DNA of 62,722 bases, from positions 1 through 62,722 of the IMG/VR virus record IMGVR_UViG_3300005826_000008; one strand, 5' to 3'. Both the position numbers and the translations under genes were made by a program. This document shows, piece by piece, positions 1 to 62,722 of the stretch. The DNA is from a virus. The first letter of the stretch is position 1. Each line of letters begins with the position of its first letter. The notes below the pieces were generated by a model. It ran no database searches and was not told the origin of the DNA. It worked only from the letters and a program-made list of their open reading frames with translations.

Positions 1-93
1 ATGAACCGTGAAGAGAAATGTACTTACAAGAACGGAACATTCTGCAAGTGTAAAGACTGTGGCATAAAGTATAATTACAAGAGAAACGCGTAA
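1..93 (+). CDS. Small cysteine-rich protein (30 aa, may continue upstream)
   Basis: An open frame begins with ATG at base 1 and ends with TAA at 91-93. It carries four cysteines within 14 residues (CTYKNGTFCKCKDC), which could bind one zinc. The window edge hides any upstream start, so this may be the C-terminal end of a longer protein. No function can be assigned. Confidence 0.4.
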   Translation: MNREEKCTYKNGTFCKCKDCGIKYNYKRNA

Positions 94-114
94 TTTTAAA
101 AACACAGCCGAAGG

Positions 115-142
115 TTGACGTCAGGGGAGGCGTGCTTACATT
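115..142 (+). promoter_or_regulatory. Predicted promoter for the Ro60 gene (TTGACG-16-TACATT)
   Basis: TTGACG at 115-120 and TACATT at 137-142 are separated by 16 bases. The preceding GG and the GC-rich spacer resemble the promoter at 7635-7662. Six more sites in the window share the TTGACN / TANNTT layout, which is why this is called despite a non-consensus -10. Confidence 0.6.
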
Positions 143-207
143 CTAAATATGGCGCGGTGGTCGCGCTGCGATTTGTTGAATTTTTTCAAACAATAAAGGA
201 GTCTATT

Positions 208-1785
208 ATGGCAAACAAGAGTCTATTTTCAAGCAAGGGAAACAGCAACAAGCATTCGGTTAAGGTAGTTCGTAAGGCGGATACTCATAACTTGGCTGGA
301 GGTACTGCATATAAGTTGTCTGATAAGGCAGCTTTGGCGCAGTATGCTATGACAGGAACTTTCCAGGGAACATTTTATGCTGATGGTAAGAGTCAGTTAA
401 CTAAAGTTTTGGAAATGTCGAATAAGGTTGATGAAGAATTCCTTGCAAAGCTTGCAGTATATTCTAGGCAGCAAGGTTTTATGAAGGATATGCCTGCTGT
501 TCTTGCAGCTGTGGTTGCGGGAAGAGACTCTTCTTTATTGGAGAAGATCTTTCCAAAGGTCGTGGATAATCCAAAGATGGCAAGGAATTTTGTTCAGGTT
601 ATTCGTTCGGGTGCTACAGGACGTAAGTCTCTTGGAACTCGTCCAAAGAAGTTGATGCAAGCATACTTGTCAGGATTGAATGATGTCCAATTGTTCAAGG
701 CAAATATTGGCAACGATCCATCGTTGGCTGATATGATCAAGTTGGTTCACCCAAAGCCAGGCTCCAAGAGCAGAAATGCTTTGTATGCTTATCTTTTGGG
801 TAAGGAACATAGTGTTGAAGCATTGCCTCAATTGGTTAGAGACTTCGAGGTCTTCAAGAAGGAACTTGGGGCAGAAATGCCTGACGTTCCATTCCAGATG
901 TTGACGGCTTTGCCATTGACGAAGGATCACTGGAAGACCATTGCGCGTAATGCAACATGGAATCAAATCAGGCAAAACTTAAACACCTTTGCTCGTCATG
1001 GTGTGTTTGAGGATGAAAAGCTTGTCTCTGCTTTGGCAGAGAAGCTTTCTAACCCTGATCAGGTTAAGAGAGCAAAGGTATTCCCATACCAGTTGTTCAC
1101 TTCTTACCTGAACATTGATTCTAGCGTCCCAAAGAAGTTGTCGATTGCTTTGCAAAAGGCAGCTGATCTTTCTCTTGAGAACATTCCTGAAATGGAAGGT
1201 CAAGTCTATGTAATGGTAGACGTTTCTGGTTCTATGAGTTGGTCAATCACGGGTAACCGTGGATCTGCTACAAGCAAGATGCAGTGCGTTGATGTTGCGG
1301 CATTGATTGCATCTTCAATCTTGCGTAAGAACCCAGAGACTGTTATCCTTCCATTCGATACCAGTGTGCATAAGACTAACTTGAATCCTATGGATTCTAT
1401 TATGACGAATGCCAACATCTTGCGTAAGTTTGGTGGTGGTGGAACGAACTGTTCTCTTCCTTTGGCTCTTCTTAACCAACAAAAGGCAAAGGGCAACCTA
1501 GTTATCTATGTTAGCGATAACGAGAGCTGGGTTGATAGCACTCGCAGTTATGGAAGAGGAACTGAAACCATGAACCAGTGGCAGAAGTTCAAGGGACGCA
1601 ACCCAAAGGCAAAGCTTGTTTGTATTGATTTGAATCCAAATAGTACAACCCAAGCTCACGATCGCCCTGATATTCTCAATGTTGGATCATTTTCTGATAA
1701 TGTGTTTAATGTGGTTTCTACATTCACAAAGTTTGGTAATGATAAGGATCTTTGGGTCTCTGAGATAGAGAAAGTTAGTCTATGA
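208..1785 (+). CDS. rsr: Ro60/TROVE-domain RNA-binding protein
   Basis: A 525-residue protein of the Ro60 family, ring-shaped RNA chaperones that bind Y RNAs and misfolded RNAs and work with exoribonucleases in RNA quality control. The start at 208 (MANKSLFSSK) is chosen because AAAGGAG lies just upstream; a longer frame opens at 115 but overlaps the promoter. The N-terminal two thirds is the HEAT-like TROVE region. The C-terminal third is a von Willebrand A fold with an intact MIDAS motif (DVSGSMSWS near residue 370). Length and domain order match bacterial Ro60. It overlaps the next gene by 4 bases, and a structured RNA candidate follows at 2617. In a phage with a huge tRNA set it may bind phage Y-like RNA or tRNA precursors; that role is inference. 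Confidence 0.93.
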   Translation: MANKSLFSSKGNSNKHSVKVVRKADTHNLAGGTAYKLSDKAALAQYAMTGTFQGTFYADGKSQLTKVLEMSNKVDEEFLAKLAVYSRQQGFMKDMPAVLAAVVAGRDSSLLEKIFPKVVDNPKMARNFVQVIRSGATGRKSLGTRPKKLMQAYLSGLNDVQLFKANIGNDPSLADMIKLVHPKPGSKSRNALYAYLLGKEHSVEALPQLVRDFEVFKKELGAEMPDVPFQMLTALPLTKDHWKTIARNATWNQIRQNLNTFARHGVFEDEKLVSALAEKLSNPDQVKRAKVFPYQLFTSYLNIDSSVPKKLSIALQKAADLSLENIPEMEGQVYVMVDVSGSMSWSITGNRGSATSKMQCVDVAALIASSILRKNPETVILPFDTSVHKTNLNPMDSIMTNANILRKFGGGGTNCSLPLALLNQQKAKGNLVIYVSDNESWVDSTRSYGRGTETMNQWQKFKGRNPKAKLVCIDLNPNSTTQAHDRPDILNVGSFSDNVFNVVSTFTKFGNDKDLWVSEIEKVSL

Positions 1786-2435
1786 TTAACTCATCACAGG
1801 CATTTATAGATAAAATCAATTCACCAGAATATGGTGTATGGTTTTCTATGATTAAGAGATGCCACGACCATAATAATAAGTATTACTGTAATTATGGTGG
1901 TCGTGGTATCTCTGTCTGTGATAGGTGGTTAGGTTTTGATGGGTTCGATAATTTTATTGAGGATATGGGACATAGACCGTCAAAAAATCTTTCATTAGAT
2001 AGAATAGATAATAATGGTAATTACTGCCCAAGTAATTGTCGTTGGGCTACAGCAAAACAGCAAGCGCAAAATAGAAGAAGTAACAGATTAATTACAATAG
2101 ATGGTAATGAAAAATCTGTAGCTGAATGGGCAGATATTTCTGGTATAAGTCAAAGAACTATTAGAGATAGATTAGATTCCGGATGGGATCCTAAAAAAGC
2201 AGTATTTACTAATACTAGAAGTGAAGTTAAAATAGTTATTGGAGAGAAATTTGGTAAGTGGACAATAATAAGAAATGATTGTGAGAAAGTAAAATCTGGA
2301 TCGGCAAGATGTACAGTTCAATGTGATTGTGGAAACATATCAACAATTCGTTTTTATGATTTGAAAGTAGGAAAAACTACACAATGTAAATCTTGTTGTA
2401 TGAAAGGAAATTTTTATGCAAAAAAAGTACAATAA
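1782..2435 (+). CDS. HNH homing endonuclease with AP2-like/CDCG C-terminal region
   Basis: A 217-residue phage HNH endonuclease. The N-terminal half has the usual series YGGRGISVCDRW, DMGHRP, LDRIDNNGNYCPSNCRWAT and QAQNRRSN, which makes the HNH/AP2 nuclease core. A helix-turn-helix-like NUMOD segment (AEWADISGISQRTIRDRL) follows, then a zinc-ribbon DNA-binding region (CDCGN...CKSCC). ATGA overlaps the stop of the Ro60 gene, so it is probably translated by coupling. Such genes are mobile and usually cut near their insertion point, suggesting it invaded the Ro60 locus. Confidence 0.88.
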   Translation: MINSSQAFIDKINSPEYGVWFSMIKRCHDHNNKYYCNYGGRGISVCDRWLGFDGFDNFIEDMGHRPSKNLSLDRIDNNGNYCPSNCRWATAKQQAQNRRSNRLITIDGNEKSVAEWADISGISQRTIRDRLDSGWDPKKAVFTNTRSEVKIVIGEKFGKWTIIRNDCEKVKSGSARCTVQCDCGNISTIRFYDLKVGKTTQCKSCCMKGNFYAKKVQ

Positions 2436-2608
2436 GGCGAAGAATATTATATGTGATAATGATTTTGATCATGTAGCTATTGTTATTGATAATTTGCGTT
2501 TTTAAGACTGCAAATGTTTGGGCTATTATTCGTCATAATGATGATGACACTATAAAGATATTAGAAACTAATGATCCAAATAATTGTAAAGGTTGGCTTG
2601 TAAATTGA
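2416..2608 (+). pseudogene. Small ORF split by a +1 frameshift at a T5 run
   Basis: An ATG at 2416, with AAGGAAA just upstream, opens a 29-codon frame ending at 2505. The next reading frame continues without stops to TGA at 2606-2608. Skipping one T in the run 2499-2503 joins them into a plausible 63-residue protein (start MQKKYNKAKNII, end DPNNCKGWLVN). The stop TAA lies directly at the slip site, as in programmed +1 shifts, but a homopolymer sequencing error or simple decay is equally likely. Function unknown. Confidence 0.45.
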
Positions 2609-2616
2609 TTAAAATA

Positions 2617-2684
2617 AATTAAGGTCGTAGCAGCGGGTAAGGGTTCTGAATACAGGCAGCTGTGTTGAAGGAACTACCTTAATT
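2617..2684 (+). ncRNA. Structured RNA candidate behind Ro60 (possible Y-like RNA)
   Basis: AATTAAGGT at 2617-2625 and ACCTTAATT at 2676-2684 form a perfect 9-bp closing helix. Inside, GCAGC (2630-2634) can pair with GCTGT (2659-2663), and a T-arm-like GGTTCTGAATAC lies in the apical part. No ORF fits here. Y RNA genes commonly sit beside Ro60 genes and bacterial Y RNAs often mimic tRNA arms, so a Y-like RNA is a reasonable guess. The Ro60-binding stem cannot be proved by eye. Confidence 0.42.
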
Positions 2685-2703
2685 ATTTTCTATATTATCT
2701 ATT

Positions 2704-3180
2704 ATGAATATTGATTTCTCACAAAAAGAATTACGCTTTTTAATCAAGGCATTGGTTATGACTTATGCTGAAGATTATTATGATTTTGATTTAGATCATG
2801 CCGGAGGTTTTGGGGTTAGATTAGATATTCTTGGAAAGATTATTTCCCAATTAAAACGTGAGGGTAGAGAATACTTTAATGAAGTAAGTAAACTATCTAG
2901 TAATAAGAGTAGATTTACCTCCTATTTATTTATGGGAGCCAATAAATATTCTACAGTGCAAATGAATCTTCTCTTTAGAAGAATTCGTTTTGCAATAAAT
3001 GAAATCAGTGCTATGCAACAAATGGGTGGTATGGGAACTAATTTTGATCAAGATGAATATGATAAAGCTAAATCAAATGTTACGTTAGTCGTTCTTGATG
3101 TGATGGAAGCATTGGGCGTAACTCCTAAGGATGTTTTAGATCATACTTTATGTGTAGGTAAAAGGATTATCAATAAATGA
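2704..3180 (+). CDS. Hypothetical protein (158 aa)
   Basis: Not recognised. It is a mostly helical, charged protein beginning MNIDFSQKELRFLIKAL, with no signal peptide or membrane segment. There is no clear Shine-Dalgarno site; the ATG is preceded by an AT-rich TATATTATCTATT stretch like that in front of several other genes here. Its stop overlaps the next start by 4 bases, so the two are probably co-translated. Confidence 0.72.
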   Translation: MNIDFSQKELRFLIKALVMTYAEDYYDFDLDHAGGFGVRLDILGKIISQLKREGREYFNEVSKLSSNKSRFTSYLFMGANKYSTVQMNLLFRRIRFAINEISAMQQMGGMGTNFDQDEYDKAKSNVTLVVLDVMEALGVTPKDVLDHTLCVGKRIINK

Positions 3181-3677
3181 AGATTTTTCTATTAGAGAAA
3201 CATGTATTTCCTATTAGTGTGCCGTATAAGTATTATTTTGCGTCTAAAGCAGAACTTATGAACCAGTACAATAATTATATTAATTATTCTGATGTCGAAT
3301 GTAAAATGTTCGAATATGAAATTCCTGATGAAAAATTATACTGGTTAATTGTAAAAAATTATATAGAAAAGACCTCGTATCTTTCTTATGAGAATAGAAA
3401 AGAAATAAGTTTGGATCAATGGTGTGTATATTTAGTTGAGTGCTCTGATCATTCTATTTATACTGGTATTACTATTGATGTTAAAAAGAGATTGCAGAAA
3501 CATAACAATGGAACTGGCGCGAAGTATACAGCAGCCAGAAGACCTGTTAAGTTATTAAGAACGATACCTTGTTCGTCTCATTCAGAAGCTTTAAAGCTTG
3601 AAGCGAAGATTAAGAAATTAAAAAGAAGAGCTAAATTGGATTTGATAAAGAGTGGAGACTTAGAGTATGCCTTTTAA
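3177..3677 (+). CDS. GIY-YIG nuclease-domain protein
   Basis: A 166-residue protein with an N-terminal region of unknown type (about residues 1-80) and a C-terminal GIY-YIG nuclease domain: WCVYLVECSDHSIYTGITID, then RLQKHN, GAKYTAARRPV and the EA-LE-KIKKL helix. This is the small YhbQ/UPF0213-like subclass. The catalytic Tyr and Arg positions and a glutamate in the last helix are present. It overlaps both neighbours by a few bases. It may be a homing nuclease or a DNA-repair type nuclease; the family does not settle which. Confidence 0.85.
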   Translation: MKIFLLEKHVFPISVPYKYYFASKAELMNQYNNYINYSDVECKMFEYEIPDEKLYWLIVKNYIEKTSYLSYENRKEISLDQWCVYLVECSDHSIYTGITIDVKKRLQKHNNGTGAKYTAARRPVKLLRTIPCSSHSEALKLEAKIKKLKRRAKLDLIKSGDLEYAF

Positions 3678-4536
3678 GATAAAGCCAGTAGGAAAACAAG
3701 CGAGGATAGCGGGGAGCAAACTTTCTCATGCTCTCATGAATAATCCGCTTCAAATTATAGCAAAAGAGACGCTTGAAGTAATTAAGTCGGGTATGTATTC
3801 TTATGATGAGGATAAGTATGTTAATATCTCAAACCTAATTGATCAATCAGTTAATTATACTGAGTATTGGTCATCTCAACCTACTCTCTTGGTAAGAGAG
3901 ACTTCATCTGTAGTTGAGGTTACTTCTGAGACTACAAACCAGGCTGCGGTTAGGTTATTGAGTGAAGGTCATAAGGATATTGTTGCTTTAAACTTTGCAT
4001 CAGCAACTAATCCAGGAGGAGGGTGGTTGCATGGAGCGGTTGCTCAAGAAGAAGACCTTTGTAGGCGATCTGTTTTATATGAGTGTATAAGAAAACAAAC
4101 GGCTTATTACAATAAGAATATTCCGAATGGTAAGAAAGGTTATACAGATGGAATGATATATTCTCCAGATGTTACTTTCTTTAGAGATGAAGATTATAAA
4201 CTATTAGAAGTACCATATAGTCTATCTATTATTACAGCGCCAGCACCTAATGTTTGGCAAATGGAGGATCCTTCTGAAGATAGATTAATAGAAATCTTCA
4301 AGAGAAGGACTAGGATGATTTTGAGTATTGCGGCTAAGCATAATCACAAAACAATTATATTAGGTGCTTGGGGATGTGGAGCTTTCGGTAATAATGCCCA
4401 AATGGTTGCAGAAGCATTTGATAAAGCCTTAAGAGAGATTCCAGCATTTGAATATGTTTGTTTTGCTGTTTATGATTCGCATAAAGGCAAGCCAATATTT
4501 AATACATTTAACGATTATTTTGCAGGTTTAGAATGA
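3667..4536 (+). CDS. Microbial-type poly(ADP-ribose) glycohydrolase (macrodomain)
   Basis: A 289-residue protein of the microbial PARG family (TIGR02452 type), which removes ADP-ribose from modified proteins. The PARG signature is intact: NPGGGWLHGAVAQEEDLCRR (about residues 116-135), a glycine-rich loop followed by QEE with the catalytic glutamates. Downstream come YSPDVTFFRD and ILGAWGCGAFGNN, both typical of the fold. Its start lies within the last codons of the GIY-YIG gene. With the ADP-ribosylglycohydrolase at 60865 and the NAD genes at 52.5-55 kb it suggests that this phage manages ADP-ribosylation or its breakdown products. Removal of host defensive ADP-ribosylation is an inference. 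Confidence 0.9.
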   Translation: MPFKIKPVGKQARIAGSKLSHALMNNPLQIIAKETLEVIKSGMYSYDEDKYVNISNLIDQSVNYTEYWSSQPTLLVRETSSVVEVTSETTNQAAVRLLSEGHKDIVALNFASATNPGGGWLHGAVAQEEDLCRRSVLYECIRKQTAYYNKNIPNGKKGYTDGMIYSPDVTFFRDEDYKLLEVPYSLSIITAPAPNVWQMEDPSEDRLIEIFKRRTRMILSIAAKHNHKTIILGAWGCGAFGNNAQMVAEAFDKALREIPAFEYVCFAVYDSHKGKPIFNTFNDYFAGLE

Positions 4537-4850
4537 GAGTCTACGCAATTAAATACAAGAAGGATCTTAATATCCCGCCGAAACCTCCGGTATCAGTAAA
4601 TGATTTTACTAAAGGACCATTCATTAGGGCAGTAGATGAGTACGAACCTTTTTTGTATAGAACAAAATCTGAAGCTAAAAAGGAAGCAGAAAATCTTAGT
4701 ATAGAGAAAGAGTTCGATCTCACTTCTTGTGAAGTAGTATCACTATACATTGATGAGGCTGATGCGATATTTCATCTATACAATATAGCTTTTAGTGTCT
4801 TTCCTGAGTTTAGGAAATGTGCAATAGAACCTCCAAAGGATCTTTTATAA
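4533..4850 (+). CDS. Hypothetical protein (105 aa)
   Basis: Not recognised. The start overlaps the PARG stop as ATGA and the end overlaps the next start as TAATG, so it sits in a translationally coupled string. The sequence has a proline-rich N-terminal patch (IPPKPPVSV) and no cysteine cluster or membrane segment. Confidence 0.68.
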   Translation: MRVYAIKYKKDLNIPPKPPVSVNDFTKGPFIRAVDEYEPFLYRTKSEAKKEAENLSIEKEFDLTSCEVVSLYIDEADAIFHLYNIAFSVFPEFRKCAIEPPKDLL

Positions 4851-5338
4851 TGTTTTGTCTGCCCTCAAAAGATAAAGTTAGATGCGCTCATTGTGGTAAT
4901 GAAGATATTCATTGGGAGCACACAAACATTACGCATGATTGTTATTCATATGCAGATCATTATTGTAAACATCATAGAGTACATTGGAGATGTAAATGGG
5001 AAGAATGTTCTTATGATATAGAGTATTGTTCATCATTACCCTCTGGTATTATTGTGTATACAGTATATGGTAGTTCATGGAATGAAATAAGTAATTGCGA
5101 ACATTCATGTTCATCTCATGATGATCCTGTAATTAAAACAATAGGTATAGTTAAATCTTTCTCTAAAGAGAATGTAACTGGATATGTTAAGGTTGAAGAT
5201 CAGTTATATAGTTTTCATTCAACTTGTTTTGTTTGTTCTAGGACTCCAAGGTATCCTATAGCAGGTGAAGAGGTTGAGGTAATGATAAAGAAGGTTAATG
5301 ATGAGGATATTGTAATAGCCATGTCTTCTAATCTTTAA
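4850..5338 (+). CDS. Zinc-ribbon protein with cold-shock-like C-terminal half
   Basis: A 162-residue protein starting MFCLPSKDKVRCAHCGNE; AAAGGA sits at the right distance and the ATG overlaps the previous stop. The N-terminal half has CxxC plus many Cys/His residues (HYCKHHRVHWRCKWEECS), probably binding zinc. The C-terminal half (GIVKSFSKENVTGYVKVED ... GEEVEVMIKKV) resembles a cold-shock/OB barrel. A nucleic-acid-binding role is inferred from these features only. Confidence 0.68.
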   Translation: MFCLPSKDKVRCAHCGNEDIHWEHTNITHDCYSYADHYCKHHRVHWRCKWEECSYDIEYCSSLPSGIIVYTVYGSSWNEISNCEHSCSSHDDPVIKTIGIVKSFSKENVTGYVKVEDQLYSFHSTCFVCSRTPRYPIAGEEVEVMIKKVNDEDIVIAMSSNL

Positions 5339-5360
5339 TGAAAGATTCTAATTCATAGTT

Positions 5361-5552
5361 ATGAAAAATGGATTAGTAATAGATAGATATGGATCTAAAA
5401 GATGGTATAGAGATGATCTTTTACATAGAGAAGATGGACCAGATATTGAATATAGTAATGGAAGTAAAGAATGGTATTATGAAGGAAAAAAAATAGAGTG
5501 TTCTTCTAATGATGAGTTTTTAAGATTGATTAAGTTAAAAGCATTCTGGTAA
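5361..5552 (+). CDS. Small 'HREDGP' repeat protein (63 aa)
   Basis: A 63-residue protein with one copy of the MORN-like repeat seen in many phage proteins (RWYRDDLLHREDGPDIEYSN then KEWYYEGKKI). It ends RLIKLKAFW, the C-terminal hydrophobic motif shared by about 18 small proteins in this window. Function unknown. Confidence 0.66.
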   Translation: MKNGLVIDRYGSKRWYRDDLLHREDGPDIEYSNGSKEWYYEGKKIECSSNDEFLRLIKLKAFW

Positions 5553-5570
5553 TTTGGTAATATATTTATT

Positions 5571-6269
5571 ATGTTGAAATGGAAAAATCCTTTATTAACT
5601 TTGGGCGAAAGGTGTGTAGCCTTTTCTGAGAACGAACTTAACAATGGAGTAAAGGAATCATATTCTGGTTCTTACACATCCCCTCGTATTGCAGAGTACT
5701 TCTCTATTTGTACAAGGGTACAACATGGCAGTGAAGTACCAATAGGTATAACAAAAGGTAATTGGTGTGCTGCTTCAGCTTCATTTGCTCTTCATGAATG
5801 TTTATTACCGGGAGATACTATCCCTCATGGATATAGAGTTGGTGTTGTTGAGATTGTATCGGATCTAAAAGAAGTTGGCAGATGGCATACCAAAAAGGAT
5901 GTTCAGGATAGCAAGTATAAAATCCAAGTTGGAGATGCTATTGTTTTTGATAGGAGCCAACCAAACAAACCGGAAACTAAATGGTTTCGTCATATAGGAA
6001 GAGTATATAGTAAATCCGGTGATGAATTTGAATGCATCAGTGGAAATAGTTATGGTCAGTGGAGAATTAGTAAACATAAATTGACGCAACCTAACTTAAT
6101 TGGTTTTGGAGAGTATCCAGGAATTAGATCTGTACCAACTGGTATTCCAGAAGTAGATATGGATTGGTCAAATATAGATGTTAAGGATTTGGTTCCATTA
6201 GAAGATACTGGTAAAGATTTGGAGAAAGAAGATTTTGCCGATATATTCTCTGGAATATTTAGAAAATAA
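5571..6269 (+). CDS. Cysteine amidase/CHAP-like (DUF2272-type) protein
   Basis: A 232-residue protein with an NlpC/P60-CHAP-like arrangement: a cysteine after tryptophan (GNWCAASASFALHE, about residue 65), a GDAIVFDR strand, RHIGRVYS with the likely catalytic histidine, then ISGNSYG. This fold is used in peptidoglycan amidases and related cysteine peptidases. No signal peptide is visible. A lysis or cell-wall role is possible but not shown. Confidence 0.6.
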   Translation: MLKWKNPLLTLGERCVAFSENELNNGVKESYSGSYTSPRIAEYFSICTRVQHGSEVPIGITKGNWCAASASFALHECLLPGDTIPHGYRVGVVEIVSDLKEVGRWHTKKDVQDSKYKIQVGDAIVFDRSQPNKPETKWFRHIGRVYSKSGDEFECISGNSYGQWRISKHKLTQPNLIGFGEYPGIRSVPTGIPEVDMDWSNIDVKDLVPLEDTGKDLEKEDFADIFSGIFRK

Positions 6270-6285
6270 CGTATATTTAATTTTG

Positions 6286-6846
6286 TTATCTAGCAGATAC
6301 ATTAATCTTAATTGGAAAAGTTAAGTTAGTGGTTATATCAACTTGTCTAACTACATTGATTACTGCTTGATCATTCAGCATATGAGTTATGCTTTCTTTA
6401 ATTTTTGGAACTAATGATCCAAATGTAGGAGCAATTTCTCTTGTTAAATTCTTTTGAGGGGCTGATTGGTTATGTGGAATGCCAATAGCACTTTCTAATT
6501 TTATTACATAATTAAATGTTCCTTCTGGAAAATGTTCATTCTTTTGGTATGTTTGCTGTATAATTGTAGGATCTAATCTCATACCTACATTGAATGTAAG
6601 TACGAACATATAATATTGATCAGCGTTTGGTACACTAGGCATTATTACTGAATTCCAAATAAAATCTTCGTTTGTTGCTAGTAATACTTGAGGAACATTA
6701 AGAGATATGAATCTATCAATGTAACTTACTACCTTATCTTGTGGAACTTCTTGTTGTTGAGATAATTTTTCCAATATTTTTTGTTGGTTCTTGGCAATTT
6801 TAAATAGTTTTTTAATTATTTCTTTGTTTTCCATTTTGGATTCCAC
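6286..6846 (-). CDS. Hypothetical protein, minus strand (186 aa)
   Basis: Not recognised. It is one of only a few minus-strand genes here, convergent with the amidase-like gene and divergent from purN. A coiled-coil-like N-terminus (KLFKIAKNQQKILEKLSQQQ) is followed by a beta-rich region. An internal start at 6834 (MENKEII) is also possible. The 100-base gap to purN should hold promoters for both strands; TATAATATACTATC at 6899-6912 is a candidate. Confidence 0.7.
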   Translation of the reverse strand: MESKMENKEIIKKLFKIAKNQQKILEKLSQQQEVPQDKVVSYIDRFISLNVPQVLLATNEDFIWNSVIMPSVPNADQYYMFVLTFNVGMRLDPTIIQQTYQKNEHFPEGTFNYVIKLESAIGIPHNQSAPQKNLTREIAPTFGSLVPKIKESITHMLNDQAVINVVRQVDITTNLTFPIKINVSAR

Positions 6847-6946
6847 TTGACAAAGGTTTATTATTTATATATTTTGTTATGCACAGTGATATTAACAATA
6901 TAATATACTATCTATATATTTTATATCACAGGGGAAGGTAAAAATA

Positions 6947-7681
6947 ATGACTGCTATTAAAGGTACCAATTATGATTTAATGAAGCAAGTTTCTTCAGGG
7001 AAGTATCATAATATGAATTTTGGAGTATTAGTTTCTGGTACTGGATCTAATTTACAAGCAATAATTGATGCCATTGAATCCGGTAGATTAGATGCAAATA
7101 TTAAGTTAGTTATTTGTAATAAATCAAAAGCAAAAGCTATTGAGAGAGCAAAGAAACATAACATCCCTGTAAAAATAATTAAGCATTCCAAATTCAAATC
7201 TCGTGATGAATTTGAACAAGTTTTAGTTGATGAGTTCAAGAATGTTAACATTGATTATATAGTCCTTGCTGGATTTATGAGGATATTAACTTCAACATTT
7301 CTTAATGCTTTTCATATGAGGGTAATTAATATCCACCCTGCATTACTTCCTTCTTTTAAAGGAGTTGATGCTCAGCAACAGGCTTTGGATTATGGAGTTT
7401 GTGTTACGGGATGTACAGTTCATTTTGTTGATGAAGGAACTGATACAGGACCAATCATAGCACAAACACCAGTGTTGGTTGAGCCTAATGATACAAGGGA
7501 TGACCTTGCGCATAGGATTCTAGAGCAGGAACACATTTTGTTACCAACGGTGTTGCAGTGGATTGCCAGAGGTGACGTTCAGGTCGTGGAAGAAGAAGGA
7601 AAGCGCCCCCGGATTTTAAAAAAATACGACGGGGTTGACGGTCGGCGAGGCGAGGTTATATTGGATGATGTGAGGGGGTGA
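6947..7681 (+). CDS. purN: Phosphoribosylglycinamide formyltransferase (GAR transformylase)
   Basis: A 244-residue PurN homologue that transfers a formyl group to GAR in purine synthesis. After a ~22-residue extension come the substrate loop VSGTGSNLQAIIDA, the AGFMRIL strand and the catalytic HPALLPSFKG motif with its Asn-Ile-His, then VHFVDEGTDTGPII with the catalytic aspartate. GGGGAAGG precedes the start. The last 30 codons are much richer in GC than the rest because they contain the promoter for the tRNA array. With the PurH domain at 22155 it points to purine supply. Confidence 0.94.
   Translation: MTAIKGTNYDLMKQVSSGKYHNMNFGVLVSGTGSNLQAIIDAIESGRLDANIKLVICNKSKAKAIERAKKHNIPVKIIKHSKFKSRDEFEQVLVDEFKNVNIDYIVLAGFMRILTSTFLNAFHMRVINIHPALLPSFKGVDAQQQALDYGVCVTGCTVHFVDEGTDTGPIIAQTPVLVEPNDTRDDLAHRILEQEHILLPTVLQWIARGDVQVVEEEGKRPRILKKYDGVDGRRGEVILDDVRG
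7635..7662 (+). promoter_or_regulatory. Predicted promoter for the tRNA array (TTGACG-16-TATATT)
   Basis: TTGACG at 7635-7640 and TATATT at 7657-7662, 16 bases apart, lie inside the 3' end of purN. The surrounding GC-rich sequence (GGCGAGGCGAGG) stands out in an AT-rich genome and matches the Ro60 promoter. The first tRNA begins about 100 bases downstream. Confidence 0.72.
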
Positions 7682-7764
7682 TAAAAAATCACTAACTGAT
7701 TGAAAAAGTTGAAAACTAATACGCATAATGATATATAGTCTTTAGGATATTGGTTATTATTTAT

Positions 7765-7840
7765 AGGAAAGTAGCTCAGGATGGAGCGCGTGGCGTTGGT
7801 GCTTCGAGGTCGAATGGTGAAAGTCCTTCCTTTCCTACCA
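7765..7840 (+). tRNA. tRNA, anticodon not resolved
   Basis: Acceptor AGGAAAG pairs with CTTTCCT, TA and the D stem GCTC/GAGC follow, and ACCA ends the gene. The anticodon arm (7789-7806) and T loop (TGAAAGT instead of TTCRANN) depart from consensus. The gene may be degenerate. Confidence 0.55.
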
Positions 7841-7841
7841 A

Positions 7842-7905
7842 GGCAAATGCCGTAGGGATTACATTTACAGAAAATAAATAACAGATCTCTACATTATTAG
7901 TTGCC
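7842..7905 (+). repeat. GGATTACATT element, copy 1 (minimal form)
   Basis: Outer helix GGCAA (7842-7846) / TTGCC (7901-7905); second helix GTAG/CTAC; left box GGGATTACATTT; right box ATCTCTACATT. The interior holds only a hairpin with a 5-bp stem (ATTTA/TAAAT) and 7-base loop followed by AACAG, shaped like an anticodon arm. It lies between two tRNAs. Confidence 0.75.
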
Positions 7906-7910
7906 ACAAT

Positions 7911-7985
7911 GGTACATTGGTCCAACGGTTAAGACGCTGTGCTGATAACGCGGAAACCTAAGTTCAACTCTTAGATGTACCACCA
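7911..7985 (+). tRNA. tRNA-Ile (GAT)
   Basis: Acceptor GGTACAT/ATGTACC, anticodon loop CTGATAA in a 5-bp stem with G-T pairs, and an encoded CCA. Confidence 0.9.
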
Positions 7986-7989
7986 TCAT

Positions 7990-8093
7990 GGACTAGCAGC
8001 TCGAAGAAGGAGCACCGGGACTTGAGCGAACAGCATAGAGTTATAAAAAATTCACCCGAAGGTTGTAGGTTAAATTCCTATCTTAGTCCACCA
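7990..8093 (+). tRNA. tRNA with a 35-base anticodon loop (intron-like insert)
   Basis: Acceptor GGACTA/TAGTCC, D stem GCTC/GAGC, T arm GTAGG/CCTAT and CCA are all present. The anticodon stem CGGG (8016-8019) finds its partner CCCG only at 8055-8058, leaving a 35-base loop instead of 7. The loop starts ACTTGAG. If about 28 bases were removed the tRNA would be normal; the identity cannot be fixed until the splice points are known. Confidence 0.6.
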
Positions 8094-8145
8094 AGACGAC
8101 CTCCTTTGTCTAGACTTGTGGCAAGTCTTTAAACTGCCTCTTTAT

Positions 8146-8216
8146 AGGTACGAGTCAAGGTGACAACAGAGCCTCCAAAACTCTGGAAGAGGGTTCGATT
8201 CCTTCCGTGCCTGCCA
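8146..8216 (+). tRNA. tRNA-Trp (CCA)
   Basis: Acceptor AGGTACG/CGTGCCT, anticodon loop CTCCAAA, T arm GAGGG/CCTTC. The upstream 50 bases hold two short hairpins and no gene. Confidence 0.85.
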
Positions 8217-8282
8217 TCTGAATGCTAGGTTGGGATTACATTTTTATTTGGAAAACAAACATCTCAATCACTTTTTGTCAGA
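8217..8282 (+). repeat. GGATTACATT element, copy 2 (minimal form)
   Basis: Outer helix TCTGA (8217-8221) / TCAGA (8278-8282). Second helix GGTTG/CAATC replaces the GTAG/CTAC of copy 1, keeping pairing. Left box GGGATTACATTT, right box ACATCTCAATC. A small TTTT/AAAA hairpin fills the interior. Confidence 0.72.
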
Positions 8283-8287
8283 TACTA

Positions 8288-8375
8288 TCCCGACTGAATC
8301 GATGGCTGGGACCATCCCTTGGCTGTAAACCAAGTGCCGAAGTGCTATGAGGTTCGATTCCTTCAGGCGGGACCA
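8288..8375 (+). tRNA. tRNA-Tyr (GTA)
   Basis: Anticodon stem CTTGG/CCAAG with loop CTGTAAA and a long variable arm, as expected for bacterial tRNA-Tyr. T arm and CCA are present; the acceptor has one mismatch. Confidence 0.85.
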
Positions 8376-8376
8376 A

Positions 8377-8470
8377 GCTTTCACTGATATATTTCTGGCG
8401 GAATATCTGCACGTGCAGTGTCAGGAACCACATGTGGTTTGGGGTTCGATTCCTCCTGTGTTAGCCTAGA
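8377..8470 (+). tRNA. tRNA-Leu-like remnant (CAG?)
   Basis: A T arm (GGGG TTCGATT CCTC) and a variable-arm hairpin (AACCACATGTGGTT) are clear, and GTGTCAGGA resembles a Leu-CAG loop. I cannot build an acceptor stem or a CCA end, so it is probably degenerate. Confidence 0.3.
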
Positions 8471-8516
8471 GAAAGCACTTTATGTGCCTTGTTCGTTGAC
8501 AATATGATAATACTAT

Positions 8517-8609
8517 GGGCTTCTGGTGTAATCGGAATCGTAAAGGTTCTAACAACATATCTAGCGAGTGAGCTAGAAGTTGCAGGTGCAAATCCTGCGG
8601 AGCCCACCA
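8517..8609 (+). tRNA. Class II tRNA (long variable arm), anticodon uncertain
   Basis: Acceptor GGGCTTC/GGAGCCC, variable arm CTAGC/GCTAG, T stem GCAGG/CCTGC and CCA are all good. The anticodon arm around AAGGTTCTAACAACAT does not pair normally. A Leu or Ser identity is likely from the long variable arm. Confidence 0.65.
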
Positions 8610-8739
8610 ATGGCAAATGCAGTATGGCTTTACATTGCATTATAAGCACGAGGTTATAGGTTCGAGTCCTATTGTCACTGTGTTGACATAGCTCAATTGG
8701 TAGAGCGCGTAAAACTGAAGTCTACATTTTTGTTGCCAT
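8610..8739 (+). tRNA. GGATTACATT element copy 3 holding a permuted tRNA-Ile (TAT)
   Basis: Outer helix ATGGCAA (8610-8616) / TTGCCAT (8733-8739). Inside, a tRNA 3' half (8637-8679: anticodon loop ATTATAA, variable region, T arm ATAGG/CCTAT, acceptor strand) precedes a 5' half (8682-8710: acceptor strand GTTGACA, TA, D arm GCTC/GAGC, CGT). Joined 5'-to-3', the anticodon stem becomes CGTGC/GCACG with U33 and anticodon TAT. One acceptor mismatch remains and the linker between tRNA ends is only 2 bases, with no CCA. The gene order is reversed compared with any normal tRNA. Confidence 0.7.
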
Positions 8740-8745
8740 TTATTT

Positions 8746-8821
8746 CGGAGCAATGGCTTGTTGGTAAGCCGCCAGTTTTGGGTACTGGAGATTGCGAGTT
8801 CGACTCTCGCTGTTCCGACCA
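8746..8821 (+). tRNA. tRNA-Pro (TGG)
   Basis: Acceptor CGGAGCA/TGTTCCG, anticodon stem CCAGT/ACTGG with loop TTTGGGT, T arm GCGAG/CTCGC, CCA. Confidence 0.9.
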
Positions 8822-8850
8822 CACTGTAATTTCACTATGATCTACAGTGT
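8821..8850 (+). terminator. Hairpin ACACTGTA/TACAGTGT between tRNAs
   Basis: An 8-bp perfect inverted repeat with a 14-base loop. No U-tract follows, so it could be a processing hairpin rather than a terminator. Confidence 0.35.
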
Positions 8851-8869
8851 ATATTACAATTAGAAGGAT

Positions 8870-8944
8870 CAGGGATTGGTGTTTAATGGTAGCATAGTCG
8901 GTTTGGATCCGAGCGGTCCGGTTCGAATCCGGTATCCCTGACCA
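8870..8944 (+). tRNA. tRNA-Pro (TGG), second copy
   Basis: Acceptor CAGGGAT/ATCCCTG, anticodon loop TTTGGAT, T arm GTCCGG/CCGGTA, CCA. The sequence differs throughout from the copy at 8746, so this is not a recent duplication. Confidence 0.8.
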
Positions 8945-9036
8945 ATGATTAGAAGTAGCATGGTGTATAGGGAGATCCTATAACGAAAATTCAAAAATTC
9001 AAAAGAAGTTTCATGAAACACTACTTCTAATTTTAT

Positions 9037-9114
9037 ATATCCGTAGCTTTAAAATACAAAGCACCACACATGTAGTGTGGATGGTTGTCGGTGTAAACCC
9101 GATCGGATATACCA
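9037..9114 (+). tRNA. tRNA-Thr (TGT) with A at position 33
   Basis: Acceptor ATATCCG/CGGATAT, D stem GCTT/AAGC, anticodon stem CCACA/TGTGG, T arm GTCGG/CCGAT, CCA. The loop is CATGTAG, giving TGT with A instead of the near-universal U33. A second tRNA-Thr with normal U33 is at 13565. Confidence 0.72.
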
Positions 9115-9261
9115 TGGCAAATGCCGTTTGGCTTTACATTGCATTCGAAGCGCGAGGGCGTTGGTTCAATTCCAACTGCGGGTGCCAGTTTTAAAAATAC
9201 ACGCCCGCATGGTGTATGATGGACAGCACACGAAAATAGAGTCTTACATTTTTGTTGCCAT
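9114..9261 (+). tRNA. GGATTACATT element copy 4 holding a permuted tRNA-Arg (TCG)
   Basis: Outer helix ATGGCAA (9114-9120) / TTGCCAT (9255-9261). The 3' half (9141-9187) has anticodon loop ATTCGAA, variable region, T arm GTTGG/CCAAC, acceptor TGCGGGT and an encoded GCCA end. A 15-base linker follows, then the 5' half (9203-9232): acceptor GCCCGCA and D arm GTGT/GCAC. The acceptor pairs over all seven positions (one G-T). The anticodon stem is rebuilt if the 5' part ends at CG and the 3' part starts at TGC. Among the clearest permuted units because it keeps CCA. Confidence 0.75.
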
Positions 9262-9298
9262 TTATTTCAGTAAATCTTTTTGGCAAGTGTCTTAATTT

Positions 9299-9321
9299 AG
9301 GATTACAAACTATTTGTAATC
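9299..9321 (+). terminator. Terminator-like palindrome GGATTACAAA/TTTGTAATCC
   Basis: A 10-bp perfect inverted repeat with a 3-base loop just upstream of the HNH gene. It lacks a U-run but could stop or process the tRNA transcript. Confidence 0.5.
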
Positions 9322-9339
9322 CTTGATATATATCTTGGT

Positions 9340-9861
9340 ATGGACGCTAAAATTTGTACTAAGTGTGGTGAAAATAAAAATATAGATTGTTTTTCTCCCA
9401 GAGAAAATGGAAAATTTGCGAGTGCTTGTAAAAAATGTAAAGCTTCTTATAGAAGAGAGAAGTATAAAGCCAAACCAAAAGAGCAATATGAGATACTATA
9501 TGAAAAAGTATGTAGTATTTGTGGAGAGTTAAAATCAATTGAAGATTTTTATAAGAATTCTAGATGCTCTACGTACAGAAATGAATGTAAAGAGTGTCTT
9601 AAAGTAAGAGTCTTAAATTATCGTACAGAGATTATAGAGTTAGTTAGAGAATTAAAATCTAAACCATGCACAGATTGTGGTTGTGTTTTCCCTTATTATG
9701 TCATGGATTTTGATCATAAAGAAGGACACGAAAAATTATTTGAAATCTCTCAAATGAGACGTCATTCTAAAGAGTTAGTTTTATTGGAAATACAAAAATG
9801 TGATCTTGTTTGTTCTAATTGTCATCGTATTAGAACTTTCAATAGACTCGATAAAAAATAA
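9340..9861 (+). CDS. HNH endonuclease with zinc ribbons
   Basis: A 173-residue free-standing nuclease. Two or three CxxC zinc pairs come first (CTKCGE, CKKC, CSICGE, CKECL), followed by the HNH core CTDCGCVFPYYVMDFDHKEG and the closing CSNCHRIRTFNR. The gene sits inside the tRNA array, which is typical of mobile homing endonucleases. No intron around it is apparent. Confidence 0.86.
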   Translation: MDAKICTKCGENKNIDCFSPRENGKFASACKKCKASYRREKYKAKPKEQYEILYEKVCSICGELKSIEDFYKNSRCSTYRNECKECLKVRVLNYRTEIIELVRELKSKPCTDCGCVFPYYVMDFDHKEGHEKLFEISQMRRHSKELVLLEIQKCDLVCSNCHRIRTFNRLDKK

Positions 9862-9961
9862 CTTGCTTTCTGTCGGCGCTGAAACATGCACAATGACAGA
9901 ACCACTGAGTGTAGCCTCGATGATGATCCATTAATTTGGTCAGCTACACATGGTGGGAAAC
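9862..9961 (+). other. Gene-free spacer with a long stem
   Basis: CTGTC/GACAG and CCACTGAGTGTAGC / GCTACACATGGTGG form two stems. No ORF or tRNA is recognisable. Confidence 0.4.
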
Positions 9962-10035
9962 GGCGCATTCGTCTATCGGTAGGATACCAGGCTTTCAACC
10001 TGAGAAGAGGGGTTCGACTCCCCTATGCGTCACCA
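9962..10035 (+). tRNA. tRNA-Glu (TTC)
   Basis: Acceptor GGCGCAT/ATGCGTC, anticodon stem CAGG/CCTG with loop CTTTCAA, T arm GGGG/CCCC, CCA. Confidence 0.9.
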
Positions 10036-10767
10036 TTAAAGAGTAGAGACACATGATTGTTTTCATCATGTTGATGACCAAATCTATCATCAACAGCGAT
10101 ACCTGGATCATGTATTAAAACTGTAACCTGGTGGAGCCGGCGGTATTTATATCGCCCCCAATTCTTCATTACATTGAATTGTAATGAAGAGTCTAATACC
10201 GAATGTAGTCAGGATTACATTTGACACAAAATCAAAACCAAAACATCTTGGCATTCTTTGTCGGTAATTAACTTATGTCATTTAATTATTCATTTAGTTG
10301 AGTGACACTATGATCTTCTTAGTAGGTAGGCTTAAGAGCAGCCATCCTTTAAAGAGTTGCCAATGGTAGAGAATTGTTAATAGCAGTATATCCTCGATAG
10401 ATGAATGTTATTGTGACATTCATTGAAGCGTTGCCGCTAGGCATTGATGCTAATATTAGCGCTTATTAGCGGAGCCTTTTAGTCCGATGAATTATGCGGA
10501 CGTAGAACCATCGGGAAGTGAATGAGTGTAGGACTTATCAACTGATTTTTCTAACCCTAGTAATAGGGGGAATTCCTATTTTGACGTTGATAGGGAGTAA
10601 ACTTCAGTAGCATATGGCTGGTTTTGCCCACACTGGCTAGGAGGAATTGTGGGTTTGACTTAAAGGAATGTATCGGACAGCTACACCTTAAGGACGACCA
10701 GTACAGCCCTAAGAGCATTTGGCGTAACAGCACACTATTAAGATCATTATCTTGGAGAATAAAGTTT
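10036..10767 (+). ncRNA. ~730-base gene-free, hairpin-rich region (possible ornate large RNA)
   Basis: No convincing ORF with a ribosome-binding site lies here. Several good hairpins occur: GTTGATGA/TCATCAAC, CTTCATTAC/GTAATGAAG (10164-10190), CCGCTA/TAGCGG near 10430-10480, and TTAGTCCGATGA with a matching ATCGG. Large structured RNAs of the GOLLD and ROOL classes are known beside phage tRNA arrays, so such an RNA is possible. I could not match a specific consensus. Element copy 5 is embedded at 10197-10266. Confidence 0.35.
10197..10266 (+). repeat. GGATTACATT element, copy 5 (minimal form)
   Basis: Outer helix TACCGA/TCGGTA; second helix GTCAG/CTTGGC; box AGGATTACATTT; internal hairpin TTTGA/TCAAA with a 7-base loop; right box AAAACATCT. 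Confidence 0.75.
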
Positions 10768-11271
10768 ATGAAAAGTGTAAAAGATGAAATTAGTTCTATA
10801 GAAAAAGAGATAACAGAAAAACAGCATAGTTTAAAACAACTTAAATCTATGTTGGAATCTTATCCAGATCTGGAAGTTCATACGGGAAGATGGAATAAGA
10901 AAGTATATTCTTCGAGAAGTGTAAATAGTTTAGTTAATAATTATGATGATAGACACAATTGTGGATGTTGTTCTGACTCGCCTTTGGAAGTTTGGACATA
11001 TTTAGAAACAGAATATGGCAAAGTATATTCTTCTCCTGCAATGTTTTTTATTGGACAAAAGAATGAATATGGATATGGAGATTTACCTGATCCAGGTTGG
11101 GAAGATAAACTTAGGAAAGAAAACATTCCAGAAGAATTAATTGAAAAAATGTCTAGTCTTTTTTCAGACGAAGAGTATAGAGAAGAGTATAATGACGATG
11201 ATGACGATGATGACGATGATGACGATGATGACGATGATGACAATGATGACAATGATGACAATGATGATTAA
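10768..11271 (+). CDS. Hypothetical protein with poly-aspartate tail (167 aa)
   Basis: The start at 10768 (MKSVKDEISS) follows TTGGAG at a good distance; the frame is open further upstream but that part overlaps the structured region. Residues 1-35 look like a coiled coil. A central Cys/His patch (HNCGCCSDSP) may bind zinc. The last ~25 residues are almost all Asp with a few Asn, encoded by a GAT/GAC repeat. A long acidic tail can mimic DNA or bind basic proteins; the actual role is unknown. Confidence 0.7.
   Translation: MKSVKDEISSIEKEITEKQHSLKQLKSMLESYPDLEVHTGRWNKKVYSSRSVNSLVNNYDDRHNCGCCSDSPLEVWTYLETEYGKVYSSPAMFFIGQKNEYGYGDLPDPGWEDKLRKENIPEELIEKMSSLFSDEEYREEYNDDDDDDDDDDDDDDDDNDDNDDNDD
11194..11268 (+). 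repeat. GATGAC triplet repeat coding the Asp tail
   Basis: A run of GAT/GAC codons in a near-regular 9-base period, ending in three GACAATGAT units. Such tracts expand and contract by slippage. Confidence 0.8.
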
Positions 11272-11274
11272 ATG

Positions 11275-11330
11275 GTGACGTAGCCCAACTGGCAGCGGCG
11301 ATAGCCTTAGAAGCTATTCAGTGTGAGGAA
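11275..11330 (+). tRNA. tRNA-Leu (TAG), 5' part only
   Basis: GGTGACG, TA, a Leu-type D arm and the anticodon stem ATAGC/GCTAT with loop CTTAGAA closely resemble the intact tRNA-Leu at 14797. After the anticodon arm no T arm or matching acceptor strand follows. It is a truncated gene, or a 5' half whose partner lies elsewhere. Confidence 0.5.
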
Positions 11331-11358
11331 GTCGTCCGATGATTTTGTTAAGTTTGAA

Positions 11359-11457
11359 ATGACTAGACTTCATAAACCACAAAAGGTTTTATTAGCTCAT
11401 TTGAAAGAATCGTATTGGGGTATTGCCTTTATAAAGGAGATTGATGATGACTCTTAG
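11359..11457 (+). CDS. Small hypothetical protein (32 aa)
   Basis: A short frame starting MTRLHKPQKVLLAH and ending IKEIDDDS. It overlaps the start of the next gene, whose ribosome-binding site (AAGGAG) lies within it. The composition is protein-like but the upstream Shine-Dalgarno is weak. Confidence 0.4.
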   Translation: MTRLHKPQKVLLAHLKESYWGIAFIKEIDDDS

Positions 11458-11662
11458 AGGAAAGTTACAAGCGTTAGTTTCAAGTGGAGATCTTAGATCT
11501 TTTAATTATCAAGAAGGAATTCTTGATGAAACTAATAGGGAAGTAGATGTTTTGGAATTGGTATATCCTTCTGGAAGAAAAATTAAGTTAACTACTTTTT
11601 GTTCAGGATGTTTAGAGTCAAGTGGATTTCTTCTTCTTTTAGATAAACCCTCTGAAGATTAA
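11441..11662 (+). CDS. Hypothetical protein (73 aa)
   Basis: Not recognised. AAGGAG precedes two adjacent ATGs (11441, 11444). A single CSGC pair is present. It lies between tRNAs. Confidence 0.68.
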   Translation: MMMTLRGKLQALVSSGDLRSFNYQEGILDETNREVDVLELVYPSGRKIKLTTFCSGCLESSGFLLLLDKPSED

Positions 11663-11668
11663 TGGTAT

Positions 11669-11742
11669 GGGGCGCGAGTAGGATGCGAATACGGCACGTT
11701 TGCACCGTGCAAGACGGGGATGGTAACCCCGGCGCTCCACCA
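11669..11742 (+). tRNA. tRNA-Ala (TGC)
   Basis: Acceptor GGGGCGC/GCGCTCC, anticodon stem GCACG/CGTGC with loop TTTGCAC, CCA. The T loop (TGGTAAC-like) is unusual. Confidence 0.82.
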
Positions 11743-11745
11743 ATA

Positions 11746-11821
11746 TGTTGGTAATGACATTAAAAGTCAACCAGCTACAAAACGGCTGGTAGGGTGAGTG
11801 GAAGACTCACAGCCAACACCA
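11746..11821 (+). tRNA. Non-canonical tRNA-like gene
   Basis: Acceptor GTTGG/CCAAC, D stem TGAC/GTCA, anticodon stem CCAGC/GCTGG, T stem GTGAG/CTCAC and CCA are clear. But the D loop lacks GG, the T loop is TGGAAGA, and the anticodon loop has nine bases without a usable U33. It may be a tRNA mimic or a decayed tRNA. Confidence 0.5.
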
Positions 11822-11822
11822 T

Positions 11823-11942
11823 GAAACAAATGTCAGAATGCTTTACATTTATTATATGATATAGGTTCAAATCCTTTCCGACCCGCTATATGGGTCGGCT
11901 GCACATTGGCGAGTGCTACAAGTATTCAATTTTTGTTGTTTC
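11823..11942 (+). tRNA. GGATTACATT-type element copy 6 holding a permuted tRNA
   Basis: Outer helix GAAACAA (11823-11829) / TTGTTTC (11936-11942). Inside, a T arm (AGG TTCAAAT CCT) and acceptor strand CCGACCC (11878-11884) come before acceptor strand GGGTCGG (11892-11898) and a D arm GCAC/GTGC. The acceptor is a perfect 7-bp helix closed by a 7-base linker. The left box is GCTTTACATTT, as in copies 3 and 4. The anticodon cannot be assigned. Confidence 0.65.
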
Positions 11943-11967
11943 AAAATTTAAAATGGAGAAAGTTATA

Positions 11968-12183
11968 ATGTGTTCTGATTCAAATATAGATTATTCAAAT
12001 CCAGATGAAGCTTTTTGGCAAGGAAAAAAAGTCTGCTGAAAAAGAATTAATAAATGAAATTCGTTCTTTGAAAAGAGAAGTATCCCGACTTAAGAGTAAA
12101 GTTCGTTTGCTAGAAGAGAATATCAAATTAAAAAATAGAGTTAAAGAATTAGAAGATGGTGTTCGTAAAATGATCGGGGCATG
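11968..12183 (+). pseudogene. Coiled-coil protein gene split by a +1 shift at A7
   Basis: ATG at 11968 (GGAGAA upstream) opens a frame that stops at 12037-12039, just after a run of seven A at 12024-12030. Skipping one A gives an uninterrupted 71-residue protein: MCSDSNIDYSN at the start and a long coiled coil (SLKREVSRLKSKVRLLEENI) at the end. It could be a sequencing indel, a real frameshift mutation or recoding. Confidence 0.55.
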
Positions 12184-12224
12184 ATAGCAGATTCCCATCG
12201 ATTGACGGAACCGCCGGAGGGTGT

Positions 12225-12296
12225 AGCGGGGAGGGACGGTCCCAAGTAAGAGTCATGATCTTACCGCTCTAAGTTCAATTCTTAGTCCCGCAACCA
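12225..12296 (+). tRNA. tRNA-Met/Ile2 (CAT)
   Basis: Anticodon stem GTAAGA/TCTTAC with loop GTCATGA; acceptor GCGGGG/TCCCGC; T arm TAAG TTCAATT CTTA; CCA. Initiator versus elongator versus lysidine-modified Ile cannot be told apart here. Confidence 0.78.
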
Positions 12297-12418
12297 ATGC
12301 TGTGCTCAATTCCAAGTCTGACGCACGGCTTATTAATGACTTGGGGGTTACTCATTCACTCTTAGCGGCAACCTTTATCCATGATGCGTTGCAAATAGAA
12401 TGAGAGCATGGATACTAT
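12297..12418 (+). other. Gene-free spacer with two stems
   Basis: CCAAGTC/GACTTGG and CTCATTC/GAATGAG helices occupy most of the interval. No gene seen. Confidence 0.4.
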
Positions 12419-12501
12419 GCGGGTAAAGTCTCAATGGCGGGACACCAGCCTTCCAAGCTGGCGAGGTAAAACGCAGATGAGTTCGATTCTCATTACTCGC
12501 T
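12419..12501 (+). tRNA. tRNA-Gly (TCC) with enlarged variable loop
   Basis: Acceptor GCGGGTA/TACTCGC, anticodon stem CCAGC/GCTGG with loop CTTCCAA, T arm ATGAG/CTCAT. The variable region is about 14 bases (CGAGGTAAAACGCA) instead of about 5. CCA is not encoded. Its 3' end overlaps the next minus-strand gene by a few bases. Confidence 0.8.
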
Positions 12502-13185
12502 CAATTTATAGTTAATAATCTTTGTAATGATATCGATATATTTTCTAGCTTTCAATGGTTTAAAGTTCTTCATAGAAGATGTATCTATTATAACTAATTC
12601 AATTTCTTGTTCTAAACAGGCTTGGAACTTCCTGTTGTCGTTGTTTTGAATAGATGCTAATTTTTCTACACCATAAATTGGTTCATAGTGAAAGATGCCG
12701 TTTAATTCAAAAGCTAAATTGAGAGAAGGAATGTAGATATCAAGCTCGGAATTGATCTCTTCTTTTGAGTTGTATTTAACATCTAATTCTGGATATAAAG
12801 AATTAAGTTGTTCTTCTAACCATTTTTCTAGTTTAGATCTTCTAGTTCCACTAGTTTTATGAGTGTTGTAGTAGGTGGTTGCACAACTATGAGAACAAAA
12901 ATTGTTTCCACTATCTGTTAATTCAGAAGGTATCTTTGTAAAAGTTTTATTACAATGAGCACAATGAATTGTAATTGTTTTATCTCTGGCTTCATTAAAG
13001 CATTTGTATGAACAGTATATTGCTGGTTGTTTGTGTGTTTTGATTTTACTTTGAATCACATTTTTTATTCTTATAAATGTTTGATTGCAGTTAGGACAGG
13101 TTAGTTTTACTTCCGTCTTTGATGGAAGCGAGTCGATATATTGGATGAAGTTTTTATTTTGTGAAGCATACATAACTGTATACAT
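12493..13185 (-). CDS. Vsr/PD-(D/E)XK-like homing endonuclease, minus strand
   Basis: A 230-residue protein. The N-terminal half has two zinc modules (CPNCNQTF...CSYKCFNEA; CAHCNKTF...CSHSCATTY). The C-terminal half resembles the Vsr-like (EDxHD) nuclease fold: SELDIYIPSLNLAFELNG with the acidic residues, then the HYEP segment and ELVIID. Phage homing endonucleases of this design are known. It is inserted opposite to the array and abuts a tRNA-Gly. Confidence 0.75.
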   Translation of the reverse strand: MYTVMYASQNKNFIQYIDSLPSKTEVKLTCPNCNQTFIRIKNVIQSKIKTHKQPAIYCSYKCFNEARDKTITIHCAHCNKTFTKIPSELTDSGNNFCSHSCATTYYNTHKTSGTRRSKLEKWLEEQLNSLYPELDVKYNSKEEINSELDIYIPSLNLAFELNGIFHYEPIYGVEKLASIQNNDNRKFQACLEQEIELVIIDTSSMKNFKPLKARKYIDIITKIINYKLSE

Positions 13186-13307
13186 TAAAAATGATAGTTT
13201 CGATTCCGGTTATCCGCTCTGCATGCTAGGAACAAGCATCGTGGATTCATCTTACTGGTTAGATGATGTAACAAGAACCTTCTCATCAAAGGTGTTCCAT
13301 AGTTTAA
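13186..13307 (+). other. Spacer with an orphan tRNA 3'-end-like sequence
   Basis: TTTCGATTCCGGTTATCCGC near 13198-13218 looks like a T loop plus acceptor strand, but no matching 5' part is adjacent. The nuclease gene beside it may have displaced a tRNA. Confidence 0.3.
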
Positions 13308-13557
13308 TTTGATGAATGTAGTTAGGGATTACATTTAACAATAAATAACGCGATAATATGGTGAATAACCGCCACTCCGAAACATGTTATGAGTGGTAAA
13401 CCAGATCTTAAAATATATATGTCTCGTGATCTTGTAGCGAGTAAAGCTTGCAAGACCCGTATGATTCTAAAGGTGATTACTTCTTATGAAAATAAGGTGG
13501 GTTAAACTGAATCAACATTCCTTTCGGGGAAACATCTCTACATTCTTTGTCATCAAA
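13308..13557 (+). repeat. GGATTACATT element, copy 7 (long insert)
   Basis: Outer helix TTTGATGA (13308-13315) / TCATCAAA (13550-13557), eight base pairs. Second helix GTAG/CTAC, left box GGGATTACATTT with hairpin ATTTA/TAAAT, right box AAACATCTCTACATT. The ~180-base interior holds hairpin CCACTC/GAGTGG and others but no tRNA halves that I can assign. Confidence 0.65.
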
Positions 13558-13564
13558 CAAACAT

Positions 13565-13636
13565 AATCGTATAGCTTAATTTAAAGCCCTGTATTGTATA
13601 CGGGAGATTTTGGTGAAAATCCAAATGCGGTTACCA
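13565..13636 (+). tRNA. tRNA-Thr (TGT)
   Basis: Acceptor AATCGTA/TGCGGTT, D stem GCTT/AAGC, anticodon stem CCTGT/ACGGG with loop ATTGTAT, T arm TTTGG/CCAAA, CCA. Confidence 0.85.
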
Positions 13637-13747
13637 AAAGGAATAATAATCTAATCTGTCTGATCGCAGGTTGGATTGCTATAGTGTGTAGGTCAGGGCA
13701 CACTAGAAGTTTCTGGGTCGTCTAAACACCTGGAGTTATTCTGCTAT

Positions 13748-13833
13748 GGTCTCGTGGCGGAATTGGCATACGCAGCAGTCTCAAAAACTGTGCCCTTATG
13801 GGCTTGTGGGTTCGACTCCCACCGGGACTACCA
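13748..13833 (+). tRNA. tRNA-Leu (CAA)
   Basis: Anticodon stem CAGT/ACTG with loop CTCAAAA, long variable arm TGCCCTTATGGGCT, T arm GTGGG/CCCAC, CCA. Confidence 0.88.
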
Positions 13834-13852
13834 AAATAAAAGAGGTTTAATA

Positions 13853-14389
13853 ATGAATGATTGGATTGAATTAAATTTGCCTTATTCATATTATGAGAGT
13901 TTGGAAACACCAGATCTACCTGATTTGGATGATAGAATAAAGCAAAAGTTTGGTAAACTTCCTGAGGAAGTAAAGGTTTTGTTATCTCAGTTTGGAGATG
14001 AAGCTTATAAAAAATATTATAAGCTTTGTCTTAAAGGAAAGAGTCAAAAAGATCTTGAGAAGTCTAATGATAAAGATATTCAGGCGATAGTGTCTTATAA
14101 ATCTCTTGAAGAAGAAATTGATAATTGGTATTGGGTTCAGCCTGAAGTGGCAGAATGGGAATCTTTATGTGATAAGTTAAGAAAAGAACATAAAGAAAAA
14201 ATAAAATCTAAATCATTTTCTAGTTTAGGTTTAAACAAACCTGGAGTACTTATTGAAGTAGAGCAAGACGGAAAAGATGTTCAATATCTTATTGGAGATA
14301 TAAATACTTCATGTGGTGTCTGTAATGATTGTACAGCTTTTAGTGATGATACGATTGTGAAGAGGTATAAAATTGTATGGCAAGAATAA
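13853..14389 (+). CDS. Hypothetical protein (178 aa)
   Basis: Not recognised. The start at 13853 (MNDWIELNLPYSY) follows AGAGG, directly behind the tRNA-Leu. The protein is acidic and helical, with a cysteine group near the C-terminus (TSCGVCNDCTAF) that may bind metal. It overlaps the TTG start of the next gene. Confidence 0.72.
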   Translation: MNDWIELNLPYSYYESLETPDLPDLDDRIKQKFGKLPEEVKVLLSQFGDEAYKKYYKLCLKGKSQKDLEKSNDKDIQAIVSYKSLEEEIDNWYWVQPEVAEWESLCDKLRKEHKEKIKSKSFSSLGLNKPGVLIEVEQDGKDVQYLIGDINTSCGVCNDCTAFSDDTIVKRYKIVWQE

Positions 14390-14795
14390 AATAGAGATAG
14401 TCGGAAAGTATGGAGCTTTTCATCTTTCGATGCCAGATGATATTAGTGAATCTGATATATTAATGATTCATAATATAATTACCCCTTTATTGGATGGCAA
14501 GAATGTTAGTGAGATAGTAGGATCTTTTTCACCTGGTGATGTAACTCCTACTACTTGTTTGAAATACAAGATCACTTTTTGTTTTTCTTCTCCCAGATCT
14601 TTTGAGAAGTTGAGGGCAGTATCTGCGTTGAGGAAAGCTTTTAGTGAGATATCTCTTAAGGAATCAAAAGATATAGTGGATGGAATAAAAGAGTTACCTC
14701 CTATTTATGCTGAAGAACTTTATCATTTGAATAGTATTTTTAATGATAAAGGAGTTACCTCTTATAAGGCAGAGTTAGTAGTGGTTGAAATATAA
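14373..14795 (+). CDS. Protein with ribosomal bL12-like C-terminal domain (140 aa)
   Basis: The start is a TTG at 14373, with AGAGG nine bases upstream and no earlier ATG. The stretch EKLRAVSALRKAFSEISLKE followed by SKDIVDGIKELPP matches the bL12 C-terminal pattern (K-x-x-VIKxVRxxxxLGLKEAKxLVExxP), the part of the ribosomal stalk that recruits EF-Tu and EF-G. The N-terminal ~70 residues are not recognisable as the bL12 dimerisation domain. Stalk mimicry fits a phage that also carries EF-Tu and EF-Ts, but similarity is limited to about 35 residues. Confidence 0.5.
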   Translation: MYGKNKIEIVGKYGAFHLSMPDDISESDILMIHNIITPLLDGKNVSEIVGSFSPGDVTPTTCLKYKITFCFSSPRSFEKLRAVSALRKAFSEISLKESKDIVDGIKELPPIYAEELYHLNSIFNDKGVTSYKAELVVVEI

Positions 14796-14796
14796 T

Positions 14797-14883
14797 GGTG
14801 CTGTGGCGTAACTGGCAGCCGCGCTAGACTAAGAATCTAGAGTTCGAAAGAACGTGTGGGTTCAACTCCCACCAGCACCACCA
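14797..14883 (+). tRNA. tRNA-Leu (AAG)
   Basis: Acceptor GGTGCTG/CAGCACC, anticodon stem CTAGA/TCTAG with loop CTAAGAA, long variable arm, T arm GTGGG/CCCAC, CCA. An A34 Leu tRNA is uncommon in bacteria. Confidence 0.88.
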
Positions 14884-15009
14884 AAGTGAATGCAGTAAGG
14901 ATTACATTACAGTGAACTTCCAGGTCCAGGTGAAAATCCTGGTATTGCGAAAGTAATATGGTATAACTAGTATCGGAAGAAAAAAGTATCTTTACAATTT
15001 TTGTCACTT
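14884..15009 (+). repeat. GGATTACATT element, copy 8 (tRNA-like insert with GAAA loop)
   Basis: Outer helix AAGTGA/TCACTT; second helix GTAAG/CTTTAC. Inside, CTTCC, a T-arm-like CCAGG TGAAAAT CCTGG, then GTATTGC-GAAA-GTAATAT, a 7-bp acceptor-like stem closed by a GNRA tetraloop, a D-arm-like GGTA/TATC and GGAAG. GGAAG and CTTCC would form an anticodon stem if the ends were joined, with GTG in the loop but no U33. It looks like a permuted tRNA whose ends have been fused. Confidence 0.6.
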
Positions 15010-15013
15010 CAAT

Positions 15014-15096
15014 GCCTGGTTCGCTCAGTGGAAGAGCATTCGGCTGTTAACCGAACGGGTAAAACCAACGGGAGTTCGATTCTCTCATCAGGCGCA
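15014..15096 (+). tRNA. tRNA-Asn (GTT) with enlarged variable loop
   Basis: Acceptor GCCTGGT/ATCAGGC, D stem GCTC/GAGC, anticodon stem TTCGG/CCGAA with loop CTGTTAA, T arm GGGAG/CTCTC. The variable region is about 14 bases (CGGGTAAAACCAAC). No encoded CCA. Confidence 0.85.
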
Positions 15097-15120
15097 ACTT
15101 CTAAAGTAAACCAGAAGTGG

Positions 15121-15426
15121 ATTACACGCGTTGTTGAAAAAATTGTCGAGAAAACAACCCCTAATCCTAACCCGAGTAATTTTATAATTATAAGGCACAA
15201 AGAGGTTGATATAAATCTAGTAGTTGAGGTCAAGTATCCGGACGCAACGAATTACGAGGGGAGAAAGATAATGGTTTATAGAAACCTATCTTTCAATGAT
15301 ATTAAGAACACAAAGTTTCTTGACCCTCATTTCTGCGACCATGGTAATTGCATATCACCATTTGCTAGACTTCGACCAACAGATTCTGGTTGGATTGCAG
15401 CCATAGCTCTTGCAAAGATGATATAA
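15121..15426 (+). CDS. Hypothetical protein, start uncertain (~52-102 aa)
   Basis: The frame is open from within the tRNA-Asn and looks coding from about 15121, but no ATG/GTG/TTG is available before ATG at 15271, which has a strong GGGGAGAAAG site. The shorter 52-residue form (MVYRNLSFND, ending IAALAKMI-like) is therefore the safest start; upstream residues such as LVVEVKYPDATNYEG suggest an N-terminally truncated older gene. Function unknown. Confidence 0.5.
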   Translation: MTRVVEKIVEKTTPNPNPSNFIIIRHKEVDINLVVEVKYPDATNYEGRKIMVYRNLSFNDIKNTKFLDPHFCDHGNCISPFARLRPTDSGWIAAIALAKMI

Positions 15427-15662
15427 TGCAAATAAAGTTAGAGAAAGCTTCTGGTAGGGCAATATGTCGTCATCTTGATTGTAAAAGGAAGCCAGAGTAC
15501 ATAAATGAATCTGGTCGTATTATTAAGGGTACAATTTGTTGTAAAATTTCTGTTGGTACTGCTGCTGGTTGGTTTTCAGCTTTTTATTGCAGAGATTGTT
15601 TAGAGAAGATACATGATGAGATAAGAGAGAAGTTGAATCCAAAGTTATGGATTTTTAGTTGA
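15426..15662 (+). CDS. Small zinc protein, GWxxAxYCxxC family (78 aa)
   Basis: Starts MQIKLEKASG as TAATG overlap with the preceding stop. Cysteine pairs CRHLDCK, CC and YCRDC suggest a zinc site. The segment GTAAGWFSAFYCRDCLEKI parallels GTSGWTAALYCKKCMPAIL in the protein at 44687, so the two are paralogues. It ends KLWIFS, the shared C-terminal motif. Confidence 0.68.
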   Translation: MQIKLEKASGRAICRHLDCKRKPEYINESGRIIKGTICCKISVGTAAGWFSAFYCRDCLEKIHDEIREKLNPKLWIFS

Positions 15663-15666
15663 ATAT

Positions 15667-15745
15667 GTTCCTGTCGTCTAATAATCATAGGACATCCGTC
15701 GCGATGAGGCGGGGAATCTAGGTTGATATCCTAGTGGGAGCGCCA
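15667..15745 (+). tRNA. tRNA, anticodon uncertain (possibly GAT)
   Basis: Acceptor GTTCCTG/TGGGAGC (several G-T pairs), D stem GTC/GAC, stem CCGTC/GGCGG with loop GCGATGA, T arm CTAGG/CCTAG, GCCA. Position 33 would be C, so the frame of the loop is unsure. Confidence 0.6.
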
Positions 15746-15746
15746 A

Positions 15747-15813
15747 AGTTTTCTGAGGTTTTTTGGTAAAAACGCTGACGAGTATTGCAAGGTTCGATTC
15801 CTGCCAGGAAACT
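15747..15813 (+). tRNA. Shortened tRNA-like sequence
   Basis: Acceptor AGTTTTC/GGAAACT and T loop TTCGATT are clear, but the region between is too short for normal D and anticodon arms. Probably a deletion derivative. Confidence 0.35.
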
Positions 15814-15816
15814 AAT

Positions 15817-15938
15817 GTACAAATGCTAGTAAGGGATTACATTTTATATTGTGAATAAAACAGCGAAGTTCGATTCTTCGGGTTTCCGTGAGGGAACTGC
15901 GTGGTGCCAGAAAACATCTCTTGCAATTTTTGTTGTAC
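15817..15938 (+). repeat. GGATTACATT element, copy 9 (tRNA-like insert)
   Basis: Outer helix GTACAA/TTGTAC; second helix GTAAG/CTTGC. The interior has an anticodon-arm-like hairpin TTTAT/ATAAA, T arm CGAAG TTCGATT CTTCG, then GGTTTCC-GTGA-GGGAACT, an acceptor-like helix closed by a GNRA loop. No D arm or CCA. Confidence 0.6.
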
Positions 15939-15983
15939 AAAAATTTATAGAATATAATAGTTAATACTTTTGTATTCTACTAT

Positions 15984-16170
15984 GTAACAAATGTCAGAAA
16001 GGATTACATTTTATTCTGATTAAATAAACAGGTGGGTTCAATTCCCACGCCTCCAACCAAATTCCATACTATGTATGGTGCCCCAGGGCTCTGAGGGAGC
16101 AAGTATCGGAGCTGCTTTATTGGAGGTGCAGGCGCCAGTCAAACTAATCTTTTCACCCTTTCGTTGTTAC
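15984..16170 (+). tRNA. GGATTACATT element copy 10 holding a permuted tRNA (Ile GAT?)
   Basis: Outer helix GTAACAA/TTGTTAC; second helix GAAAG/CTTTTC. Anticodon-like arm TTATT/AATAA with loop CTGATTA, T arm GTGGG/CCCAC, acceptor GCCTCCA and ACCA (to 16059) precede a 61-base linker and the opposite acceptor strand TGGAGGT (16121-16127). The D arm is not evident, so function as a tRNA is uncertain. The linker contains hairpins CCATAC/GTATGG and GCTC/GAGC. Confidence 0.55.
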
Positions 16171-16173
16171 TAT

Positions 16174-16249
16174 GGGTCTCTTGCCAACGTGGTCAAGGCA
16201 ATGCACTGAAAATGCATTTATCTCGGTTCGATTCCGTGGGGGCTCACCA
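16174..16249 (+). tRNA. tRNA-Phe (GAA)
   Basis: Acceptor GGGTCTC/GGGGCTC, D stem GCC/GGC, anticodon stem ATGCA/TGCAT with loop CTGAAAA, CCA. Confidence 0.9.
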
Positions 16250-16392
16250 GACAGAATGCTTGGAGGATTTACATAGCAAATCAACTGTAAATTGATAAGA
16301 TAGTAAGTGAAAACCTTACCTCGCCCACCATATCACGATGCAATCTTATGGGCGAGAAGCAAAACAAATAATTCTTCGTACTTTGTCTGTCT
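16249..16392 (+). tRNA. Element copy 11 holding a permuted tRNA-Tyr (GTA)
   Basis: Outer helix AGACAGA (16249-16255) / TCTGTCT (16386-16392). The 3' half has anticodon arm ATCAA CTGTAAA TTGAT, T arm GTAAG/CTTAC, acceptor CTCGCCC and ACCA (to 16330). After a 19-base linker comes GGGCGAG (16350-16356), a perfect 7-bp partner, then AAGC. The break is in the D region here rather than the anticodon stem, and only GC/GC remains of the D stem. The left box is GGATTTACAT. Confidence 0.65.
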
Positions 16393-16395
16393 TAA

Positions 16396-16470
16396 CGGCT
16401 TGTAACAAAGTGGTCTATGTGCCTGTCTGATAAGCAGGTTATGTGAGTTCAATTCTCACCAAGCCGACCA
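16396..16470 (+). tRNA. tRNA-Ile (GAT), second copy
   Basis: Acceptor CGGCTTG/CAAGCCG, anticodon stem CCTGT/GCAGG with loop CTGATAA, T arm GTGAG/CTCAC, CCA. Confidence 0.88.
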
Positions 16471-16487
16471 AGGAAAGATAATTAGTA

Positions 16488-16727
16488 ATGAATATAGTAA
16501 AAAAGTTTTCTACTGATTTAGAAGTGGAAAGAAAAAATTCTATTTATAGTAAGGAAGCATTTTTAGAATGGGGACTTGGTGATGATGGAAATTTATATGC
16601 CAGATATTCTATATCTGGATTTCATAGTGATTCGTGGGTGAAAAGCGAGAATATTTCTTTTAGTATTTCACTGAAAGAAATGGAAAAAATTGTTAAAGAG
16701 TTTTCTAAACTTGTAATTTTTACATGA
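16488..16727 (+). CDS. Small hypothetical protein (79 aa), C-terminal motif family
   Basis: Start MNIVKKFSTD with AAGGAAAG upstream. It ends EFSKLVIFT, the hydrophobic C-terminal motif shared by many small proteins of this phage. No other feature recognised. Confidence 0.65.
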   Translation: MNIVKKFSTDLEVERKNSIYSKEAFLEWGLGDDGNLYARYSISGFHSDSWVKSENISFSISLKEMEKIVKEFSKLVIFT

Positions 16728-16734
16728 TTTTAAT

Positions 16735-16809
16735 GGGGCTATAGCATAATGGTAGTGCACTCGGCTGTCTCCCGAGGTTGTGAGGGTTCGAATCCCTTTG
16801 GTCCCGCCA
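16735..16809 (+). tRNA. tRNA-Asp (GTC)
   Basis: Acceptor GGGGCTA/TGGTCCC, D stem GCAT/GTGC, anticodon stem CTCGG/CCGAG with loop CTGTCTC, GCCA. Confidence 0.9.
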
Positions 16810-16923
16810 ATAAAACTTATTAACAATTCAAAAGCCCCTGGAGTCGGATAGTCTGACGGGGTAAACATACCGAAAGGAAATAGATATGAATTAAAGGGCT
16901 GGCAACCCAAGGTAAGGTATATT

Positions 16924-18093
16924 ATGAACAAGACACATGTGAATGTTGGAACAATCGGTCACGTAGATCATGGCAAAACAACATTAACTGCGGCTATACT
17001 TGCAGTACAGTCGCAAGTTGGATTAGCGAGGGTTAAGTCGTATGCGGATATTGCAAAGGGCGGAACAGTCAGAGATGAGAATAAGACTGTTACAATTGCA
17101 GTTTCGCATGTCGAATATGAATCTGATGCTCGTCATTATGCTCACATCGATTGTCCGGGACATGCCGACTACATTAAGAACATGATTACTGGTGCTGCTC
17201 AAATGGATGGCGCTGTATTGTTGGTAGATGGTAGTCAAGGTCCACAACATCAAACAAAAGAACACATTCTACTTGCTCGTCAAGTTGGTGTGGAAAAGAT
17301 TGTTGTGTTTATTAATAAGATAGATGTTTCTGATCCAGAGCTTCTTGAGCTTGTAGTAATTGAAACATCTGAATATCTTGAGGCACAAGGCTACGGAGAT
17401 TCTCCTATTGTTATGGGTTCCGCACTTAAAGCATTGCGTGATCCGGTTAATGAGGGGCAATGCATCAAGGATTTGATTGCAGCTATTGATTCTCATATTC
17501 CGGATCCAAAGCGTGATTTTGAGTCTCCTTTTATGCTTCCTATTGAAGGGGTGCATACAATTGAAGGGCGCGGAACAGTTGTTACTGGAAGGATAGCTCG
17601 TGGAGTTCTTCCTGTTGGTTCTAAGGTTGAGATTATTGGTCTTGTAGATGAAGACTCAAAACCAAGAGTTGTAGTTGTAACAGGTATCCAAATGTTTCAT
17701 AAGGATCAAAAAGAAGCTAGAGCGGGTGAAAATTGTGGACTTTTGCTTCGTGGAGTTAAGAGGGACGAGGTAGTTCGTGGGCAAGTATTAATTGCTCCAG
17801 GTTCTGTTAGCCCAAAGACTAAAGCGAGAGCAGAGTTGTTTATGATTCCAGGAAAAGAAGGTGGTAGACATACTCCAATTTTCCCAGGTTATAAACCACA
17901 ATTCTTTTTTGGAACAACTGATGTTACAGGGGCAGTGACTAACTTTGGTGAATTGAAAATGCTTTCTCCTGGAGAGCACGCTGAAGTTAGTCTCGAACTT
18001 CTAAAACCTGTTGGAATGGAAGCTGGAATGAGGTTTGCTGTTCGTGAAGGCGGACAGACTGTTGCAGCAGGTATAGTTGTGAGTGTTGAGTAA
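16924..18093 (+). CDS. tuf: Translation elongation factor Tu
   Basis: A 389-residue EF-Tu, the GTPase that delivers aminoacyl-tRNA to the ribosome. All three domains are present: G1 GHVDHGKTT, G3 DCPGHADY, G4 NKID (NKCD in most bacteria), G5 SALKAL; domain 2 from about residue 205; domain 3 ending FAVREGGQTVAAGIVV. Switch I is divergent: the usual RGITI is replaced by NKTVTI, keeping the threonine that binds Mg. AAGG precedes the start. It sits within the tRNA array. The divergence suggests long residence in the phage line and perhaps escape from host factors that act on EF-Tu. Confidence 0.97.
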   Translation: MNKTHVNVGTIGHVDHGKTTLTAAILAVQSQVGLARVKSYADIAKGGTVRDENKTVTIAVSHVEYESDARHYAHIDCPGHADYIKNMITGAAQMDGAVLLVDGSQGPQHQTKEHILLARQVGVEKIVVFINKIDVSDPELLELVVIETSEYLEAQGYGDSPIVMGSALKALRDPVNEGQCIKDLIAAIDSHIPDPKRDFESPFMLPIEGVHTIEGRGTVVTGRIARGVLPVGSKVEIIGLVDEDSKPRVVVVTGIQMFHKDQKEARAGENCGLLLRGVKRDEVVRGQVLIAPGSVSPKTKARAELFMIPGKEGGRHTPIFPGYKPQFFFGTTDVTGAVTNFGELKMLSPGEHAEVSLELLKPVGMEAGMRFAVREGGQTVAAGIVVSVE

Positions 18094-18226
18094 TTCCTGT
18101 TCTGATCAAGCAGGTGATCCAGTTGTATGTTGTAAGTTTGCAATAAGACTATGACTCGATGACTAGGTAGAGAGAGGATGAGATCGTTTTTGCGCGCTCC
18201 TCAACGGACTTAGTGCAACTGGAAAT
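18094..18226 (+). other. Spacer between tuf and tRNA-Lys
   Basis: No gene seen. Short inverted repeats near 18097-18120 might process or terminate the tuf transcript. Confidence 0.35.
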
Positions 18227-18301
18227 GGGATCGTGGCGCAATGGTAGCGCAGTTGGCTTTTAACCAATTGGTTCTCGGTTCGAGTCCGAGCGGTCCCACC
18301 A
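18227..18301 (+). tRNA. tRNA-Lys (TTT)
   Basis: Acceptor GGGATCG/CGGTCCC, D stem GCGC/GCGC, anticodon stem TTGG/CCAA with loop CTTTTAA, T arm CTCGG/CCGAG, CCA. Confidence 0.93.
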
Positions 18302-18488
18302 AAAACGAATGAAGTTAGGATTACATTACAATACTGACCCTAAGGTAGTCGACAGTTTCGCGAGGAACTGCACGATGGCGCTATGAGAGTTATTGACTTG
18401 ATTAGTGCGGGGCGAACTAGGGAAGCTCTTACAAAAGAGCCCTTAATGTGCCGGTCACACACGTATCTTAGCGATCTCTTGTCGTTTT
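18302..18488 (+). repeat. GGATTACATT element, copy 12 (long insert with GCGA loop)
   Basis: Outer helix AAAACGA (18302-18308) / TCGTTTT (18482-18488). Left box AGGATTACATT. The interior includes CAGTTTC-GCGA-GGAACTG, again a helix closed by a GNRA tetraloop, and GCTCTT/AAGAGC. No clear tRNA halves. Confidence 0.6.
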
Positions 18489-18491
18489 AAT

Positions 18492-18575
18492 GGGTTCTTC
18501 GCCTAATGGTATGGCACCTGGCTCTTAACCAGACGCAGAAATGCATTGGGGGTTCGACTCCCCCAGGACCCACCA
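18492..18575 (+). tRNA. tRNA-Lys (CTT) with enlarged variable loop
   Basis: Acceptor GGGTTCT/AGGACCC, anticodon stem CTGG/CCAG with loop CTCTTAA, T arm GGGGG/CCCCC, CCA. The variable region contains a small hairpin GCAGAAATGC not found in ordinary tRNA-Lys. Confidence 0.88.
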
Positions 18576-18593
18576 TTAAAAGGATTAAATTAA

Positions 18594-18848
18594 ATGAATA
18601 AAGAAGAGTTAATAAAATGTTTGAAGGAAGTAGTTTCTTCAAATATAGAAACACCAATTATTAAATTACATGAAAATAGTGATCATATTTGTTTGACGAT
18701 TAGTCAAATGTATGAATATATTGATGTTAATTTCGCTTTGTTAGAAAAGATATCACATATATTCAATACCAAAAAAATTAATATTGGTGATAAGGATTAT
18801 ATAAGTGGGTGTGAAACATGTGATTATGGATCCGAATATTATGTTTAA
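18594..18848 (+). CDS. Hypothetical protein (84 aa)
   Basis: Not recognised. AAAGGA lies upstream of the start MNKEELIKCLKEVV. Acidic; a CETCDYG group at the C-terminus. Confidence 0.68.
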   Translation: MNKEELIKCLKEVVSSNIETPIIKLHENSDHICLTISQMYEYIDVNFALLEKISHIFNTKKINIGDKDYISGCETCDYGSEYYV

Positions 18849-18891
18849 ATATATATTTTTGATTCAGGAATTAAAATAGATTGAATGTTCT

Positions 18892-19110
18892 ATGGAATTC
18901 TTGGATATTGTTAAATTAATTGATAAGTTTAATGCTCTTGAAGCTTATGGCAGAAGAGATTTGATTAAGCAATATATCAAAGATGAATTTTTATCGAATG
19001 GTGAAATGATTGATGCTTTGATCTATATTGCAAAGATGCCTTTGACTGAACAATTTTATTGGCATAAGTTCGTGAAGAATTACATATCAACATTAGTTAA
19101 TTTTAGTTAA
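18892..19110 (+). CDS. Hypothetical protein (72 aa)
   Basis: Not recognised. Helical, ends ISTLVNFS, a weak form of the shared C-terminal motif. The next gene starts one base after its stop. Confidence 0.6.
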   Translation: MEFLDIVKLIDKFNALEAYGRRDLIKQYIKDEFLSNGEMIDALIYIAKMPLTEQFYWHKFVKNYISTLVNFS

Positions 19111-19111
19111 A

Positions 19112-19354
19112 ATGAAATCTAAAGATATTCTTATATTAGATGAAAGTTCTCCTATTTATGGTAAGATATTAACTTTTTCTTTTATTGAGCAAAAGAAAAT
19201 ATCTCCTGGTTGTTTCATTTGGGTAGCTCGTTATGATAATGGTTTATATTGGCGCTCTGATTATTCTTTAAAAAAGCATATAAAAGAAAATAAATGGATA
19301 GAGATTACTAAAAAGAATAAAGATAAATGGGAAAAATTAATTCCTTTTATATAA
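19112..19354 (+). CDS. Hypothetical protein (80 aa), C-terminal motif family
   Basis: Start MKSKDILILDESS. Beta-rich centre (ISPGCFIWVARYDNGLYWR) and end WEKLIPFI, matching the end of the protein at 57558 (RLIPFI). Function unknown. Confidence 0.65.
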   Translation: MKSKDILILDESSPIYGKILTFSFIEQKKISPGCFIWVARYDNGLYWRSDYSLKKHIKENKWIEITKKNKDKWEKLIPFI

Positions 19355-19404
19355 AATATCATAAAATGAAGCCTAGAGATAAAAAGAAAATATTGGAGTG
19401 TTAA

Positions 19405-19629
19405 ATGCGTAATAATCGTTATGTTAATTTAATTGATTGGTTTTATTCAACAGATTATAGCATTCATATAACGAAGTCTAATAAGGGAAAGAATGGTGGG
19501 CATGATATTAGAGGTTCGCTTATTAGTGATGATGGTGAATGCTTTTTAGCTATTGGTTGTGATGAGATTGATGTTATTAGAACATTGAAGGCGATGGTTG
19601 AGGGAAATTATAAAAATAACCGGGGTTGA
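19405..19629 (+). CDS. Hypothetical protein (74 aa)
   Basis: Not recognised. TTGGAG precedes the start. The last codons overlap the -35 of the next promoter. Confidence 0.65.
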   Translation: MRNNRYVNLIDWFYSTDYSIHITKSNKGKNGGHDIRGSLISDDGECFLAIGCDEIDVIRTLKAMVEGNYKNNRG

Positions 19630-19653
19630 CATCATTTTTTATAGATTTAGATT
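19626..19653 (+). promoter_or_regulatory. Predicted promoter for the restriction-modification pair (TTGACA-16-TAGATT)
   Basis: TTGACA 19626-19631 and TAGATT 19648-19653, 16 bases apart, lie about 125 bases before the restriction gene. A GGAGG ribosome site precedes that gene. Confidence 0.65.
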
Positions 19654-19777
19654 GGTGGTATGGTTAGACATAATGTGTGGATAATTGATTTTATAATGCA
19701 TTACCATGCGTCGATTATGGCGTAATTAACGGGATTACTTAAGATATATCTATCTTTTAATTTTCCGGAGGTTTATT

Positions 19778-20581
19778 ATGAGTAATTTTGATTGTTTGAA
19801 GAATATTATTATTAACTCTGAGTATGATACGAATAGTGCTGGCTGGTATTATAGGCTAATTAAAATGCCTCTTTTGCATGCAAATCCTAATTTAAATCCA
19901 CGTTGTTTGGATTCAAAAACGGGAAATGCTTTTGCTAAGATAGCGAAAAATTTGGTAAGATCTAAATATAATGATGAAGATAATGGCAAGAATACTTTAC
20001 CGCCAGTAATTCCGGGATTGGGATGTCCAAAAGATCTTGATTTATCAAAATATAAATCAACGGACAATGACCAAGTTATTGTTACCTCATTAAATGAAAG
20101 AAAAGTTCTTGAAGTTTTTTCAAATCTTTTAGATAAGAATAAAACAAAGAAACTATCAAGAAAGATCCAACAAGATTTGTTTAATGAAATTCAGTCCAAT
20201 TTATCTAACTACCTTAATGATACCTTATCCTCATATAAGGTTGATTTGGTTATTAATGTAAATAATTCTCTATTAGAGGTTTATGAACTGAAGTTGGGTG
20301 GAAACTTGGATGCTCCGAAAGCAAGAAAGACTGTTGATGAGTTAGTATTTAGGGCTATAGCATTATCCAGTTATCATAATAGTTTGCCTAGAGTATATTT
20401 TGGAGTTTTCTCTTCCGACATAAAAGTAAAGAAAAATGGCGACTGGTCTGGTGCAGTTGGAAGTTTGTTTGATAAAGAATTTGTATTAATAGAGGATGAT
20501 CTAGTATCAAATATATCGAACATATCAATGGCTGATTTTGTAGATAATTGTATTGCTGTTCTTAACTTAAAGGCTGATTAA
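19778..20581 (+). CDS. Probable type II restriction endonuclease (TdeIII-like)
   Basis: A 267-residue protein next to a DNA methyltransferase. The core VDLVINVNNSLLEVYELKLG shows the D...ExK pattern of PD-(D/E)XK nucleases (about residues 150-170), followed by GGNLDAPKARKTVDE, resembling TdeIII-type restriction enzymes. CCGGAGG sits upstream of the start. The pairing with the methyltransferase 25 bases downstream supports the assignment. Recognition sequence unknown. Confidence 0.68.
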   Translation: MSNFDCLKNIIINSEYDTNSAGWYYRLIKMPLLHANPNLNPRCLDSKTGNAFAKIAKNLVRSKYNDEDNGKNTLPPVIPGLGCPKDLDLSKYKSTDNDQVIVTSLNERKVLEVFSNLLDKNKTKKLSRKIQQDLFNEIQSNLSNYLNDTLSSYKVDLVINVNNSLLEVYELKLGGNLDAPKARKTVDELVFRAIALSSYHNSLPRVYFGVFSSDIKVKKNGDWSGAVGSLFDKEFVLIEDDLVSNISNISMADFVDNCIAVLNLKAD

Positions 20582-20606
20582 AAATCCTTATTAAGGAAGT
20601 GTTTAT

Positions 20607-21686
20607 ATGTGTTTCAAACAAAAAGTTTTAAAGCCTCTGTTGAAGTGGCCAGGTGGTAAGCGTTCTGAACTCTCTCTTATAAGAGAGAGTTACCAACATA
20701 CAATACCAAAGACTATCGACAAATACGTTGAGCCATTTGTTGGTGGCGGTGCATTTTGGTTAGGTTTAGAAGCCAACTCGTATATTGTGAATGATATATC
20801 TAATGATTTAATTAATCTTTATAGTGTTGTAAAGAACAAAGATAAGAGTTTTATCGAATCTATTCTTGCTGTTAATCTTAGTTGGAATGAGTTGAGAGAT
20901 TTAACAGAAGCTAATTATTCTGGTTTGTATAATGAAACAATATCAGTAACTGATATTATGAAGGATTTGAGTTTATCTGTTGGTGGTATTGATTTATTTA
21001 ATACTTATTTCATTAAGGGTTTTAAGACTAAATTAAGAAATATAAAAACACATGAAGCAAAGAGTGGGAAATTATCTAATGATGATTTAAAGGATAATAT
21101 TGAGTGTGCTTTGAAAAGTGGATTATATACATCTATCAGATCCTTATATAATTCAAGGAAGAAGATGGATGGTATAAAAGCAATGAGCTTTTTATTCATG
21201 AGGGAGTATTGTTTTTCATCTATGTTTAGATTTAATCCTAAAGGAGACTTCAATGTCCCTTATGGCGGAATTTCTTATAATAAGAAATATCCAGCGAGAA
21301 CACTTGATTACTTCATGAGTGATGAGTTATCTATTCATATGAATAAAACTTCTTTTTATAATGAAGATTTTCAATCTTTTGTTTCTAAGCTAATTCTTGG
21401 CAAGAATGATTTTATGTTTATAGACCCTCCTTATGATACGACATTTAGTTCCTATGATAATAGAGAGTTTGTTAATGAGGATCAAGAGAGGTTAGCTTGG
21501 TATTTATTGAATGAGTGTAAATGTAATTTCCTTTCAATATTTAAGGAAACAGATTTCATTCGTTCTTTATATGAAAACAAAAAGTCACATGTTAAATGTG
21601 AAACATTTGATAAAACATATCAAGTGAGCTTTAGAGATAGGAATGATAAAGGAGTGAATCATTTAATCGTTTATTCAGTCTTATAA
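20607..21686 (+). CDS. DNA N6-adenine methyltransferase (D12/Dam class)
   Basis: A 359-residue D12-class adenine methyltransferase. N-terminal PLLKWPGGKRSELSLI and VEPFVGGGAFWLGLEA bind S-adenosylmethionine; VNDISNDLINLY is motif II; the catalytic motif is DPPYD (FMFIDPPYDTTFSSYD). A 60-residue stretch between them, probably the target recognition region, is longer than in Dam. The neighbour is a probable restriction enzyme, so this is likely the modification half of a type II system; it could also protect phage DNA alone. Confidence 0.92.
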   Translation: MCFKQKVLKPLLKWPGGKRSELSLIRESYQHTIPKTIDKYVEPFVGGGAFWLGLEANSYIVNDISNDLINLYSVVKNKDKSFIESILAVNLSWNELRDLTEANYSGLYNETISVTDIMKDLSLSVGGIDLFNTYFIKGFKTKLRNIKTHEAKSGKLSNDDLKDNIECALKSGLYTSIRSLYNSRKKMDGIKAMSFLFMREYCFSSMFRFNPKGDFNVPYGGISYNKKYPARTLDYFMSDELSIHMNKTSFYNEDFQSFVSKLILGKNDFMFIDPPYDTTFSSYDNREFVNEDQERLAWYLLNECKCNFLSIFKETDFIRSLYENKKSHVKCETFDKTYQVSFRDRNDKGVNHLIVYSVL

Positions 21687-21693
21687 TATAAGA

Positions 21694-21760
21694 AGGCAAA
21701 TGCGAGTGGGAATACATTTAACTGCTAATTAAAAACGATTCTCATTCATTTTTGTTGCCT
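21694..21760 (+). repeat. GGATTACATT-type element, copy 13 (minimal form)
   Basis: Outer helix AGGCAA (21694-21699) / TTGCCT (21755-21760); second helix GAGTG/CATTC; box GGAATACATTT; internal hairpin TTTAA/TTAAA with loop CTGCTAA. It precedes a tRNA directly. Confidence 0.75.
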
Positions 21761-21763
21761 AAA

Positions 21764-21848
21764 CGGACGAGCATGTTGGCTGGTCGCGCTGACGCATGTC
21801 TTATAAACATGTATTGAGCATGAGGTTCAATTCCTCCTCGTCCGACCA
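21764..21848 (+). tRNA. tRNA with anticodon TAT (Ile)
   Basis: Acceptor CGGACGA/TCGTCCG, anticodon stem CATGT/ACATG with loop CTTATAA, T arm GAGG/CCTC, CCA. The D and variable regions are longer than usual. Confidence 0.78.
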
Positions 21849-21862
21849 GGAGAAATACAAAG

Positions 21863-22153
21863 ATGTTATCAAAAGATAATATAAAGCGTGAGATTGCATT
21901 ATTTGCAAGAGAGAATGCATGTAAAGTACATAGCCAGTTTTATTTTGATCCTGAAACTGAAGCTGAGGCAAAAAAAGAAATAAGTGATGCTGTAAACAAT
22001 CCAGACAGCTGGATACTTATTGATACTGATCGTTTTGACGGTAAAATTGAAATGTGTTTTGATTGTGAGCCTCTTGATGATCAATTAAGGGCTTATGTTA
22101 CTTTGGGTAGTGCACGAGAAAGTGTTTTGCATATAGAAGTAATTGGTGAATGA
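21863..22153 (+). CDS. Hypothetical protein (96 aa)
   Basis: Not recognised. AGGAGAAA precedes the start (MLSKDNIKRE). Alpha-beta composition. It runs up to the purH start. Confidence 0.68.
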   Translation: MLSKDNIKREIALFARENACKVHSQFYFDPETEAEAKKEISDAVNNPDSWILIDTDRFDGKIEMCFDCEPLDDQLRAYVTLGSARESVLHIEVIGE

Positions 22154-22154
22154 T

Positions 22155-22742
22155 ATGTCATTGAAATTGGCGTTATTATCTGTCAGTGATAAAACTGGAT
22201 TGATTCCTTTTGCAAAAGGAATTGTTGAAGAAGGCTTTACTATATTGTCAACAGGAGGTACTGCAAAAGCTTTGAAAGAAGCAGGCATTCCTGTTACTTT
22301 AGTTGAAGAATATACTGCTAGCCCAGAAGTAATGGGAGGTAGAGTTAAGACACTTCATCCAGCAATTCATGGTGGACTTCTTGCTAGAAAAGACGTGGAT
22401 GATGCTGATCTAATTCGTATCTATGCGGAGTATATAGATTTAGTTGTAGTTAATTTGTATCCTTTTGAGTACACGGTTACTAAGCCTGGAGTTACTATGG
22501 TTGAAGCAATAGAGAACATTGACATTGGTGGACCATCAATGCTTCGAAGCGCAGCAAAAAATCATGAACGAGTTACAGTTGTTTGTGACCCTTCAGATTA
22601 TGATAGGGTCTTGGAAGAATTGCGGTGGGGAGAAGTATCACCTGATTTTCGTTTAGAATTAGCAATTAAAGTATTTAATAGGACATCTTATTATGATTCA
22701 GTAATTGCAGATTTCTTATGGCACTGTAAGATGTATTGCTAA
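22155..22742 (+). CDS. purH: IMP cyclohydrolase (PurH N-terminal domain only)
   Basis: A 195-residue protein matching the N-terminal IMP cyclohydrolase (MGS-like) domain of PurH, which closes FAICAR to IMP. Recognisable segments: LLSVSDKTGLIPFAKG, LSTGGTAKALKEAG, RVKTLHPAIHGGLLARKD, VVNLYPFE and IENIDIGGPSMLRSAAKNH. The C-terminal AICAR transformylase domain is absent; the frame ends normally after the cyclohydrolase domain. Either a stand-alone enzyme or a remnant. With purN at 6947 it suggests boosted purine synthesis. Confidence 0.92.
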   Translation: MSLKLALLSVSDKTGLIPFAKGIVEEGFTILSTGGTAKALKEAGIPVTLVEEYTASPEVMGGRVKTLHPAIHGGLLARKDVDDADLIRIYAEYIDLVVVNLYPFEYTVTKPGVTMVEAIENIDIGGPSMLRSAAKNHERVTVVCDPSDYDRVLEELRWGEVSPDFRLELAIKVFNRTSYYDSVIADFLWHCKMYC

Positions 22743-22808
22743 AATGTTTGTTGAATTTGTTATATAACAAATGAATGTGTTAGAACGTAAATGGTTAGCG
22801 GACTGATT

Positions 22809-22882
22809 GTGTCAGAAGGCAAATGGTTAGCCGTGCGAATGTGGCTCGCAAGTAGTCGGTTCGATTCCGACCTGACACTCCA
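22809..22882 (+). tRNA. tRNA-His (GTG)
   Basis: Acceptor GTGTCAG/CTGACAC, D stem GGC/GCC, anticodon stem TGCGA/TCGCA with loop ATGTGGC, T arm GTCGG/CCGAC, CCA. Confidence 0.88.
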
Positions 22883-22883
22883 T

Positions 22884-22968
22884 TAGATTGATTGGTGGGT
22901 TTGAGTCCTTAGCCTCAGCGCCAAACGCCTTGGTAAAGCATGTGTGAAAATGTCAAGTCAATCTAATA
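22884..22968 (+). other. 85-base hairpin unit with tRNA-arm-like pieces
   Basis: TTAGATTGA and TCAATCTAA form a perfect outer helix. Inside are a T-loop-like GGGTTTGAGTCC and CGCCA followed by a D-loop-like TTGGTA. It resembles the permuted tRNA units but lacks the GGATTACATT box. Confidence 0.4.
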
Positions 22969-22969
22969 T

Positions 22970-23046
22970 GGTTCCTTAGCTCAGTTGGGAGAGCAACGGA
23001 TTGAAGATCCGTGTTAGCGTCGGTTCAAACCCGACAGGAACCACCA
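22970..23046 (+). tRNA. tRNA-Phe (GAA), second copy
   Basis: Acceptor GGTTCCT/AGGAACC, D stem GCTC/GAGC, anticodon stem ACGGA/TCCGT with loop TTGAAGA, CCA. Confidence 0.93.
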
Positions 23047-23066
23047 TTTAATTAGTGATTATTAAT

Positions 23067-23480
23067 ATGATTTGTCCATTTTGCAATTCTCAGATACCGT
23101 TGGTAGATGTAGTTGAGACAGAGTGGTCTTTAATAAGACCACCAAATGGTATTTGCAGAATTCATAGACCATTCATTGTTGGTGTTCTTAATGAATCAGA
23201 TTCTGGTCATTATGGGTATTGGATTGCGGCAGGTGGTGCTCAGATAATTCTTAATATTGGTAAAGAGCTTACTATAGTTAATAAGTTCAATTCAGTATAT
23301 GAATGCTGTGGAAAAAATTATGCAAAAAATAAATACTATCTTCTTTACAGAGATGGTTGGTGTTATGCTTCAGCTTTCCTTAAGGAAAGATTATATACAA
23401 TCAATTATATGATTGATATCTCCCCTGATAATTTTAATTATATTCTCAAAAGGATGGAAAGGTTAAAGGTATTTTTATGA
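23067..23480 (+). CDS. Zinc-finger small protein (137 aa), C-terminal motif family
   Basis: Start chosen at MICPFCNSQIP; a GTG at 23055 is possible. CPFC near the start and CCGK further on suggest a zinc site. It ends MERLKVFL, the shared motif. The next small ORF overlaps its stop. Confidence 0.68.
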   Translation: MICPFCNSQIPLVDVVETEWSLIRPPNGICRIHRPFIVGVLNESDSGHYGYWIAAGGAQIILNIGKELTIVNKFNSVYECCGKNYAKNKYYLLYRDGWCYASAFLKERLYTINYMIDISPDNFNYILKRMERLKVFL

Positions 23481-23602
23481 GGATTGCCAGTGAAGAATTG
23501 GATAAAGAGAAATTTGATGAGCTTTTTGATAAGATTGTAGAAAGATTAAAAGAAAAAGGTATAATCTCAGAAGATGATCCATATCATTATTTAATAAGTT
23601 AA
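23477..23602 (+). CDS. Small acidic protein (41 aa)
   Basis: ATG overlaps the preceding stop (ATGA). The frame reads MRIASEELDKEKFDELFDKI to YHYLIS and stops two bases before a tRNA. Helical and acidic; function unknown. Confidence 0.55.
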   Translation: MRIASEELDKEKFDELFDKIVERLKEKGIISEDDPYHYLIS

Positions 23603-23603
23603 C

Positions 23604-23680
23604 CGGGTAGGACGGTGTGGTTTCACCTAACCTCTCTGATAAAGAGGTTGTTAGGAGTTCAATTCTCCTCTGCCCGATCA
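23604..23680 (+). tRNA. tRNA-Ile (GAT), third copy
   Basis: Acceptor CGGGTAG/CTGCCCG, D stem GGTG/CACC, anticodon stem ACCTCT/AGAGGT with loop CTGATAA, T arm AGGAG/CTCCT. Ends ATCA rather than CCA. Confidence 0.85.
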
Positions 23681-23704
23681 TTTATATATTCAAAGGAAAT
23701 TAAT

Positions 23705-24055
23705 ATGCACAGTGAAATAAGTAAGAGTATAATTTGGTATTTTGCGTTATTTCTTTTTCTAGGAATTGTTGCAACATCTGTAACATTAGCGATACAACCA
23801 ACATGGCTTGGTTTTGAACATAAATCATTTGTTGAGAGCCATCAATATATTGAGGCAAGAAAGACAGAAGTAGCAAATGATATTGAAAAATATTATGAGC
23901 TTTCGGCTAGGATTAAACTGTATGAAAGAGAAGGCAATTACAAAGTTGCTGAAGCATTAGAGATGCAACAGCGTGCACTTGGTAGAAAAATCAAGAAGGC
24001 ATTAAATCAGATTCCGGTATCAGAACGACCAGAAGGTTCTGAACAATTTGAATAA
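23705..24055 (+). CDS. Membrane-anchored hypothetical protein (116 aa)
   Basis: Start at MHSEISKSIIWYF; an earlier open frame runs through the tRNA and is rejected. Residues 9-32 form one membrane segment (WYFALFLFLGIVATSVTLAI), and the rest is a charged helical domain probably outside the cytoplasm. The next gene encodes a secreted or lipoprotein-like product, so the two may act together at the envelope. Confidence 0.7.
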   Translation: MHSEISKSIIWYFALFLFLGIVATSVTLAIQPTWLGFEHKSFVESHQYIEARKTEVANDIEKYYELSARIKLYEREGNYKVAEALEMQQRALGRKIKKALNQIPVSERPEGSEQFE

Positions 24056-24071
24056 TTGGAGATTTTTAATT

Positions 24072-24662
24072 ATGAATAGTTTGTATAAATTTGGTTTGGC
24101 GGCGGTAGCAGTAACGTGTTTGATGGCAAGTAATTGTGATGAAAAGAGAACTTCAAGTTCAGAAGAAAAAGATAAGAATGTAGTAGAAGCGCAGCAATTA
24201 CTTTATCAAAAGTCACAACCAGTTCCTAAGTTTCAATATTCATTGGAACGGGACGTAGCTATTCAATTATATAAAGCAAGGAATGAACGTGTGACCACTT
24301 GGACAGTATGGCGTTCTGATATGGGTCAAATTGAAGGAGATTGTCCTTCTGTTGGTTATCCGATTCCTTATGATACAAGTTTGACAAATCCATTGCAAAC
24401 TCAAATTTATGGAGGTTACCAATCAATTACTTCTACTGCTGTAGAGCAAGCAGAACCAAATGGACTATTCTCATCGAAGAATAGTATTGCAACATGGGTA
24501 CGTTGTATTACTAAAGTTGGAGATGAAGAGGTTGAAGCTCCAGTGTATGTTGAAAGTAAAGTAACTGCATATCCATTTCCTGTGGATGTGGATTATGAAA
24601 AGAATAGAGTTGTGCCTGTCAAAGCAGGTAAGCCATCGGTCACAATCAAGGTTAATAAGTAA
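24072..24662 (+). CDS. Exported/lipoprotein-like protein (196 aa)
   Basis: Start MNSLYKFGLAAVAV with GGAG upstream. A hydrophobic signal region ends at LMASNC, a lipobox-like cysteine though with an unusual -1 Asn. The mature part has two or three cysteines. No family recognised. Possibly a periplasmic partner of the preceding membrane protein. Confidence 0.68.
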   Translation: MNSLYKFGLAAVAVTCLMASNCDEKRTSSSEEKDKNVVEAQQLLYQKSQPVPKFQYSLERDVAIQLYKARNERVTTWTVWRSDMGQIEGDCPSVGYPIPYDTSLTNPLQTQIYGGYQSITSTAVEQAEPNGLFSSKNSIATWVRCITKVGDEEVEAPVYVESKVTAYPFPVDVDYEKNRVVPVKAGKPSVTIKVNK

Positions 24663-24682
24663 TTTATAACATTCCATAAGGC

Positions 24683-24711
24683 TTGACACGGGCATTATTC
24701 GTAGTTAAGTT
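24683..24711 (+). promoter_or_regulatory. Predicted promoter for tRNA-Gln (TTGACA-17-TAAGTT)
   Basis: TTGACA 24683-24688 and TAAGTT 24706-24711, just upstream of the tRNA at 24723. Confidence 0.65.
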
Positions 24712-24722
24712 AGTGGAGCATA

Positions 24723-24791
24723 GGGATGTCGTTCAATGGTAGGACAAGGGATTTTGATTCCCTGAATTAGAGTTCGACTCTCTACATCCCT
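24723..24791 (+). tRNA. tRNA-Gln (TTG)
   Basis: Acceptor GGGATGT/ACATCCC, anticodon stem AGGGA/TCCCT with loop TTTTGAT, T arm AGAG/CTCT. CCA not encoded. Confidence 0.88.
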
Positions 24792-24796
24792 TCTAA

Positions 24797-24939
24797 GAAA
24801 CAAATGCTCGATAGGATTACATTTACAATAGCATTCCAAGCCGGAGATGGAGGTCCGATTCCTTCTGCGCGGTTTATATCTGCGCATAGTTTAATGGTAT
24901 GACTCCGTCGTTAAATATCTTGTCACTTCTTGTTGTTTC
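24797..24939 (+). tRNA. Element copy 14 holding a permuted tRNA-Gly (TCC)
   Basis: Outer helix GAAACAA (24797-24803) / TTGTTTC (24933-24939); second helix GATAG/CTTGTC. The 3' half (24831-24872: GC ATTCCAA GC CGG, T arm GGAGG/CCTTC, acceptor TGCGCGG) precedes a 7-base linker and the 5' half (24880-24907: CTGCGCA, TA, D arm GTT/GAC, CCG). Joining them gives a perfect anticodon stem CCGGC/GCCGG with U33 and anticodon TCC, and a full acceptor helix. This is the best reconstruction across the proposed splice point. Confidence 0.78.
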
Positions 24940-24962
24940 ATTAATATTATTATCATATTGTC

Positions 24963-25292
24963 ATGAATACAGAAAATTCTACATTAGATGGTGATGTTCC
25001 AGATCCTTGCCCTATTTGTGGTAGACCGAATTATCACCCATCAGATCATCATATGGTTCCTAAGTCAAGAGGCGGAAGAGCTACTGAAACTATTTGTGCA
25101 GATTGTCATAGGGCAATTCATTCTTTATTCACCAATAAAGAATTAGAAGAGAAATATAATACTCCAGAGGTTTTGCTTGATAATGAATCTTTTGCGAAGA
25201 TGATTAAGTTTATTTCAAAACAAGATCCTAGAGGTAGAGTTACAACTAAAAAAAGCAAAGACCGAATTAAAAGAGGAAGAGGAAGACCATGA
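24963..25292 (+). CDS. HNH endonuclease (109 aa)
   Basis: A compact HNH protein: CPICGRPNYH with a zinc pair, then SDHHMVPKSRGGRATETICADCHRAIHSLF, where DHH, N/H and the closing CxxCH match the HNH core (the motif is quoted in two parts: SDHHMVPKSRGG and ICADCHRAIHSLF). The basic tail (KKSKDRIKRGRGRP) should aid DNA binding. Overlaps the next gene by 4 bases. Confidence 0.85.
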   Translation: MNTENSTLDGDVPDPCPICGRPNYHPSDHHMVPKSRGGRATETICADCHRAIHSLFTNKELEEKYNTPEVLLDNESFAKMIKFISKQDPRGRVTTKKSKDRIKRGRGRP

Positions 25293-26167
25293 GTAGAGAG
25301 CTGTCTTTAGAAGAGAAAGAGCTCGATATAATTGATGCGTTTAATATATTGGCTATAGAACTTGGATCAAATAATATTTCTAGGATTTCTCAGAATATTG
25401 GGAAGCTGGAATTTCTTATAAATAGTGATATCCTTATTAAAAAGACAAATCATTATGATGAAAAACCTGTTTTTTGTTATGTTGAGATGCCAAAAGGTTT
25501 GGAGAATAATAATATAATTAACGCAAAAGAAATCATTGAAGGTTTAAAAAACAATGAAACCGTTGTTGAATTGCAACTACAACATAATGGTCAGAAAGTC
25601 TCTCCTCTTGATTTAAATGTGCAACTTGATTTTTTCTTGATTAAAAACAAAATTAAGATTAATGAAGTATCACCAGATGACTTTATTGATTCTAATTATA
25701 TTAATCAATTCAATTCATTCAATATGAATTGTTATAAATCTATTCTTGGTATGCTTAGAGAGATTAGAAGAGAGTTAGAGTCTGTGGAGCCGGTGGGTAA
25801 TAAACTTCTGGATAATTTTGATAGAGAAAGGGATCAATTGGTTGATCTTTTTATTAAAGAGCAAAGTGGATTTGTTATGGAGCATTTTCTTAATTATGAA
25901 GCCATGTTAGCAAGAAAAAAGGATAAGGTAATTGATCTATTAAGAAGTCATAGTAGATATTCAAAAATGCTATCTGACATTTATAATAGAAGAGAACAGT
26001 CAGTTAAAAACTTAGTTTCTTTTAGAGTTAAGGAGCTTATTAAGAATTTCAGTTCTTATGATAGGTATTTGTATGTTTTTCCTCTCGGAAGAATTGTTAC
26101 ATTGAAATATATTGTAATGTTTAGTTTGGATGAGATTATGGAAGAAAATGGAGTGAGGATTCTTTAA
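25289..26167 (+). CDS. Hypothetical protein (292 aa)
   Basis: Not recognised. Largely helical; a likely coiled-coil section at residues 150-230. It starts within the stop of the HNH gene and ends one base before coaB, so it belongs to the same transcription unit. Confidence 0.75.
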   Translation: MSRELSLEEKELDIIDAFNILAIELGSNNISRISQNIGKLEFLINSDILIKKTNHYDEKPVFCYVEMPKGLENNNIINAKEIIEGLKNNETVVELQLQHNGQKVSPLDLNVQLDFFLIKNKIKINEVSPDDFIDSNYINQFNSFNMNCYKSILGMLREIRRELESVEPVGNKLLDNFDRERDQLVDLFIKEQSGFVMEHFLNYEAMLARKKDKVIDLLRSHSRYSKMLSDIYNRREQSVKNLVSFRVKELIKNFSSYDRYLYVFPLGRIVTLKYIVMFSLDEIMEENGVRIL

Positions 26168-26168
26168 T

Positions 26169-26888
26169 ATGTCTAAAAAGAAAGTATTAGTTACTGCTGG
26201 TTCTACTAGAGTAATGATTGATCAGGTAAGGTGTATCTCTAATATCTTTGGAGGAAAGACTGGTGAGGTAATTGCTAGGGCTTTTGGAGATAGTTGCTGT
26301 GATGTTACGCTTCTTACTTCAGCAAAAGAATCTTATGTAAGGGATAAAATTAAGTACAATACTTATGATGAGCTTTATGATAATATGGAAAAGCTTATTA
26401 AGACTGGGGATTTTGATGTAGTGATTCATTCTGCAGCGGTTAGTGATTATAAAATCTCAGGTATATTTGAGATTTATAATCAAGAATGTTTTGGAGGAGA
26501 AAGTATTGGGGTTGCTAAGAAATTTAGTCTATCCAAAATTGATTCTTCTACGAAGGTATCCTCATCTAGCCCAGAACTATTTCTTAAATTGGTTCCAACG
26601 GAAAAGATTGTAGATAAGATTCGTGATGAATGGGGGTTCGAAGGAACTCTTGTAAAGTTTAAACTTCAGGTAGGAATATCTGATCAGGAATTAGTAGACA
26701 TAGCGTACAAGAGCATGGTGCATTCTAAAGCAGATCTGATAGTTGCGAATTGTCTTGAATGGTCAGCAGACAGAGCTTTTATATTGAATACTGGTAGGTT
26801 TAATAATATGGAGATAGAAGAAGTTGAAAGGCGTCAACTTGCTCCTGCATTAGTCAAAAGGATAGGTACAACTAGGTTTTCACAATGA
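26169..26888 (+). CDS. coaB: Phosphopantothenate-cysteine ligase-like protein (CoaB)
   Basis: A 239-residue protein of the CoaB half of CoaBC, which joins phosphopantothenate and cysteine in coenzyme A synthesis. VLVTAGSTRVMIDQVRCISN and FGGKTGEVIARAF match the nucleotide-binding start; HSAAVSDYK is the conserved substrate segment; LVKFKLQVG corresponds to the usual GFKLE strand; LIVANCLEW to the LVaN motif. In most bacteria CoaB is fused behind CoaC; here it is separate and comes first, with a 4-base overlap to coaC. Confidence 0.88.
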   Translation: MSKKKVLVTAGSTRVMIDQVRCISNIFGGKTGEVIARAFGDSCCDVTLLTSAKESYVRDKIKYNTYDELYDNMEKLIKTGDFDVVIHSAAVSDYKISGIFEIYNQECFGGESIGVAKKFSLSKIDSSTKVSSSSPELFLKLVPTEKIVDKIRDEWGFEGTLVKFKLQVGISDQELVDIAYKSMVHSKADLIVANCLEWSADRAFILNTGRFNNMEIEEVERRQLAPALVKRIGTTRFSQ

Positions 26889-27586
26889 GAGTATTACTTG
26901 GTATTACAGGTAGTGTTGCAGCTAAGTTAGATTTGAAATTAGCTGATGCATTGAAGGCTGCGGGACATGATATAATGTATGTCTTTACAAAGTCAGCCGA
27001 GAATTTTTCATCATTGCAGTTTAGTAGTGCTTATAGAGGATGGGATGATGATAAACAGTCTGCTGAGGTACTAGAAGAATGTGTTCGTAAGGATTGGTGG
27101 ACTGATGATGATGAGTTCCCAGTTAAATATGATAATGTTAAGGAAGATGGATCATTAATTATTCCACATATTATTCTTAAAGATTGGGCAGAGGTATTTC
27201 TTATTGCTCCATTAACAGCTAATACTTTAGCAAAGATCTCTAATGGAATTGCAGATAATCTATTGACTTGTATTTTTCGGGCTTGGAATATGAATAAGCC
27301 TATTGTATTAGCGCCTGCAATGAATACTAATATGTGGAAACACCCCATAACAAAGAAAAATATATGGGATTTACAGAATACATACTCTGTATCATTTAGT
27401 GAATGGTATCAAGAAACAGGTGGGATTAGATATACTGACGACTCTCTCCTTATAGATAAGAAGATGCGTTATACATCAAGAATGTATATCGTTCTTCCTG
27501 TCGAGAAGAAACTAGCTTGCGGAGCTTTTGGTAAAGGAGCGCTAGCTCCAATTCATAATATTGTTGATTTGGTTAATAAATTATAA
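26885..27586 (+). CDS. coaC: Phosphopantothenoylcysteine decarboxylase-like flavoprotein (CoaC)
   Basis: A 233-residue flavoprotein. LLGITGSVAAKLDLKLADAL binds FMN; LIAPLTANTLAKISNGIADN is the PASANT-like active loop; APAMNTNMWKHP is the diagnostic PXMNXXMW motif; LACGAFGKGALA is the substrate-recognition clamp with its cysteine. All catalytic signatures are present. Separate coaB and coaC in reversed order suggest a rearranged bacterial coaBC. The pair could sustain CoA levels in infected cells. Confidence 0.9.
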   Translation: MRVLLGITGSVAAKLDLKLADALKAAGHDIMYVFTKSAENFSSLQFSSAYRGWDDDKQSAEVLEECVRKDWWTDDDEFPVKYDNVKEDGSLIIPHIILKDWAEVFLIAPLTANTLAKISNGIADNLLTCIFRAWNMNKPIVLAPAMNTNMWKHPITKKNIWDLQNTYSVSFSEWYQETGGIRYTDDSLLIDKKMRYTSRMYIVLPVEKKLACGAFGKGALAPIHNIVDLVNKL

Positions 27587-27594
27587 GAGGAAAT

Positions 27595-28695
27595 ATGAAG
27601 ATTAAGAATATTTTTATTTTACTATTGATTGGGTTATGTTCCGGCTTTAGTTGGGACGCAAAAGCTGATGATGCTTATTGGCTTGATAGTATGGATCTTT
27701 CTGGAGATTTAAGATATAGGATTGAATCTGTTGATCAAGAATATGAGGTAGCTAGGCATAGCCATTCTTTGAGTGCTAGACTTAATTTTGTTGGATATGT
27801 ATCTAATGATTTAAATATTGTTCTTGGTCTTGGAACGGGTTCTAATGATGATCCATCGAGTGAAGACCAGACTCTTGGTGGTGGTTTTTCTGCCAAACCT
27901 ATTTGGTTAAACCTTGCATATTTCAATTATTCTCCAGTTGATTGGGGAAGTCTTAATGCGGGCAAAATGGAAAACCCATTCAAATTTGTTGGTGATAATG
28001 AATTAGTTTGGGATTCAGATTTAAATCCTGAAGGACTTGCTCTTAAATTCGAACCTCAATTTGAGAATGTTTCTCCTTTTGTAAGAGGGGCTTTCTTTTG
28101 GGCTGAAGAAAGAGAAGATGATAGGGACACTATTCTTATTGGAAGTGAATTTGGTTTAAAGGTATTTACGAAGAGTTTTTATGTCTTAGCAGGAGGGAGG
28201 TATATCCATTTCAATAATATGAAGGGACACCAAGTATTATTAGACTCTCGTAATAGTTTTGGCAATGCTGCTCGTGCAGACTCTGATGGAGAGTTGTATT
28301 ATCTAAATGGATACAAATTACTTGGAGAGTTCTTTGAATTAGGTGGTAAAGTTAGTAATGTTAAATGGAAGCTATTTGCTGATTATGTGGATAATACAGA
28401 GGTCAATTTTGATAATAAGGCTTGGTTGGTAGGTGCGTCATTAGGTGAATGCAATAGAGCTTTAGATATTTGTACTAGGTATTCATATAGAAATGTTGAG
28501 AAAAATTCTGTGGTTGGAGCATTTTCTGATTATGACTTTGCTGGTGGAGTTACTGGAAGCAAAGGGCATGAAGTTAATGTTGGTACTAATCTAAGTGATT
28601 ATGTTGGTACACAGGTTTCTTATTTCAATAATGAATTTGGAGATTTGCAAGTAAGTTATCAGAAAGTACAAATTGATTTTTCTGCTAGATTTTGA
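27595..28695 (+). CDS. Putative outer-membrane porin
   Basis: A 366-residue beta-barrel protein. It has a signal peptide (IKNIFILLLIGLCSGFSWDA, cleavage near AKA-DD), alternating beta strands, and a C-terminal phenylalanine (VQIDFSARF) as needed for BAM-mediated insertion. The passage AGKMENPFKFVGDNELVWDS followed by DLNPEGLAL fits the Porin_5-type putative porin family. GAGGAAA precedes the start. It implies a Gram-negative host. A phage porin could change permeability or block superinfection receptors; that is inference. Confidence 0.8.
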   Translation: MKIKNIFILLLIGLCSGFSWDAKADDAYWLDSMDLSGDLRYRIESVDQEYEVARHSHSLSARLNFVGYVSNDLNIVLGLGTGSNDDPSSEDQTLGGGFSAKPIWLNLAYFNYSPVDWGSLNAGKMENPFKFVGDNELVWDSDLNPEGLALKFEPQFENVSPFVRGAFFWAEEREDDRDTILIGSEFGLKVFTKSFYVLAGGRYIHFNNMKGHQVLLDSRNSFGNAARADSDGELYYLNGYKLLGEFFELGGKVSNVKWKLFADYVDNTEVNFDNKAWLVGASLGECNRALDICTRYSYRNVEKNSVVGAFSDYDFAGGVTGSKGHEVNVGTNLSDYVGTQVSYFNNEFGDLQVSYQKVQIDFSARF

Positions 28696-28705
28696 GGTTT
28701 AGGAT

Positions 28706-29125
28706 ATGTCATTAACATCACTTAAGGCTAAGATTATTAGTTGTATTAGATCAGGTAGATATGAGACATTTATAAGTGATCGTGGTAAAGTAATTGTTGA
28801 AACTTCTTTATTCTTACATAAAGATGGGGACATGACTCCTAATTTTAAAGATATGATCTTTAATCATATTGCTGATCTAAAGCCAGAAGAAATTGATTCT
28901 TTGGAAAGATATCAATATAGTTTACTTGATACAATTGAACTTTTGCGAATGGCAAGTAATGGATCTTATGGGGGATTAGGATTAGAGACTGTTGATGCTA
29001 TTTATAATTTACTTTGTGGAAGGCTTGATAATTGGGCGTATAGTTCATCACAGTATGATGAATGTGTAAAGAAGATGTTAGAGATAACATTAGAGGAACA
29101 CAGAAATTCATTTTGGAGAAAATAA
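28706..29125 (+). CDS. Hypothetical protein (139 aa)
   Basis: Not recognised. GAGGTTTAGGA precedes the start (MSLTSLKAKIISC). Helical, soluble. Followed after one base by the next gene. Confidence 0.7.
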   Translation: MSLTSLKAKIISCIRSGRYETFISDRGKVIVETSLFLHKDGDMTPNFKDMIFNHIADLKPEEIDSLERYQYSLLDTIELLRMASNGSYGGLGLETVDAIYNLLCGRLDNWAYSSSQYDECVKKMLEITLEEHRNSFWRK

Positions 29126-29126
29126 A

Positions 29127-29522
29127 ATGGAATTTAAAGATTTAGGATTGGAAGATAAAGATAAGACTGACCAGATTGATGAGAAGGTTCGTGAGAAGCT
29201 TGGAATTGGGTTAAGTGAAATGAAGGATGCTTTATCTCAATCTGTTCAAGAGAGAGCCGTAGAGATTGTTGAGAGTATGATTAATATTGCTCCAATGGGA
29301 GATTATGAAAGGCTCATGGAGGATCCAGATGATATGGCTACTTTTCTTCGAGATGAAGCTCATAAGCCAGAACATTGGGTATTAAACTTCTTAGAGTTCA
29401 AGAACGATCATTTCCATTTCTCTTTTCTTAATAAAGCAATTGATGAGGGCGATAATTTCGTTGGGTCTGTTTTTGTAAGTCAGTCCGGTAAGATTAGGCA
29501 TGCCTTCGCATATGGTGAATAG
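29127..29522 (+). CDS. Hypothetical protein (131 aa)
   Basis: Not recognised. Acidic N-terminal half, beta-rich C-terminal end (FVGSVFVSQSGKIRHAFAYG). Likely co-transcribed with its neighbours. Confidence 0.7.
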   Translation: MEFKDLGLEDKDKTDQIDEKVREKLGIGLSEMKDALSQSVQERAVEIVESMINIAPMGDYERLMEDPDDMATFLRDEAHKPEHWVLNFLEFKNDHFHFSFLNKAIDEGDNFVGSVFVSQSGKIRHAFAYGE

Positions 29523-29562
29523 AATATTTGTTTAGCAAGGCATTAGTGGAAATCTATAGATT

Positions 29563-29973
29563 ATGAGAAAAAGTTTTATATTAGAAAAGTTAGAGAAAGA
29601 AGGAGTTGTTATTTACAAAGGTAAAGGGAACTCTATGACTCCAAGAATTAAATCTGGAGATAAAGTAACTGTCAAAAGAGTTCATCCAAGTATTTTCCGT
29701 AAAGGAGATATGGTTTATTGTAAAGTAAAGGGTAGTTACTTCTTACACTTGATTACTGCAATCAAAGGAGATCAGTATCAAATATCTAACAACCATGGTC
29801 ATGTAAATGGTTGGATTACTAATAAGTCCATTTTCGGTTTGTGTGTTGCAGTTGAGGACCAAGAGATTATATCTTACCAGGATATTTTTAAAAGGGTGTG
29901 TGAAAATGTGGTAGAATTACCTACAACTGTATTAGCTAGTTCTTCATCTTTGGAAGATAAAAATGAAAAGTGA
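29563..29973 (+). CDS. S24/S26 peptidase-like protein
   Basis: A 136-residue protein. KGKGNSMTPRIKSGDKVTVK is the N-terminal box of LexA/signal-peptidase-like serine peptidases, with the candidate nucleophile Ser in GNSM. GDMVYCKVKGSYFLHLITAI follows where the catalytic lysine strand would be; the expected Lys is not clearly in place. No membrane anchor. It may be a peptidase or an inactive relative. Confidence 0.62.
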   Translation: MRKSFILEKLEKEGVVIYKGKGNSMTPRIKSGDKVTVKRVHPSIFRKGDMVYCKVKGSYFLHLITAIKGDQYQISNNHGHVNGWITNKSIFGLCVAVEDQEIISYQDIFKRVCENVVELPTTVLASSSSLEDKNEK

Positions 29974-30307
29974 AATATATATCGAAGGACATGGAATTCC
30001 TTTTACGTTAGTAAAATGTCCTCACGGATTTTCTCTTGAGAAAATTTGTCAAGAGATTACAGATAATAATTTGAAAGCAAAAGATATAGTAAAAAGAAAT
30101 CCATCATTAAAAGCTATTGATTTTGAAAAATCAGATAAGGATTTGGTATTTATAGTTAAATCAACTCGTAGATTAGCAGATTATGAGATATCTCATATTA
30201 AGGATACATTAACTACTTTTGGAAAAGATAAGGCTCACTTCTGTTTAGTAGTAGCTGATTATTTTGATTTAGAAAGAGTTCCTAAAGTTCTTGTTCCATT
30301 TATGTGA
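29963..30307 (+). CDS. Hypothetical protein (114 aa), C-terminal motif family
   Basis: Not recognised; overlaps the preceding gene. It ends PKVLVPFM, close to the shared C-terminal motif. Confidence 0.65.
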   Translation: MKSEIYIEGHGIPFTLVKCPHGFSLEKICQEITDNNLKAKDIVKRNPSLKAIDFEKSDKDLVFIVKSTRRLADYEISHIKDTLTTFGKDKAHFCLVVADYFDLERVPKVLVPFM

Positions 30308-30312
30308 TAATT

Positions 30313-30477
30313 ATGAAAGCTAAATTAATAATAACAAGCAGAAATCATATGTATCTTATAAGAAAAGATGCTCAAGAAGCTGTTAGGCGCATTAGTAAGC
30401 AGGTTATAATAAGTTCATCATTCCTTATGAATGAGAAAGAATATGATGACATTATAAAATGGACATCAGGAAAATGA
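30313..30477 (+). CDS. Small repeat-family protein (54 aa)
   Basis: Start MKAKLIITSRNHMYLIRK. The N-terminal LIITSRN resembles IIINSRN in the next ORF and twice in the protein at 30676. Overlaps the next start (ATGA). Confidence 0.55.
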   Translation: MKAKLIITSRNHMYLIRKDAQEAVRRISKQVIISSSFLMNEKEYDDIIKWTSGK

Positions 30478-30638
30478 TAGGAAAATTTAAACATAATCGT
30501 ATTATTATCAATTCTAGAAATGAGTTATGTTTAAAAAGAAAACAGAATATATTTGATATTATCTCGTCTAGAATTCGTTTAGATATAATGAAAGCAGAAG
30601 ATGAACTTGTGCGCAAAGCACTTGAGTTATTTAAATAA
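30474..30638 (+). CDS. Small repeat-family protein (54 aa)
   Basis: Start MIGKFKHNRIIINSRNELCL, coupled to the previous stop; an alternative ATG lies at 30459. It carries one copy of the IIINSRNE repeat, pointing to tandem duplication in this region. Confidence 0.55.
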   Translation: MIGKFKHNRIIINSRNELCLKRKQNIFDIISSRIRLDIMKAEDELVRKALELFK

Positions 30639-30660
30639 TAAATTCAAAGTTAGGTGATTT

Positions 30661-30670
30661 GATATATTCT
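30661..30670 (+). promoter_or_regulatory. GATATATTCT box upstream of start
   Basis: The same 10 bases occur at 39652 and 45534, each a short distance before a gene start. It looks like a late-type -10 box; a transcript starting here would be nearly leaderless. Confidence 0.4.
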
Positions 30671-30675
30671 TTCTC

Positions 30676-31242
30676 ATGAGAAAGAATTGTGAAATAATAA
30701 TAAATTCTGCGAATGAGATTGGAACACGTTTTGAATTAAATAGTATTGCTAGGCATATTTCGTCTCCAGTTGGTAGGGTTGCTCTGGCACAGAGTATGAC
30801 TGCCCCAATTAGGAGACATTTAGATTACAACAGAATATCAAGAAAGATATTTTTAGTAGATCCTTTGCCACAAGGTGCGCTACCTGTATATAAAGAGAGA
30901 GTATTTAAACACAATTATGTCATTATTAATTCAAGAAATGACATTGGGACAAGAGAACAATTATATAGATTTATAAATGGAACAAGAGTTGCACTTCCTA
31001 TATTTACTATAATCTCAAATCCTACAATAAACATTAGCGAGATTAAGAGTAGAAGGTTTAATATAATTGATAGGTCTATACAAAAAGCTAAGACTGAGAT
31101 TATGTCTCAAAAGGATTATAATATGTTTAACATGATAGATGATGCAACACTTGGTATATCAAAAGAAGTCCCCAAAAAGAAATCTATTTTTGATAATATT
31201 AAATCTTGGGGTAAAAAATTATTACAATATTTAGATATATAA
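30676..31242 (+). CDS. IIINSxN repeat protein (188 aa)
   Basis: Two internal copies of the same motif: CEIIINSANEIGTRFEL at residue 5 and YVIINSRNDIGTREQL near residue 82. The two smaller ORFs upstream carry one copy each. No function recognised. It lacks a Shine-Dalgarno site; a GATATATTCT box sits just 5 bases before the ATG. Confidence 0.68.
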   Translation: MRKNCEIIINSANEIGTRFELNSIARHISSPVGRVALAQSMTAPIRRHLDYNRISRKIFLVDPLPQGALPVYKERVFKHNYVIINSRNDIGTREQLYRFINGTRVALPIFTIISNPTINISEIKSRRFNIIDRSIQKAKTEIMSQKDYNMFNMIDDATLGISKEVPKKKSIFDNIKSWGKKLLQYLDI

Positions 31243-31248
31243 TTTGGT

Positions 31249-31665
31249 ATGGAAGATCTTCCGAAGATACCACAAAATAATAAATTCAAAGCTTATTGTA
31301 ATTCATTAAGGTGTCCTTTATGTGGTGCGCAACTAGATGGAAATATTCATCCAAAAGGGGCTTCATTATATTGTGTTCAAGATAATGATGAATATTCAAT
31401 TAAATTGAATCCTAATTTTGATAAGCCTATTAATGAAACGTTAAGACATACTTTTAATGATTATGAGTACTACATTTCTATTACAAGAGTGTTTAACAGT
31501 TGGCTATCTGTTATCAATAGGGTTAGTACGGAGATTCATCCTAGTTTAAGATATAAGTTTTGGGAAGAGATATTTAGGTTTGAGGGAAGATTAACTTTCT
31601 TTAGAAAGAAATTGGATAGAGAAGAATTTGTTAGAAAGTTGAAGCTTTACAATGTATTCAGCTGA
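31249..31665 (+). CDS. Zinc-ribbon small protein (138 aa), C-terminal motif family
   Basis: LRCPLCGAQLDGNIHPKGAS and SLYCVQDNDEYSIKLNP parallel KCPVCGGQID and YGCVNNPYHYNLN in the protein at 31840. Ends LKLYNVFS. These two are paralogues. Function unknown. Confidence 0.7.
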   Translation: MEDLPKIPQNNKFKAYCNSLRCPLCGAQLDGNIHPKGASLYCVQDNDEYSIKLNPNFDKPINETLRHTFNDYEYYISITRVFNSWLSVINRVSTEIHPSLRYKFWEEIFRFEGRLTFFRKKLDREEFVRKLKLYNVFS

Positions 31666-31846
31666 TTTTAAAGAGCCGCTTTGTATAAGTAAAAAGAATT
31701 TGAAAAGGGCGAAGCCTGATAATGTTAAGAGACTTGCGCGTTGGCTTGGTCTTAACATTGATGGAATGAGTGATAGACAGATTATCAAGATTGTTTGGTG
31801 GAGAATAACAAGACACCACAAAAGAAGGGCAGAAGATATATGGTGA
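31652..31846 (+). CDS. SAP-like small protein (64 aa)
   Basis: KPDNVKRLARWLGLNIDGMS followed by DRQIIKIVWW resembles the SAP/Rho-N helix-extension-helix fold, which binds nucleic acid. It overlaps both neighbours by a few bases. Confidence 0.6.
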   Translation: MYSADFKEPLCISKKNLKRAKPDNVKRLARWLGLNIDGMSDRQIIKIVWWRITRHHKRRAEDIW

Positions 31847-32241
31847 TAATGGCACCAAAGAAAGAACTTTTAAACAGTTTGAAATGTCCTGTGTGTGGTG
31901 GGCAAATAGATATTGCTCGTGTTTGTGGTTCAAATTATGGTTGTGTTAACAACCCATATCATTACAATCTGAATATAGAGACTGGTTCCGTTGCTATTTT
32001 CTCATTTCTCACACGAGAAAGAATAACCTTATATGACTCTAAATATAGATATGATATACTTAGAATTCATGGAGAGAGTATAAAAACAAAGATTGAAATA
32101 TTTGATATTGATGGAGAGAGGCGAGTTATCTTTTCATTCAAGGATAAGTTTGTTGAAATAGATGGAGATGCTTTTGATTTCAACAATTTCAATTCAGATA
32201 AAGCATTAAATAGAATTAAGACGATATTGTTATTCCAGTAA
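31840..32241 (+). CDS. Zinc-ribbon small protein (133 aa), C-terminal motif family
   Basis: Start MVIMAPKKELL, overlapping the previous stop. CPVCGGQID and CGSNYGCV form a zinc site. Ends IKTILLFQ, a looser version of the shared motif. Paralogue of 31249. Confidence 0.68.
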   Translation: MVIMAPKKELLNSLKCPVCGGQIDIARVCGSNYGCVNNPYHYNLNIETGSVAIFSFLTRERITLYDSKYRYDILRIHGESIKTKIEIFDIDGERRVIFSFKDKFVEIDGDAFDFNNFNSDKALNRIKTILLFQ

Positions 32242-32252
32242 TTGGAGGAGAT

Positions 32253-33080
32253 ATGTCAAAATCGTATAGAGAAGGTGGTCATACCGGTCCTTATAAGTTT
32301 AGTAGAAGGTATACTACAAGAAAAGTGAGAAGAGCATCAAGAGATTTTTGCAATCAAATCAAAGTAGATTTTGATCTTGATGAGGGTTCTGATTTAGAAC
32401 AAGAACCAAATGACCATACTGATTTTAAAAGAGGATGGAAACCCTTGTATCGTTGGCTTGAATCGCATGTCGATGAAAAATGGGATGATGTTTATTCAGA
32501 GTTATCAACAAAGATTAAAACTGTCTTTGGTAAAGATGAACATGTAAAATCTATTATAAATAGTATTGTGGATTTTCACCCAAGTGAAGATGAAAAAGAA
32601 ACATGGTATAGACATGAATTTTATGTTGATGATCAAGGTGTCTTGAATAGAAAGAAACGTGTTACAAGAAGAACATATTATTCTTATAGAAAGTTTGATG
32701 TAAAAAAATTAACAGATTTTCTTAATGGAAGAATAATTGGAAGATATAATGGTGTATATTATTGGTTTACTCCAACGTCAAAATTACGGTCGAAACAAGA
32801 AGAATATAAATGTATTTGGTTTAAAACAGAACCGGAAGATTATTATGCTATTCCTTGGAACGGAAGGTATATAAGATATGTAAAGAAAGAATATTCTCTT
32901 ATTGATGATGGTTTTAATAAGAGATGGAAATGGGATTGGGTTGATATTGCTGGATATGGAGAGACTATAAATACAAGAAGACTTGATCCATTAACGGATG
33001 AAGAGATTAATTGGTTTAAGGGATTACCCGGTTATTATCAGGAAGAGATTTTAAAGTGGTCTCCATCAAATTGTGAATAA
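32253..33080 (+). CDS. Hypothetical protein (275 aa)
   Basis: Not recognised. A strong GGAGGAG site precedes the start. Basic, arginine- and aromatic-rich (RRYTTRKVRRASRDF; KRRWKWDWVD-like), so nucleic acid or structural binding is possible. No cysteine cluster. Confidence 0.75.
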   Translation: MSKSYREGGHTGPYKFSRRYTTRKVRRASRDFCNQIKVDFDLDEGSDLEQEPNDHTDFKRGWKPLYRWLESHVDEKWDDVYSELSTKIKTVFGKDEHVKSIINSIVDFHPSEDEKETWYRHEFYVDDQGVLNRKKRVTRRTYYSYRKFDVKKLTDFLNGRIIGRYNGVYYWFTPTSKLRSKQEEYKCIWFKTEPEDYYAIPWNGRYIRYVKKEYSLIDDGFNKRWKWDWVDIAGYGETINTRRLDPLTDEEINWFKGLPGYYQEEILKWSPSNCE

Positions 33081-33094
33081 CAAAGCATACTTGT

Positions 33095-33628
33095 ATGGCA
33101 TATGGTGACGAGTTTAAGGTTTTTGGACCTTATAAAAGAAAAGATGATAGGCAAATTGTAATCGTTGTTGATAAAAACGGTGTGCGTCGTACCATATCTT
33201 ATCCAAAGTGGGTTATGGAACTTCAGCTTGGAAGGAAGTTAGACCCTGATTTAGAAACTGTTGATCATTTAGATGGAGATGTAAACAATAATAATGTTTC
33301 GAATCTAAGGGTCGTACCTAGAGAAGAGCATTCTGCTGATGATACTAGGAGAGTAAAGCCTATAAAGATGGAATGTGCTTGGTGTGGAAAGAAATTTGAA
33401 CGTAGCCCAAGAATAATTAGAGAGAAAGCTAGAAAAGGTAAAGCTGGTCCATTCTGTTCTAGAGCTTGTGCTGGCAAATATGCAAGGATGTTACAACTCA
33501 AATTGATTGATAAATTTGATAGCCAAGAGTCAGTAGACAGTGTTTATTATAAAAGGAAGCATGTTAAAGCTTCCACATTGATACCTATTGATTATCTTCT
33601 AGATTATCTCTGTGATATCTGGGATTAA
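33095..33628 (+). CDS. HNH endonuclease (177 aa)
   Basis: The core TVDHLDGDVNNNNVSNLRVV is the HNH_3 signature of phage homing endonucleases (DH...N...N). A zinc module follows (CAWCGKKFERSP ... CSRACAGKYAR). No intron is apparent around it. Confidence 0.88.
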   Translation: MAYGDEFKVFGPYKRKDDRQIVIVVDKNGVRRTISYPKWVMELQLGRKLDPDLETVDHLDGDVNNNNVSNLRVVPREEHSADDTRRVKPIKMECAWCGKKFERSPRIIREKARKGKAGPFCSRACAGKYARMLQLKLIDKFDSQESVDSVYYKRKHVKASTLIPIDYLLDYLCDIWD

Positions 33629-33647
33629 TTTTTTAAATATCGCAGGG

Positions 33648-33675
33648 TTGACTGCCTTTTTTTTGTGATTACTAT
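33648..33675 (+). promoter_or_regulatory. Predicted promoter (TTGACT-16-TACTAT)
   Basis: TTGACT 33648-33653 and TACTAT 33670-33675, directly upstream of the next gene. Confidence 0.65.
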
Positions 33676-33697
33676 ATAAAGATATGGGAGATTGAAT

Positions 33698-34207
33698 ATG
33701 TCTGATAAGATGACAATTGCGCAAGCATTAAGAAGAGTTAAAAAGATTAAGGGTTTGCTTTATGAGCATATGAGTAGGGCGCAAGAATGTGCTTCTTATA
33801 TGGAAGATAAAAAGCCAGAGTTTGATTTTGATGAAGAAGTTAGTGCTATGAGTTCATTAACAAATGAAATGCTTAATTTACAAGCCAAAATAGCAGTAGC
33901 TAACTCTAATGCCATTATTTCAAATGATGGTACTGAATGTAGTCTTACCATGGCTATTCGTATCTTAGAGGAACTTAAAGGTCAAATCAAGTTTTATAGT
34001 GGTTTGACCTTGCGTCATGGTATTGAAAAACAAAAAGAACAAATGTGGGATGAAAATGCTGATAAGTTTGTAACTAAGGTTGAAGAGATTAATTATATCT
34101 CTGCTATGACTGAAAGACAAAGAGCTGATAAAATTCGTTCATTGAATGATCAGTTTGAAGCATTGAACAATGCTGTTGAGGATGCAAACCACGTAACACT
34201 TGTTTAA
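33698..34207 (+). CDS. Coiled-coil hypothetical protein (169 aa)
   Basis: Start at MSDKMTIAQALRRV with GGGAGA upstream. Long amphipathic helices with heptad spacing throughout. It has its own promoter and a 360-base gap behind it, so it forms a separate unit. Function unknown. Confidence 0.75.
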   Translation: MSDKMTIAQALRRVKKIKGLLYEHMSRAQECASYMEDKKPEFDFDEEVSAMSSLTNEMLNLQAKIAVANSNAIISNDGTECSLTMAIRILEELKGQIKFYSGLTLRHGIEKQKEQMWDENADKFVTKVEEINYISAMTERQRADKIRSLNDQFEALNNAVEDANHVTLV

Positions 34208-34571
34208 AGTTTTGCCTAAGGGCAATAATGGAAGGAGATTGTTATTGAAAGTAATTTAGGGGATCCCCTTATTCAATTGGGAATATAACTTTGTTATATT
34301 AAAATTGGATAAAATTATAGATTATACAAGGGCATTTTCGGCATCGATCTCGATATTGTTTAGACTTTATCTTATATAAAATAAGTCTTATTAGCAATTA
34401 GAGGTTAGCGTTCAGATTTTGAGCACTTAGCAATTAGCATTGAGCGGTAAGCTATTAGCACTTGTTAACCCTGATTATTTTCATAACAATTCTCTTTGCC
34501 ATATACAATGTTATTAATAATGTGATATTTGGGTTTGCTTTTTAAATAAGCACCTATTGATAGGTTATTTT
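34208..34571 (+). other. 364-base gene-free region with TTAGCA repeats
   Basis: Between 34385 and 34470, TTAGCAATTAG occurs twice exactly, with related copies (GGTTAGCG, ATTAGCACTT, GAGCACTTAGC) in both orientations. No ORF. Iteron-like protein-binding sites, for replication or regulation, are possible. Confidence 0.45.
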
Positions 34572-34799
34572 ATGATTACTATTGATTTAATTAATATTAT
34601 TCGTGAAAAATTTGGTGAGTTTCAAGTAATGGGTACTGGTTCTTTTCACAGATTTATAAGAAATGATCCTAATACAGGACATCCTTTTATGTTTTTAGTG
34701 TATGAAGAGAGTAATAATGTATATTTCCTTACCTCTACAAAAGAGTGGATGACTGCTAAGTATTTTAAGAAATACTTGAAATTATTGGTATTCTCATAA
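34572..34799 (+). CDS. Small hypothetical protein (75 aa), C-terminal motif family
   Basis: Start MITIDLINIIREKFG. Ends YLKLLVFS, the shared motif. Otherwise unrecognised. Confidence 0.65.
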   Translation: MITIDLINIIREKFGEFQVMGTGSFHRFIRNDPNTGHPFMFLVYEESNNVYFLTSTKEWMTAKYFKKYLKLLVFS

Positions 34800-34836
34800 G
34801 ATTACTAATAAGATGATATAGTTATATTGTTATTAT

Positions 34837-34912
34837 GATAGCGTGACCCGAATGGTAAGGGACCACTCTGCAAAAGTGGTAATTGTAGGTTCGACTCCTA
34901 TCGCTATCTCCA
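34837..34912 (+). tRNA. tRNA-Cys (GCA)
   Basis: Acceptor GATAGCG/CGCTATC, anticodon stem CCACT/AGTGG with loop CTGCAAA, T arm GTAGG/CCTAT, CCA. Confidence 0.93.
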
Positions 34913-34916
34913 TAAT

Positions 34917-35007
34917 GGAAGGTAAACCATGCCGGGCATGGCACTCGCTGGAAACGAGCTGGTATTCATTAGATGGGTATTTGATTCGACTTCAATTCCT
35001 TCCGCCA
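34917..35007 (+). tRNA. tRNA-Ser (GGA)
   Basis: Acceptor GGAAGG/CCTTCC, anticodon stem CTCG/CGAG with loop CTGGAAA, long variable arm, GCCA. Confidence 0.88.
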
Positions 35008-35010
35008 ATT

Positions 35011-35096
35011 GGAAGATTAACCAAATAGGATTTGGCGTCGCCTCGAAAGCGAATGGCACCGAGAGGTGTGGGTTTCGATTACTCAATCTTCCGCCA
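35011..35096 (+). tRNA. tRNA-Ser (CGA)
   Basis: Acceptor GGAAGAT/ATCTTCC, loop CTCGAAA, variable arm GCACC/GGTGT, GCCA. Its 3' end overlaps the minus-strand homing endonuclease. Confidence 0.88.
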
Positions 35097-35802
35097 GGTA
35101 TTTACTATAATCTTGTAGTATACTTTCTGCTATAAGCTTTTTTCTTGGCATACTAATTGTATCTGAACTGTACAACCAATGAAGAAATTTGACACATTTT
35201 TTATGACCAGAAAATTGTATTTTATACATATTATGTTTTGAATAAACAACTCTTCCGTTGATAACTTTATTTTTGGGTTTTTGTTGTATTACACTGTGTT
35301 TAAAGTTTATATCATTTAGTTTATCTGATATAGTAAGTAAGAAGTTTTCGCTTGCACCACACAAATATACTGTAGTTTGCTCATATGTTTTGTTATTGTG
35401 AGCTTTATATTGTGATCTGTATATGCTGCCATCTCCATCAATGCATCCTTTTAAAAAGTCGTTAAAGTGTATATCTGGTATGTCGGGTAATTCTTGGGTT
35501 AAAGATTTTTTTGGACAACATTTGTGTTCCACAAACCAATTATAAATGTCTTTCCCGTATAAAAATAAAGTTGAACTGTTATTACAAGTATCTCTTATAT
35601 TACCGTCCCCGCCAAGTTCTTTTTGTATTAGTTCTAACCAATCAATATCTTTTGAGCACAAACTAATTTTAAATGAATTGGTTCGACTTTTGTCTTGTAT
35701 AAGATTTCCATCTGTAATAAATGCTCCAAGTAAATAATATGATAGTGCATCTTCGTTGTTTAAAACTTTTTTAGTGTTTTCATATGTGCATCTTTGCAAC
35801 AA
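35083..35802 (-). CDS. LAGLIDADG homing endonuclease, minus strand
   Basis: A 239-residue protein with two LAGLIDADG motifs: YLLGAFITDGNL near residue 25 and FLKGCIDGDGSI near residue 127, each ending in the catalytic acid. Its 3' end lies inside the tRNA-Ser (CGA) gene on the other strand. It splits a run of tRNA-Ser genes (35011 and 35867), consistent with invasion of the tRNA cluster. Confidence 0.9.
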   Translation of the reverse strand: MLQRCTYENTKKVLNNEDALSYYLLGAFITDGNLIQDKSRTNSFKISLCSKDIDWLELIQKELGGDGNIRDTCNNSSTLFLYGKDIYNWFVEHKCCPKKSLTQELPDIPDIHFNDFLKGCIDGDGSIYRSQYKAHNNKTYEQTTVYLCGASENFLLTISDKLNDINFKHSVIQQKPKNKVINGRVVYSKHNMYKIQFSGHKKCVKFLHWLYSSDTISMPRKKLIAESILQDYSKYLAED

Positions 35803-35866
35803 AATTACCTCGCGGACTGAACGCGAACTAGAACTTATATGACTATGATGATATATTGACAGATAT

Positions 35867-35951
35867 AGAGAATGAACTGCAACGGTTGCAGACTTGCCTG
35901 CTAAGCAATGTGTACCTCTGGTATAGTGTTCGACTCACTCTTTCTCTGCCA
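35867..35951 (+). tRNA. tRNA-Ser (GCT)
   Basis: Acceptor AGAGAA/TTCTCT, anticodon stem TTGC/GCAA with loop CTGCTAA, long variable arm, T arm AGTG/CACT, GCCA. Confidence 0.86.
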
Positions 35952-35961
35952 AGAGTAAGTT

Positions 35962-36090
35962 ATGGAATACATTAAAGAATTGGTATCAAAGACTTTTTTA
36001 ATTCTTATTGGTTTACTTTCGTATGCTATGATAATTTCTGATCTTCCTATTGACCAGCTCATTATAATAATGATGATGCAACAGTGGTGA
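35962..36090 (+). CDS. Small membrane protein (42 aa)
   Basis: AAGAG precedes MEYIKELVSK; residues 11-30 (TFLILIGLLSYAMIISDL) form one membrane segment. Function unknown. Confidence 0.58.
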   Translation: MEYIKELVSKTFLILIGLLSYAMIISDLPIDQLIIIMMMQQW

Positions 36091-36094
36091 TTAA

Positions 36095-36595
36095 ATGAAT
36101 TTTAATGAAAAATTTGATGAACTTAGTAATCAATTAAAAACTAGGGATTGGTTTTATGATATCTCCCGTGATAAATATGGTCGGGTTGTTGTTTATGCAT
36201 TATGGATGAGTGGAGATATTTTAAGTGAAGTCCCTCATACATTATGTGGTAAACAAGTTTTACTTCATTTCGCTAATATAAGGAAAGAGGAAGATCATAA
36301 AATGGTTTCACTTTCCGATCTTCATATCAATGATTATGAGGAGGATAGAGAGGCTAAAGAAGCTGTTGTTGAAACTACTGATGAAATTACAAGTTTATCA
36401 GAGTTAACTAACAAACTTGATAAATTAGAGAAGATTTGCGGAACTAATACACTTGGAGATATCTTTTTTGAATCTCATGATGGAAAGAACGCAGTAACTA
36501 ATTGGTCAGCTAAATTTCCTGATATTAGAAAAGATATGGATAAATTGCTTAACAAATTTGGGTTTGATGTCCTCTATGAAGAGTTGGAGTTATAA
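36095..36595 (+). CDS. Hypothetical protein (166 aa)
   Basis: Not recognised. Acidic. Its stop overlaps the next start (TAATG). No ribosome-binding site is obvious. Confidence 0.7.
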   Translation: MNFNEKFDELSNQLKTRDWFYDISRDKYGRVVVYALWMSGDILSEVPHTLCGKQVLLHFANIRKEEDHKMVSLSDLHINDYEEDREAKEAVVETTDEITSLSELTNKLDKLEKICGTNTLGDIFFESHDGKNAVTNWSAKFPDIRKDMDKLLNKFGFDVLYEELEL

Positions 36596-36999
36596 TGGAA
36601 TTATTTAATGAGGGTACAATACGTGATCTAATATTATTATCTGAGCATGGTGAGAATGCAAATGATTTCAGTGATGATAAATCATTTATGGATAAGTTTC
36701 TGACTGCTAAAGCCCTTATTGATCGCTGGGGAAATATACCGACATATCTTTTATGTAGTGAAGAAAATAAGGAATTCATTATTGATTCTTTAAATAAGAA
36801 CCCGTATTACCGAGAAAGAAATAGTGATTGTTTTGATCATAGATATGGTGATTGCATTAAAGAATATAAAATTTGGTCGATGGATATCTTTTTCTCAGAG
36901 ATGATTCCAATGAATAGAGTTGTTGTGGTTTCAGTCGATGAATATGGTAATTTAAATGGAGATGTGCCAAGTAGATCAGTATCATCATTTATCATATAG
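36595..36999 (+). CDS. Hypothetical protein (134 aa)
   Basis: Not recognised. Coupled to the preceding gene. Alpha-beta composition with no motif I can name. Confidence 0.7.
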   Translation: MELFNEGTIRDLILLSEHGENANDFSDDKSFMDKFLTAKALIDRWGNIPTYLLCSEENKEFIIDSLNKNPYYRERNSDCFDHRYGDCIKEYKIWSMDIFFSEMIPMNRVVVVSVDEYGNLNGDVPSRSVSSFII

Positions 37000-37192
37000 T
37001 ATGCACTATATGTAGTGTCAGTATGCAAAAGTGAAGTTTACCCCTATAAAACTAGGTATATTCTAGAATTAGAGTGTAGAACATATCTCTTTGATAAGGA
37101 GGTGGGCATTATTAATTTTAAGAACGTAAATGTTCGCTATTAAAAGACTTCACTTTAACATTCCCGGTAAGACTGGGGAACATGGAGTTATC

Positions 37193-38026
37193 ATGACTGC
37201 ATACGCATTGAAAGTTTTAAACTTAGAAAAGTCAACTTTAACTAATGAAAAGGATGAGAAACTGTTTTGTAAAAAACATAATTGTGATAAGGTTTTTGAA
37301 AAAAATAGATTTGTCTGCAAAAGTTGTAGATCTGAAAAAGCAAAAGAGTATTATCAAAAAAATAAATTAAAAATAAATGAAAAACATTCAGAGTATGTAA
37401 AGAAGAATAGAGAAGAGGTTAAGAGATATAAGAGCGATTACTATTATTCTAATAAAGAAGAAATTTCAAGAAAAAAATCTATTTATTATCAAGAAAACAA
37501 GTCTTCTTTAAAAGAAAAAAATACTGAATATGTAAATGATAATTATGAGAAAATTAAAGAATATAAGCGTTTGTGGTTTCAAGATAACAAGAAAAAAATA
37601 AACTCTAAAAGAGTAGAGAAATATAATAATGATACTTCTTTTAGAATTAGGGATATAGTTAGTAAATCAATTAGACAAGGTTTAAAATTAGTTGGTTGTA
37701 CTAAGAATGACGAGTCTTGTGGTAAATATCTTGATTATACTTTTAATGAGTTAAAAAATCATCTAGAAAGTAAATTTGAGTCGTGGATGACTTGGGATAA
37801 CCATGGTGTTTACAGGGTAGAAACATGGGATGATAATGATGTTTATACATGGACTTGGCAAATAGACCATATAATTCCTCAGAGTGATCTTCTATATTCT
37901 TCAATGGAAGATGAAAATTTTAAGAAGTGTTGGAGTCTTAATAATTTAAGACCATTGTCTGCAAAGCAGAATTTATTTGATGGTCTTACTAAAGTTAGAC
38001 ATACCTGTGGGGGGTCTAATGATTAA
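37193..38026 (+). CDS. HNH endonuclease with long lysine-rich linker
   Basis: The start at 37193 (MTAYALKVLN) has GGAG upstream; an in-frame ATG at 37130 lacks a site. An N-terminal zinc pair (CKKHNCDK...CKSC) is followed by about 120 residues of repeated YYxxNKxxIxxKxxEY units, a charged helical linker. The C-terminal nuclease core is WQIDHIIPQSDLL ... WSLNNLRPLSAKQNL, a classic phage HNH. Confidence 0.87.
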   Translation: MTAYALKVLNLEKSTLTNEKDEKLFCKKHNCDKVFEKNRFVCKSCRSEKAKEYYQKNKLKINEKHSEYVKKNREEVKRYKSDYYYSNKEEISRKKSIYYQENKSSLKEKNTEYVNDNYEKIKEYKRLWFQDNKKKINSKRVEKYNNDTSFRIRDIVSKSIRQGLKLVGCTKNDESCGKYLDYTFNELKNHLESKFESWMTWDNHGVYRVETWDDNDVYTWTWQIDHIIPQSDLLYSSMEDENFKKCWSLNNLRPLSAKQNLFDGLTKVRHTCGGSND

Positions 38027-38348
38027 GCAAAATAAAAATAACCAAGATGACTATTATGATAATATACCTATTTGTATTACTGACATTATAACAATTTGTA
38101 GAGAGTATACCAAATTGAATTGGCAGATCCAAAATCAGATGGAAGATATTTTGGAGGTAGGTGTTGATGAAGCTATTGAGAATGGTTCAGTATCTAAAGC
38201 ATCATTGCCATATATTAAAAACTTTTTGAAAAGAATATGTGATAACGCATATTTTGGTGATGCGGTTGACCAAGCAAATGATTGTATAGAATTAATCCGT
38301 CAGTATGAAGATAGACATAAGATAACATCCATATCTAGATTTAATTAA
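38019..38348 (+). CDS. Hypothetical protein (109 aa)
   Basis: Start MIKQNKNNQDD overlaps the HNH stop with GGGGGG upstream. Helical. A terminator follows directly. Confidence 0.66.
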   Translation: MIKQNKNNQDDYYDNIPICITDIITICREYTKLNWQIQNQMEDILEVGVDEAIENGSVSKASLPYIKNFLKRICDNAYFGDAVDQANDCIELIRQYEDRHKITSISRFN

Positions 38349-38367
38349 CATTTATTGTTAAGTTTTT

Positions 38368-38397
38368 GGGGCGGCATTTAGCCGCCTTTTCTTTTTA
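38368..38397 (+). terminator. Rho-independent terminator
   Basis: GGCGGC-attta-GCCGCC followed by TTTTCTTTTT, a textbook stem and U-tract. Confidence 0.9.
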
Positions 38398-38398
38398 T

Positions 38399-38803
38399 AT
38401 GAAGTGCAAGTTTTGTAATGAGATGTGTGTAGAGTCTTTTTATACAGAGATTTCACTAGATAAAACTTTTTATTGTGGTAATCATGATAAAATGATTATT
38501 ATGTTTTGGGATAATCCAACTTTCTCAGACCTTACTTTTTTTGTTGATGAATATGAATTTTCATGTACAACTACTACAGAGGGAAGTTATACTGTTTTAC
38601 ATAGGCATAACGTAGAAAGTACTCCAACATATAAAGTATATAATGGCATACCATTAGATGATTTGTTACATAAATCATTAGGATTTGAGCTACATAAAAA
38701 CCTACCAAAACAAGTGGCTTTAGTTGATTACGATTTAAATCTGACACCAGATAATGTAAGATATTATATTAAGAAACTCTTAAAGATAAGTGTATTTTCA
38801 TGA
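38399..38803 (+). CDS. Small zinc protein (134 aa), C-terminal motif family
   Basis: Start MKCKFCNEMCVESF directly after the terminator T-run, with no ribosome-binding site. CKFCNEMC may bind metal. Ends LLKISVFS. It heads a run of four overlapping motif-family genes. Confidence 0.66.
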   Translation: MKCKFCNEMCVESFYTEISLDKTFYCGNHDKMIIMFWDNPTFSDLTFFVDEYEFSCTTTTEGSYTVLHRHNVESTPTYKVYNGIPLDDLLHKSLGFELHKNLPKQVALVDYDLNLTPDNVRYYIKKLLKISVFS

Positions 38804-39105
38804 AGATTATAACTAAAGTAGTAGAAGTTGATGATATTGATTATATAATTCAATCAGAGTGTGATGAAGTTAATTTGTGGATACGAGTATTTGTTTATAC
38901 TAATTCCGATAACTTTTCATTTAAAGATGAAGTTTTTAATAGAGATATTATTGTTGATTTAGAAAAAGACTCTGTTAAAATAGAGTGGTTTGATTGTGAT
39001 AATAATATTGTTATCTTTGGTAAATTAAGAGAGGAAGTAAATTCTGTAGCAGAAGACACTTTTAAGTTACTTAAAAAGGTAAACAAGATGAAGGCATTTC
39101 TATGA
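38800..39105 (+). CDS. Small hypothetical protein (101 aa), C-terminal motif family
   Basis: Overlaps both neighbours by 4 bases. Beta-rich with a short C-terminal helix and ending NKMKAFL. Confidence 0.66.
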   Translation: MKIITKVVEVDDIDYIIQSECDEVNLWIRVFVYTNSDNFSFKDEVFNRDIIVDLEKDSVKIEWFDCDNNIVIFGKLREEVNSVAEDTFKLLKKVNKMKAFL

Positions 39106-39365
39106 TACTTCCTGAAATATATGGCATTGAAGATTTGTATTCTTCAATAGAAATGGATGATGCAATATATAATTTTGGTATGTGTGATATGGGAGCAACT
39201 ATAGTATTATGGCTGACAAAAGAAATGAAATCAAATGGTGCGAGCCGTAATTTCGTTTATCTTATAGAGAATGGAAAAATACTATGGGGTGAATTAAGAT
39301 ATAAACCACCTCCAAATGTTATTGATGCTTGCAACCAATTGGCTAAATTGATTGTGTTTTTGTGA
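39102..39365 (+). CDS. Small hypothetical protein (87 aa), C-terminal motif family
   Basis: Translationally coupled. Ends QLAKLIVFL. Confidence 0.66.
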   Translation: MILPEIYGIEDLYSSIEMDDAIYNFGMCDMGATIVLWLTKEMKSNGASRNFVYLIENGKILWGELRYKPPPNVIDACNQLAKLIVFL

Positions 39366-39375
39366 TTTTAATTCA

Positions 39376-39645
39376 ATGTACTCATTCTATGAAAAGATAG
39401 ATTTATCTAGAATTACCATAGGATCTATTATCTGTTGCCCGGTAATGCATACTTTCAAATACATACCTCAGATACCAAATCACTTATCATATTGTAAAAG
39501 AGCGATTGAAAGATATAGGACGTTGGGATATGATGAAGATCGTATCCATAGAATAATGGATGATTATCTTCAAGTTGGAAATTATTGGGAATTCGTGGGC
39601 AAATTAGGCGCACCCGAATGGTTGGTCGGTAAAAAACCAGATTAA
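39376..39645 (+). CDS. Hypothetical protein (89 aa)
   Basis: Start taken at MYSFYEKIDL; a TTG at 39352 would add eight residues. Not recognised. Confidence 0.6.
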   Translation: MYSFYEKIDLSRITIGSIICCPVMHTFKYIPQIPNHLSYCKRAIERYRTLGYDEDRIHRIMDDYLQVGNYWEFVGKLGAPEWLVGKKPD

Positions 39646-39651
39646 CCGGAT

Positions 39652-39661
39652 GATATATTCT
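39652..39661 (+). promoter_or_regulatory. GATATATTCT box
   Basis: Identical to 30661 and 45534; followed by TAGGAG and the start at 39683. Confidence 0.4.
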
Positions 39662-39682
39662 GTCTCATAGGAGATTTTAATT

Positions 39683-40009
39683 ATGATACTAGGAGTTATC
39701 GACGGTTATTTTCATAGAATACCAGAAAGTTATGATCATCAATATTATTGTGAATCAAATAATGTTTTATATGAGTTCAGTATATTGAAATCAAGAAGTT
39801 TTTTTGATATTAATATACCTTTAATGGATGGATATGGTTTTAGTTATAGCAACCAAGAAGTATTAGATCATAAATATCTTATAGAACTTCACGGATTTAA
39901 TGGTGATTATCTTTCAATAAAAGATACTCAAATAAACGAATCGCCTTTATTACCTGGAGGTTTAAAAAGACATCTTAATAAATTCATAAAAAACATAGCA
40001 TTCGTATAA
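39683..40009 (+). CDS. Small hypothetical protein (108 aa), C-terminal motif family
   Basis: Start MILGVIDGYFHRIPESY with AGGAG upstream. Beta-rich; ends IKNIAFV. Confidence 0.68.
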   Translation: MILGVIDGYFHRIPESYDHQYYCESNNVLYEFSILKSRSFFDINIPLMDGYGFSYSNQEVLDHKYLIELHGFNGDYLSIKDTQINESPLLPGGLKRHLNKFIKNIAFV

Positions 40010-40021
40010 GGAAACATTATA

Positions 40022-40432
40022 ATGAGATTAGTTCATCAACGCCATAATAATGGTTGCGTATCTGCTTGTTTAGCAATGATTACTGGTTGCAGCTACAATT
40101 CCATATTTAGATGGGTTTATGGAGAGGAAAAGCAAAGAGAATATCCTGGTTTAAATTTTGAATATATAATGAGGCTAGTTGAGGAATTAGGTATTAGTGC
40201 AAAGATTTCATTTAATGTAGATAGATTTAAATCATTGAAGAACAACGCGATTATTGTTGTTGATTATGGAGAGAAGCCTGGTGATGCATTTTACTATAGG
40301 CATTCTAGACATGCTGTTGTTTGGGATAGTTCTAGTAAGAAAATTCTAGATCCATATCCTACTAACAAGAGGCACTTTAAGATAACCAAGAAATTTTGTG
40401 TAGATAATTTCTCTTTTCTTATAGAGTTTTGA
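40022..40432 (+). CDS. C39-like cysteine peptidase domain protein
   Basis: A 136-residue protein: VHQRHNNGCVSACLAMITG holds the candidate catalytic Cys, YYRHSRHAVVWD the His, and SKKILDPYP the Asp, the order seen in peptidase C39/BtrH-like domains. It has no export signal or ABC transporter partner, so the target is unknown. Confidence 0.7.
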   Translation: MRLVHQRHNNGCVSACLAMITGCSYNSIFRWVYGEEKQREYPGLNFEYIMRLVEELGISAKISFNVDRFKSLKNNAIIVVDYGEKPGDAFYYRHSRHAVVWDSSSKKILDPYPTNKRHFKITKKFCVDNFSFLIEF

Positions 40433-40433
40433 T

Positions 40434-40796
40434 ATGAATAATGAATGTAATCATGGGCATCCTAAAAAATTTTGCAGCTTATGTTCTGTTGAAAAAATAA
40501 TCTCATCTTTAAGTCAAGATAAAGATGAGGAGTTATTAAAAATTCTTAATAGTTATAGAAATGATCTTATCTATAAAGAAGATAGAAATAAGAAGTTTAG
40601 GAATTTAAATCTATTTCTTGGCGATATTGATCTTAAATTATATGTTATCAAATCTTTAAGGTCTATGGCTGATGAATTAGAGAAAAAGGATAGGTTGTAC
40701 GTTATGTTTGCCGAACTTCCTGAGAGAGAGCCCCCTGCAAAAGGATCTACGATGGATTATATTGAAGTTATGGTTTCATATCTGTGGGGAGGATAA
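40434..40796 (+). CDS. Hypothetical protein with N-terminal Cys/His cluster (120 aa)
   Basis: MNNECNHGHPKKFCSLCSVE contains a likely zinc site; the rest is helical and charged. Directly precedes the next gene. Confidence 0.68.
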   Translation: MNNECNHGHPKKFCSLCSVEKIISSLSQDKDEELLKILNSYRNDLIYKEDRNKKFRNLNLFLGDIDLKLYVIKSLRSMADELEKKDRLYVMFAELPEREPPAKGSTMDYIEVMVSYLWGG

Positions 40797-41042
40797 ATGA
40801 TAAGTCCATGGCAGATTTACGATAATGAATTAGGAAGATATTCATTTAAGTTTAATAAAATTGCTGGTAAATTATATATAGATATTTCTTTTTCCAATAA
40901 AAAAATTTCTGGTGTACGAAATTGGGTTCATTCAGTAAAAGATAATAAAATTGTTCCAAGACAAGATAAATTTTTTATACCATTAACTCAGGATGTTCAA
41001 GATTATATTAACAGATTTATAAGGCTTAAGGCATTTCTATGA
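40797..41042 (+). CDS. Small hypothetical protein (81 aa), C-terminal motif family
   Basis: GGAGGAT overlaps its start. Ends FIRLKAFL, nearly identical to the end of 5361 (LIKLKAFW). Confidence 0.66.
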   Translation: MISPWQIYDNELGRYSFKFNKIAGKLYIDISFSNKKISGVRNWVHSVKDNKIVPRQDKFFIPLTQDVQDYINRFIRLKAFL

Positions 41043-41119
41043 ATTACATTATTGGCTGTGATGAGGTTGGGTGTATTAATGATATGGGGCATGGTAATAT
41101 AACAATATACTATGTATGA
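41039..41119 (+). pseudogene. RNase HII-like N-terminal fragment (26 aa)
   Basis: Reads MNYIIGCDEVGCINDMGHG before a stop at 41117. IIGCDEVG matches the RNase HII active-site start (IIGADEVG in the intact gene at 41913). The homing endonuclease begins inside its stop codon, so the fragment may be the 5' end of a gene disrupted by that insertion. Confidence 0.5.
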
Positions 41120-41940
41120 TAAGTGGGATTTTAGATGGATATTGCCAATGTGGATGCGGAGAATTAACCTCTATTTATAGGGGAAATCCAAGAAGATTTA
41201 TTGCTGGGCACCAAGCTAGAGGTGCGTGTAATCCTCGTTTTGGAGTAAAATTAACAGAAGATATAAAACAAAAAATATCTACTGCTAATAAAGGAAAGCA
41301 TGTTGGTGAAAATAATCCATTTTATGGTAAACATCATTCTGAAGAATCAAAAAAGATAATGTCACTTAAAGGTAAAGGAATTGCTAAAACTCCTAGACGA
41401 GGTGTATATAAATTATGTGTGGTGTGTGATAAAATTATTTATATTCCACAATCTAAAAAAGATAAAATAATTTATTGTAGTAATGAATGTAAAAATTATG
41501 ATTATAAAACCAGATTTTCTAGTGAAGATAATCCATTTTATGGAAAACATCATTCCGAAGAGACTAAAGAAAAATTAAGAAAAGCATCTACAATACAAAG
41601 AGCCAAACAATTTGTACTGCCTTCTAAACCAGAAAAGCAAATTCATGATGAGCTTTTGAAAGAAAATATTGAATTTGAAACAGAGAAACTAATAAATGAC
41701 AAGTTTTGTGTAGATATATTTATACCTAAATATAATCTTATTATATATATAGATGGTTGTTATTGGCACGCTTGTCCAATTCATTGCCCCAATGCTAAGA
41801 AACCAAATACTGATAATGCCAGAATTCCTTACCTCACTAAATGTGGATATAATGTAGAGATATTATGGGAACATGATATTAAAGCTGGCTCTGAAAGGTT
41901 AATAAAAAATATATGCAACAAATACAATGCACAGACTTAA
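41116..41940 (+). CDS. NUMOD3/Vsr-like homing endonuclease
   Basis: A 274-residue protein. Two NUMOD3 DNA-binding repeats (NPFYGKHHSEESKK and NPFYGKHHSEETKE) flank a zinc pair (CVVCDK...CSNECK). The C-terminal third is a Vsr-like PD-(D/E)XK nuclease: CVDIFIPKYNLIIYIDGCYW, HACPIHCP and the final VEILWEHDI. It lies between an RNase HII fragment and the intact RNase HII gene, and overlaps the latter by 28 bases. Confidence 0.85.
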   Translation: MISGILDGYCQCGCGELTSIYRGNPRRFIAGHQARGACNPRFGVKLTEDIKQKISTANKGKHVGENNPFYGKHHSEESKKIMSLKGKGIAKTPRRGVYKLCVVCDKIIYIPQSKKDKIIYCSNECKNYDYKTRFSSEDNPFYGKHHSEETKEKLRKASTIQRAKQFVLPSKPEKQIHDELLKENIEFETEKLINDKFCVDIFIPKYNLIIYIDGCYWHACPIHCPNAKKPNTDNARIPYLTKCGYNVEILWEHDIKAGSERLIKNICNKYNAQT

Positions 41941-42509
41941 AACTAATAATAGGAGCGGACGAGGTTGGAACCGGATGTTTAGCAGGTCCACTTATAGTAT
42001 GTGCGGTAAAAGCACCAGTTTCTTGGTCGATGGAAGGTCTTAAGGACTCAAAAAAACTGACATCAAAGAAAAGAGAAGAACTTAATTTAAAGTTAAGATC
42101 TGATAAAGCAATTAAGTTTTGTATTGCGTCAAGATCAAACGAAGAAATTGATAAATATGGTCTTGGTGTAATGCATAAATCGGCGTTCATCGAGACATTC
42201 CACAACCTATACTCGGATGATTGTTTTATAATTGTAGATGGAGTTTTAAAATTTGACGGGCTAGGCGTCGATGCTTATGATATCAGGAGCGAGGTGAAAG
42301 CCGACGATAAGTATCCTGTTGTAATGGCAGCTAGTATAGTTGCAAAAACATTTAGGGATAATTTAATGCATGACTATCATAAAAAGTATCCTCATTATGG
42401 ATGGAACTCGAATGTTGGATACGGAGCAAAAATCCATATTCAAGGAATCATTGATCATGGATATTCTCCATTACATAGGAGAAGTTATAAGATAAAATCA
42501 TTGCAATAA
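41913..42509 (+). CDS. rnhB: Ribonuclease HII
   Basis: A 198-residue RNase HII, which cuts RNA in RNA-DNA hybrids and at single ribonucleotides. LIIGADEVGTGCLAGPLIV carries the first acidic pair, LKDSKKLTSKKREEL the conserved DSK, IIVDG the third acid and VMAASIVAKTFRD the fourth with the family's SIxAKxxRD motif. The C-terminal GYGAKIHIQGIIDHGYSPLH matches the family end. Could remove primers during phage replication. Confidence 0.95.
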   Translation: MQQIQCTDLKLIIGADEVGTGCLAGPLIVCAVKAPVSWSMEGLKDSKKLTSKKREELNLKLRSDKAIKFCIASRSNEEIDKYGLGVMHKSAFIETFHNLYSDDCFIIVDGVLKFDGLGVDAYDIRSEVKADDKYPVVMAASIVAKTFRDNLMHDYHKKYPHYGWNSNVGYGAKIHIQGIIDHGYSPLHRRSYKIKSLQ

Positions 42510-42523
42510 AATCATATTGATAT

Positions 42524-43437
<914 letters not shown>

Positions 43438-43439
43438 GA

Positions 43440-43516
43440 CCCACTGTAGTCATCTGGTGATGGCAGTCGTTTCATAAGCGATACAAGGTCCGGTTCGATT
43501 CCGATCGGTGGGACCA
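43440..43516 (+). tRNA. tRNA-Met/Ile2 (CAT), second copy
   Basis: Acceptor CCCACTG/CGGTGGG, anticodon stem TCGT/GCGA with loop TTCATAA, T arm CCGG/CCGA-type, CCA. Confidence 0.82.
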
Positions 43517-43520
43517 ATAT

Positions 43521-43594
43521 CGGCTATTAGTTAAATGGTATAACGATTCGTTTACGCCGAATTATTGGGAGTTCAATTCTCTCATAGCCGACCA
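43521..43594 (+). tRNA. tRNA-Val (TAC)
   Basis: Acceptor CGGCTAT/ATAGCCG, anticodon stem ATTCG/CGAAT with loop TTTACGC, T arm GGGAG/CTCTC, CCA. Confidence 0.9.
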
Positions 43595-43597
43595 TAT

Positions 43598-43672
43598 GTA
43601 CTGTTAGTGTAGAGGTTGCACGCTATCCTGACTAGATAGAAGTGGTCAGTTCGATCCTGACACGGTACACCA
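43598..43672 (+). tRNA. tRNA-Val (GAC)
   Basis: Acceptor GTACTGT/ACGGTAC, anticodon stem CTATC/GATAG with loop CTGACTA, T arm GTCAG/CTGAC, CCA. Confidence 0.9.
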
Positions 43673-43673
43673 A

Positions 43674-43880
43674 TTATTTTTTATTTACTTGCTTATTTAC
43701 AATTAGTATTTCATATTCGCAATCATAATACGACATTATTTGCTCAACAATATATTTCTCAAAAAAAGCCTCATTATCAATATGTAAGATGATCTTGTCA
43801 TCTTTTAGTGCTGCTTTTACAAACCAATTGTTATACTTGAATCTAAAATTAATCTCATTGATAATTTTTTTATAATCCAT
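43674..43880 (-). CDS. Hypothetical protein, minus strand (68 aa)
   Basis: Reads MDYKKIINEINFRFKYNNWF and is protein-like in composition. It is divergent from 43898 and abuts the tRNA-Val. No ribosome-binding site is clear. Confidence 0.45.
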   Translation of the reverse strand: MDYKKIINEINFRFKYNNWFVKAALKDDKIILHIDNEAFFEKYIVEQIMSYYDCEYEILIVNKQVNKK

Positions 43881-43897
43881 ATCATATATACAAAATT

Positions 43898-44368
43898 ATG
43901 TTTAAGTCAACTGCAATTTACCCTAATAGATTAGAAGATAAAGATAATGTTGAGCGTTTGCTCTTGTTATCAGAAGAAGGTAATAGAATTACAAAATTCT
44001 ATTCTATTGATGGAAATCTTTTATTTGAAGGATATGAAAGAGTAGTTTATGGAGATCATGGACCATATGTAGAGTTTGATCTTCAGAATATTCGGTGTAA
44101 GTTAACATCTAAGTTTGGAAACTATATTGACTATAATAATATGCCGGGAAATCCTGATTACTATTATTATTGGTTGCATCCAGTAACTAATCCTGAGATG
44201 AAAATTTATTTACAAGTAAAACCTGTTAGTGATAAACCTGATGCTCCAGTAAGAAATGATGGAAAGCCATCTAAGTTTAATAGAGAAGAAGGTTATGCAG
44301 ACTATAAACGTGGATTCTTTTATGTAGACCCCTATTCGATGAAGGTGGAAAATGAAAATACCAAGTGA
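43898..44368 (+). CDS. Hypothetical protein (156 aa)
   Basis: Not recognised. Beta-rich; segments YERVVYGDHGPYVEFD and YYYYWLHPVTNPEMKIYLQ are distinctive. It overlaps the next gene. Confidence 0.73.
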   Translation: MFKSTAIYPNRLEDKDNVERLLLLSEEGNRITKFYSIDGNLLFEGYERVVYGDHGPYVEFDLQNIRCKLTSKFGNYIDYNNMPGNPDYYYYWLHPVTNPEMKIYLQVKPVSDKPDAPVRNDGKPSKFNREEGYADYKRGFFYVDPYSMKVENENTK

Positions 44369-44690
44369 TAAAAAATTAGTTACATTACATTGTTATATTC
44401 CACAAGATGATTGTATTCCATTGTTAGATTTTTTAAAAAAAGAATTACCAAGAGATGTTGGTTTAAAAGATGTAGTATTGACTGAAACATATCATCCATC
44501 ATCTGAATATTGTCCTGATGGATGGTCTGGTTATACTGAGCTGCATATAGGATATCTAGTTTCAAAAGACTCTTATGAAAAAGAAGTTTTGAAAGAGAAA
44601 ATTAAAGAAGAACAAGAAGAGTTAGAAGAGTTAGAAAAGAAGATAGAGAAAAAGAAATCTAAACTAGAAAAGATGCGCAAAATGCAATGA
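44352..44690 (+). CDS. Hypothetical protein with C-terminal coiled coil (112 aa)
   Basis: The last 40 residues (KEEQEELEELEKKIEKKKSK) form a strongly charged coiled coil. Coupled to both neighbours. Confidence 0.68.
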   Translation: MKIPSDKKLVTLHCYIPQDDCIPLLDFLKKELPRDVGLKDVVLTETYHPSSEYCPDGWSGYTELHIGYLVSKDSYEKEVLKEKIKEEQEELEELEKKIEKKKSKLEKMRKMQ

Positions 44691-44932
44691 AATCTAAAGA
44701 TGAATTATATAATGGTGTAAAGATTGATATTAAGAAAGTCAATAACAAATGTTTTTGTCGTGGAGATTGCGGACCAACTCATGGTCATAGAAAGCTTAAT
44801 CATGGCGAGACTATATTGAGAATTAGGGTATATGGAACTAGTGGTTGGACTGCTGCTCTTTATTGTAAAAAATGTATGCCTGCAATTTTAGATTTGTTTC
44901 GAAAATGTTTAGATGAATATTCTGATATATAG
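44687..44932 (+). CDS. Small zinc protein, GWxxAxYCxxC family (81 aa)
   Basis: CFCRGDCGPTHGH and YCKKC suggest a zinc site. GTSGWTAALYCKKCMPAILD is the paralogous segment to 15426. Function unknown. Confidence 0.68.
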   Translation: MKSKDELYNGVKIDIKKVNNKCFCRGDCGPTHGHRKLNHGETILRIRVYGTSGWTAALYCKKCMPAILDLFRKCLDEYSDI

Positions 44933-44943
44933 CTTACAGATAA

Positions 44944-45017
44944 GCGGGTATGGTATAGAGGTTGTGCCTTAGACTTCCAATCTAAAGAGAGGGATTCAAG
45001 TTCCCTTACCCGCTCCA
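44944..45017 (+). tRNA. tRNA-Gly (TCC)
   Basis: Acceptor GCGGGTA/TACCCGC, anticodon stem TTAGA/TCTAA with loop CTTCCAA, T arm AGGGA/TCCCT, CCA. Confidence 0.9.
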
Positions 45018-45130
45018 AGACGAATGTAGATAGGATTACATTGGATAATTCTTTGTTTTTTAATAAAGATAGAAGGTTCAAGCCCTTCAACCGTTCGCGG
45101 TATAAAAAATCTTATCATTTTTAGTCGTCT
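45018..45130 (+). repeat. GGATTACATT element, copy 15 (T-arm plus UUCG hairpin)
   Basis: Outer helix AGACGA (45018-45023) / TCGTCT (45125-45130); second helix GATAG/CTTATC. Inside, a T arm GAAGG TTCAAGC CCTTC is followed by ACCG-TTCG-CGGT, a UUCG tetraloop hairpin in place of an acceptor stem. Confidence 0.68.
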
Positions 45131-45135
45131 AATAT

Positions 45136-45210
45136 GCGAATGTAGCTCAATGGTAGAGTGCAACCTTGCCATGGTTGATGTTGTGAGTTCGAACCTCATC
45201 ATTCGCTCCA
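45136..45210 (+). tRNA. tRNA-Gly (GCC)
   Basis: Acceptor GCGAATG/CATTCGC, anticodon stem CAACC/GGTTG with loop TTGCCAT, T arm GTGAG/CTCAT, CCA. Confidence 0.93.
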
Positions 45211-45232
45211 GGTAATAATTATACATTCATTT

Positions 45233-45535
45233 ATGAATAAAGTAGCAGAATTAGCAAATTATTTAGCGAAGAAGTACGCAAACAAACCTTCAAAAGGCAA
45301 GAGAACTTGTGTTTGTGAAAACGATGCTTGTGAAGTTATGGGCATGCACGATCCAGGTAAATGTAAGGGACAAATGTTTTCTGGCAATTTTGCCTGCCCT
45401 ACTGGATATATTTGCGATGAGTGTGCTATGTATTTTCCAAAACAATATTTAACATCTGGTCTTCCGCCGGAAGAGGAAGAGGAAGAAGTAGAAGAAGATG
45501 TTAGCGACTGTTTTGATTTTCTAATGGAAGAATGA
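45233..45535 (+). CDS. Cysteine-rich protein with acidic tail (100 aa)
   Basis: CVCENDACEVMG, CKGQ, ACPTGYICDEC give seven or more cysteines for one or two zinc sites. The C-terminus is acidic (PPEEEEEEVEEDVSDC). Not assigned to a family. Confidence 0.68.
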   Translation: MNKVAELANYLAKKYANKPSKGKRTCVCENDACEVMGMHDPGKCKGQMFSGNFACPTGYICDECAMYFPKQYLTSGLPPEEEEEEVEEDVSDCFDFLMEE

Positions 45536-45543
45536 TATATTCT
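45534..45543 (+). promoter_or_regulatory. GATATATTCT box
   Basis: Third identical copy, ending five bases before the ATG at 45549, which lacks a Shine-Dalgarno site. Confidence 0.4.
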
Positions 45544-45548
45544 TCTGT

Positions 45549-45908
45549 ATGAAGACTAAAAACATATTAATTGGTTGTGATGATTTAATTATTGGAACAA
45601 TTCAATCGCTAGCTTTAACTTATAAATTGTATGAAGATTTTTTTCCAATAATGTCTGGCGGAAGAGTTATATTTGATAGGGAAAAATTAGCTGAGAGCCA
45701 AGCTTTCAATAAGGGGATAGTAGGTCCGTCTTATCAAAATAAAGTACTTAAGATTATAATTACTACGATTGATAGTGATGATCCTTCTCTTAATGAAGAG
45801 ATTATTTATCCTAATATATTGTTAATTAAAAATGATCATTATATTTATTCTATCAAAGATTATCTCATAATTGATGAATTGCATTTTGCAATTACTGGAA
45901 GTGAATAA
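45549..45908 (+). CDS. Hypothetical protein (119 aa)
   Basis: Not recognised. Start MKTKNILIGCDDLI; alpha-beta composition. Confidence 0.68.
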   Translation: MKTKNILIGCDDLIIGTIQSLALTYKLYEDFFPIMSGGRVIFDREKLAESQAFNKGIVGPSYQNKVLKIIITTIDSDDPSLNEEIIYPNILLIKNDHYIYSIKDYLIIDELHFAITGSE

Positions 45909-45923
45909 CAAAAGAGGTGTAAG

Positions 45924-46574
45924 TTGGGCTGTGATATTCATGAAAACGTAGAATATATTCGTGGAAATAAATGGGTGGCGGTTTCTAATAAGAAAGGTCC
46001 ACCTTGCTATTTTTGTAATGGTTCTGGAAAAGAAAAGAACAAAGATAAGAGAGATTGTTATTTCTGTAAAGGTTCTGGCAAAAAATGGTACATTGGAAGA
46101 AATTATATGCTTTTTGGAATCTTAGCAGGTGTAAGATGGAATGATACAAATCATATTCCTCCAAAAGGATTGCCTCCAGATGTTTCTAAGACAGTTAAAA
46201 ATGGGTATTATGAGGGAGATGACCATTCAGCTTCTTATTTTTCTCTTAAAGAATTGTTTGAATTAAAAGAAAAAGTTCAAGTTATCACTAGCTATGTTGA
46301 TATGGAAAATTATATCAAGTTCAAAAAAGAAGGGCTACCTAAATATTGGGATGATAATATTTGCCGTAGAGATAAATTGATTTCCAATGAAGAAATGGAA
46401 AGAAGAATAAATCTAGTTCCTTTCTGGGATGGCGAACGTTTTTTTACTCAGATAGTTTGGGAGCTAAAGAATTCTAAAATTGATAGTCATTTTTGGAGTG
46501 TTTTCGTTCCAGCAATGGAGAAATTGCACAAAGACCCAGAAAAAGTTAGGTTTGTATTCTGGTTCGATAATTAA
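45924..46574 (+). CDS. 'MGCDIH' family protein with DnaJ-like zinc repeats
   Basis: A 216-residue protein with a TTG start and AGAGGTG upstream. The N-terminus MGCDIHENVEY is the mark of a protein family common in phages and bacteria. Two CxxCxGxG motifs (CYFCNGSGK and CYFCKGSGKK), as in the DnaJ zinc domain, are inserted at about residues 29-55. The remainder continues the family (YMLFGILAGVRW). Biochemical function unknown. Confidence 0.75.
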   Translation: MGCDIHENVEYIRGNKWVAVSNKKGPPCYFCNGSGKEKNKDKRDCYFCKGSGKKWYIGRNYMLFGILAGVRWNDTNHIPPKGLPPDVSKTVKNGYYEGDDHSASYFSLKELFELKEKVQVITSYVDMENYIKFKKEGLPKYWDDNICRRDKLISNEEMERRINLVPFWDGERFFTQIVWELKNSKIDSHFWSVFVPAMEKLHKDPEKVRFVFWFDN

Positions 46575-46588
46575 TAAATTGCGATGGC

Positions 46589-46616
46589 TTGACTGCCGCG
46601 TTATAAGAATTACCTT
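46589..46616 (+). promoter_or_regulatory. Predicted promoter for EF-Ts (TTGACT-16-TACCTT)
   Basis: TTGACT 46589-46594 and TACCTT 46611-46616, 16 bases apart and 19 bases before the EF-Ts start. The transcript would begin very near the ribosome-binding site AAGGAG. Confidence 0.6.
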
Positions 46617-46634
46617 CCTTTTAAGGAGATAGTT

Positions 46635-47555
46635 ATGTCAAAAACAGATATGATAAGAGACTTGCGAGCTTTAACTCAAGCTGGATTAAAAGACTGTAAA
46701 GATGCCCTTGAAGAATGTGGATGGGATCTTAATAATGCAATTGATCTTATTAAGAAGAAGGGGCAAAATGTTGTTTCTGGAAGTAAGATTGCTGCAGAAG
46801 GCATTGTTCGCGCAATGCATTTTGGAAGTGATAAAGTTGCTGGTATGGTTGAAGTAAATTGTGTAACTGATTTTGTTGCCAGGATGCCTGAAATGAAATC
46901 AATTGCTGACAAATGTCTTTTATCTTTGTATCAACATATTTTAGTTGATAATCCTACGTGGAGTGTTACTCCAGAGATTGATTCAGAAAGAAAAGAACTT
47001 CTATCTAAAACGAAAGAAAATATAGAAGTACGTCGTTGGTGGGTAGAACAATTTGTTGGTAAACATGGTAAAGTATTTATCTATGTTCATCCAAATAATG
47101 AAGAAGGAAAGATTGGTGTTTTGTTATCTCTATCAGCCTCTTCTGAGGAAGTAGCCGAGAGTGATAAGTTTAGTGAATTGGGTGAGCAATTGGCAATGCA
47201 GGTGGCGGCAATGAGACCATTGGCTGTTGAGCCTTGTAAATTAGATCCTAATATTATTGCAAGACAAAATGCAATCTTTGAAGCTCAAATTGATGAAATG
47301 AAAAAGCCAGAAGAGGCTAAAAATAGAATCATGGAAGGTAAAAAGAGTAAATGGTATAAAGAAGTTTGTTTATTAGATCAGCAGTCTGTTGTATATCCAA
47401 AGATTTCTGTTTCAAGAGCAATTGAAAGTGTTTCAAAAGATCTTAATGGGAGTATTGAGGTTATTAATTTTGTTCGCTGTGAGGTTGGTGAAGGTATAGA
47501 AATTCAATCAGAAGACTTTGCTGATGAAGTAAACAAAATGGCTGGTGTATTATGA
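46635..47555 (+). CDS. tsf: Translation elongation factor Ts
   Basis: A 306-residue EF-Ts, the nucleotide exchange factor for EF-Tu. The UBA-like N-terminus LRALTQAGLKDCKDALEECG and the core motif VNCVTDFVARMPEM with the TDFV sequence that inserts into EF-Tu are intact. The C-terminal half (WYKEVCLLDQQSVVYPKISV, then VINFVRCEVGEGIE) matches the end of bacterial EF-Ts. Carrying both tuf and tsf suggests that the phage EF-Tu works with its own exchange factor. Own promoter and AAGGAG site. Confidence 0.96.
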   Translation: MSKTDMIRDLRALTQAGLKDCKDALEECGWDLNNAIDLIKKKGQNVVSGSKIAAEGIVRAMHFGSDKVAGMVEVNCVTDFVARMPEMKSIADKCLLSLYQHILVDNPTWSVTPEIDSERKELLSKTKENIEVRRWWVEQFVGKHGKVFIYVHPNNEEGKIGVLLSLSASSEEVAESDKFSELGEQLAMQVAAMRPLAVEPCKLDPNIIARQNAIFEAQIDEMKKPEEAKNRIMEGKKSKWYKEVCLLDQQSVVYPKISVSRAIESVSKDLNGSIEVINFVRCEVGEGIEIQSEDFADEVNKMAGVL

Positions 47556-47908
47556 CGAAACAAGATCTAATTAAAAAGATGAAAGATTGTATTGGTGAGA
47601 AAGAACCAATTGAATTCTTCCATCATATGGTTGATGCTTTCGAGGAATTGTTTAAAAATCTAGATTCCTTGAATAAGGAGGTTCGAGATCTCAAAACAAG
47701 AAGCACATTGTCTATTCAATGGGAGCCTAAGGTTGCATCAAATATGTTATCAGACAAAATCTCTGAAATGAGAGATAATGATTTGTATACTTCTGAGTAC
47801 TCATCCTTAAAAAAAGCATACGTTGAAGATAGAGTAACTCAAAACTACCATGATTTCTGCGAGTTTTGGGTTGATATATTAGGATATCATCCATTTTTAG
47901 ACTACTAA
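47552..47908 (+). CDS. Hypothetical protein (118 aa)
   Basis: Not recognised. It overlaps the tsf stop by 4 bases, so is made with EF-Ts. Helical with a coiled-coil centre (NLDSLNKEVRDLKTR). Confidence 0.7.
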   Translation: MTKQDLIKKMKDCIGEKEPIEFFHHMVDAFEELFKNLDSLNKEVRDLKTRSTLSIQWEPKVASNMLSDKISEMRDNDLYTSEYSSLKKAYVEDRVTQNYHDFCEFWVDILGYHPFLDY

Positions 47909-47936
47909 TAATTATGCATTATCCCGGAAGATAATA

Positions 47937-48008
47937 CCGGGGTGGTGTAAAGGTATCACGAATTCCTCCGAAGAATTAGATTTGGGTTCGAATCCCAACC
48001 ACGGCGCA
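47937..48008 (+). tRNA. tRNA-Arg (CCG)
   Basis: Anticodon stem AATTC/GAATT with loop CTCCGAA, T arm TTGGG/CCCAA, acceptor CCGGGGT/ACCACGG with one mismatch. Ends GCA, not CCA. Confidence 0.8.
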
Positions 48009-48016
48009 AAGTTATA

Positions 48017-48409
48017 ATGAAATTAAGATATGATTTTGGTAAGAATCTAAATCTTTCTGAATTTAAAAGCAGATTTTATACCTATTTGGGCGAAGATATC
48101 TCATATACTATTTTTTTACATGATTTTAGAATTGATATCAATCCAAGTATAAATAAAGAGCTTTTGTATATTAATGTTTACAGTATTGTTAGAGATCTTG
48201 AAGAAGACATAACATTTGCACAGATAATTTGTCCTCAGCATGATAAGAGACTTGAAACATTGGATATAATAAAAAAGATGTTTCCAGATAACGGAAGTTA
48301 TTATGGAGAGTTTGATTTAATAAATAAAAACAAATATGAAGTTGTAAAAGATGTTTGCGATTTAATTAATATTTTGCATAGAGTTTCGAATTTAAAGGTT
48401 TTCTTATGA
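48017..48409 (+). CDS. Hypothetical protein (130 aa), C-terminal motif family
   Basis: Start MKLRYDFGKNLNLSE. Ends RVSNLKVFL. Its stop overlaps the 2H phosphoesterase start. Confidence 0.68.
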   Translation: MKLRYDFGKNLNLSEFKSRFYTYLGEDISYTIFLHDFRIDINPSINKELLYINVYSIVRDLEEDITFAQIICPQHDKRLETLDIIKKMFPDNGSYYGEFDLINKNKYEVVKDVCDLINILHRVSNLKVFL

Positions 48410-48795
48410 AATCGATAGGTAAGTTGGTATATAGCCCGAGGACGCATCTAGCTTCGAGCGAAAGGTGGCTTGTTGTCATGTGTGATGATGAGTTATCAAA
48501 ATATTACCGTTCTTTGTTTTATATGGAGTACCCTTGGCTTGGTAAATTATCAAGACCTGTTTGGGGAACACATATCAGCGTAATAAGGGGCGAGAAAATA
48601 CCAAATCATAATCTATGGAAAATGGATGAGGGGAAGATAATAAAATTTGAATATGAGCCTGGTGTAATAGATAATGGAGAATATTATTGGTTGAAAGTAA
48701 AATGTGATTATCTCTCAGAATTGAGAGAAAAATATGGTCTATCAGGGCGCCCTAAATTCGGATTTCATCTTACAATAGGGAGAACTACACAATGA
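48406..48795 (+). CDS. 2H phosphoesterase-like protein
   Basis: A 129-residue protein with the two HxSh/HxTh motifs of the 2H phosphoesterase superfamily: THISVIRG near residue 60 and FHLTIGRT at the C-terminus. Members open 2',3'-cyclic phosphates or hydrolyse cyclic oligonucleotides, including the LigT group and tRNA-splicing cyclic phosphodiesterases. It lies in the same operon as an RNA ligase and GroES. It could prepare RNA ends for ligation or destroy cyclic-nucleotide immune signals; sequence alone does not decide. Confidence 0.78.
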   Translation: MKSIGKLVYSPRTHLASSERWLVVMCDDELSKYYRSLFYMEYPWLGKLSRPVWGTHISVIRGEKIPNHNLWKMDEGKIIKFEYEPGVIDNGEYYWLKVKCDYLSELREKYGLSGRPKFGFHLTIGRTTQ

Positions 48796-49448
48796 ATTTT
48801 AATTTATATCTGATCCGTCATGGTCAATCTGTGATAAATGAAGATGAGGATGCGGCGGGTCAAAATTCTAAGACTCCTTTATCTAAGTTAGGTGAAGAGC
48901 AAGCAAAACTTGTTGGCAATTATCTTAGTAAATTACATTTTGAGAATAAGTTAAATTTGGAATTAGTTTATTCTTCTACTGATCTTAGAGCTTGGAAAAC
49001 CGCCAAGCTTGCTCTTGGAGACTATGTTCCGATTACTACTGCTCCAGAGTTGAGAGAAAAAGAGTCTGGAGATTGGTTGGCTAAAAAGAAAAGTGAAGTT
49101 ATTACTACTGATGTAAAACTTCAGATGGGATATCTTGGGGGGTCATTCATGATCCCTGGTGGAGAATCAAACAACATGGTTGAAAGACGTGTTGTTGGTT
49201 GGTTTGAGAAAAATTTCTTATGTAACGATATCTTTGTTTCTTTTGCTGAAAGAGCAATGCCTGATATCATAATATTTTCTCATGGTGTTGCAATAAGATC
49301 ATTCTTGCACAATATTATGGGGTTTGATCAGAATTTCTTATGGAAGATAGATATAGATAATACATCTATAACAAAACTTAATTTCAGCCGAGTTGGTTGG
49401 AGATTAAATTATCTTAATGAGACTTCACATTTGAAGTATAAAATTTAA
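48792..49448 (+). CDS. Histidine phosphatase / phosphoglycerate mutase-like protein
   Basis: A 218-residue branch-1 histidine phosphatase. The phosphohistidine motif LIRHGQSVIN is at residue 7, LVYSSTDLRAWKTAKLAL gives the second arginine, and IIFSHGVAIRSFL the second histidine. Substrate unknown. Coupled to the 2H phosphoesterase by a 4-base overlap. Confidence 0.9.
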   Translation: MNFNLYLIRHGQSVINEDEDAAGQNSKTPLSKLGEEQAKLVGNYLSKLHFENKLNLELVYSSTDLRAWKTAKLALGDYVPITTAPELREKESGDWLAKKKSEVITTDVKLQMGYLGGSFMIPGGESNNMVERRVVGWFEKNFLCNDIFVSFAERAMPDIIIFSHGVAIRSFLHNIMGFDQNFLWKIDIDNTSITKLNFSRVGWRLNYLNETSHLKYKI

Positions 49449-49466
49449 AATGAAAGGTTAATTACA

Positions 49467-49754
49467 ATGAGTGTTCCTACTGTTTTGAGAGATAAAGTTT
49501 GTGTTAAATTGAATGAAGTTGAAGAAAAAAGCTCAGGTGGATTATATATCCCAACAACAGTTGACCAAGATGTTGTAGAGGGTACGGTAGTTTCTGTTGG
49601 TAATGGACATCTTTTAAGTTCAGGAAAATTTTCTCCATTGACATTGAAAGAAGGAGATGTTGTGTCTTTTAAAAAATCTTCTTCTACATTAGTTTCTATT
49701 AAGGGAGAGAAATTTTTTGTAATGCATGAAGCAGATGTAGTTTGCAAACATTGA
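49467..49754 (+). CDS. groES: GroES-like co-chaperonin
   Basis: A 95-residue GroES homologue: PTVLRDKVCVKLNEVEEKSS, the mobile loop GGLYIPTTVDQD, then VEGTVVSVGNG, GDVVSFKKSS and the C-terminal EKFFVMHEADVV. Phage co-chaperonins such as T4 gp31 replace host GroES to enlarge the folding chamber for capsid protein. No GroEL is in the window, so host GroEL is the likely partner. Confidence 0.92.
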   Translation: MSVPTVLRDKVCVKLNEVEEKSSGGLYIPTTVDQDVVEGTVVSVGNGHLLSSGKFSPLTLKEGDVVSFKKSSSTLVSIKGEKFFVMHEADVVCKH

Positions 49755-49783
49755 TTTAAAATCTTGGTCGGAAAGGATTCGTT

Positions 49784-50386
49784 ATGAAATCGTATCCGAC
49801 AATAACAAAAAATCTTAGAGAAGATATTTATATTTACGCTTTTGACAAATTAGATGGAAATAATATAAGAGCTGAATGGAATAAAAAACAAGGTTTTTAT
49901 AAATTTGGTAGTAGAAATCAGCTCATTGATGAAACAAGTGATCTTGGTGGATCAATATCTCTCATTAAAGAAAAATATGAGGAAGATCTATCAAGAATTT
50001 TTGTTAAACAGAAATGGGCGAGTATTGTTTGCTTCTTCGAATATTATGGACCAAATTCTTTCGCAGGACATCATATTGATAAAGATTTAACAATAACATT
50101 AATTGATGTTAATCCTTATAAAGAAGGCATATTACAACCAGCTAAATTCATTGAATTATTCAAGTACGTTGATACTCCTAAGGTTCTTTTCGAAGGTCAT
50201 ATAACTACAGACTTTGTTGATAAAGTAAAATCTTCAAATATGAAGGGTATGACTTTTGAAGGGTGCGTATGTAAAGGTACCGAGAAAAATAGGATTATCA
50301 TGTTCAAAATAAAATCAAATGCGTGGCTTGAAAAATTAATGGCTTACTGCCAAGGAAATGTTAGCCTTTTTAATAAGCTGGCATGA
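49784..50386 (+). CDS. RNA ligase (Rnl2/T4-like nucleotidyltransferase)
   Basis: A 200-residue ATP-dependent RNA ligase core. Motif I is FDKLDGNNIRAEW with the adenylated lysine; motif III-like VCFFEYYGPNSFAGHH; motif IV FEGCVCKG; motif V IIMFKIKSNAWLEKL. A C-terminal extra domain is nearly absent. Phage ligases repair tRNAs cut by host anticodon nucleases. Here, beside a 2H phosphoesterase and with many split or permuted tRNA units, it may also join tRNA ends; that is a hypothesis. Confidence 0.9.
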   Translation: MKSYPTITKNLREDIYIYAFDKLDGNNIRAEWNKKQGFYKFGSRNQLIDETSDLGGSISLIKEKYEEDLSRIFVKQKWASIVCFFEYYGPNSFAGHHIDKDLTITLIDVNPYKEGILQPAKFIELFKYVDTPKVLFEGHITTDFVDKVKSSNMKGMTFEGCVCKGTEKNRIIMFKIKSNAWLEKLMAYCQGNVSLFNKLA

Positions 50387-50472
50387 TAAAAAACACAAGG
50401 TTTGATAAAAAACGATAACATCTATGAAATTTATGATATATCTTTTGTAAGGGTTAGGTTACGGAGGAAAAG

Positions 50473-51324
50473 ATGTTAAATCCATACAGTTTAGAAGTTG
50501 TAAGTGCTCATAAATCTTTTAGAAATAAATCATTGCGTAAGTACGCGATTGATGGTGTAGATACGGTTGGAGCCTGGGGAGATGAGCCTTTCGAGATTAA
50601 GTTTAGAAACAACACTAAAAATAAAATTCAGGTTAAAGTTTCTGTTGATGGAACAGATGTTTTAACAGGGAAGCCAGCGGATACAGAAGTATCAAATAAT
50701 ATGTGGGTAGTTCAAGGTCACAGTGATTTGAATTTGAAGGCTTGGCCAGAAACCAAAAATGGCGGAGCACAATTTGTTTTTACTCATGCAGACAAAAGTG
50801 TTGCATTAAATACACACGGAGATATGTCCAGTAAGGGCATTATTGCTGTTGCAGTATACGAAGAGGGTCATAAAAAAGAGCCTGATGTACATCATCATTA
50901 TCACTGGTATTACGATTATTCTTTAGGAGAAACAAATAGTGGATGGAAAGGTAGTTTAAGGACAAAGAGCTTTACTAGAGGTATTAATACGAATGATGTT
51001 AGAGTGAGTAGTTGTAATTCTACTGATAGCTTATCATTCAGTGATGATGCTGCTGTTGGTGCAGGAAGTTTTGTTGATCAAAAAATTACATATGTGACTG
51101 GATTGATAGAGCCAAAACTTTCTGAGATTGTAAAAGTAAGATATGTTTGGTGGGATGATCTCAAGCAAACATTAGAGGCGAGTGGTTATTCTCAGTCTGT
51201 TCCTAGTGGTTTTCCTGGTGATAAAAAGCTTATTGACTTAGATGGTGTTCCTAAAGTAGATACATCTGGTAATCATGTTAAGCATGGTTTCAGAAGGGTT
51301 GAAGAGAGTTTCTCTAGATTCTGA
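50473..51324 (+). CDS. Hypothetical protein (283 aa)
   Basis: Not recognised. A strong GGAGG site suggests high expression. Beta-rich; FEIKFRNNTKNKIQVKVSVD and the central HHHYHWYYDYS run stand out. It could be a structural or secreted protein, but there is no signal peptide. Confidence 0.75.
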   Translation: MLNPYSLEVVSAHKSFRNKSLRKYAIDGVDTVGAWGDEPFEIKFRNNTKNKIQVKVSVDGTDVLTGKPADTEVSNNMWVVQGHSDLNLKAWPETKNGGAQFVFTHADKSVALNTHGDMSSKGIIAVAVYEEGHKKEPDVHHHYHWYYDYSLGETNSGWKGSLRTKSFTRGINTNDVRVSSCNSTDSLSFSDDAAVGAGSFVDQKITYVTGLIEPKLSEIVKVRYVWWDDLKQTLEASGYSQSVPSGFPGDKKLIDLDGVPKVDTSGNHVKHGFRRVEESFSRF

Positions 51325-51349
51325 TTGATTTATAAAAGCTTAAAGGGTG

Positions 51350-51381
51350 AAATGGCGGCTATGGTCGCCATTTTCATTTTG
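51350..51381 (+). terminator. Rho-independent terminator
   Basis: AATGGCG/CGCCATT stem followed by TTCATTTT, between two genes. Confidence 0.8.
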
Positions 51382-51389
51382 GTGATAAA

Positions 51390-52403
51390 ATGAGTTATGT
51401 AGAAGGAAATATTCCCGAAAAGATAGTTTATGTATATTCTTCATTGGAGGAAGTCACAATTGGATGCGGTTGGGAGTCTCAACAACAAAAGATAGATGTT
51501 TATCCTTCATTTATAGTTGATGCATCAAAAACAAATACAATGAAGACAGCTGAGACTTGGGCTACTAGGCGTACTCACTACAGTAATGCTAAAAAGGCTA
51601 TAGGTCTAACAAAAGATGAGAAAGATAATAAGCCAATCAAAAATCTTAGACTTATAAGGTTGGATATTAGATCTGAAGGTGGAAGAGCATATAAAGTGGT
51701 GATTGATGGAAAATACTATGCAGATCTTAGAGAAGATGTTTTGGTGGATGTTCTTCTTAGAGAGAAAGTAGATAATGGAATATTAAGCGGAGAGTATATT
51801 TGGGCTAGGCATGGAACTCAGATGAAGTTAGTTAGAGTCGGATCAGATTTGCATTCTGCTCTTATTGCATCTACCAATAGAGATAAACTAGGGAAGATTT
51901 CTAATGATAAATTTGAAGTTGGAGGTGTTTATGCCACCAAAAGAGGTGATACTGCTGTGTTCCTTGGATATGTATCAACTACACGAATATATTTTGATGA
52001 AAACTCTCAAACCGTAAAAAATACAAAAATTAGAAAAGGTATGTTGTTTTATGAGTTTGGATACCATGGAGAAGATATTCCAAAAGAGTTTACAACAACT
52101 GGTACACGATGGCAAAATACTATAGATCGAAGTCCTCTCGATTTTACTATTCGAGTTAACCATGTTTTTAGAGAGAAGATAACTAATATACCAATCAAGT
52201 TTGATGTAATTAAATGGGTAAGAGAAGGTAGCAGGCGAATTATCAAAGAAAGTATTTGCGACCTTAATAAAAAAGGATCAAGAAATACAGTAAGAGATAT
52301 CTATTGCCGCTTTGAACTTACATCAGAGCTATCAAATATGTATGAATTTGGATCAAAACCAATTGATGTTTTTGATATAAAAAAACTCCTCATATTTTTA
52401 TGA
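51390..52403 (+). CDS. Hypothetical protein (337 aa), C-terminal motif family
   Basis: Not recognised. The largest protein to carry the shared end motif (IKKLLIFL). Mixed alpha-beta; a domain VGGVYATKRGDTAVFLGYVS may be SH3-like. Its stop lies next to the -35 of the NAD promoter. Confidence 0.73.
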   Translation: MSYVEGNIPEKIVYVYSSLEEVTIGCGWESQQQKIDVYPSFIVDASKTNTMKTAETWATRRTHYSNAKKAIGLTKDEKDNKPIKNLRLIRLDIRSEGGRAYKVVIDGKYYADLREDVLVDVLLREKVDNGILSGEYIWARHGTQMKLVRVGSDLHSALIASTNRDKLGKISNDKFEVGGVYATKRGDTAVFLGYVSTTRIYFDENSQTVKNTKIRKGMLFYEFGYHGEDIPKEFTTTGTRWQNTIDRSPLDFTIRVNHVFREKITNIPIKFDVIKWVREGSRRIIKESICDLNKKGSRNTVRDIYCRFELTSELSNMYEFGSKPIDVFDIKKLLIFL

Positions 52404-52407
52404 GGGG

Positions 52408-52435
52408 TTGACGCCCAATTTTAAAAAATTAAGTT
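52408..52435 (+). promoter_or_regulatory. Predicted promoter for the NAD salvage genes (TTGACG-16-TAAGTT)
   Basis: TTGACG 52408-52413 and TAAGTT 52430-52435, followed by a ~95-base leader with several stems before the NMNAT gene. Confidence 0.65.
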
Positions 52436-52516
52436 AAGGTTGTCAGGCGTGGAAACCTGCGGATAATCTGATATAGATTATACAGGAAGCTCTCAGAGAG
52501 AGGGCTATTAATTTAA

Positions 52517-52529
52517 ACACGGAGAGTGT
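52517..52529 (+). promoter_or_regulatory. Ribosome site held in a hairpin loop (ACAC-GGAGA-GTGT)
   Basis: ACAC (52517-52520) pairs with GTGT (52526-52529), leaving the Shine-Dalgarno GGAGA in the loop. The equivalent site at 53593 has ATAC/GTAT around the same loop, so the stem changed while staying paired. Upstream, CTCTC/GAGAG forms another stem. Confidence 0.55.
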
Positions 52530-52530
52530 A

Positions 52531-53547
52531 ATGAAAAAGTATGATTATACAATTTTGATTGGCAGATTTCAACCGTTCCACAATGCGCACCATGCGCTTT
52601 TGAAGGAAGCTTTGCGTCTTGGTGAAGAGGTTGTAGTTGTTGTTGGTAGTGCTAGGGTTGCAAGGAGTATTAAGAACCCTTGGTCTGCTGAAGACAGAAT
52701 AAACATGATCAAGTCGACCATGTCACAAGAGGAATTGGACAGAACTTATTTTGTTGAACTTGGTGACTACTTGTATAACGATACAATTTGGGTTACAGAT
52801 CTTCAACAGAAAATTTATAATGTAGCTGGTGATAGTGATAAGGTTGCTATTGTTGGTCATCAATATGATCGCAGTTCATATTACTTAGATCTATTCCCGC
52901 AATGGGACTTTGTTAATGTTCCTCATATGGATGAACACCCTCATGCTACAGAAATTAGAATGATGTACTTTACTGGCAACTATGAATATGCTAAGCATCT
53001 TCCAGTAAATGTTGCAAGCCAATTAGATTTCGAGAGTAGAGGATCTCAATATGATGATTTCCAGAAAGAACTTCAGTATCTATTGAAGTATGCCCAGTCT
53101 TGGGAGAAAGCGCCTTTCCCTCCAACATTTGTGACAGTTGATGCTGTTGTTGTCAAGAGCGGACATGTCTTGGTTGTTAGGAGAAAGGGTTATCCTGGTA
53201 AAGGGCTTATTGCACTCCCTGGTGGCTTCCTTAAGAGCACAGAATTCATTCGTGATGGTGCTGTTAGAGAGCTAAAAGAAGAGACTGGAATCAAAGTTCC
53301 TAAGGCAGAGTTGTTTAATTCAATAATTGATCAAAGAGTCTTTGATCATCCAGAAAGATCATTAAGAGGTAGGACAATTACTCATGCATACCTTATGGAT
53401 CTGAAGTCTGGTCCGTTGCCAAGAGTAAAGGGCGCAGACGATGCAGACAAAGCATGGTGGATGCCATTGAATGAGTTGTTTGCAAGAGAGTCAGAGTTCT
53501 TTGAGGATCACTGGCATATCGTTAATTACTTTGTTAACAGGTTTTGA
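52531..53547 (+). CDS. Bifunctional NMN adenylyltransferase / Nudix hydrolase
   Basis: A 338-residue two-domain protein. Residues 1-170 are a NadM-type nucleotidyltransferase: YTILIGRFQPFHNAHHALLK, SARVARSIKNPWSAEDRINM, and ATEIRMMYF in place of ISxTxIR. Residues 200-338 are a Nudix domain with the box GGFLKSTEFIRDGAVRELKE followed by ETGI. It makes NAD from NMN and ATP, and the Nudix part may cleave ADP-ribose. Phage KVP40 NatV has this layout. It pairs with the NAMPT gene downstream. Confidence 0.94.
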   Translation: MKKYDYTILIGRFQPFHNAHHALLKEALRLGEEVVVVVGSARVARSIKNPWSAEDRINMIKSTMSQEELDRTYFVELGDYLYNDTIWVTDLQQKIYNVAGDSDKVAIVGHQYDRSSYYLDLFPQWDFVNVPHMDEHPHATEIRMMYFTGNYEYAKHLPVNVASQLDFESRGSQYDDFQKELQYLLKYAQSWEKAPFPPTFVTVDAVVVKSGHVLVVRRKGYPGKGLIALPGGFLKSTEFIRDGAVRELKEETGIKVPKAELFNSIIDQRVFDHPERSLRGRTITHAYLMDLKSGPLPRVKGADDADKAWWMPLNELFARESEFFEDHWHIVNYFVNRF

Positions 53548-53592
53548 TAGTTAGGTTTTAATAAGACTTCTCGGAGAGAGAAGCGGTACAAC

Positions 53593-53605
53593 ATACGGAG
53601 AGTAT
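53593..53605 (+). promoter_or_regulatory. Ribosome site held in a hairpin loop (ATAC-GGAGA-GTAT)
   Basis: ATAC (53593-53596) pairs with GTAT (53602-53605) around loop GGAGA, four bases before the NAMPT start. A CTTCTC/GAGAAG stem lies just upstream, matching the arrangement before the NMNAT gene. Confidence 0.55.
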
Positions 53606-53608
53606 AAA

Positions 53609-54991
53609 ATGGTACGAGAAATGAATTTCATATTAGATACAGATAGCTACAAGGCATCACATTATCTACAATACCCACCAAAAACTACATCTATGTTTTC
53701 ATACGTAGAATCTCGCGGTGGGAAATATCCAGAAACAGTTTTCTTTGGTCTTCAATATTTCCTTAAGGAATATTTAACTCACAGGGTTACTAAGGCTGAA
53801 GTAGAAGAGGCAAAAGAGTTTTTCGAAGCTCATGGTGAGCCATTTAACTATGAAGGTTGGATGTATATTGCCAAAGAGCTAAAGGGGAAACTTCCTGTAA
53901 GGATTAGAGCAGTCCCAGAAGGTTCTGTAATTCCAACCCATAATGTATTGGTAACCATAGAATCAATTGACCCTAAAGCATTTTGGATTGTTTCTTGGTT
54001 AGAAACTGCATTGATGAGATATGTATGGTATCCAACAACTGTAGCAACTAGAAGCTATACAATCAGAAAAATCATTTATGAAGCATTGATGAAGTCATCT
54101 ATTGACCCTGATGTAGAGATTGGGTTTAAACTTCATGATTTTGGTTCTCGTGGAGTTTCAAGCAGAGAGTCTGCTATGATTGGTGGTGCTGCTCATTTGG
54201 TTAATTTCCTTGGAAGTGATACTGTTGCTGGTGTCTACTGTGCCAATAAGTATTACGATTGTAAAATGGCAGGATTTAGCATTCCTGCTGCTGAACACAG
54301 TTCAATTACTTCATGGGGTAAAGATTATGAAGTTGATGCGTACAGAAATATGCTAAAGCAATTTGCAAAGCCTGGTGCATTGGTGGCGGTCGTATCCGAT
54401 TCTTATAATTTGTGGGACGCCTGCTCGAAGCTATGGGGCGAAGAGTTGAAGCAGGAAGTTATAGATTCCGGTGCCACAGTTATTATTCGTCCTGACTCCG
54501 GTCACCCACCAACAGTTGTTCTTGAGACGGCAAGGTTGCTGGAAGAAAAATTTGGAAGCACAATTAATGCTAAAGGATATAAGGTTCTCAATACTGTGCG
54601 CATTATTCAAGGAGACGGTATTAATGAAGATTCAATTAAAGAAATCCTTGATAATTTATTGAATAATGGGTATAGTGCAACGAATATTGCATTTGGAATG
54701 GGCGGAGGATTACTTCAGCAATTGGATAGGGACACATTGCGATTTGCTATGAAGTGTTCTTATATCGTTGTTGATGGAGAAGGTGTTGAGGTGTTTAAGG
54801 ATCCTTACACTGATGCAGGAAAGAAGAGTAAGAAGGGAAGGCTTGATCTTGTAAAGAAGTTTGGAAATTATGAGACAATCAAGTTGAATGGAATTAGTGC
54901 TCATATTCTTTCTGAGATGAGAACTGTATATGAGAATGGTGATATTCTTGTTGAGGATTCTTTTGATCAAATTCGTTCTAGGGTAAAGTGA
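53609..54991 (+). CDS. nadV: Nicotinamide phosphoribosyltransferase
   Basis: A 460-residue NAMPT/NadV, which makes NMN from nicotinamide and PRPP. ILDTDSYKASHYLQYPP is the N-terminal signature, YVESRGGKYPETVFFGLQYF follows, LHDFGSRGVSS carries the conserved Gly-Ser-Arg, and GGGLLQQLDRDTLRFAMKCS binds phosphate near the C-terminus. Length is normal. With the preceding NMNAT it completes a two-step salvage of NAD, the kind phages use against NAD-depleting immunity. It overlaps the radical-SAM gene by one base. Confidence 0.96.
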   Translation: MVREMNFILDTDSYKASHYLQYPPKTTSMFSYVESRGGKYPETVFFGLQYFLKEYLTHRVTKAEVEEAKEFFEAHGEPFNYEGWMYIAKELKGKLPVRIRAVPEGSVIPTHNVLVTIESIDPKAFWIVSWLETALMRYVWYPTTVATRSYTIRKIIYEALMKSSIDPDVEIGFKLHDFGSRGVSSRESAMIGGAAHLVNFLGSDTVAGVYCANKYYDCKMAGFSIPAAEHSSITSWGKDYEVDAYRNMLKQFAKPGALVAVVSDSYNLWDACSKLWGEELKQEVIDSGATVIIRPDSGHPPTVVLETARLLEEKFGSTINAKGYKVLNTVRIIQGDGINEDSIKEILDNLLNNGYSATNIAFGMGGGLLQQLDRDTLRFAMKCSYIVVDGEGVEVFKDPYTDAGKKSKKGRLDLVKKFGNYETIKLNGISAHILSEMRTVYENGDILVEDSFDQIRSRVK

Positions 54992-55878
54992 TGGATATTT
55001 TTGGCAAACAAATTCGCATAAGAGATTATGTTTGTTCTCCAACTGGAGGCTTTCATTGTCACAATACTAAAGTGAATTTTTATGTTTGTGCAAGCTCTTT
55101 TTGCCCAGCTAAATGTCCCTTTTGTCCAGGTTTTAAAACGAGAAACAAATTCGACCTTAACAAGTTTAGAGAAGCGTTATCAGAACTACATGGCAAAAGT
55201 GTGATAAATAGAATTGGAATTACTGGTGGAGAGCCACTTACTGATCTAAATAGACTGAATGAGATTTTGATGACTATTAATGATGTTTGTGGTTCTGGCA
55301 CCTATCACATTTCAATTAACACCAATGGAACAAACCTTTCTTCTCTCAGAAAAACTGACTCATTTTCTTTTGTGAATGATGTTCATATTTCAAGGCATTC
55401 AGTAAATGATGCTGAAAATAACAGGATTTTTGGAATAAGAACACCAACAGTATCACAGATTAAAAGAGAGTGTAAATTGTCAAAAGATGTATTTAGTTTA
55501 TCCTGCAATTTAATGAAGGGGTATATTGATTCACCTCAAAGGGTACGAGAGTATTTAGATATGGCAATTGATGTTGGGGCATATCAAGTTGGGTTTGTTT
55601 CATTGATGGAGAAGACAGATATTTGCAAAGAGTTGTTTATTGATTATGAAGATATAACATCTGAATTATATGTAAGGGACGGCTTTTTATTTGAAGATTT
55701 ATCAAAAGATAAAAAATCATGCAAATGTGAGAATTTTCTTTATATGAATGAAAATGGTGAAATTCATTTTTATTTAAGAAGGGTTCTTGGTGGGAAACAA
55801 GATTGCGTAAAGGCTTTTGTTTACAATCAGGACAATAACTTGATTACTAATTTTGGTAAGGATATGGTGTTGCTATGA
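54991..55878 (+). CDS. Radical SAM protein
   Basis: Start at MDIFGKQIRIRDYV, overlapping the NAMPT stop. The cluster motif is CPAKCPFC (CxxxCxxC) within VCASSFCPAKCPFCPGF; GITGGEPLTD is the SAM-binding GGE motif and ISINTNGTNL the next strand. MoaA-like overall. C-terminal cysteines (CKCENFLYM, GKQDCV) might hold a second cluster. The substrate is unknown; it could modify a nucleotide or a peptide. Confidence 0.85.
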   Translation: MDIFGKQIRIRDYVCSPTGGFHCHNTKVNFYVCASSFCPAKCPFCPGFKTRNKFDLNKFREALSELHGKSVINRIGITGGEPLTDLNRLNEILMTINDVCGSGTYHISINTNGTNLSSLRKTDSFSFVNDVHISRHSVNDAENNRIFGIRTPTVSQIKRECKLSKDVFSLSCNLMKGYIDSPQRVREYLDMAIDVGAYQVGFVSLMEKTDICKELFIDYEDITSELYVRDGFLFEDLSKDKKSCKCENFLYMNENGEIHFYLRRVLGGKQDCVKAFVYNQDNNLITNFGKDMVLL

Positions 55879-56219
55879 ATGACATAATGAAGAGATTACT
55901 TGAAAAGATTTCAGTTAAAGATCTTTTTGATGAAGTGAAGGGTGATGATAAGTTGATTTATAATCTGGGAATGACTTATTTCCAGTCCAATAGAAAAGTT
56001 TTCATTAAAACTGTAATTGCGCTTTTTAATGAAATTGTTAATGGGGATGATGAGTCTTTAAAAAAGAAACTTAAAGAATATATTATTGAGATGGATGAGG
56101 ATCTTGAGTTTTCCATAAACAAGAAGAAAAAAGCAAAAGCAGCAACATCCACTAAAAGCAAAATAGATGACGACCCCTGTTCTCGTGGTGGTTTTGGTAG
56201 TAGAATTACTAGGTGTTAA
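55875..56219 (+). CDS. Hypothetical protein with basic tail (114 aa)
   Basis: Overlaps the radical-SAM gene by 4 bases. Helical N-terminus; the last 30 residues are basic (KKKKAKAATSTKSK) and end RGGFGSRITRC. Function unknown; a modified tail is imaginable but unsupported. Confidence 0.66.
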   Translation: MNDIMKRLLEKISVKDLFDEVKGDDKLIYNLGMTYFQSNRKVFIKTVIALFNEIVNGDDESLKKKLKEYIIEMDEDLEFSINKKKKAKAATSTKSKIDDDPCSRGGFGSRITRC

Positions 56220-56220
56220 A

Positions 56221-56484
56221 ATGAAAGTCATATCCCAACCAGATTATAAAACATGGCAAAAGCAAGTTAATTGTTATCAATGTGGCTCTGTAATCTGTGG
56301 AGATTATTCAGATCTAAAATATGAATGTATAGAGCGTACATATTGTGATGAGAGAGATTATGACTCTTATAAATACAAAGAAGATCATTATTATTTTGTG
56401 TGCCCGGTGTGTGAGTATAAGATTACTGTTCAAGGGGCACTACCATATCTTCTAAAGAAATTTATATTGGGAGGTAAAAAATGA
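56221..56484 (+). CDS. Zinc-ribbon protein (87 aa)
   Basis: Start MKVISQPDYKTWQ one base after the previous stop; a longer frame from 56167 is rejected. CYQCGSVICGD and CPVCEYKI form a four-cysteine zinc ribbon. It overlaps the RlmN-like gene. Confidence 0.68.
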   Translation: MKVISQPDYKTWQKQVNCYQCGSVICGDYSDLKYECIERTYCDERDYDSYKYKEDHYYFVCPVCEYKITVQGALPYLLKKFILGGKK

Positions 56485-57263
56485 AAGTCTTAAGATCGAA
56501 AGAGTTTGCTAATGGTGTTGTTTATGCGCTGCAGACTGAAGATGGTTTTCCTGTTGAGGTAACAGACACTTACCTTCCATTCTATACGAAAGATGCAGTT
56601 GGAAGAAAACAGAACTCATTAGATAACATTAATTTTGGAGATCGCTCTGAGAGGTGGATGATTGGTGTATCTTGTATGAGTGGGTGTCCTGTTAGATGTA
56701 AATTTTGTGCGACAGGGCAATTGAAGAAATGGCGCCCTCTTACAGCAGAAGAGATTGTTGCTCAGGTTGAGTTTGTAATTTCTCAGAATAAAGAGAAGTT
56801 TACTGAGGCAAAAGAACACAAGATTAACTATACAAGAATGGGCGAGCCTTTCTTAAATATTGCCGCAGTAAGGAAAGCAATTAGAATTATTAATGAAAAA
56901 TATCCTGGAACACACCATTATGTTTCAACCATTGGTGTAAAAGATGCAAGTTATTCTTGGATTAAGGATAATATTACTTTGCAGATTTCTTTACATTCTC
57001 TTGATGAAGAGAGAAGGAATAATTTAATTCCTTACAAAAAGAAGATGACTATAAATGAACTTGGTAAGATTAGGACAAATTCAAAGTTGAAGACCACATT
57101 AAATCTTACTTTGGTTGATGAGTCAGATTTTGAGATTGAAAATCTTAGCTGGAGATTTGATCCTGATAAGTTTTTCATAAAGTTATCGCCAATTAATGTA
57201 AACCCAATATCCGAGAAGAATGATATGGGTAGTGGGATTGTTAACGGAATAAATATAGCGTGA
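56481..57263 (+). CDS. RlmN/Cfr-like radical SAM protein lacking the C-terminal part
   Basis: A 260-residue protein. CMSGCPVRCKFCATGQLKKW has the CxxxCxxC cluster in RlmN context, INYTRMGEPFLN stands for FMGMGEPLLN, LQISLHSLD for SLHA, and FIKLSPINVNP for the final strand. RlmN and Cfr methylate A2503 of 23S rRNA and some tRNAs. The C-terminal segment with the second catalytic cysteine (CGQL-like) is missing; the frame stops at NGINIA. It may be a different radical-SAM enzyme or inactive. Confidence 0.82.
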   Translation: MKVLRSKEFANGVVYALQTEDGFPVEVTDTYLPFYTKDAVGRKQNSLDNINFGDRSERWMIGVSCMSGCPVRCKFCATGQLKKWRPLTAEEIVAQVEFVISQNKEKFTEAKEHKINYTRMGEPFLNIAAVRKAIRIINEKYPGTHHYVSTIGVKDASYSWIKDNITLQISLHSLDEERRNNLIPYKKKMTINELGKIRTNSKLKTTLNLTLVDESDFEIENLSWRFDPDKFFIKLSPINVNPISEKNDMGSGIVNGINIA

Positions 57264-57270
57264 GGTTATT

Positions 57271-57429
57271 ATGAATAAAGAATTTACAGATAAAGTTAAG
57301 GTTCAGTTAGAAGAATATGGATTTGAGTATGCTATTGCTGTCGCTACATGTGCAGAGATTGAGGCAGGGGCTGCTTGTGGGCAGTTAAGCATTATTACAG
57401 AGGAAGAGGTAAATGAAGAAAAACAATAA
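57271..57429 (+). CDS. Small hypothetical protein (52 aa)
   Basis: GAGGTTATT precedes MNKEFTDKVKVQLEEYGFE. The C-terminal half is alanine- and glutamate-rich. It overlaps the start of the next gene by 17 bases. Confidence 0.58.
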   Translation: MNKEFTDKVKVQLEEYGFEYAIAVATCAEIEAGAACGQLSIITEEEVNEEKQ

Positions 57430-57622
57430 GCCAATTTGTTGTGAGCTTTTTGGTGAGCCAATTCAATCTGATAAAATTTGTATAGCTGTTAGAGATATTA
57501 ATGGTAGATATATTAATATGTGGGTGAGTAAATCTTTCCTGAAGAAATTGGAAAACTATGTTCACACCACCGGTAGTTATTCACAACCCGTTCAGTTATC
57601 TTTATCAAGAAATAAAGAATAG
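57413..57622 (+). CDS. Hypothetical protein (69 aa)
   Basis: Start MKKNNKPICCELFGEP with GAGGAAGAGG upstream. Not recognised. Overlaps the next gene substantially. Confidence 0.62.
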   Translation: MKKNNKPICCELFGEPIQSDKICIAVRDINGRYINMWVSKSFLKKLENYVHTTGSYSQPVQLSLSRNKE

Positions 57623-57998
57623 TATTCTATACAGGTTTTATAGTAAAAAATGGGATACTCAATATTGCACGATATGTTGCAATAAAATGAATGTATCTTA
57701 TATGCTCTTATTTAATGTGAACTTGGTTTCAAAACATTCGGCTCAAGTAGTATTCTCTTGCCCAAATAATTGTAAAAAAATTTATGGTTGGGCTTATAGA
57801 GAAAATGTTACATACAATATGTATACGTACAATATTGAAGAGTTTAAATTGAGCTATTTCACCTATAAAGGTAACGAGCCAAGCTCTATTACTTTGTCTA
57901 TTGGAAATATAAATAGTAAAATTCCATTTTTTGATTTGGAAAAAATGACTAAAGATAGTATAATGAAAAGAATAAATCGATTAATACCATTCATATGA
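57558..57998 (+). CDS. Small zinc protein (146 aa), C-terminal motif family
   Basis: CTICCNKMN and SCPNNCKK resemble the zinc sites of 31249/31840. Ends INRLIPFI. The true start may be later than 57558 because of the 65-base overlap. Confidence 0.62.
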   Translation: MFTPPVVIHNPFSYLYQEIKNSILYRFYSKKWDTQYCTICCNKMNVSYMLLFNVNLVSKHSAQVVFSCPNNCKKIYGWAYRENVTYNMYTYNIEEFKLSYFTYKGNEPSSITLSIGNINSKIPFFDLEKMTKDSIMKRINRLIPFI

Positions 57999-58049
57999 AT
58001 AGGTGGTTAATGAAATTAAATTATATTTATTGATGTCTTAAGGAGAAAA

Positions 58050-58253
58050 ATGTCAGATAAGCTTAAGTTAAGAATGACAATGGACTTTTTTGTCGATTGT
58101 AAAGAAGAAGATATTCCTAAAATTAAAGATAGATTAGAGGATCTTGGATGGTTTATTGTTCAAGAGACTCGTGTAAAAAAAGCCATTGGTGGTTTTGAGG
58201 GCGCTGAAGAAACTGGTTATGAAGTGGCAGTTGTGGAGTTAAATGATGAGTAA
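58050..58253 (+). CDS. Hypothetical protein (67 aa)
   Basis: AAGGAGAA precedes the start. Ferredoxin-like alternation of strands and helices; no family recognised. Overlaps the next gene. Confidence 0.67.
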   Translation: MSDKLKLRMTMDFFVDCKEEDIPKIKDRLEDLGWFIVQETRVKKAIGGFEGAEETGYEVAVVELNDE

Positions 58254-58488
58254 GAGGGTAGTTCCGGCTGAAGTTCATATATTCTGCGATAGATGTGGAG
58301 CAGAAAAAGATGGTGAATATTCGAATGAATTCTTTTCAGGAGAGATGCATTTAAAATGTGAGGATCGAGTTACAGGACCTCTTGGTGAAAGTGCTGGTGG
58401 AACTAGTGACTATGATTTATGCGGAGTTTGTATGAGAGAATTTTTAATTTGGATGGGAAATTATGATTTACGTAATAGGTCCTTATGA
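58243..58488 (+). CDS. Zinc-ribbon protein (81 aa)
   Basis: Start MMSKRVVPAEVHIFC; CDRCGAE and CGVCMRE form a four-cysteine site. Function unknown. Confidence 0.67.
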   Translation: MMSKRVVPAEVHIFCDRCGAEKDGEYSNEFFSGEMHLKCEDRVTGPLGESAGGTSDYDLCGVCMREFLIWMGNYDLRNRSL

Positions 58489-58630
58489 TAAAGCCCCAGT
58501 TGGATCAACAGTGATCAATACCACTTCTAGATCTGATAATTGGACGCGTTCGCTTAGTCCGTTTTTATGTGGACCATGTAAGCTTTATGGTGAATATACT
58601 TCAATAAATGTTGAGAATGGTTGGCAATAA
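58463..58630 (+). CDS. Truncated-looking 55-aa protein before the HNH gene
   Basis: GGGAAATT precedes MIYVIGPYDKAPVGSTVINT; it also has FLCGPCKLYG and ends VENGWQ. It stops just before an HNH endonuclease, and the sequence feels like the N-terminal part of a longer globular protein. The missing part is not found after the nuclease. Confidence 0.55.
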   Translation: MIYVIGPYDKAPVGSTVINTTSRSDNWTRSLSPFLCGPCKLYGEYTSINVENGWQ

Positions 58631-58670
58631 TAATTATAGGCATAATCTCATATTGACATAGGAGTTCGAT

Positions 58671-59402
58671 ATGAGAAAAAAATTTCAAGATATAACTGGT
58701 AAAAGATTTGGTAAGATAGTTGTTTTAGATTGTAACTTACCAGAAAGAAAAACATTAATTCGTTGTGATTGTGGTAAAGAAAAAATTGTTAGTCGATATG
58801 ATGTAGCAAATGGTAAGATAAAATCTTGTGGCAAAAAAGGTTGTAGAGATTTAGGAGAAGATTTAACCTCACTAAGGTTTGGTATTTTAACAATTGTTAA
58901 ACGAATTTTTGATAAAGAAGATATGAATGGTAGATGTAAGCAATGGGAATGTTTATGTGATTGTGGGAATACTTGTGTTGTTGGTACATCTGATTTATTA
59001 AGATCTCATACAAAAAGTTGTGGGTGTATTAAATCGGAAAATATTTCTAAAGCAAATTCTTTACCAATAAAAGATGTAGCAGAAAAACAATTATTTACAA
59101 GTTATAAAAGAAGCGCTGTAAAAAGAAATTTAGAATGGAAGTTGTCCAAAAATGAGTTTGTTTCTTTTTTGCAGCAAGAATGTTTTTATTGCGGGTCACC
59201 TCCAATAGGAACTATTATAAAAAACAAAGTTATTGGTAATGAAGAATATCATTTCAATGGTATTGATAGAGTAGATAATTCTATTGGTTATATTACTGAT
59301 AATTGTGTAGCCTGCTGTAAACATTGTAATCATGCTAAAAAAGCTCTTAGCAAAGAAGAGTTTATTTCTTTAGCTAAGAAGATTGCAAGAAGATTTGTTT
59401 GA
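58671..59402 (+). CDS. HNH homing endonuclease with CDCG DNA-binding repeats
   Basis: A 243-residue protein. Two AP2-like/zinc repeats (FGKIVVLDCN ... CDCGKEKIVSRYDVANGK; CLCDCGNTCVVGTSDLLRS) are followed by an HNH core with CFYCGSPP, FNGIDRVDNSIGYITDN and CCKHCNHAKK. GGAG lies before the start. A mobile gene typical of phages. Confidence 0.88.
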   Translation: MRKKFQDITGKRFGKIVVLDCNLPERKTLIRCDCGKEKIVSRYDVANGKIKSCGKKGCRDLGEDLTSLRFGILTIVKRIFDKEDMNGRCKQWECLCDCGNTCVVGTSDLLRSHTKSCGCIKSENISKANSLPIKDVAEKQLFTSYKRSAVKRNLEWKLSKNEFVSFLQQECFYCGSPPIGTIIKNKVIGNEEYHFNGIDRVDNSIGYITDNCVACCKHCNHAKKALSKEEFISLAKKIARRFV

Positions 59403-59423
59403 TGGTTATGATTGGAGATAATT

Positions 59424-59843
59424 ATGATTTATAAGATGAATTCATGGGTTGAAGGCGCGTGCCCTACTGGAGATAAAGTATATATTTCTAATTTATATTT
59501 AGGAAATAAATTGATTGGAATTTTTGATATAATGACTTTAAAAGGTTGTCAAAATAAATACTTTGCCATTTATAAAAATTATTCAAAATCTGTTCCAACT
59601 GTACTTGAGAATTTTTTTGTTGTTAATTTTTGCACTTTTAGTAAAGATAAGGTTGCATTAAAATTAGGAAGACAATTTCTTGATCGTTCCGTTCCTTATT
59701 ATGATGCATTAGAAACTCCTGTAATTAATATTAAATCGCAAGAGTTTATTGAACGTGCAAAAGAGGCAAACATGTGTGAGACTTTAGAGGATGCTAAAAA
59801 TTTAGCTGATGCTATTTTTAATAAGATAGTGTTAGAAATATGA
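59424..59843 (+). CDS. Hypothetical protein (139 aa)
   Basis: Start MIYKMNSWVEGACP with TTGGAG upstream. Not recognised; mixed alpha-beta. Confidence 0.7.
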   Translation: MIYKMNSWVEGACPTGDKVYISNLYLGNKLIGIFDIMTLKGCQNKYFAIYKNYSKSVPTVLENFFVVNFCTFSKDKVALKLGRQFLDRSVPYYDALETPVINIKSQEFIERAKEANMCETLEDAKNLADAIFNKIVLEI

Positions 59844-59899
59844 CAATGGGACATGCATTTGTTATAGCTATGTTGTTAGATGGAGTATTAGATGGATAA
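59840..59899 (+). CDS. Possible micro-ORF (19 aa)
   Basis: MTMGHAFVIAMLLDGVLDG, overlapping the previous stop and the next start. Hydrophobic. It may be only a coupling spacer. Confidence 0.25.
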   Translation: MTMGHAFVIAMLLDGVLDG

Positions 59900-60398
59900 G
59901 ATAATAGATAATTTGTTTCTTGGTAATGTTATGGATGCCCAAACTGCACTATCTAATGGAAGTATGGCAGTATTATCAATTGGAGCAGAATTTACAGATA
60001 ATGAAGAGGGTGTAACAATTCCATTAGATAATTCATCTGTAGTTAATCATAAAATATTAAAACTTTGGGATGGTAATCAAGGAACAATAGATTATTCTTT
60101 TTTGGTGGAAGTTTTTGAATTTATTGATACCAATAAGCCAGTGTTAGTTCATTGTATGGCTGGTCACAGCAGATCGCCATCAGTTGTTTGGGCTTACTTG
60201 CTATATTTGGATTATGATCCTGTTGATGCGTATGTTTTGTTGAAACAAAAACGTCCAGAGATCTATCCTTACATTGGATTTCTTGAAGAAATATTAATGG
60301 CTTTTGATTATTCAGAGCCAGATATAGATGATATTCTTACTAAGATAATGAAGATTCAAAAAGTATACAAGGGTTGTCAGAATGAAAAAGAAAGTTAA
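59892..60398 (+). CDS. Dual-specificity protein phosphatase-like protein
   Basis: A 168-residue protein with the CX5R active site in VLVHCMAGHSRSPSVV (about residue 93) and the N-terminal IIDNLFLGNVMDA of DSP enzymes; the general acid Asp is probably in LWDGNQGT. Could remove phosphate from proteins or from RNA 5' ends (RNA triphosphatase relatives use the same fold). Confidence 0.88.
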   Translation: MDKIIDNLFLGNVMDAQTALSNGSMAVLSIGAEFTDNEEGVTIPLDNSSVVNHKILKLWDGNQGTIDYSFLVEVFEFIDTNKPVLVHCMAGHSRSPSVVWAYLLYLDYDPVDAYVLLKQKRPEIYPYIGFLEEILMAFDYSEPDIDDILTKIMKIQKVYKGCQNEKES

Positions 60399-60864
60399 AA
60401 AACCAAAGTTAACCGCCCCAAAAGAACCAAAGAAACCTCGTAAGCCCCAGAAACCAGAAGAGCCTAAAGAGATGATTGTATCTTCTGGTACTATTAGTAT
60501 TTACGATGGAATGTCTTTGCAAGAAATTATAGACTCTGTGCCAGAAAATGTAGACATGAGCAAGACAGAGCTTACACTTGAGTTAGATTATATGGGTTGT
60601 CATTACAACCCAGGTATTGAAGGTCACTTTACATATACCGGTGGATTGATGAAAAATCCACATTATAATAGACAGCTTATTACTTATAATAAGAAAATGA
60701 AGGCTTATGAGAAGAATCTTGCAGAATATAAAGCGGCTATGAAAGAGTACGAGAAAGATTTAGAGCAGTATAAAAAAGAGAAAGAAATTTTTGACAAAGT
60801 TCTTGCGCAGTGTGAAATTGAAAGGTTGGAAGCTGAATTATCTATATTAAGAGGGATGTGTTAA
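60382..60864 (+). CDS. Proline/lysine-rich coiled-coil protein (160 aa)
   Basis: The N-terminus has repeats of PKEPKKPRKPQKPEEPK type; the C-terminal half is a charged coiled coil. An extended linker plus coiled coil suggests an adaptor, but no family is recognised. Ends next to the ADP-ribosylglycohydrolase. Confidence 0.68.
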   Translation: MKKKVKKPKLTAPKEPKKPRKPQKPEEPKEMIVSSGTISIYDGMSLQEIIDSVPENVDMSKTELTLELDYMGCHYNPGIEGHFTYTGGLMKNPHYNRQLITYNKKMKAYEKNLAEYKAAMKEYEKDLEQYKKEKEIFDKVLAQCEIERLEAELSILRGMC

Positions 60865-61782
60865 ATGTGTAATTGTTTAGTTGGCGCATGCATTGGGGAT
60901 GCCTTGGGGATGCCTTTTGAAGGAATGGATCGTGCTAATAAGTTATTGGTTAACTGGGATGGTTTAACTTATTTGCCAAGCAAAAGTCATAAGCTTGAGG
61001 CGGGGATGTATACAGATGACGGACAATTAAGTATAATTGTTGCCAATTCTCTTATAGAATGCCGAGAATTTAACCCGTATGACCTTGCCCAGCGTTATCA
61101 GGAATGGTTTTTTTCAGGTAATCCAAGAGGTTTTGGACGTACCACACGAATGGCAATGAATGCATTAAAGGATGGTGTTCATTGGAGCGAGTCTGGAATT
61201 AAAGGTTCTTATGGAAATGCAACTGCAATGAGGGCGGCTCCTTTTGGGGTTTTTTTTAGAAATGATATGAAATCGCTTATTGAAGCGGTAAGTATAGATA
61301 GTGCTATTACTCATAACTCTCCTGATGCGAAGGCAGGAGCTATAGCTATTGCTGTTGTAACTGCTTTTGCTGCAAATGGTGATACTGAGGATCTTCTTGA
61401 TAGGGTTTTTGAAAAATTGCCGGATTCTGCAATTAGAAAAACAATCTCCACCCTTGACCTCTTAATTTACTCTGATTATGTTAAGCCAAGGGAAGCGTTG
61501 CGTGCACTTGGTACAAGTGCAAATATCAAGGAAACTGTGCCTGCTGCGCTTTATTGTTTTTTAAAATTTGATAATTATGCTGATGCCGTTAGAACAGCAA
61601 TTAGAGCTGGTGGAGACGTAGACACAACGGCAAGTATTATTGGGGCTTTGTTTGGTGCAAAAGATGGTATAAAAAATATTCCTCAAGAATGGATAGATGG
61701 TGTTGAGAATTTTGAGTTGTTAATTGAGCTTGATAGTAAATTGTATAATAGAACAAATTACACATTTTTTCCTAGGAGTTAA
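60865..61782 (+). CDS. ADP-ribosylglycohydrolase (DraG/ARH family)
   Basis: A 305-residue ARH enzyme, which removes ADP-ribose from arginine or other acceptors. GACIGDALGMPFEG at the N-terminus, MYTDDGQLSIIVAN (metal-binding TDD), SYGNATAMRAAPFGVFF, ITHNSPDAKAGAIA and GGDVDTTASIIGALFGA (second metal site) are all in place. It complements the PARG at 3667 and the NAD genes. Confidence 0.95.
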   Translation: MCNCLVGACIGDALGMPFEGMDRANKLLVNWDGLTYLPSKSHKLEAGMYTDDGQLSIIVANSLIECREFNPYDLAQRYQEWFFSGNPRGFGRTTRMAMNALKDGVHWSESGIKGSYGNATAMRAAPFGVFFRNDMKSLIEAVSIDSAITHNSPDAKAGAIAIAVVTAFAANGDTEDLLDRVFEKLPDSAIRKTISTLDLLIYSDYVKPREALRALGTSANIKETVPAALYCFLKFDNYADAVRTAIRAGGDVDTTASIIGALFGAKDGIKNIPQEWIDGVENFELLIELDSKLYNRTNYTFFPRS

Positions 61783-61783
61783 T

Positions 61784-61951
61784 ATGAGCCCTAAAGCTAT
61801 TGATCGTATGAAAAGATGGTATAAGTGGTGTAAAGAACCTACAGAAAAAGATCAAGAAGAAATATATGAACGATGACAAAGAGGGATAGATCCTCCTGAT
61901 TTTGATTATTATCTTGGGTGGGAATATGATTACCCAATAGTAGATGAATAA
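61784..61951 (+). pseudogene. Small ORF with in-frame TGA (30 aa + 24 aa)
   Basis: AGGAG precedes MSPKAIDRMKRWYKWCK. TGA at 61874-61876 is followed in the same frame by QRGIDPPDFDYYLGWEYDYP to TAA at 61949. The second part is clearly protein-like. A nonsense mutation or read-through is possible. Confidence 0.5.
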
Positions 61952-61964
61952 GGTATGTATAATA

Positions 61965-62722
61965 ATGGCTATAAAAAAGAAGTATCCACCAAAGAAAAAG
62001 CAAAGTGATGTTATTCCTGCTGCTCCAAAATTAGAGTGGTCAAATTATCAAAAAGAGATTTTTAAAGACATAGCAAAGGGTCAAGGAAATACTTTAGTTA
62101 TTGCTCGTGCAGGAGCAGCTAAGACTAGTTCATTGGTTCAAGGATCAAAATATCTTCCTAAAAGAAAATCATCTTTATTTTGTGCTTTTAATAAGCATAT
62201 TCAAGAAGAATTAAAACTTAGATTAGGTTCATATGTTGAGTGTCTAACTTTACACTCTCTTGGATTTAGAGCTATTAAACTTAGATTTGGTACTGACGGA
62301 TTTGGTGAAATAGAACTTAACAACAGAAAATGTTGGGAAATTGTTAAATCTTTTATTGGAGATAACAAAGAAGATTATGATCTAATCGAACAAATAACCA
62401 AATGCGTTTCATTTTGTAAAGGAGCACTAGTTGATACTCCAAATGGAATTGAAGAAATCATCTATAAATATGAAATAGATATGTGCGATGTTCTTTTAAA
62501 GGATTTTATCATTTATGTATCCAAAGCGTTAAGAATGTGTAAAGAGCAAACCAGTGTCATTGATTTTGATGATATGATTTGGTTTCCATTTGTTTATAGA
62601 CTTAATGTTGGAAAATATGACTATGTGTTTATTGATGAATCTCAAGATTTGAATAGGGCTCAGATTGAGCTTGCATTGTCTGCTTGTAAGATTGGTGGAA
62701 GGATTATTGCAGTATTAGATCC
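61965..62722 (+). CDS. Superfamily 1 (UvrD/Rep-like) helicase, 3' end outside window
   Basis: A partial protein of at least 252 residues. LVIARAGAAKTSSLVQ is the Walker A motif (the usual GxGKT is AGAAKT), LFCAFNKHIQEEL is motif Ia, TLHSLGFRAI the next, and YVFIDESQDLNRAQ the Walker B/DEXQ motif. AAGG precedes the start. The frame runs off the right edge. Probably a Dda-like or UvrD-like helicase for replication or repair. Confidence 0.9.
   Translation, partial: MAIKKKYPPKKKQSDVIPAAPKLEWSNYQKEIFKDIAKGQGNTLVIARAGAAKTSSLVQGSKYLPKRKSSLFCAFNKHIQEELKLRLGSYVECLTLHSLGFRAIKLRFGTDGFGEIELNNRKCWEIVKSFIGDNKEDYDLIEQITKCVSFCKGALVDTPNGIEEIIYKYEIDMCDVLLKDFIIYVSKALRMCKEQTSVIDFDDMIWFPFVYRLNVGKYDYVFIDESQDLNRAQIELALSACKIGGRIIAVLD

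Follow-up and report, generated by a model that had tools for sequence, protein, structure and literature searches.

The 62,722-nt window (the whole stretch of DNA that was analyzed, a linear IMG/VR virus record in which ARAGORN finds 25 tRNA genes) contains at positions 9114 to 9261 what is most likely a divergent YrlA-type Y RNA of a phage, carrying its tRNA-like effector module in permuted order. Three features tie it to YrlA RNAs: its two ends pair into a stem that bears the conserved AUGC and UUG boxes, its tRNA-like module runs in the permuted order T arm, acceptor, D arm, and the same genome encodes a Ro60 protein. What is unusual here is the completeness of its tRNA-Arg module. We infer that the RNA is expressed, that the P1/P2 stem into which its ends pair is most likely gripped by the phage Ro60, and that the loop end presents the tRNA-like module as a mimic (serving Ro60 particles as tether or decoy) instead of releasing a decoding tRNA. 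The parts of the unit and two protein-coding genes that bear on its interpretation are the following:

9114 to 9261, plus strand: whole unit, putative Y RNA with permuted tRNA-Arg(TCG) module (sequence and ARAGORN; near-copy of 8610 to 8742)
9114 to 9120, plus strand: 5' strand of P1 (ATGGCAA), pairing with TTGCCAT at 9255 to 9261; P1 covaries across the family
9121 to 9125, plus strand: conserved AUGC box (ATGCC) of the Ro60-type stem; AUGC is in the Rfam YrlA consensus and nearly invariant in alignment A1 (see below)
9126 to 9134, plus strand: 5' strand of P2, forming 7/9 pairs with 9239 to 9247, with two U.U mismatches; P2 covaries across the family
9135 to 9138, plus strand: conserved UACA at the stem/tRNA junction, invariant in 20/20 stems of alignment A1
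9140 to 9187, plus strand: 3' half of tRNA-Arg (anticodon TCG 9145 to 9147, T arm 9160 to 9176, acceptor 9177 to 9183, G73, CCA 9185 to 9187)
9188 to 9202, plus strand: 15-nt linker from the encoded CCA to the 5' half (sequence)
9203 to 9232, plus strand: 5' half of tRNA-Arg (acceptor 9203 to 9209, D arm 9212 to 9229, C27-G28 at 9231 to 9232)
9239 to 9247, plus strand: 3' strand of P2 (sequence)
9248 to 9261, plus strand: UUUUUG box and 3' strand of P1 (sequence; UuG in the YrlA consensus)
115 to 1785, plus strand: Ro60 gene (TROVE and vWA), the presumed partner (PF05731 1.5e-11, PF25045 9.5e-17; Deinococcus Rsr 2nvo 7.5e-20)
49784 to 50386, plus strand: RNA ligase, a possible joiner of RNA halves (phrog_548, 1.7e-13)

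The 3' half is encoded ahead of the 5' half. ARAGORN recognizes no tRNA in the insert in this order; when the insert ends are joined, it reports a complete tRNA-Arg(tcg) whose anticodon stem has 5 bp. The anticodon TCG sits in the loop ATTCGAA, and the 3' acceptor strand (TGCGGGT at 9177 to 9183, followed by G 9184 and CCA) faces the 5' strand GCCCGCA in seven of seven pairs, one of them G.U. The initial annotation had described permuted halves around a 15-nt linker, a fully paired 7-bp acceptor, and an encoded CCA, all of which agree with the sequence. It had also pointed to flanking boxes shared with a tRNA-Ile(TAT) unit at 8610, and indeed both units have GGCTTTACATT and the same outer helix; their left sides match at 80% over 65 nt and their right sides at 24/24. 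By eye, the module meets P2 in a three-way junction. Folding free energy alone is unremarkable (z -1.44; 21/200 shuffles fold as well).

The assignment to YrlA runs through the near-copy at 8610, as the 9114 unit itself gives no match to the Rfam YrlA model RF02553. This model aligns over its full length to 8610 to 8742 with 42.9 bits, and the AUGC, UAC, and UUG boxes are likewise part of its consensus. It also matches units in G010, G007, G006, and G001 (E 1e-15 to 4e-10, 45 to 65 bits). The 8610 unit and all other virus units lie below the gathering score of 69 bits, a threshold of curation and not of biology, while two bacterial units with the same stem lie above it (71.7 bits in L219, 71.6 bits in L203). 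Because RF02553 at E up to 0.1 also matches 11 of 14 control genomes, only strong full-length matches were counted. The Rfam YrlA consensus lacks an anticodon hairpin, which appears in the alignment of 8610 as a 15-nt insertion. Short stems from Massilia match YrlB (RF02565), and no window stem was among the YrlB matches listed in an Rfam search of 7700 to 16500.

Published work shows YrlA to superpose on tRNA via circular permutation (PMC11472068), with a module that resembles the D, T, and acceptor arms (PMC8394870). It also describes a tRNA-like partner of phage TROVE proteins (PMC7824862) and the occurrence of YrlA in several phages (PMC7765460), so that a permuted tRNA-like RNA in a Ro60-encoding phage is of a known kind. 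The boxes shared with the 8610 unit are those of the Ro60-type stem of a Y RNA, a link absent from the initial annotation, and permutation is normal for YrlA. The further claim of the initial annotation that the CCA proves a processed tRNA terminus is left unsupported; some sister acceptors are closed by tetraloops, and RtcB is missing in 12/12 records. Against the Y RNA reading stand the CCA, the anticodon hairpin, and the open linker, which go beyond the needs of a mimic, as well as the two mismatches in P2 and the lack of a match of the 9114 unit to both RF02553 and the model R1 described below. A nearly complete tRNA-Arg(UCG) module with anticodon hairpin, CCA, and open acceptor would be expected if it derived from a tRNA gene.

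The stem of the unit belongs to a family with the order P1, AUGC, P2, UACA, insert, P2', UUUUG, P1', of which 15 copies lie in the window and which is present in 11 other virus records. Copies were found with a two-strand scan (P1, AUG, P2, UACAUU, insert, P2', UUG, P1'; score cut-off 21), which returned 13 window stems, or 15 including those at 8616 and 9120 (the 8610 and 9114 units), where P2 is imperfect. When 14 regions from 11 related records were scanned together with the window, 60 matches scored at least 21, compared to 0 in the reversed control. A second scan set (L163 to L238, 606,300 bases) gave 33 such matches against 6 in the reversed sequence, and lone matches outside clusters were therefore not trusted. 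Sister units in the window include the following:

7841 to 7906, plus strand: minimal Y stem without tRNA module (two-strand scan; R1 E 2.7e-9)
8216 to 8283, plus strand: minimal Y stem (two-strand scan; R1 E 1.1e-11)
8610 to 8742, plus strand: Y stem with tRNA-Ile(TAT) module, without CCA (RF02553 full model 1-114, 42.9 bits, E 4.7e-7 or 4.1e-8)
10197 to 10266, plus strand: minimal Y stem (two-strand scan; R1 E 3.6e-10)
11824 to 11941, plus strand: Y stem with tRNA-like module without anticodon arm, acceptor 7/7 (two-strand scan)
14884 to 15009, plus strand: Y stem with tRNA-like module, GAAA-closed acceptor (two-strand scan; R1 E 2.1e-9)
15817 to 15938, plus strand: Y stem with tRNA-like module, GTGA-closed acceptor (two-strand scan; R1 E 2.2e-8)
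21694 to 21760, plus strand: minimal Y stem (two-strand scan; R1 E 3.6e-10)
24798 to 24938, plus strand: Y stem with permuted tRNA module, anticodon TCC, without CCA (two-strand scan and ARAGORN; R1 weak, E 0.52)
45018 to 45130, plus strand: Y stem with degenerate tRNA-like module (two-strand scan; R1 E 1e-7)

Covariation was assessed with alignment A1, comprising 20 of 26 short stems, all from other phages and bacteria (left out were L122:7083, L127:13023, and four window stems). Here 93.9% of cells pair, a count biased upward by the choice of stems for pairing, and in 12 of the 14 pairs both partners vary. The covariation score is 0.727 versus 0.195 after shuffling, and no slid register comes close. 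A model built from A1 and thus without the window (R1) recovers seven window stems at E 1e-7 or better; the 8610 and 9114 units, both with long inserts and imperfect P2, are unmatched. The literature includes a UACA-specific MazF of Deinococcus, and its coincidence with the UACA that is invariant at 9135 to 9138 and in the A1 stems may be fortuitous.

The family keeps company with Ro60. Of the 12 records that bear the element, 8 match the Pfam TROVE model; none of 15 control virus records does. These controls came from the same kind of pattern scans, had no convincing stems, and were picked by length. A profile of five phage Ro60s (that of the window and four drawn from the same element records) matches 10 of the 12, none of the controls, and nothing in Lak-A1. 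Among 46 bacterial stretches with the left box, 13 have a stem match, 8 have Ro60, and 7 have both, and the Ro60 of the window is 48-52% identical to those adjoining bacterial stem clusters. In Massilia (L188, L191, L200, and L209) and Planctomycetaceae (L203, L215, and L219), one to six Y stems lie beside Ro60, with long and minimal forms mixed. The cultured Myxococcus phage Mx1 (L259, OR576727.2) encodes a Ro60 51% identical to that of the window and two Y stems, including one at about 45170 to 45293; one of the two has a permuted tRNA-like module. Relatives sought via PurN and via a single Ro60 protein in viral_contigs were not found, and blastn of the window's tRNA region against phages returned single tRNAs only.

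Other genes and RNAs were seen along the way. The window encodes EF-Tu and EF-Ts (16924 to 18093 and 46635 to 47555), and at 52531 to 54991 a cytidyltransferase/NUDIX protein (phrog_395) adjoins another ORF, which we take to resemble nicotinamide phosphoribosyltransferase; the two may form a NAD salvage pair. Stretches at 10300 to 10760 presumably resemble pieces of the GTPase center of 23S rRNA; Rfam listed no rRNA there, and blastn of 10300 to 10420 against E. coli genomes gave no match. A tmRNA scores above the cut-off in G010 (L131, 9364 to 9760) and Mx1 (9732 to 10109), and G001 has a permuted-tmRNA match below it (L123, 14794 to 15251; 40.4 bits).

An alternative that we consider unlikely is a true permuted tRNA gene, in which the Y-like stem would be an intron-like carrier excised at about 28|29 of the anticodon stem and RNase P and 3' processing would then cut the resulting circle within the linker to give a working tRNA-Arg. 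The modules themselves speak for it: When the ends of 35 inserts of at least 55 nt were joined, a junction-spanning tRNA appeared in 14 (10 of them with a 5-bp anticodon stem), as opposed to 0 of 350 shuffles and 0 of 35 inserts as encoded. Among 19 modules with 6 or more acceptor pairs, 4 carry a CCA after the acceptor (binomial p 2e-4; L126 10851 among the 19 looks spurious), namely, 9120 (the 9114 unit), L122 11872, L124 7123, and L131 9045. Further support comes from the RNA ligase encoded in the window and from G003 (532,729 bases; L029, L043, and L254), where five ordinary tRNA genes carry a Y stem in-line in the anticodon region, with a TTCG or TACG loop capping P1; its Arg-TCG unit in L029 breaks at 28|29 like the 9114 unit (tRNA numbering by eye). 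Yet one in-line unit is without an anticodon arm (L254 3637), another has A at the expected U33 (L254 4983), and the position of the apparent junction, between 0 and 2 nt past UACA, follows no single rule. RtcB was found in 0 of the 12 records, although its role could be taken by the phage RNA ligase or by an RtcB of the host. Moreover, sister modules lack the anticodon arm or have acceptors capped, by eye, with GNRA or UUCG loops (GAAA at 14889 and L123 7978, GTGA at 15822, GCAA at L127 12006, and CTTCGG at L127 10865, the latter with only 5 acceptor pairs). Release of a tRNA from the 9114 unit is possible, but the tetraloop-closed acceptors mean that it cannot be the common function of these units, and the sisters without anticodon arm argue in the same direction.

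Even less probable in our view is that the units serve within a Ro60 particle as bait for, or resistant substrates of, the host's anticodon nucleases; in print, YrlA has been proposed to inhibit an anticodon nuclease (PMC7790460). In line with the bait reading, permuted units with an Asp, Asn, or His anticodon read A34 in 3/3 cases (L127 6484, L127 6628, and L124 7123), compared to G34 in 20/20 linear tRNAs of these kinds from the same regions. This post hoc observation concerns only three units, of which two share a record, and the "His" unit has a body of ambiguous identity; Arg-TCG shows no such A34-type change. We give least credence to a decaying, non-functional relic, in which tandem duplication would have caught a pair of tRNA halves between the halves of a Y stem. 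Module quality does range from complete to unrecognizable within one record, but the modules are no recent copies, and acceptor pairs, anticodon loops, and CCA nonetheless persist in several of them. An origin as recent copies of linear tRNAs was rejected on the identity of ten rejoined modules to the best-scoring linear tRNA of the sampled regions (only about 70-83%). A new class of self-splicing or endonuclease-spliced tRNA introns was rejected because the sub-threshold YrlA match and the Ro60 gene explain the boxes better, with splicing kept only as part of the permuted-gene alternative, and introns of the Lak type were rejected since both R1 and the Ro60 profile are without match in Lak-A1.

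As a YrlA-type Y RNA, which is the preferred reading, the unit may offer a view of how tRNAs gave rise to such RNAs. An in-line gene like those of G003 could have been converted by tandem duplication into a permuted form with CCA and linker. In-line genes are confined to G003 among 21 stretches with the pattern TTGTCCTTCGGGAATG, and none of 18 stretches with TTACATTGCATTNNAAGC has a stem scoring at least 21. In the excerpts surveyed from literature on permuted tRNAs in phages, tRNA introns, and YrlA/Ro60, no Y RNA combines a full tRNA with CCA, and no Y stem is placed in-line. Very tentatively, we suggest that huge phages might carry "Y-tRNAs", in which the anticodon stem of a tRNA holds a grip for Ro60, and that the in-line (G003), permuted with CCA and linker (9114), and capped forms could be successive steps, the permuted form arising by tandem duplication of an in-line copy. 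YrlA would then descend from tRNAs, and phage Ro60 might store, shield, or release real tRNAs, or offer baits, under tRNA cleavage by the host. The phage series from stem only to complete tRNA with anticodon and CCA, plus the in-line copies, makes a tRNA origin of Y RNAs testable, also at the bench with Mx1 as a cultured relative that has Ro60 and two elements.

Among known systems, the permuted tRNA genes of red algae and archaea have the 3' half ahead of the 5' half with a linker between them. The 9114 unit is alike in half order and linker, but here the halves are joined to a Ro60-type stem and RtcB is not found. The tRNAs of Lak megaphages carry introns (PMC6784885), likewise insertions in phage tRNAs, though Lak-A1 is without R1 or Ro60 profile matches. 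The short stems without tRNA module resemble YrlB (RF02565), which the Massilia copies match. The closest likeness is to YrlA (RF02553; structure 6CU1), with which the unit shares a Ro60-type stem with AUGC and UUG boxes, a permuted D/T/acceptor module, and a Ro60 in the same record. It differs in that the units of the window score below the Rfam cut-off, in the presence of 15 stems in a single phage fragment, and in that the 9114 unit keeps an anticodon hairpin, an encoded CCA, and an open acceptor.

What the first reader, a model, noticed from the sequence alone, without database searches (positions are those of the whole stretch)
16249..16392. Permuted tRNA-Tyr broken in the D region rather than the anticodon stem
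Here the complete anticodon arm (CTGTAAA) is in the upstream half and the downstream half is only the acceptor strand plus AAGC. The break point therefore differs between copies while the flanking element is the same. A normal tRNA-Tyr (GTA) exists at 8288, so this one may be redundant or serve another purpose.
Basis: partly seen in the sequence, partly recalled or inferred. Interest (0 to 1): 0.7.

Follow-up and report, generated by a model that had tools for sequence, protein, structure and literature searches.

The report
Phage Y RNA carrying permuted tRNA
The "broken tRNA" is most likely not a tRNA gene but one of about fifteen Y RNAs (small RNAs bound by the Ro60 protein) on this phage contig, and it carries a tRNA look-alike attached at an unusual place, which suggests that large phages build a varied set of tRNA mimics on one protein-binding stem.

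Summary
In detail: 16249-16392 contains a tRNA-like anticodon arm, T arm and CCA-tailed acceptor strand upstream, and the 5' acceptor strand plus AAGC downstream; the exact geometry occurs in 0 of 20,000 shuffles. It is probably not a permuted tRNA gene. The flanking boxes form the two-helix basal stem of a bacterial Y RNA. A sibling copy (8610-8742) matches Rfam YrlA (42.9 bits, E 3.6e-8, below the gathering score of 69), and the contig encodes the Y-RNA-binding protein Ro60/Rsr (115-1785). I count 15 such elements here, many beside tRNAs. Around 52 rsr genes of other phages my scan found 118 elements, 116 on the rsr strand, 0 in shuffled sequence. The same design recurs in three other phage records (two different sequences) with compensatory changes in acceptor, anticodon and T stems and other anticodons (GAA, CCT). 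Other copies attach the stem elsewhere, so the break point does vary. This is a new variant of a known kind (phage Y RNA with tRNA mimic). Ro60 binding, processing and function are inferred.

The parts
16249..16392 (+). Whole Y RNA element (E11), packed between tRNA-Phe (ends 16249) and tRNA-Ile (starts 16396)
16249..16255 (+). P1 5' strand (AGACAGA), followed by AUGC 16256-16259
   Evidence: unconstrained fold; P1 pairing over 36 elements
16261..16269 (+). P2 5' strand (TGGAGGATT), followed by conserved TACAT 16270-16274
16276..16277 (+). D-stem 3' strand remnant (GC, positions 24-25), pairs with 16359-16360
16280..16296 (+). Anticodon arm, loop CTGTAAA (GTA at 16287-16289)
16303..16319 (+). 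T arm with loop TGAAAAC
16320..16330 (+). Acceptor 3' strand CTCGCCC plus ACCA
16331..16349 (+). Linker closing the acceptor stem (19 nt)
16350..16360 (+). Acceptor 5' strand GGGCGAG, AA (8-9) and D-stem 5' GC (10-11)
16370..16378 (+). P2 3' strand (AATTCTTCG)
16386..16392 (+). P1 3' strand (TCTGTCT), preceded by CTTTG
115..1785 (+). Ro60/Rsr protein gene (TROVE and Ro60 vWA domains), presumed Y RNA binding partner
   Evidence: Pfam; phrog_850
7842..7905 (+). Y element E1, short insert
8216..8283 (+). Y element E2, short insert
8609..8740 (+). Y element E3, YrlA-type tRNA mimic (stem in place of anticodon arm); Rfam YrlA 42.9 bits
9114..9261 (+). Y element E4, anticodon-stem graft with GCCA; a rotation reads as tRNA-Arg(tcg). 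Its free fold does not show P2
10197..10266 (+). Y element E5, short insert
11822..11943 (+). Y element E6, tRNA mimic with D arm, short-looped acceptor helix; free fold does not show P2
13308..13557 (+). Y element E7, about 200-nt insert of unknown fold
14884..15009 (+). Y element E8, tRNA mimic broken in the anticodon loop, acceptor capped by GAAA
15816..15939 (+). Y element E9, tRNA mimic, acceptor capped by GTGA
15984..16170 (+). Y element E10, tRNA mimic with ACCA and long linker
18302..18488 (+). Y element E12, about 140-nt insert, homologous insert in L097:15278-15481
21694..21760 (+). Y element E13, short insert
24797..24939 (+). Y element E14, anticodon-stem graft
   Evidence: 1 of 100 shuffles reached its score
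45018..45130 (+). Y element E15, hairpin + T arm + UUCG-capped helix, no D arm; YrlA 20.7 bits

Best explanation
This is a Y RNA: a small structured RNA whose two ends pair into a two-helix stem (P1, then AUGC opposite about 8 nt usually ending in UUG, then P2) of the kind bound by the Ro60/Rsr protein, here encoded on the same contig. On that stem sits a circularly permuted tRNA-like module. In this copy the stem is attached at the D loop: the D stem is cut to 2 bp (3-4 in homologues) and continues into P2, while the anticodon arm, T arm and a 7-bp acceptor stem with CCA are kept and the tRNA's own ends are joined by a linker. Shown by sequence: the architecture, its recurrence with compensatory changes, the 14 sibling elements, and linkage to rsr. 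Inferred: it is transcribed with the tRNA array and released by processing of the flanking tRNAs; Rsr binds the stem; the module is displayed to tRNA-binding proteins (host nuclease such as PNPase, modification enzymes, or an anticodon nuclease), acting as a tether or decoy, as proposed for YrlA.
For: Rfam YrlA aligns to sibling E3 end to end (42.9 bits, E 3.6e-8) and weakly to E15 (20.7 bits); in other rsr phages it reaches 61.7-64.9 bits. Rsr gene on the contig. 35 of 42 five-prime boxes chosen by sequence alone have the P1'/P2' partner (score over 26); for 30 of these 35, 0 of 100 local shuffles reached the score. P1 is 98.1% canonical over 36 elements against 68.8% (maximum 76.4%) when 3' strands are re-dealt, with 23 distinct P1 strands (the 36 were picked because they pair, so the percentage itself is partly by construction, the variety is not). 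The unconstrained minimum-energy fold of E11 is exactly P1, P2, 2-bp D stem, anticodon hairpin, T hairpin, acceptor; that of the G010 homologue is the same plan; for G035 the same plan lies 0.6 kcal/mol above the optimum. Over the 3 distinct D-graft sequences 17 of 17 pairs of acceptor, anticodon and T stems are canonical in all, 9 of 17 changed on both sides. 118 elements in 30 of 52 rsr loci, 116 on the rsr strand, 0 in shuffled DNA, 1 in 368 kb of other stretches. E11 begins at the last base of tRNA-Phe and ends 3 nt before tRNA-Ile.
Against: E11 itself gives no YrlA hit, and no element in 23 searched records passes Rfam's YrlA gathering score (0 of 23). That search at E up to 0.1 matches 21 of 23 records but also rings in 11 of 14 control genomes (none over the cut-off), so its weak hits are not evidence. 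22 of 52 rsr loci show no element by my scan, which however misses some (L132:9464). The D-graft form was found as only 3 distinct sequences (4 records) and not in the Phe-Ile interval of G001, G004 and G006; not all of their sequence was scanned. For G035 the D stem is not in the optimal fold. No RNase_PH (PNPase-type) domain over cut-off in 11 phage records, so a PNPase partner would have to be the host's. No expression or binding data.
Confidence: 0.82

Rival explanations
1. A genuine permuted tRNA gene: the precursor is cut at the boxes and at the linker, ends are ligated, and a functional tRNA-Tyr results, as in red algae and some archaea.
For: Order 3' half-CCA-linker-5' half; ACCA exactly placed; 13 of 31 permuted modules have CCA right after the discriminator position; 5 of 28 inserts read as tRNA after rotation against 0 of 1120 shuffled inserts.
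Against: No D arm remains in E11, so ligation would give a tRNA without a proper D arm; sibling copies with the same boxes hold no tRNA at all or acceptor helices sealed by GNRA/UUCG tetraloops; the boxes match a Y RNA stem; anticodon not conserved; I see no bulge-helix-bulge junction in the fold, which shows P1/P2 stems (read by eye).
Confidence: 0.06
2. Two-piece Y-tRNA chimera: RNase P and 3' processing remove the linker, leaving two strands held by acceptor, D stem, P2 and P1, with a free CCA end that can be aminoacylated, as in permuted two-piece tmRNA.
For: ACCA retained in E11 and the G010/G015 homologue while the linker diverged; 13 of 31 modules keep CCA; 9 of 23 related records encode class A RNase P RNA.
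Against: The discriminator base pairs with position -1 in the folds; the G035 homologue has GCCG instead of NCCA; 18 of 31 modules lack the CCA, several being sealed by tetraloops; CCA may simply reflect descent from tandem tRNA genes. RNase P RNA was not found on this contig.
Confidence: 0.12
3. Non-functional debris: tRNA gene pieces trapped by recombination between repeated Y elements in a tRNA array.
For: The array is rich in odd tRNAs; inserts vary widely; some boxes have no partner (L092:18130, L100:17324).
Against: Compensatory changes in each of the three tRNA helices tested of the D-graft class (9 of 17 pairs) and varied, pairing P1/P2 across phages; U33 and A37 kept in 3 of 3.
Confidence: 0.05

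Closest known systems
YrlA, bacterial Y RNA with tRNA mimic (Rfam RF02553; Salmonella and others)
   Same: Basal stem pairing both ends with AUGC/UUG internal loop, a permuted tRNA-like module without free ends (alignment; passages of PMC8394870), rsr gene nearby in some bacteria (passages of PMC7790460)
   Different: YrlA keeps T, acceptor and D arms and puts the stem where the anticodon arm would be; E11 keeps anticodon, T and acceptor arms and puts the stem at the D loop. E11 is not hit by the YrlA model
Phage Y RNAs / phage Rsr (mycobacteriophages; suggested in Listeria phage CKA15)
   Same: Phage genome with Rsr and putative Y RNAs (passage of PMC12282133, citing Chen 2014; passage of PMC7765460); one mycolicibacterial prophage with a YrlA hit (passage of PMC8190616)
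   Different: Here about 15 Y elements interleaved with tRNA genes on one contig, with varied attachment points; I saw no such array in the listings and passages
Circularly permuted tRNA genes (Cyanidioschyzon, Thermofilum; recalled)
   Same: 3' half with CCA, linker, 5' half
   Different: No full D arm, flanks form a Y RNA stem, no evidence of ligation
Permuted two-piece tmRNA (RF04321 exists in Rfam; its processing is recalled)
   Same: Acceptor stem built from two strands joined by a CCA-containing linker
   Different: No mRNA-like domain; linker removal not shown here

Membership tests
Bacterial Y RNA (broad) | 5' and 3' ends pair into a basal stem with conserved AUG(C) / UUG internal loop | tested here: met
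   over the 36 elements ATGC in 27, ATGT 7, ATGA 2, and TTG before P1' in 30 (ATG, and T followed by T, A or C and then G or C, were demanded by the scan, so these are partly by construction); E11 has ATGC and CTTTG
Bacterial Y RNA (broad) | Encoded by a genome that also carries Ro60/Rsr | tested here: met
Bacterial Y RNA (broad) | Binds Ro60/Rsr | not testable with these tools
   needs a binding assay
YrlA (RF02553) | Scores above Rfam's gathering score (69 bits) | tested here: not met
   E11 no hit; best window copy 42.9; 0 of 23 records over cut-off. So E11 is not filed as YrlA
YrlA (RF02553) | Module made of T arm, sealed acceptor helix and D arm, stem in place of anticodon arm | tested here: not met
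   met for E3 and by the classifier for E4, E6, E14, not for E11
Permuted tRNA gene | 3' half upstream of 5' half, separated by linker, CCA at proper place | tested here: met
Permuted tRNA gene | All tRNA arms recovered after joining | tested here: not met
   no D arm; ARAGORN finds no tRNA in any rotation of the E11 insert
Permuted tRNA gene | Processing to a joined, charged tRNA | not testable with these tools
   needs RNA from infected cells
Two-piece tmRNA | mRNA-like tag-encoding domain | tested here: not met
   whole element is 144 nt and folds into stem and tRNA-like arms only; no tmRNA call by ARAGORN on the window

The most novel reading that the evidence does not exclude
Large phages use one Ro60-binding stem as a plug-in platform and graft it onto tRNAs at nearly every junction (D loop, 26/27, anticodon, variable region, acceptor), making a library of tethered tRNA mimics. 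Those that keep CCA, like this one, are opened by RNase P into two-piece, aminoacylatable Y-tRNA chimeras that hold charged or decoy tRNAs on Ro60, for instance against anticodon nucleases.
Probability: 0.12. Interest if true: 0.9.

Novelty: new variant of a known kind. Interest (0 to 1): 0.62.

Why it matters
Bacterial Y RNA function is poorly understood and, in the passages I read, tied to one tRNA mimic showing D, T and acceptor arms. Phages that carry many Y RNAs with the same stem and different tRNA attachment points are a natural swap experiment: they separate the Ro60-binding part from the effector part and predict that different arms of tRNA (here anticodon, T and acceptor) are the part shown to partners. 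It also explains a class of 'permuted tRNA' patterns that tRNA finders miss or misread.

Tried and rejected
Permuted tRNA gene: rejected as the main reading (see rivals). Mobile intron or self-splicing ribozyme: my first idea when only the repeats were visible; dropped once YrlA and Rsr appeared. A search for relatives by the window's Rsr alone in viral contigs found none, and an over-strict DNA pattern found none; a looser pattern (63 stretches) and an Rsr alignment worked. G008 (two matches that I take for protein-coding chance) was dropped before the count but is in the counts; L107/G003 repeats an element of G004 and was left out. At score 26 the scan also gives one minus-strand element in the window (55300, 4-bp P1), which I judge chance and do not count among the 15. 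The scan misses elements that end in CTG: L132:9464 is a full element by eye. MAFFT alignments A1, A2 and A4 misplace the 3' box or the linker and were not used for counting; one row of A2 had wrong coordinates. No covariance model was built. Free folds of E4 and E6 do not show P2, and that of E14 does not show the T arm, so their arm assignments rest on the sequence classifier. 23S-rRNA likeness of insert E12: score 21.0 against shuffles 17.1 +/- 2.0, 15 of 200 reach it; homologue 41 of 200; not significant, kept only as a lead. The automatic D-graft label also marked E9 and E10, where the hairpin overlaps the A-rich junction; I do not count them. The custom D-less test did not find E15. The NCCA counter used a wrong offset and printed 0; one search recounts: 13 of 31 loops start with CCA once the discriminator is taken as paired. 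Two of the 31 rows (L110 15585, L147 9542) look like chance elements.

Full report
What is there. The window is a 62,722-base virus record with 25 ARAGORN tRNAs and genes for EF-Tu, EF-Ts and a Ro60/Rsr protein. The exact tRNA geometry without a D arm occurs once in the insert and in 0 of 20,000 dinucleotide shuffles; with one mismatch per helix, in 4 of 5,000 (35 of 5,000 without U33).

The flanking element. I count the same two boxes 15 times on this contig, all on the + strand (a sixteenth, minus-strand scan hit at 55300 I take for chance). 8 of 15 lie within 5 nt of an ARAGORN tRNA on at least one side and 4 of 15 (E8, E11, E12, E15) on both. The 5' box is P1-AUGC-N-P2-UACAU; the 3' box is P2'-about 8 nt, usually ending in UUG-P1'. 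A relaxed Rfam scan of 7600-25000 placed family YrlA (Y RNA-like) on copy E3, end to end (42.9 bits, E 9.3e-7; E 3.6e-8 when 671 bases are searched; gathering score 69), and its consensus shows the same P1, AUGC, P2 and UUG layout. The whole-window scan at gathering scores lists tRNAs only. E15 gives 20.7 bits. E11, the finding, gives no hit. The first ORF of the window is Ro60/Rsr (TROVE 1.5e-11, Ro60 vWA 9.5e-17), the protein that binds Y RNAs.

Is the stem real? From 16 stretches I took every 5' box by sequence alone: 42. Of these 35 have a P1'+P2' partner with score over 26; for 30 of the 35 none of 100 local shuffles reached the observed score, for 5 one or two did. The other 7 I take to be five chance matches and two truncated or interrupted elements. 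Over 36 elements from seven records P1 is 98.1% canonical, against 68.8% (maximum 76.4%) when the 3' strands are re-dealt 1000 times, with 23 distinct P1 strands; P2 changes in step too, e.g. GGAT/ATCT, GGTT/AACT, GGAC/GTCT, GGAG/CTCT. These 36 were gathered by a scan that demands pairing, so the level of pairing is partly by construction; the variety of pairing sequences and the controls carry the weight.

Linkage to Ro60. Records first found by a DNA pattern of the box turned out to encode Rsr: G001, G004, G006 at 65-67% identity, G007 at 50%, a fragment in G002; 5 of 8 searched, the misses being G003 (12.9 kb), G005 (70.9 kb) and G008 (chance match). Conversely, an Rsr alignment pulled 52 loci; 30 of 52 hold at least one element, 118 elements in all, 116 on the rsr strand, against 0 in shuffled sequence and 1 in 368 kb of other stretches. 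Those other stretches were mostly not tested for rsr and include Mx1, which has it. Some of the 52 loci are near-identical, so 118 is not a count of independent elements; the scan also misses some.

How this copy is built. The unconstrained fold of 16249-16392 (-31.3 kcal/mol) is P1 7 bp, 5-nt gap, P2 9 bp, a 2-bp GC/GC D stem, anticodon hairpin 5 bp/7 nt, T hairpin 5 bp/7 nt, and an 8-bp acceptor helix with a 21-nt loop. So the Y stem occupies the D loop. Homologues: G010 and G015 (nearly identical; anticodon loop ATGAAAA) and G035 (CTCCTAA), both with AAGC after the acceptor strand and AGC before the anticodon arm. G010 folds freely to the same plan with a 3-bp D stem. The free fold of G035 keeps P1, P2, anticodon hairpin and acceptor but pairs CAGC elsewhere; the plan with a 4-bp GCTG/CAGC D stem lies 0.6 kcal/mol above it (-59.2 against -59.8). 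Over the three distinct sequences all 17 pairs of the acceptor, anticodon and T stems are canonical, 9 with changes on both sides. U33 and A37 are kept in 3 of 3, the anticodon identity is not.

Other attachment points. By scan, Rfam alignment and fold, copies attach the stem in the anticodon stem (E3, E4, E14, and copies in G004 and G006) or anticodon loop (E8), between positions 26 and 27 with both D and anticodon arms present (L125:8694, L132:9464), after the anticodon arm, in the variable region (L138:9399), and on the acceptor stem with the tRNA in normal order (L136:12245). These assignments are mine from folds and listings; the last three classes rest on one or two examples each, and in L136 the acceptor pairing is at most about 4 bp and not in its free fold. 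Of 28 inserts, 5 read as a tRNA after rotation (E3, E4, G4a, G4d, G6e), against 0 of 1120 shuffled inserts. Acceptor ends range from GNRA or UUCG tetraloops (E8, E9, E15, L097:15902) to loops with CCA exactly after the discriminator base: 13 of 31 modules.

How it most likely works. Shown: structure, recurrence, co-occurrence with rsr. Inferred from position: E11 starts at the last base of tRNA-Phe and ends 3 nt before tRNA-Ile, so normal 3' and 5' processing of the neighbours would release it. Inferred from known Y RNAs: Rsr binds P1 and the AUGC/UUG loop, and the tRNA-like module faces partners. In Deinococcus the partner is PNPase (passages of PMC7790460 and PMC8394870); a role of YrlA as competitive inhibitor of an anticodon nuclease was raised in PMC7790460 (passage). 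No RNase_PH domain passes the cut-off in 11 of these phage records, so a PNPase partner would be the host's. Keeping the anticodon arm while giving up the D arm fits a decoy or lure for anticodon-reading proteins, but this is a guess.

Where the permutation may come from. CCA sits at the right place even in loops of five or six bases (CCATA, CCACTA), as expected if a module is the 3' half of one tRNA and the 5' half of the next in a tandem pair. That is inference; it also warns that CCA need not mean charging.

Comparison with what is known. Phage Y RNAs are known: a passage of PMC12282133 says Y RNAs were identified in mycobacteriophages, citing Chen 2014; PMC7765460 (passage) says several phages have YrlA; PMC8190616 (passage) lists YrlA in one mycolicibacterial prophage; the jumbo-phage survey PMC7824862 (passage) notes the TROVE protein, which works with a tRNA-like partner in cells. 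The primary YrlA papers (Chen 2014, Wang 2018, two Sim reviews) are not held, so a statement in them about several graft points would have escaped me. In the listings and passages I saw no D-arm graft and no array of Y RNAs. E11 fails two YrlA tests (model score, arm set) and so is filed as a Y-RNA-like element of new design, not as YrlA.

Results against. No YrlA hit for E11; 0 of 23 records over the YrlA cut-off, and the relaxed search (21 of 23 records) also rings in 11 of 14 control genomes; 22 of 52 rsr loci without elements by my scan; D-graft not found between Phe and Ile tRNAs in G001, G004 and G006; T loop non-canonical in E11; free folds of E4, E6, E14 and G035 depart from the proposed plan in part; no expression data.

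Noticed in passing
L095:7191-7537 (-), L093:14480-14841 (+) and seven further records: Class A RNase P RNA, 247-308 bits (cut-off 100), in 9 of 23 related phage records; not found in this window.
   Followed up: partly
18302-18488 and L097:15278-15481: Y element with a related 140-160-nt insert; the window copy contains CCTAAGGTAG..CTGCACGATGGCG resembling E. coli 23S rRNA around 1912-1981, but not beyond shuffles (15 of 200).
   Followed up: partly
L136:12245 (+): Y stem around a tRNA in normal order, i.e. apparently grafted on the acceptor stem.
   Followed up: partly
L125:8694 and L132:9464 (+): Permuted modules with both D and anticodon arms, stem between positions 26 and 27.
   Followed up: partly
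L092:18130 (+): A Y element 5' box without a 3' box in reach, followed by an open reading frame that by eye resembles the window ORF 9340-9861 (only a weak Pfam Stc1 hit).
   Followed up: no
7765-7841, 13565-13636, 14890, 16303: T loops of the form TGAAARY instead of TTCRA in several tRNAs and mimics of this phage; the Thr tRNA at 13565 also lacks GG in its D loop (read).
   Followed up: no
13308-13557; L117:17014; L120:19437; L126:19282: Y elements with inserts of about 150-230 nt without an evident tRNA-like T arm, fold unknown.
   Followed up: no
L003 (Xanthomonas phage XacN1) 3794-4093 and 5133-5546: Rfam hits to permuted tmRNA / beta tmRNA and GOLLD RNA beside a tRNA array.
   Followed up: no
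G004:C1:8546-9850, G039:C1:363250-364554: RtcB RNA ligase genes in two related phages (2 of 11 records).
   Followed up: no
6947-7681, 22143-22742, 46635-47555: Formyltransferase (PurN-like), PurH-like and EF-Ts genes beside EF-Tu on this contig.
   Followed up: no

What the first reader, a model, noticed from the sequence alone, without database searches (positions are those of the whole stretch)
24797..24939. Permuted tRNA-Gly (TCC) rebuilds a perfect anticodon stem across the proposed splice
5' half ends ...GAC T CCG (24901-24907) and the 3' half starts GC ATTCCAA GC CGG (24831-24844). Joined, the stem is CCGGC/GCCGG with U33 and TCC. The acceptor CTGCGCA/TGCGCGG and T arm are also intact, although the halves lie in reverse order on DNA with a 7-base linker.
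Basis: seen in the sequence. Interest (0 to 1): 0.85.

Follow-up and report, generated by a model that had tools for sequence, protein, structure and literature searches.

The report
Phage Y RNA mimicking a tRNA
The reversed tRNA-like stretch is real, but it is most likely the tRNA-shaped head of a phage 'Y RNA', an RNA that binds the Ro60 protein; its notable feature is a complete anticodon arm, which the Y RNA consensus lacks and which recurs in many Ro60-carrying phages.

Summary
In detail: joining 24880-24907 to 24831-24872 gives a complete tRNA-Gly(UCC) cloverleaf. The interpretation (a permuted tRNA gene spliced into a mature tRNA) is probably wrong. The exact coordinates 24797-24939 are a YrlA-type Y RNA: a closing helix (GAAACAA/TTGTTTC), the conserved ATGC...GGATTACATT stem motif, and a tRNA-like head that Y RNAs are known to carry in circularly permuted order. 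The same contig encodes a Ro60 protein (115-1785) and about a dozen sibling Y RNAs, two of which also have a permuted cloverleaf with anticodon arm (Ile-UAU 8609-8740, Arg-UCG 9114-9261). One sibling matches Rfam YrlA end to end (42.9 bits, below the curated cut-off); the anticodon arm is an insertion relative to that consensus. A covariance model of the variant finds it in Ro60-encoding huge phages and in isolates (I3, Sparky, Forza, RHph_TM30, phiTY18). The 29 curated anticodon arms keep five pairs, U33 and, in 28, R37, through covariation. No tRNA-splicing endonuclease was found in 14 records. Best reading: a Ro60-bound tRNA mimic that presents an anticodon loop to tRNA-acting proteins, possibly an anticodon-nuclease decoy. 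New variant of a known kind; the primary YrlA papers could not be read.

The parts
24797..24939 (+). Whole element: YrlA-type Y RNA with anticodon-bearing, circularly permuted tRNA-like domain
   Evidence: CM R1 79.9 bits, E 2.8e-20 (this copy is one of the 13 sequences used to build R1); boundaries set by closing helix
24797..24803 (+). Closing helix P1, 5' strand GAAACAA
   Evidence: pairs with 24933-24939; siblings have different but complementary P1 sequences
24933..24939 (+). Closing helix P1, 3' strand TTGTTTC
24804..24830 (+). Conserved Y-stem 5' strand: ATGC ... GATAGGAT-TAC-ATTTA ... (putative Ro60-binding region)
   Evidence: ATGC and TTACA nearly invariant in 13 aligned relatives; folds with 24912-24924
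24908..24932 (+). Y-stem 3' strand TCGTTAAATATCTTGTC...
24831..24844 (+). Upper anticodon arm (GC, loop ATTCCAA, anticodon TCC) and 3' strand GCCGG
   Evidence: pairs with CCG 24905-24907
24849..24865 (+). T arm GGAGG TCCGATT CCTTC
24866..24872 (+). Acceptor 3' strand TGCGCGG
24873..24879 (+). Linker TTTATAT closing the acceptor hairpin
24880..24886 (+). Acceptor 5' strand CTGCGCA
24889..24903 (+). D arm GTTT AATGGTA TGAC
24905..24907 (+). Anticodon stem 27-29, CCG
115..1785 (+). Ro60/Rsr protein (TROVE + vWA_Ro60 domains), expected partner
   Evidence: PF05731 44.6 bits, PF25045 61.9 bits, both above cut-off; 50% identity over 98% to the TROVE protein of Myxococcus phage Mx1
8609..8740 (+). 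Sibling Y RNA, anticodon arm UAU
   Evidence: Rfam YrlA full length 42.9 bits, E 3.7e-8; R1 119 bits
9114..9261 (+). Sibling Y RNA, anticodon arm UCG, encoded GCCA end
   Evidence: R1 105 bits
11823..11942 (+). Sibling Y RNA, tRNA-like head without anticodon arm
   Evidence: R1 57.5 bits
15816..15939 (+). Sibling Y RNA, T arm and acceptor hairpin, reduced D arm
   Evidence: R1 44.8 bits; fold
15984..16170 (+). Sibling Y RNA, T arm, encoded ACCA, long linker
   Evidence: R1 44.2 bits
14884..15009 (+). Sibling Y RNA, T-like arm with TGAAAAT loop
   Evidence: R1 40.9 bits
16249..16392 (+). Sibling Y RNA, T-like arm, encoded ACCA
   Evidence: R1 33.2 bits
45018..45130 (+). Sibling Y RNA, T arm plus UUCG-capped acceptor stub
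   Evidence: R1 25.1 bits; fold z -3.9
8216..8283 (+). Short Y RNA without tRNA-like head
   Evidence: P1 ATCTGA/TCAGAT plus motif; R1 20.5 bits
7840..7907 (+). Short Y RNA without tRNA-like head
   Evidence: R1 20.4 bits
10197..10266 (+). Short Y RNA without tRNA-like head
   Evidence: P1 TACCGA/TCGGTA plus motif
13308..13557 (+). Large Y-stem element, other head
   Evidence: P1 8 bp plus motif
18302..18488 (+). Y-stem element with non-tRNA head
   Evidence: P1 AAAACGA/TCGTTTT plus motif; relative at L002 3391-3593

Best explanation
24797-24939 encodes a YrlA-type Y RNA. Its 5' and 3' ends pair into the stem that the phage's own Ro60 protein should bind (inferred from homology). Its head is a circularly permuted tRNA fold (T arm, acceptor hairpin, D arm) that here also includes a complete anticodon arm; the Y stem is inserted in the 5' strand of the anticodon stem. 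It most likely works as an unspliced tRNA mimic: it tethers Ro60 to proteins that recognise tRNA, and the anticodon arm lets it engage, or decoy, proteins that read anticodon loops (modification enzymes, synthetases, or host anticodon nucleases). Shown: anatomy, homology, Ro60 co-occurrence, covariation. Inferred: Ro60 binding, lack of splicing, decoy or tether function.
For: Sibling 8610-8742 matches Rfam YrlA end to end, E 3.7e-8, with the anticodon arm as the insertion. Ro60 in the same contig. Over a dozen copies share the Y stem, with heads ranging from none to a full cloverleaf. TROVE in 11 of 12 Y-RNA-bearing records, the exception being a 62 kb fragment (only 5 over the Pfam cut-off). 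The variant found independently by pattern in IMG/VR huge phages and near Ro60 genes of isolates such as Sparky, RHph_TM30 and I3. The 29 curated arms: 15 distinct stems, all five pairs kept with several pair types; G37 only with G36 (p 1e-5). 3D work in the literature already treats bacterial Y RNA as a circular permutation of tRNA (PMC11472068), and a YrlA-as-inhibitor-of-anticodon-nuclease idea is published (PMC7790460).
Against: The YrlA match is below Rfam's curated cut-off in every record searched, and the Gly copy itself is not hit by the Rfam model. Gly is the most divergent of the three in this window (79.9 against 119 and 105 bits) and R1 was trained on it. Thermodynamic folding alone gives the Y stem but not the cloverleaf, z -1.3. 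About half of a subset of relatives encode CCA at the acceptor end, more than a pure mimic needs. No expression or binding data exist. The curated arms were partly chosen for pairing, so the shuffle test overstates.
Confidence: 0.9

Rival explanations
1. A true circularly permuted tRNA gene: the transcript is cut at both sides of the Y stem, circularised, then opened at the linker by RNase P/Z to give a mature tRNA-Gly(UCC), as in Cyanidioschyzon.
For: Perfect rebuilt cloverleaf; anticodon arms obey tRNA rules for U33 and 36/37; CCA encoded in about half of a subset of relatives; ATP-grasp RNA ligases in 7 of 14 records.
Against: No tRNA-intron endonuclease in 14 records; no bulge-helix-bulge seen at the junction by eye; flanks are a conserved stem present on heads that are not tRNAs; acceptor closed by tetraloops in some relatives; C1-G72 and U2-G71 do not fit the glycine acceptor identity known for E. 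coli (own knowledge).
Confidence: 0.03
2. A two-piece tRNA: RNase P and RNase Z open the acceptor loop, the halves stay paired through the Y stem, and the product is aminoacylated, as two-piece tmRNA is.
For: GCCA or ACCA encoded directly after the acceptor strand in Arg and in several relatives.
Against: Gly and Ile here have no CCA; linker only 2 nt in Ile and UUCG in Sparky; Ser(GCU) and Leu(UAG) anticodons sit on class I bodies without a long variable arm.
Confidence: 0.06
3. Remnant of two tandem identical tRNA-Gly genes whose outer halves decayed.
For: The order 3' half - spacer - 5' half is what this would leave.
Against: Three such loci in one window and many in other phages, all with the junction at 28 or 29 in the copies parsed and conserved complementary flanks.
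Confidence: 0.01

Closest known systems
YrlA bacterial Y RNAs (Rfam RF02553; structure 6CU1)
   Same: Closing stem with conserved motif, permuted tRNA-like head (T arm, acceptor hairpin, D arm), Ro60 gene in the same genome
   Different: Carries an anticodon arm of 5 bp plus 7-nt loop that is an insertion relative to the Rfam consensus; the review held describes only D, T and acceptor arms (PMC8394870)
Circularly permuted tRNA genes of algae and an archaeon (PMC3978253)
   Same: 3' half before 5' half with a short linker between acceptor strands
   Different: Those form a BHB motif cut by tRNA-splicing endonuclease; here none was seen and no such enzyme was found
Two-piece (permuted) tmRNA
   Same: Permuted acceptor end, encoded CCA in some relatives
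   Different: No tag-coding part seen; attached to a Y stem; the only match to the permuted tmRNA model in the region scanned is chance-level (E 5) and lies at 18274-18373, not here

Membership tests
YrlA / bacterial Y RNA | 5' and 3' ends pair into a long stem with the conserved Y motif | tested here: met
YrlA / bacterial Y RNA | tRNA-like head in permuted order (T arm, acceptor, D arm) | tested here: met
YrlA / bacterial Y RNA | Match to Rfam RF02553 above the curated cut-off | tested here: not met
   sibling 42.9 bits against 69; Gly copy not hit; no record of the group reaches 69. So filed as a YrlA-type variant, not as an RF02553 member
YrlA / bacterial Y RNA | Ro60/Rsr encoded by the same genome | tested here: met
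YrlA / bacterial Y RNA | Physical binding to Ro60 | not testable with these tools
   needs gel shift or CLIP
Circularly permuted tRNA gene | Rebuilt cloverleaf across the junction | tested here: met
Circularly permuted tRNA gene | BHB motif and splicing endonuclease | tested here: not met
   endonuclease absent from 14 records, which may be fragments; BHB judged by eye on the flanks. The host's enzymes are unknown
Circularly permuted tRNA gene | Circular intermediate and mature tRNA | not testable with these tools
   needs RNA data

The most novel reading that the evidence does not exclude
Ro60-encoding phages carry arrays of Y RNAs whose heads display a repertoire of real anticodon loops (U34-enriched, obeying the 36/37 rule), serving as tethered decoys or baits for host anticodon nucleases during infection.
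Probability: 0.3. Interest if true: 0.78.

Novelty: new variant of a known kind. Interest (0 to 1): 0.57.

Why it matters
It explains an apparent viral permuted tRNA gene without any new splicing, and it links phage Ro60 genes to a repeated, covarying class of anticodon-bearing Y RNAs. That makes the published but untested idea that YrlA inhibits anticodon nucleases (PMC7790460) directly testable, including in laboratory phages such as mycobacteriophages I3 and Sparky.

Tried and rejected
Group I or other self-splicing intron: flanks only about 35 and 30 nt, no Rfam intron hit. BHB splicing: no 3-4-3 pattern by eye; no endonuclease. Tandem duplication remnant: rejected by siblings and covariation. 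A search for relatives with the window's Ro60 protein in IMG/VR gave none; that method finds close relatives only. The exact motif pattern gave nothing; looser patterns worked. The same pattern in 84,980 cellular genomes gave 7 hits, none with the Y motif on inspection. Primary YrlA papers (Chen 2014, Wang 2018, Sim 2018, Sim 2020) are not held, so I could not check whether they already show an anticodon arm in phage Y RNAs.

Full report
Check of the observation. The halves, anticodon arm, acceptor stem and 7-base linker are exactly as described. ARAGORN on the linear window does not call anything at 24831-24907 but calls the joined sequence tRNA-Gly(TCC). A purpose-written permuted-cloverleaf scan found none in ten shuffles of 682 kb and three in this window: Ile-UAU, Arg-UCG and this Gly-UCC.

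What surrounds it. The Ile and Arg copies share flanks, and their ends pair: ATGGCAA/TTGCCAT there, GAAACAA/TTGTTTC here. The same frame (P1, ATGC or ATGT, a few bases, GGATTACATT) recurs over a dozen times, usually between tRNA genes, with heads that range from nothing to a full cloverleaf. So the flanks are not an intron but a conserved RNA stem.

Identity. A permissive Rfam scan matched 8610-8742 to YrlA, full length, 42.9 bits against a gathering score of 69, with the anticodon arm as an insertion. The contig's ORF at 115-1785 is a Ro60 protein. Bacterial Y RNAs bind Ro60 and carry a tRNA-like domain resembling the D, T and acceptor arms (PMC8394870); structure comparison describes that domain as a circular permutation of tRNA (PMC11472068). 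This explains the reversed order.

Relatives. Two degenerate patterns brought in huge-phage contigs of IMG/VR. The second required only loop and 3'-strand letters, yet the distinct anticodon-arm elements it brought in from outside the window have the complete five-pair stem where I parsed or read it (L079 and L080 are the same sequence). TROVE is found in 11 of 12 such records, with 5 over the Pfam cut-off. A covariance model built from 13 copies hits all 16 records tried and all 10 Ro60-carrying isolates tried, although some of those hits are partial and may be ordinary tRNAs. Anticodon arms were read in I3, Forza, phiTY18, Pumpernickel, Gurke and, by eye, Marchewka, and in Sparky and RHph_TM30. 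The closest Ro60 relative, Myxococcus phage Mx1, has matching Y RNAs in which no anticodon arm could be parsed, so the arm is not universal.

Anticodon arm. In 29 curated arms (15 distinct stems) all five pairs hold, with three pair types at 28:42 and 30:40, and U33 is invariant; no shuffle of 20,000 reaches this. Because most arms were accepted partly for pairing, T33 and R37, the shuffle overstates; some automatic parses of the D arm failed and were corrected by hand. G37 occurs only after G36 (8 of 10 against 0 of 19, p 1e-5), a tRNA rule that the search did not impose. U34 is enriched against linear tRNAs of the same loci (18 of 29 against 62 of 172, p 0.013; with the tRNA counts), a weak result on related sequences.

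Against splicing. No PF01974 endonuclease in 14 records; RtcB in one; ATP-grasp RNA ligases in seven over the cut-off, so ligation alone is possible. Several relatives have acceptor ends closed by very short loops and no CCA. About half of a subset of copies do encode CCA, which keeps a two-piece aminoacylated form open.

Mechanism. Most likely the RNA stays whole, is held by Ro60 at the stem, and presents a tRNA-like head with an anticodon loop. Whether it recruits tRNA enzymes or diverts anticodon nucleases is inference; the latter follows a suggestion in PMC7790460.

Novelty. Y RNAs in phages and their permuted tRNA mimicry are known. The anticodon arm is absent from the Rfam consensus and from the review text held; I could not read the primary papers, so 'new variant' carries that caveat.

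Noticed in passing
window 18302-18488; L002 3391-3593: A Y-stem element whose non-tRNA head contains short strings that resemble 23S rRNA from memory (CCTAAGGTAG, CTGCACGA-TGGCG); its relative in L002 keeps the hairpin but fewer of those letters. No Rfam LSU hit.
   Followed up: partly
window 13308-13557; L002 998-1214; L003 372-644: A second large Y-stem element class whose heads look alike in window and L002 (AGTAAAGCTT-CAAG region); the L003 element is of similar size and may be a third member.
   Followed up: no
window 16924-18093 and 46635-47555: Phage-encoded EF-Tu (three domains) and EF-Ts.
   Followed up: no
window 7986-8093, 8146-8218, 8290-8375, 8505-8610: Odd tRNA-like genes missed by ARAGORN, some with enlarged anticodon or variable regions (read by eye).
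   Followed up: no
window 24963-25292: HNH endonuclease gene directly downstream of the element; relatives in L002 and L003 also lie in tRNA arrays.
   Followed up: partly
window 3667-4536 and 60865-61782: PARG-like and ADP-ribosylglycohydrolase genes, suggesting ADP-ribose reversal functions.
   Followed up: no
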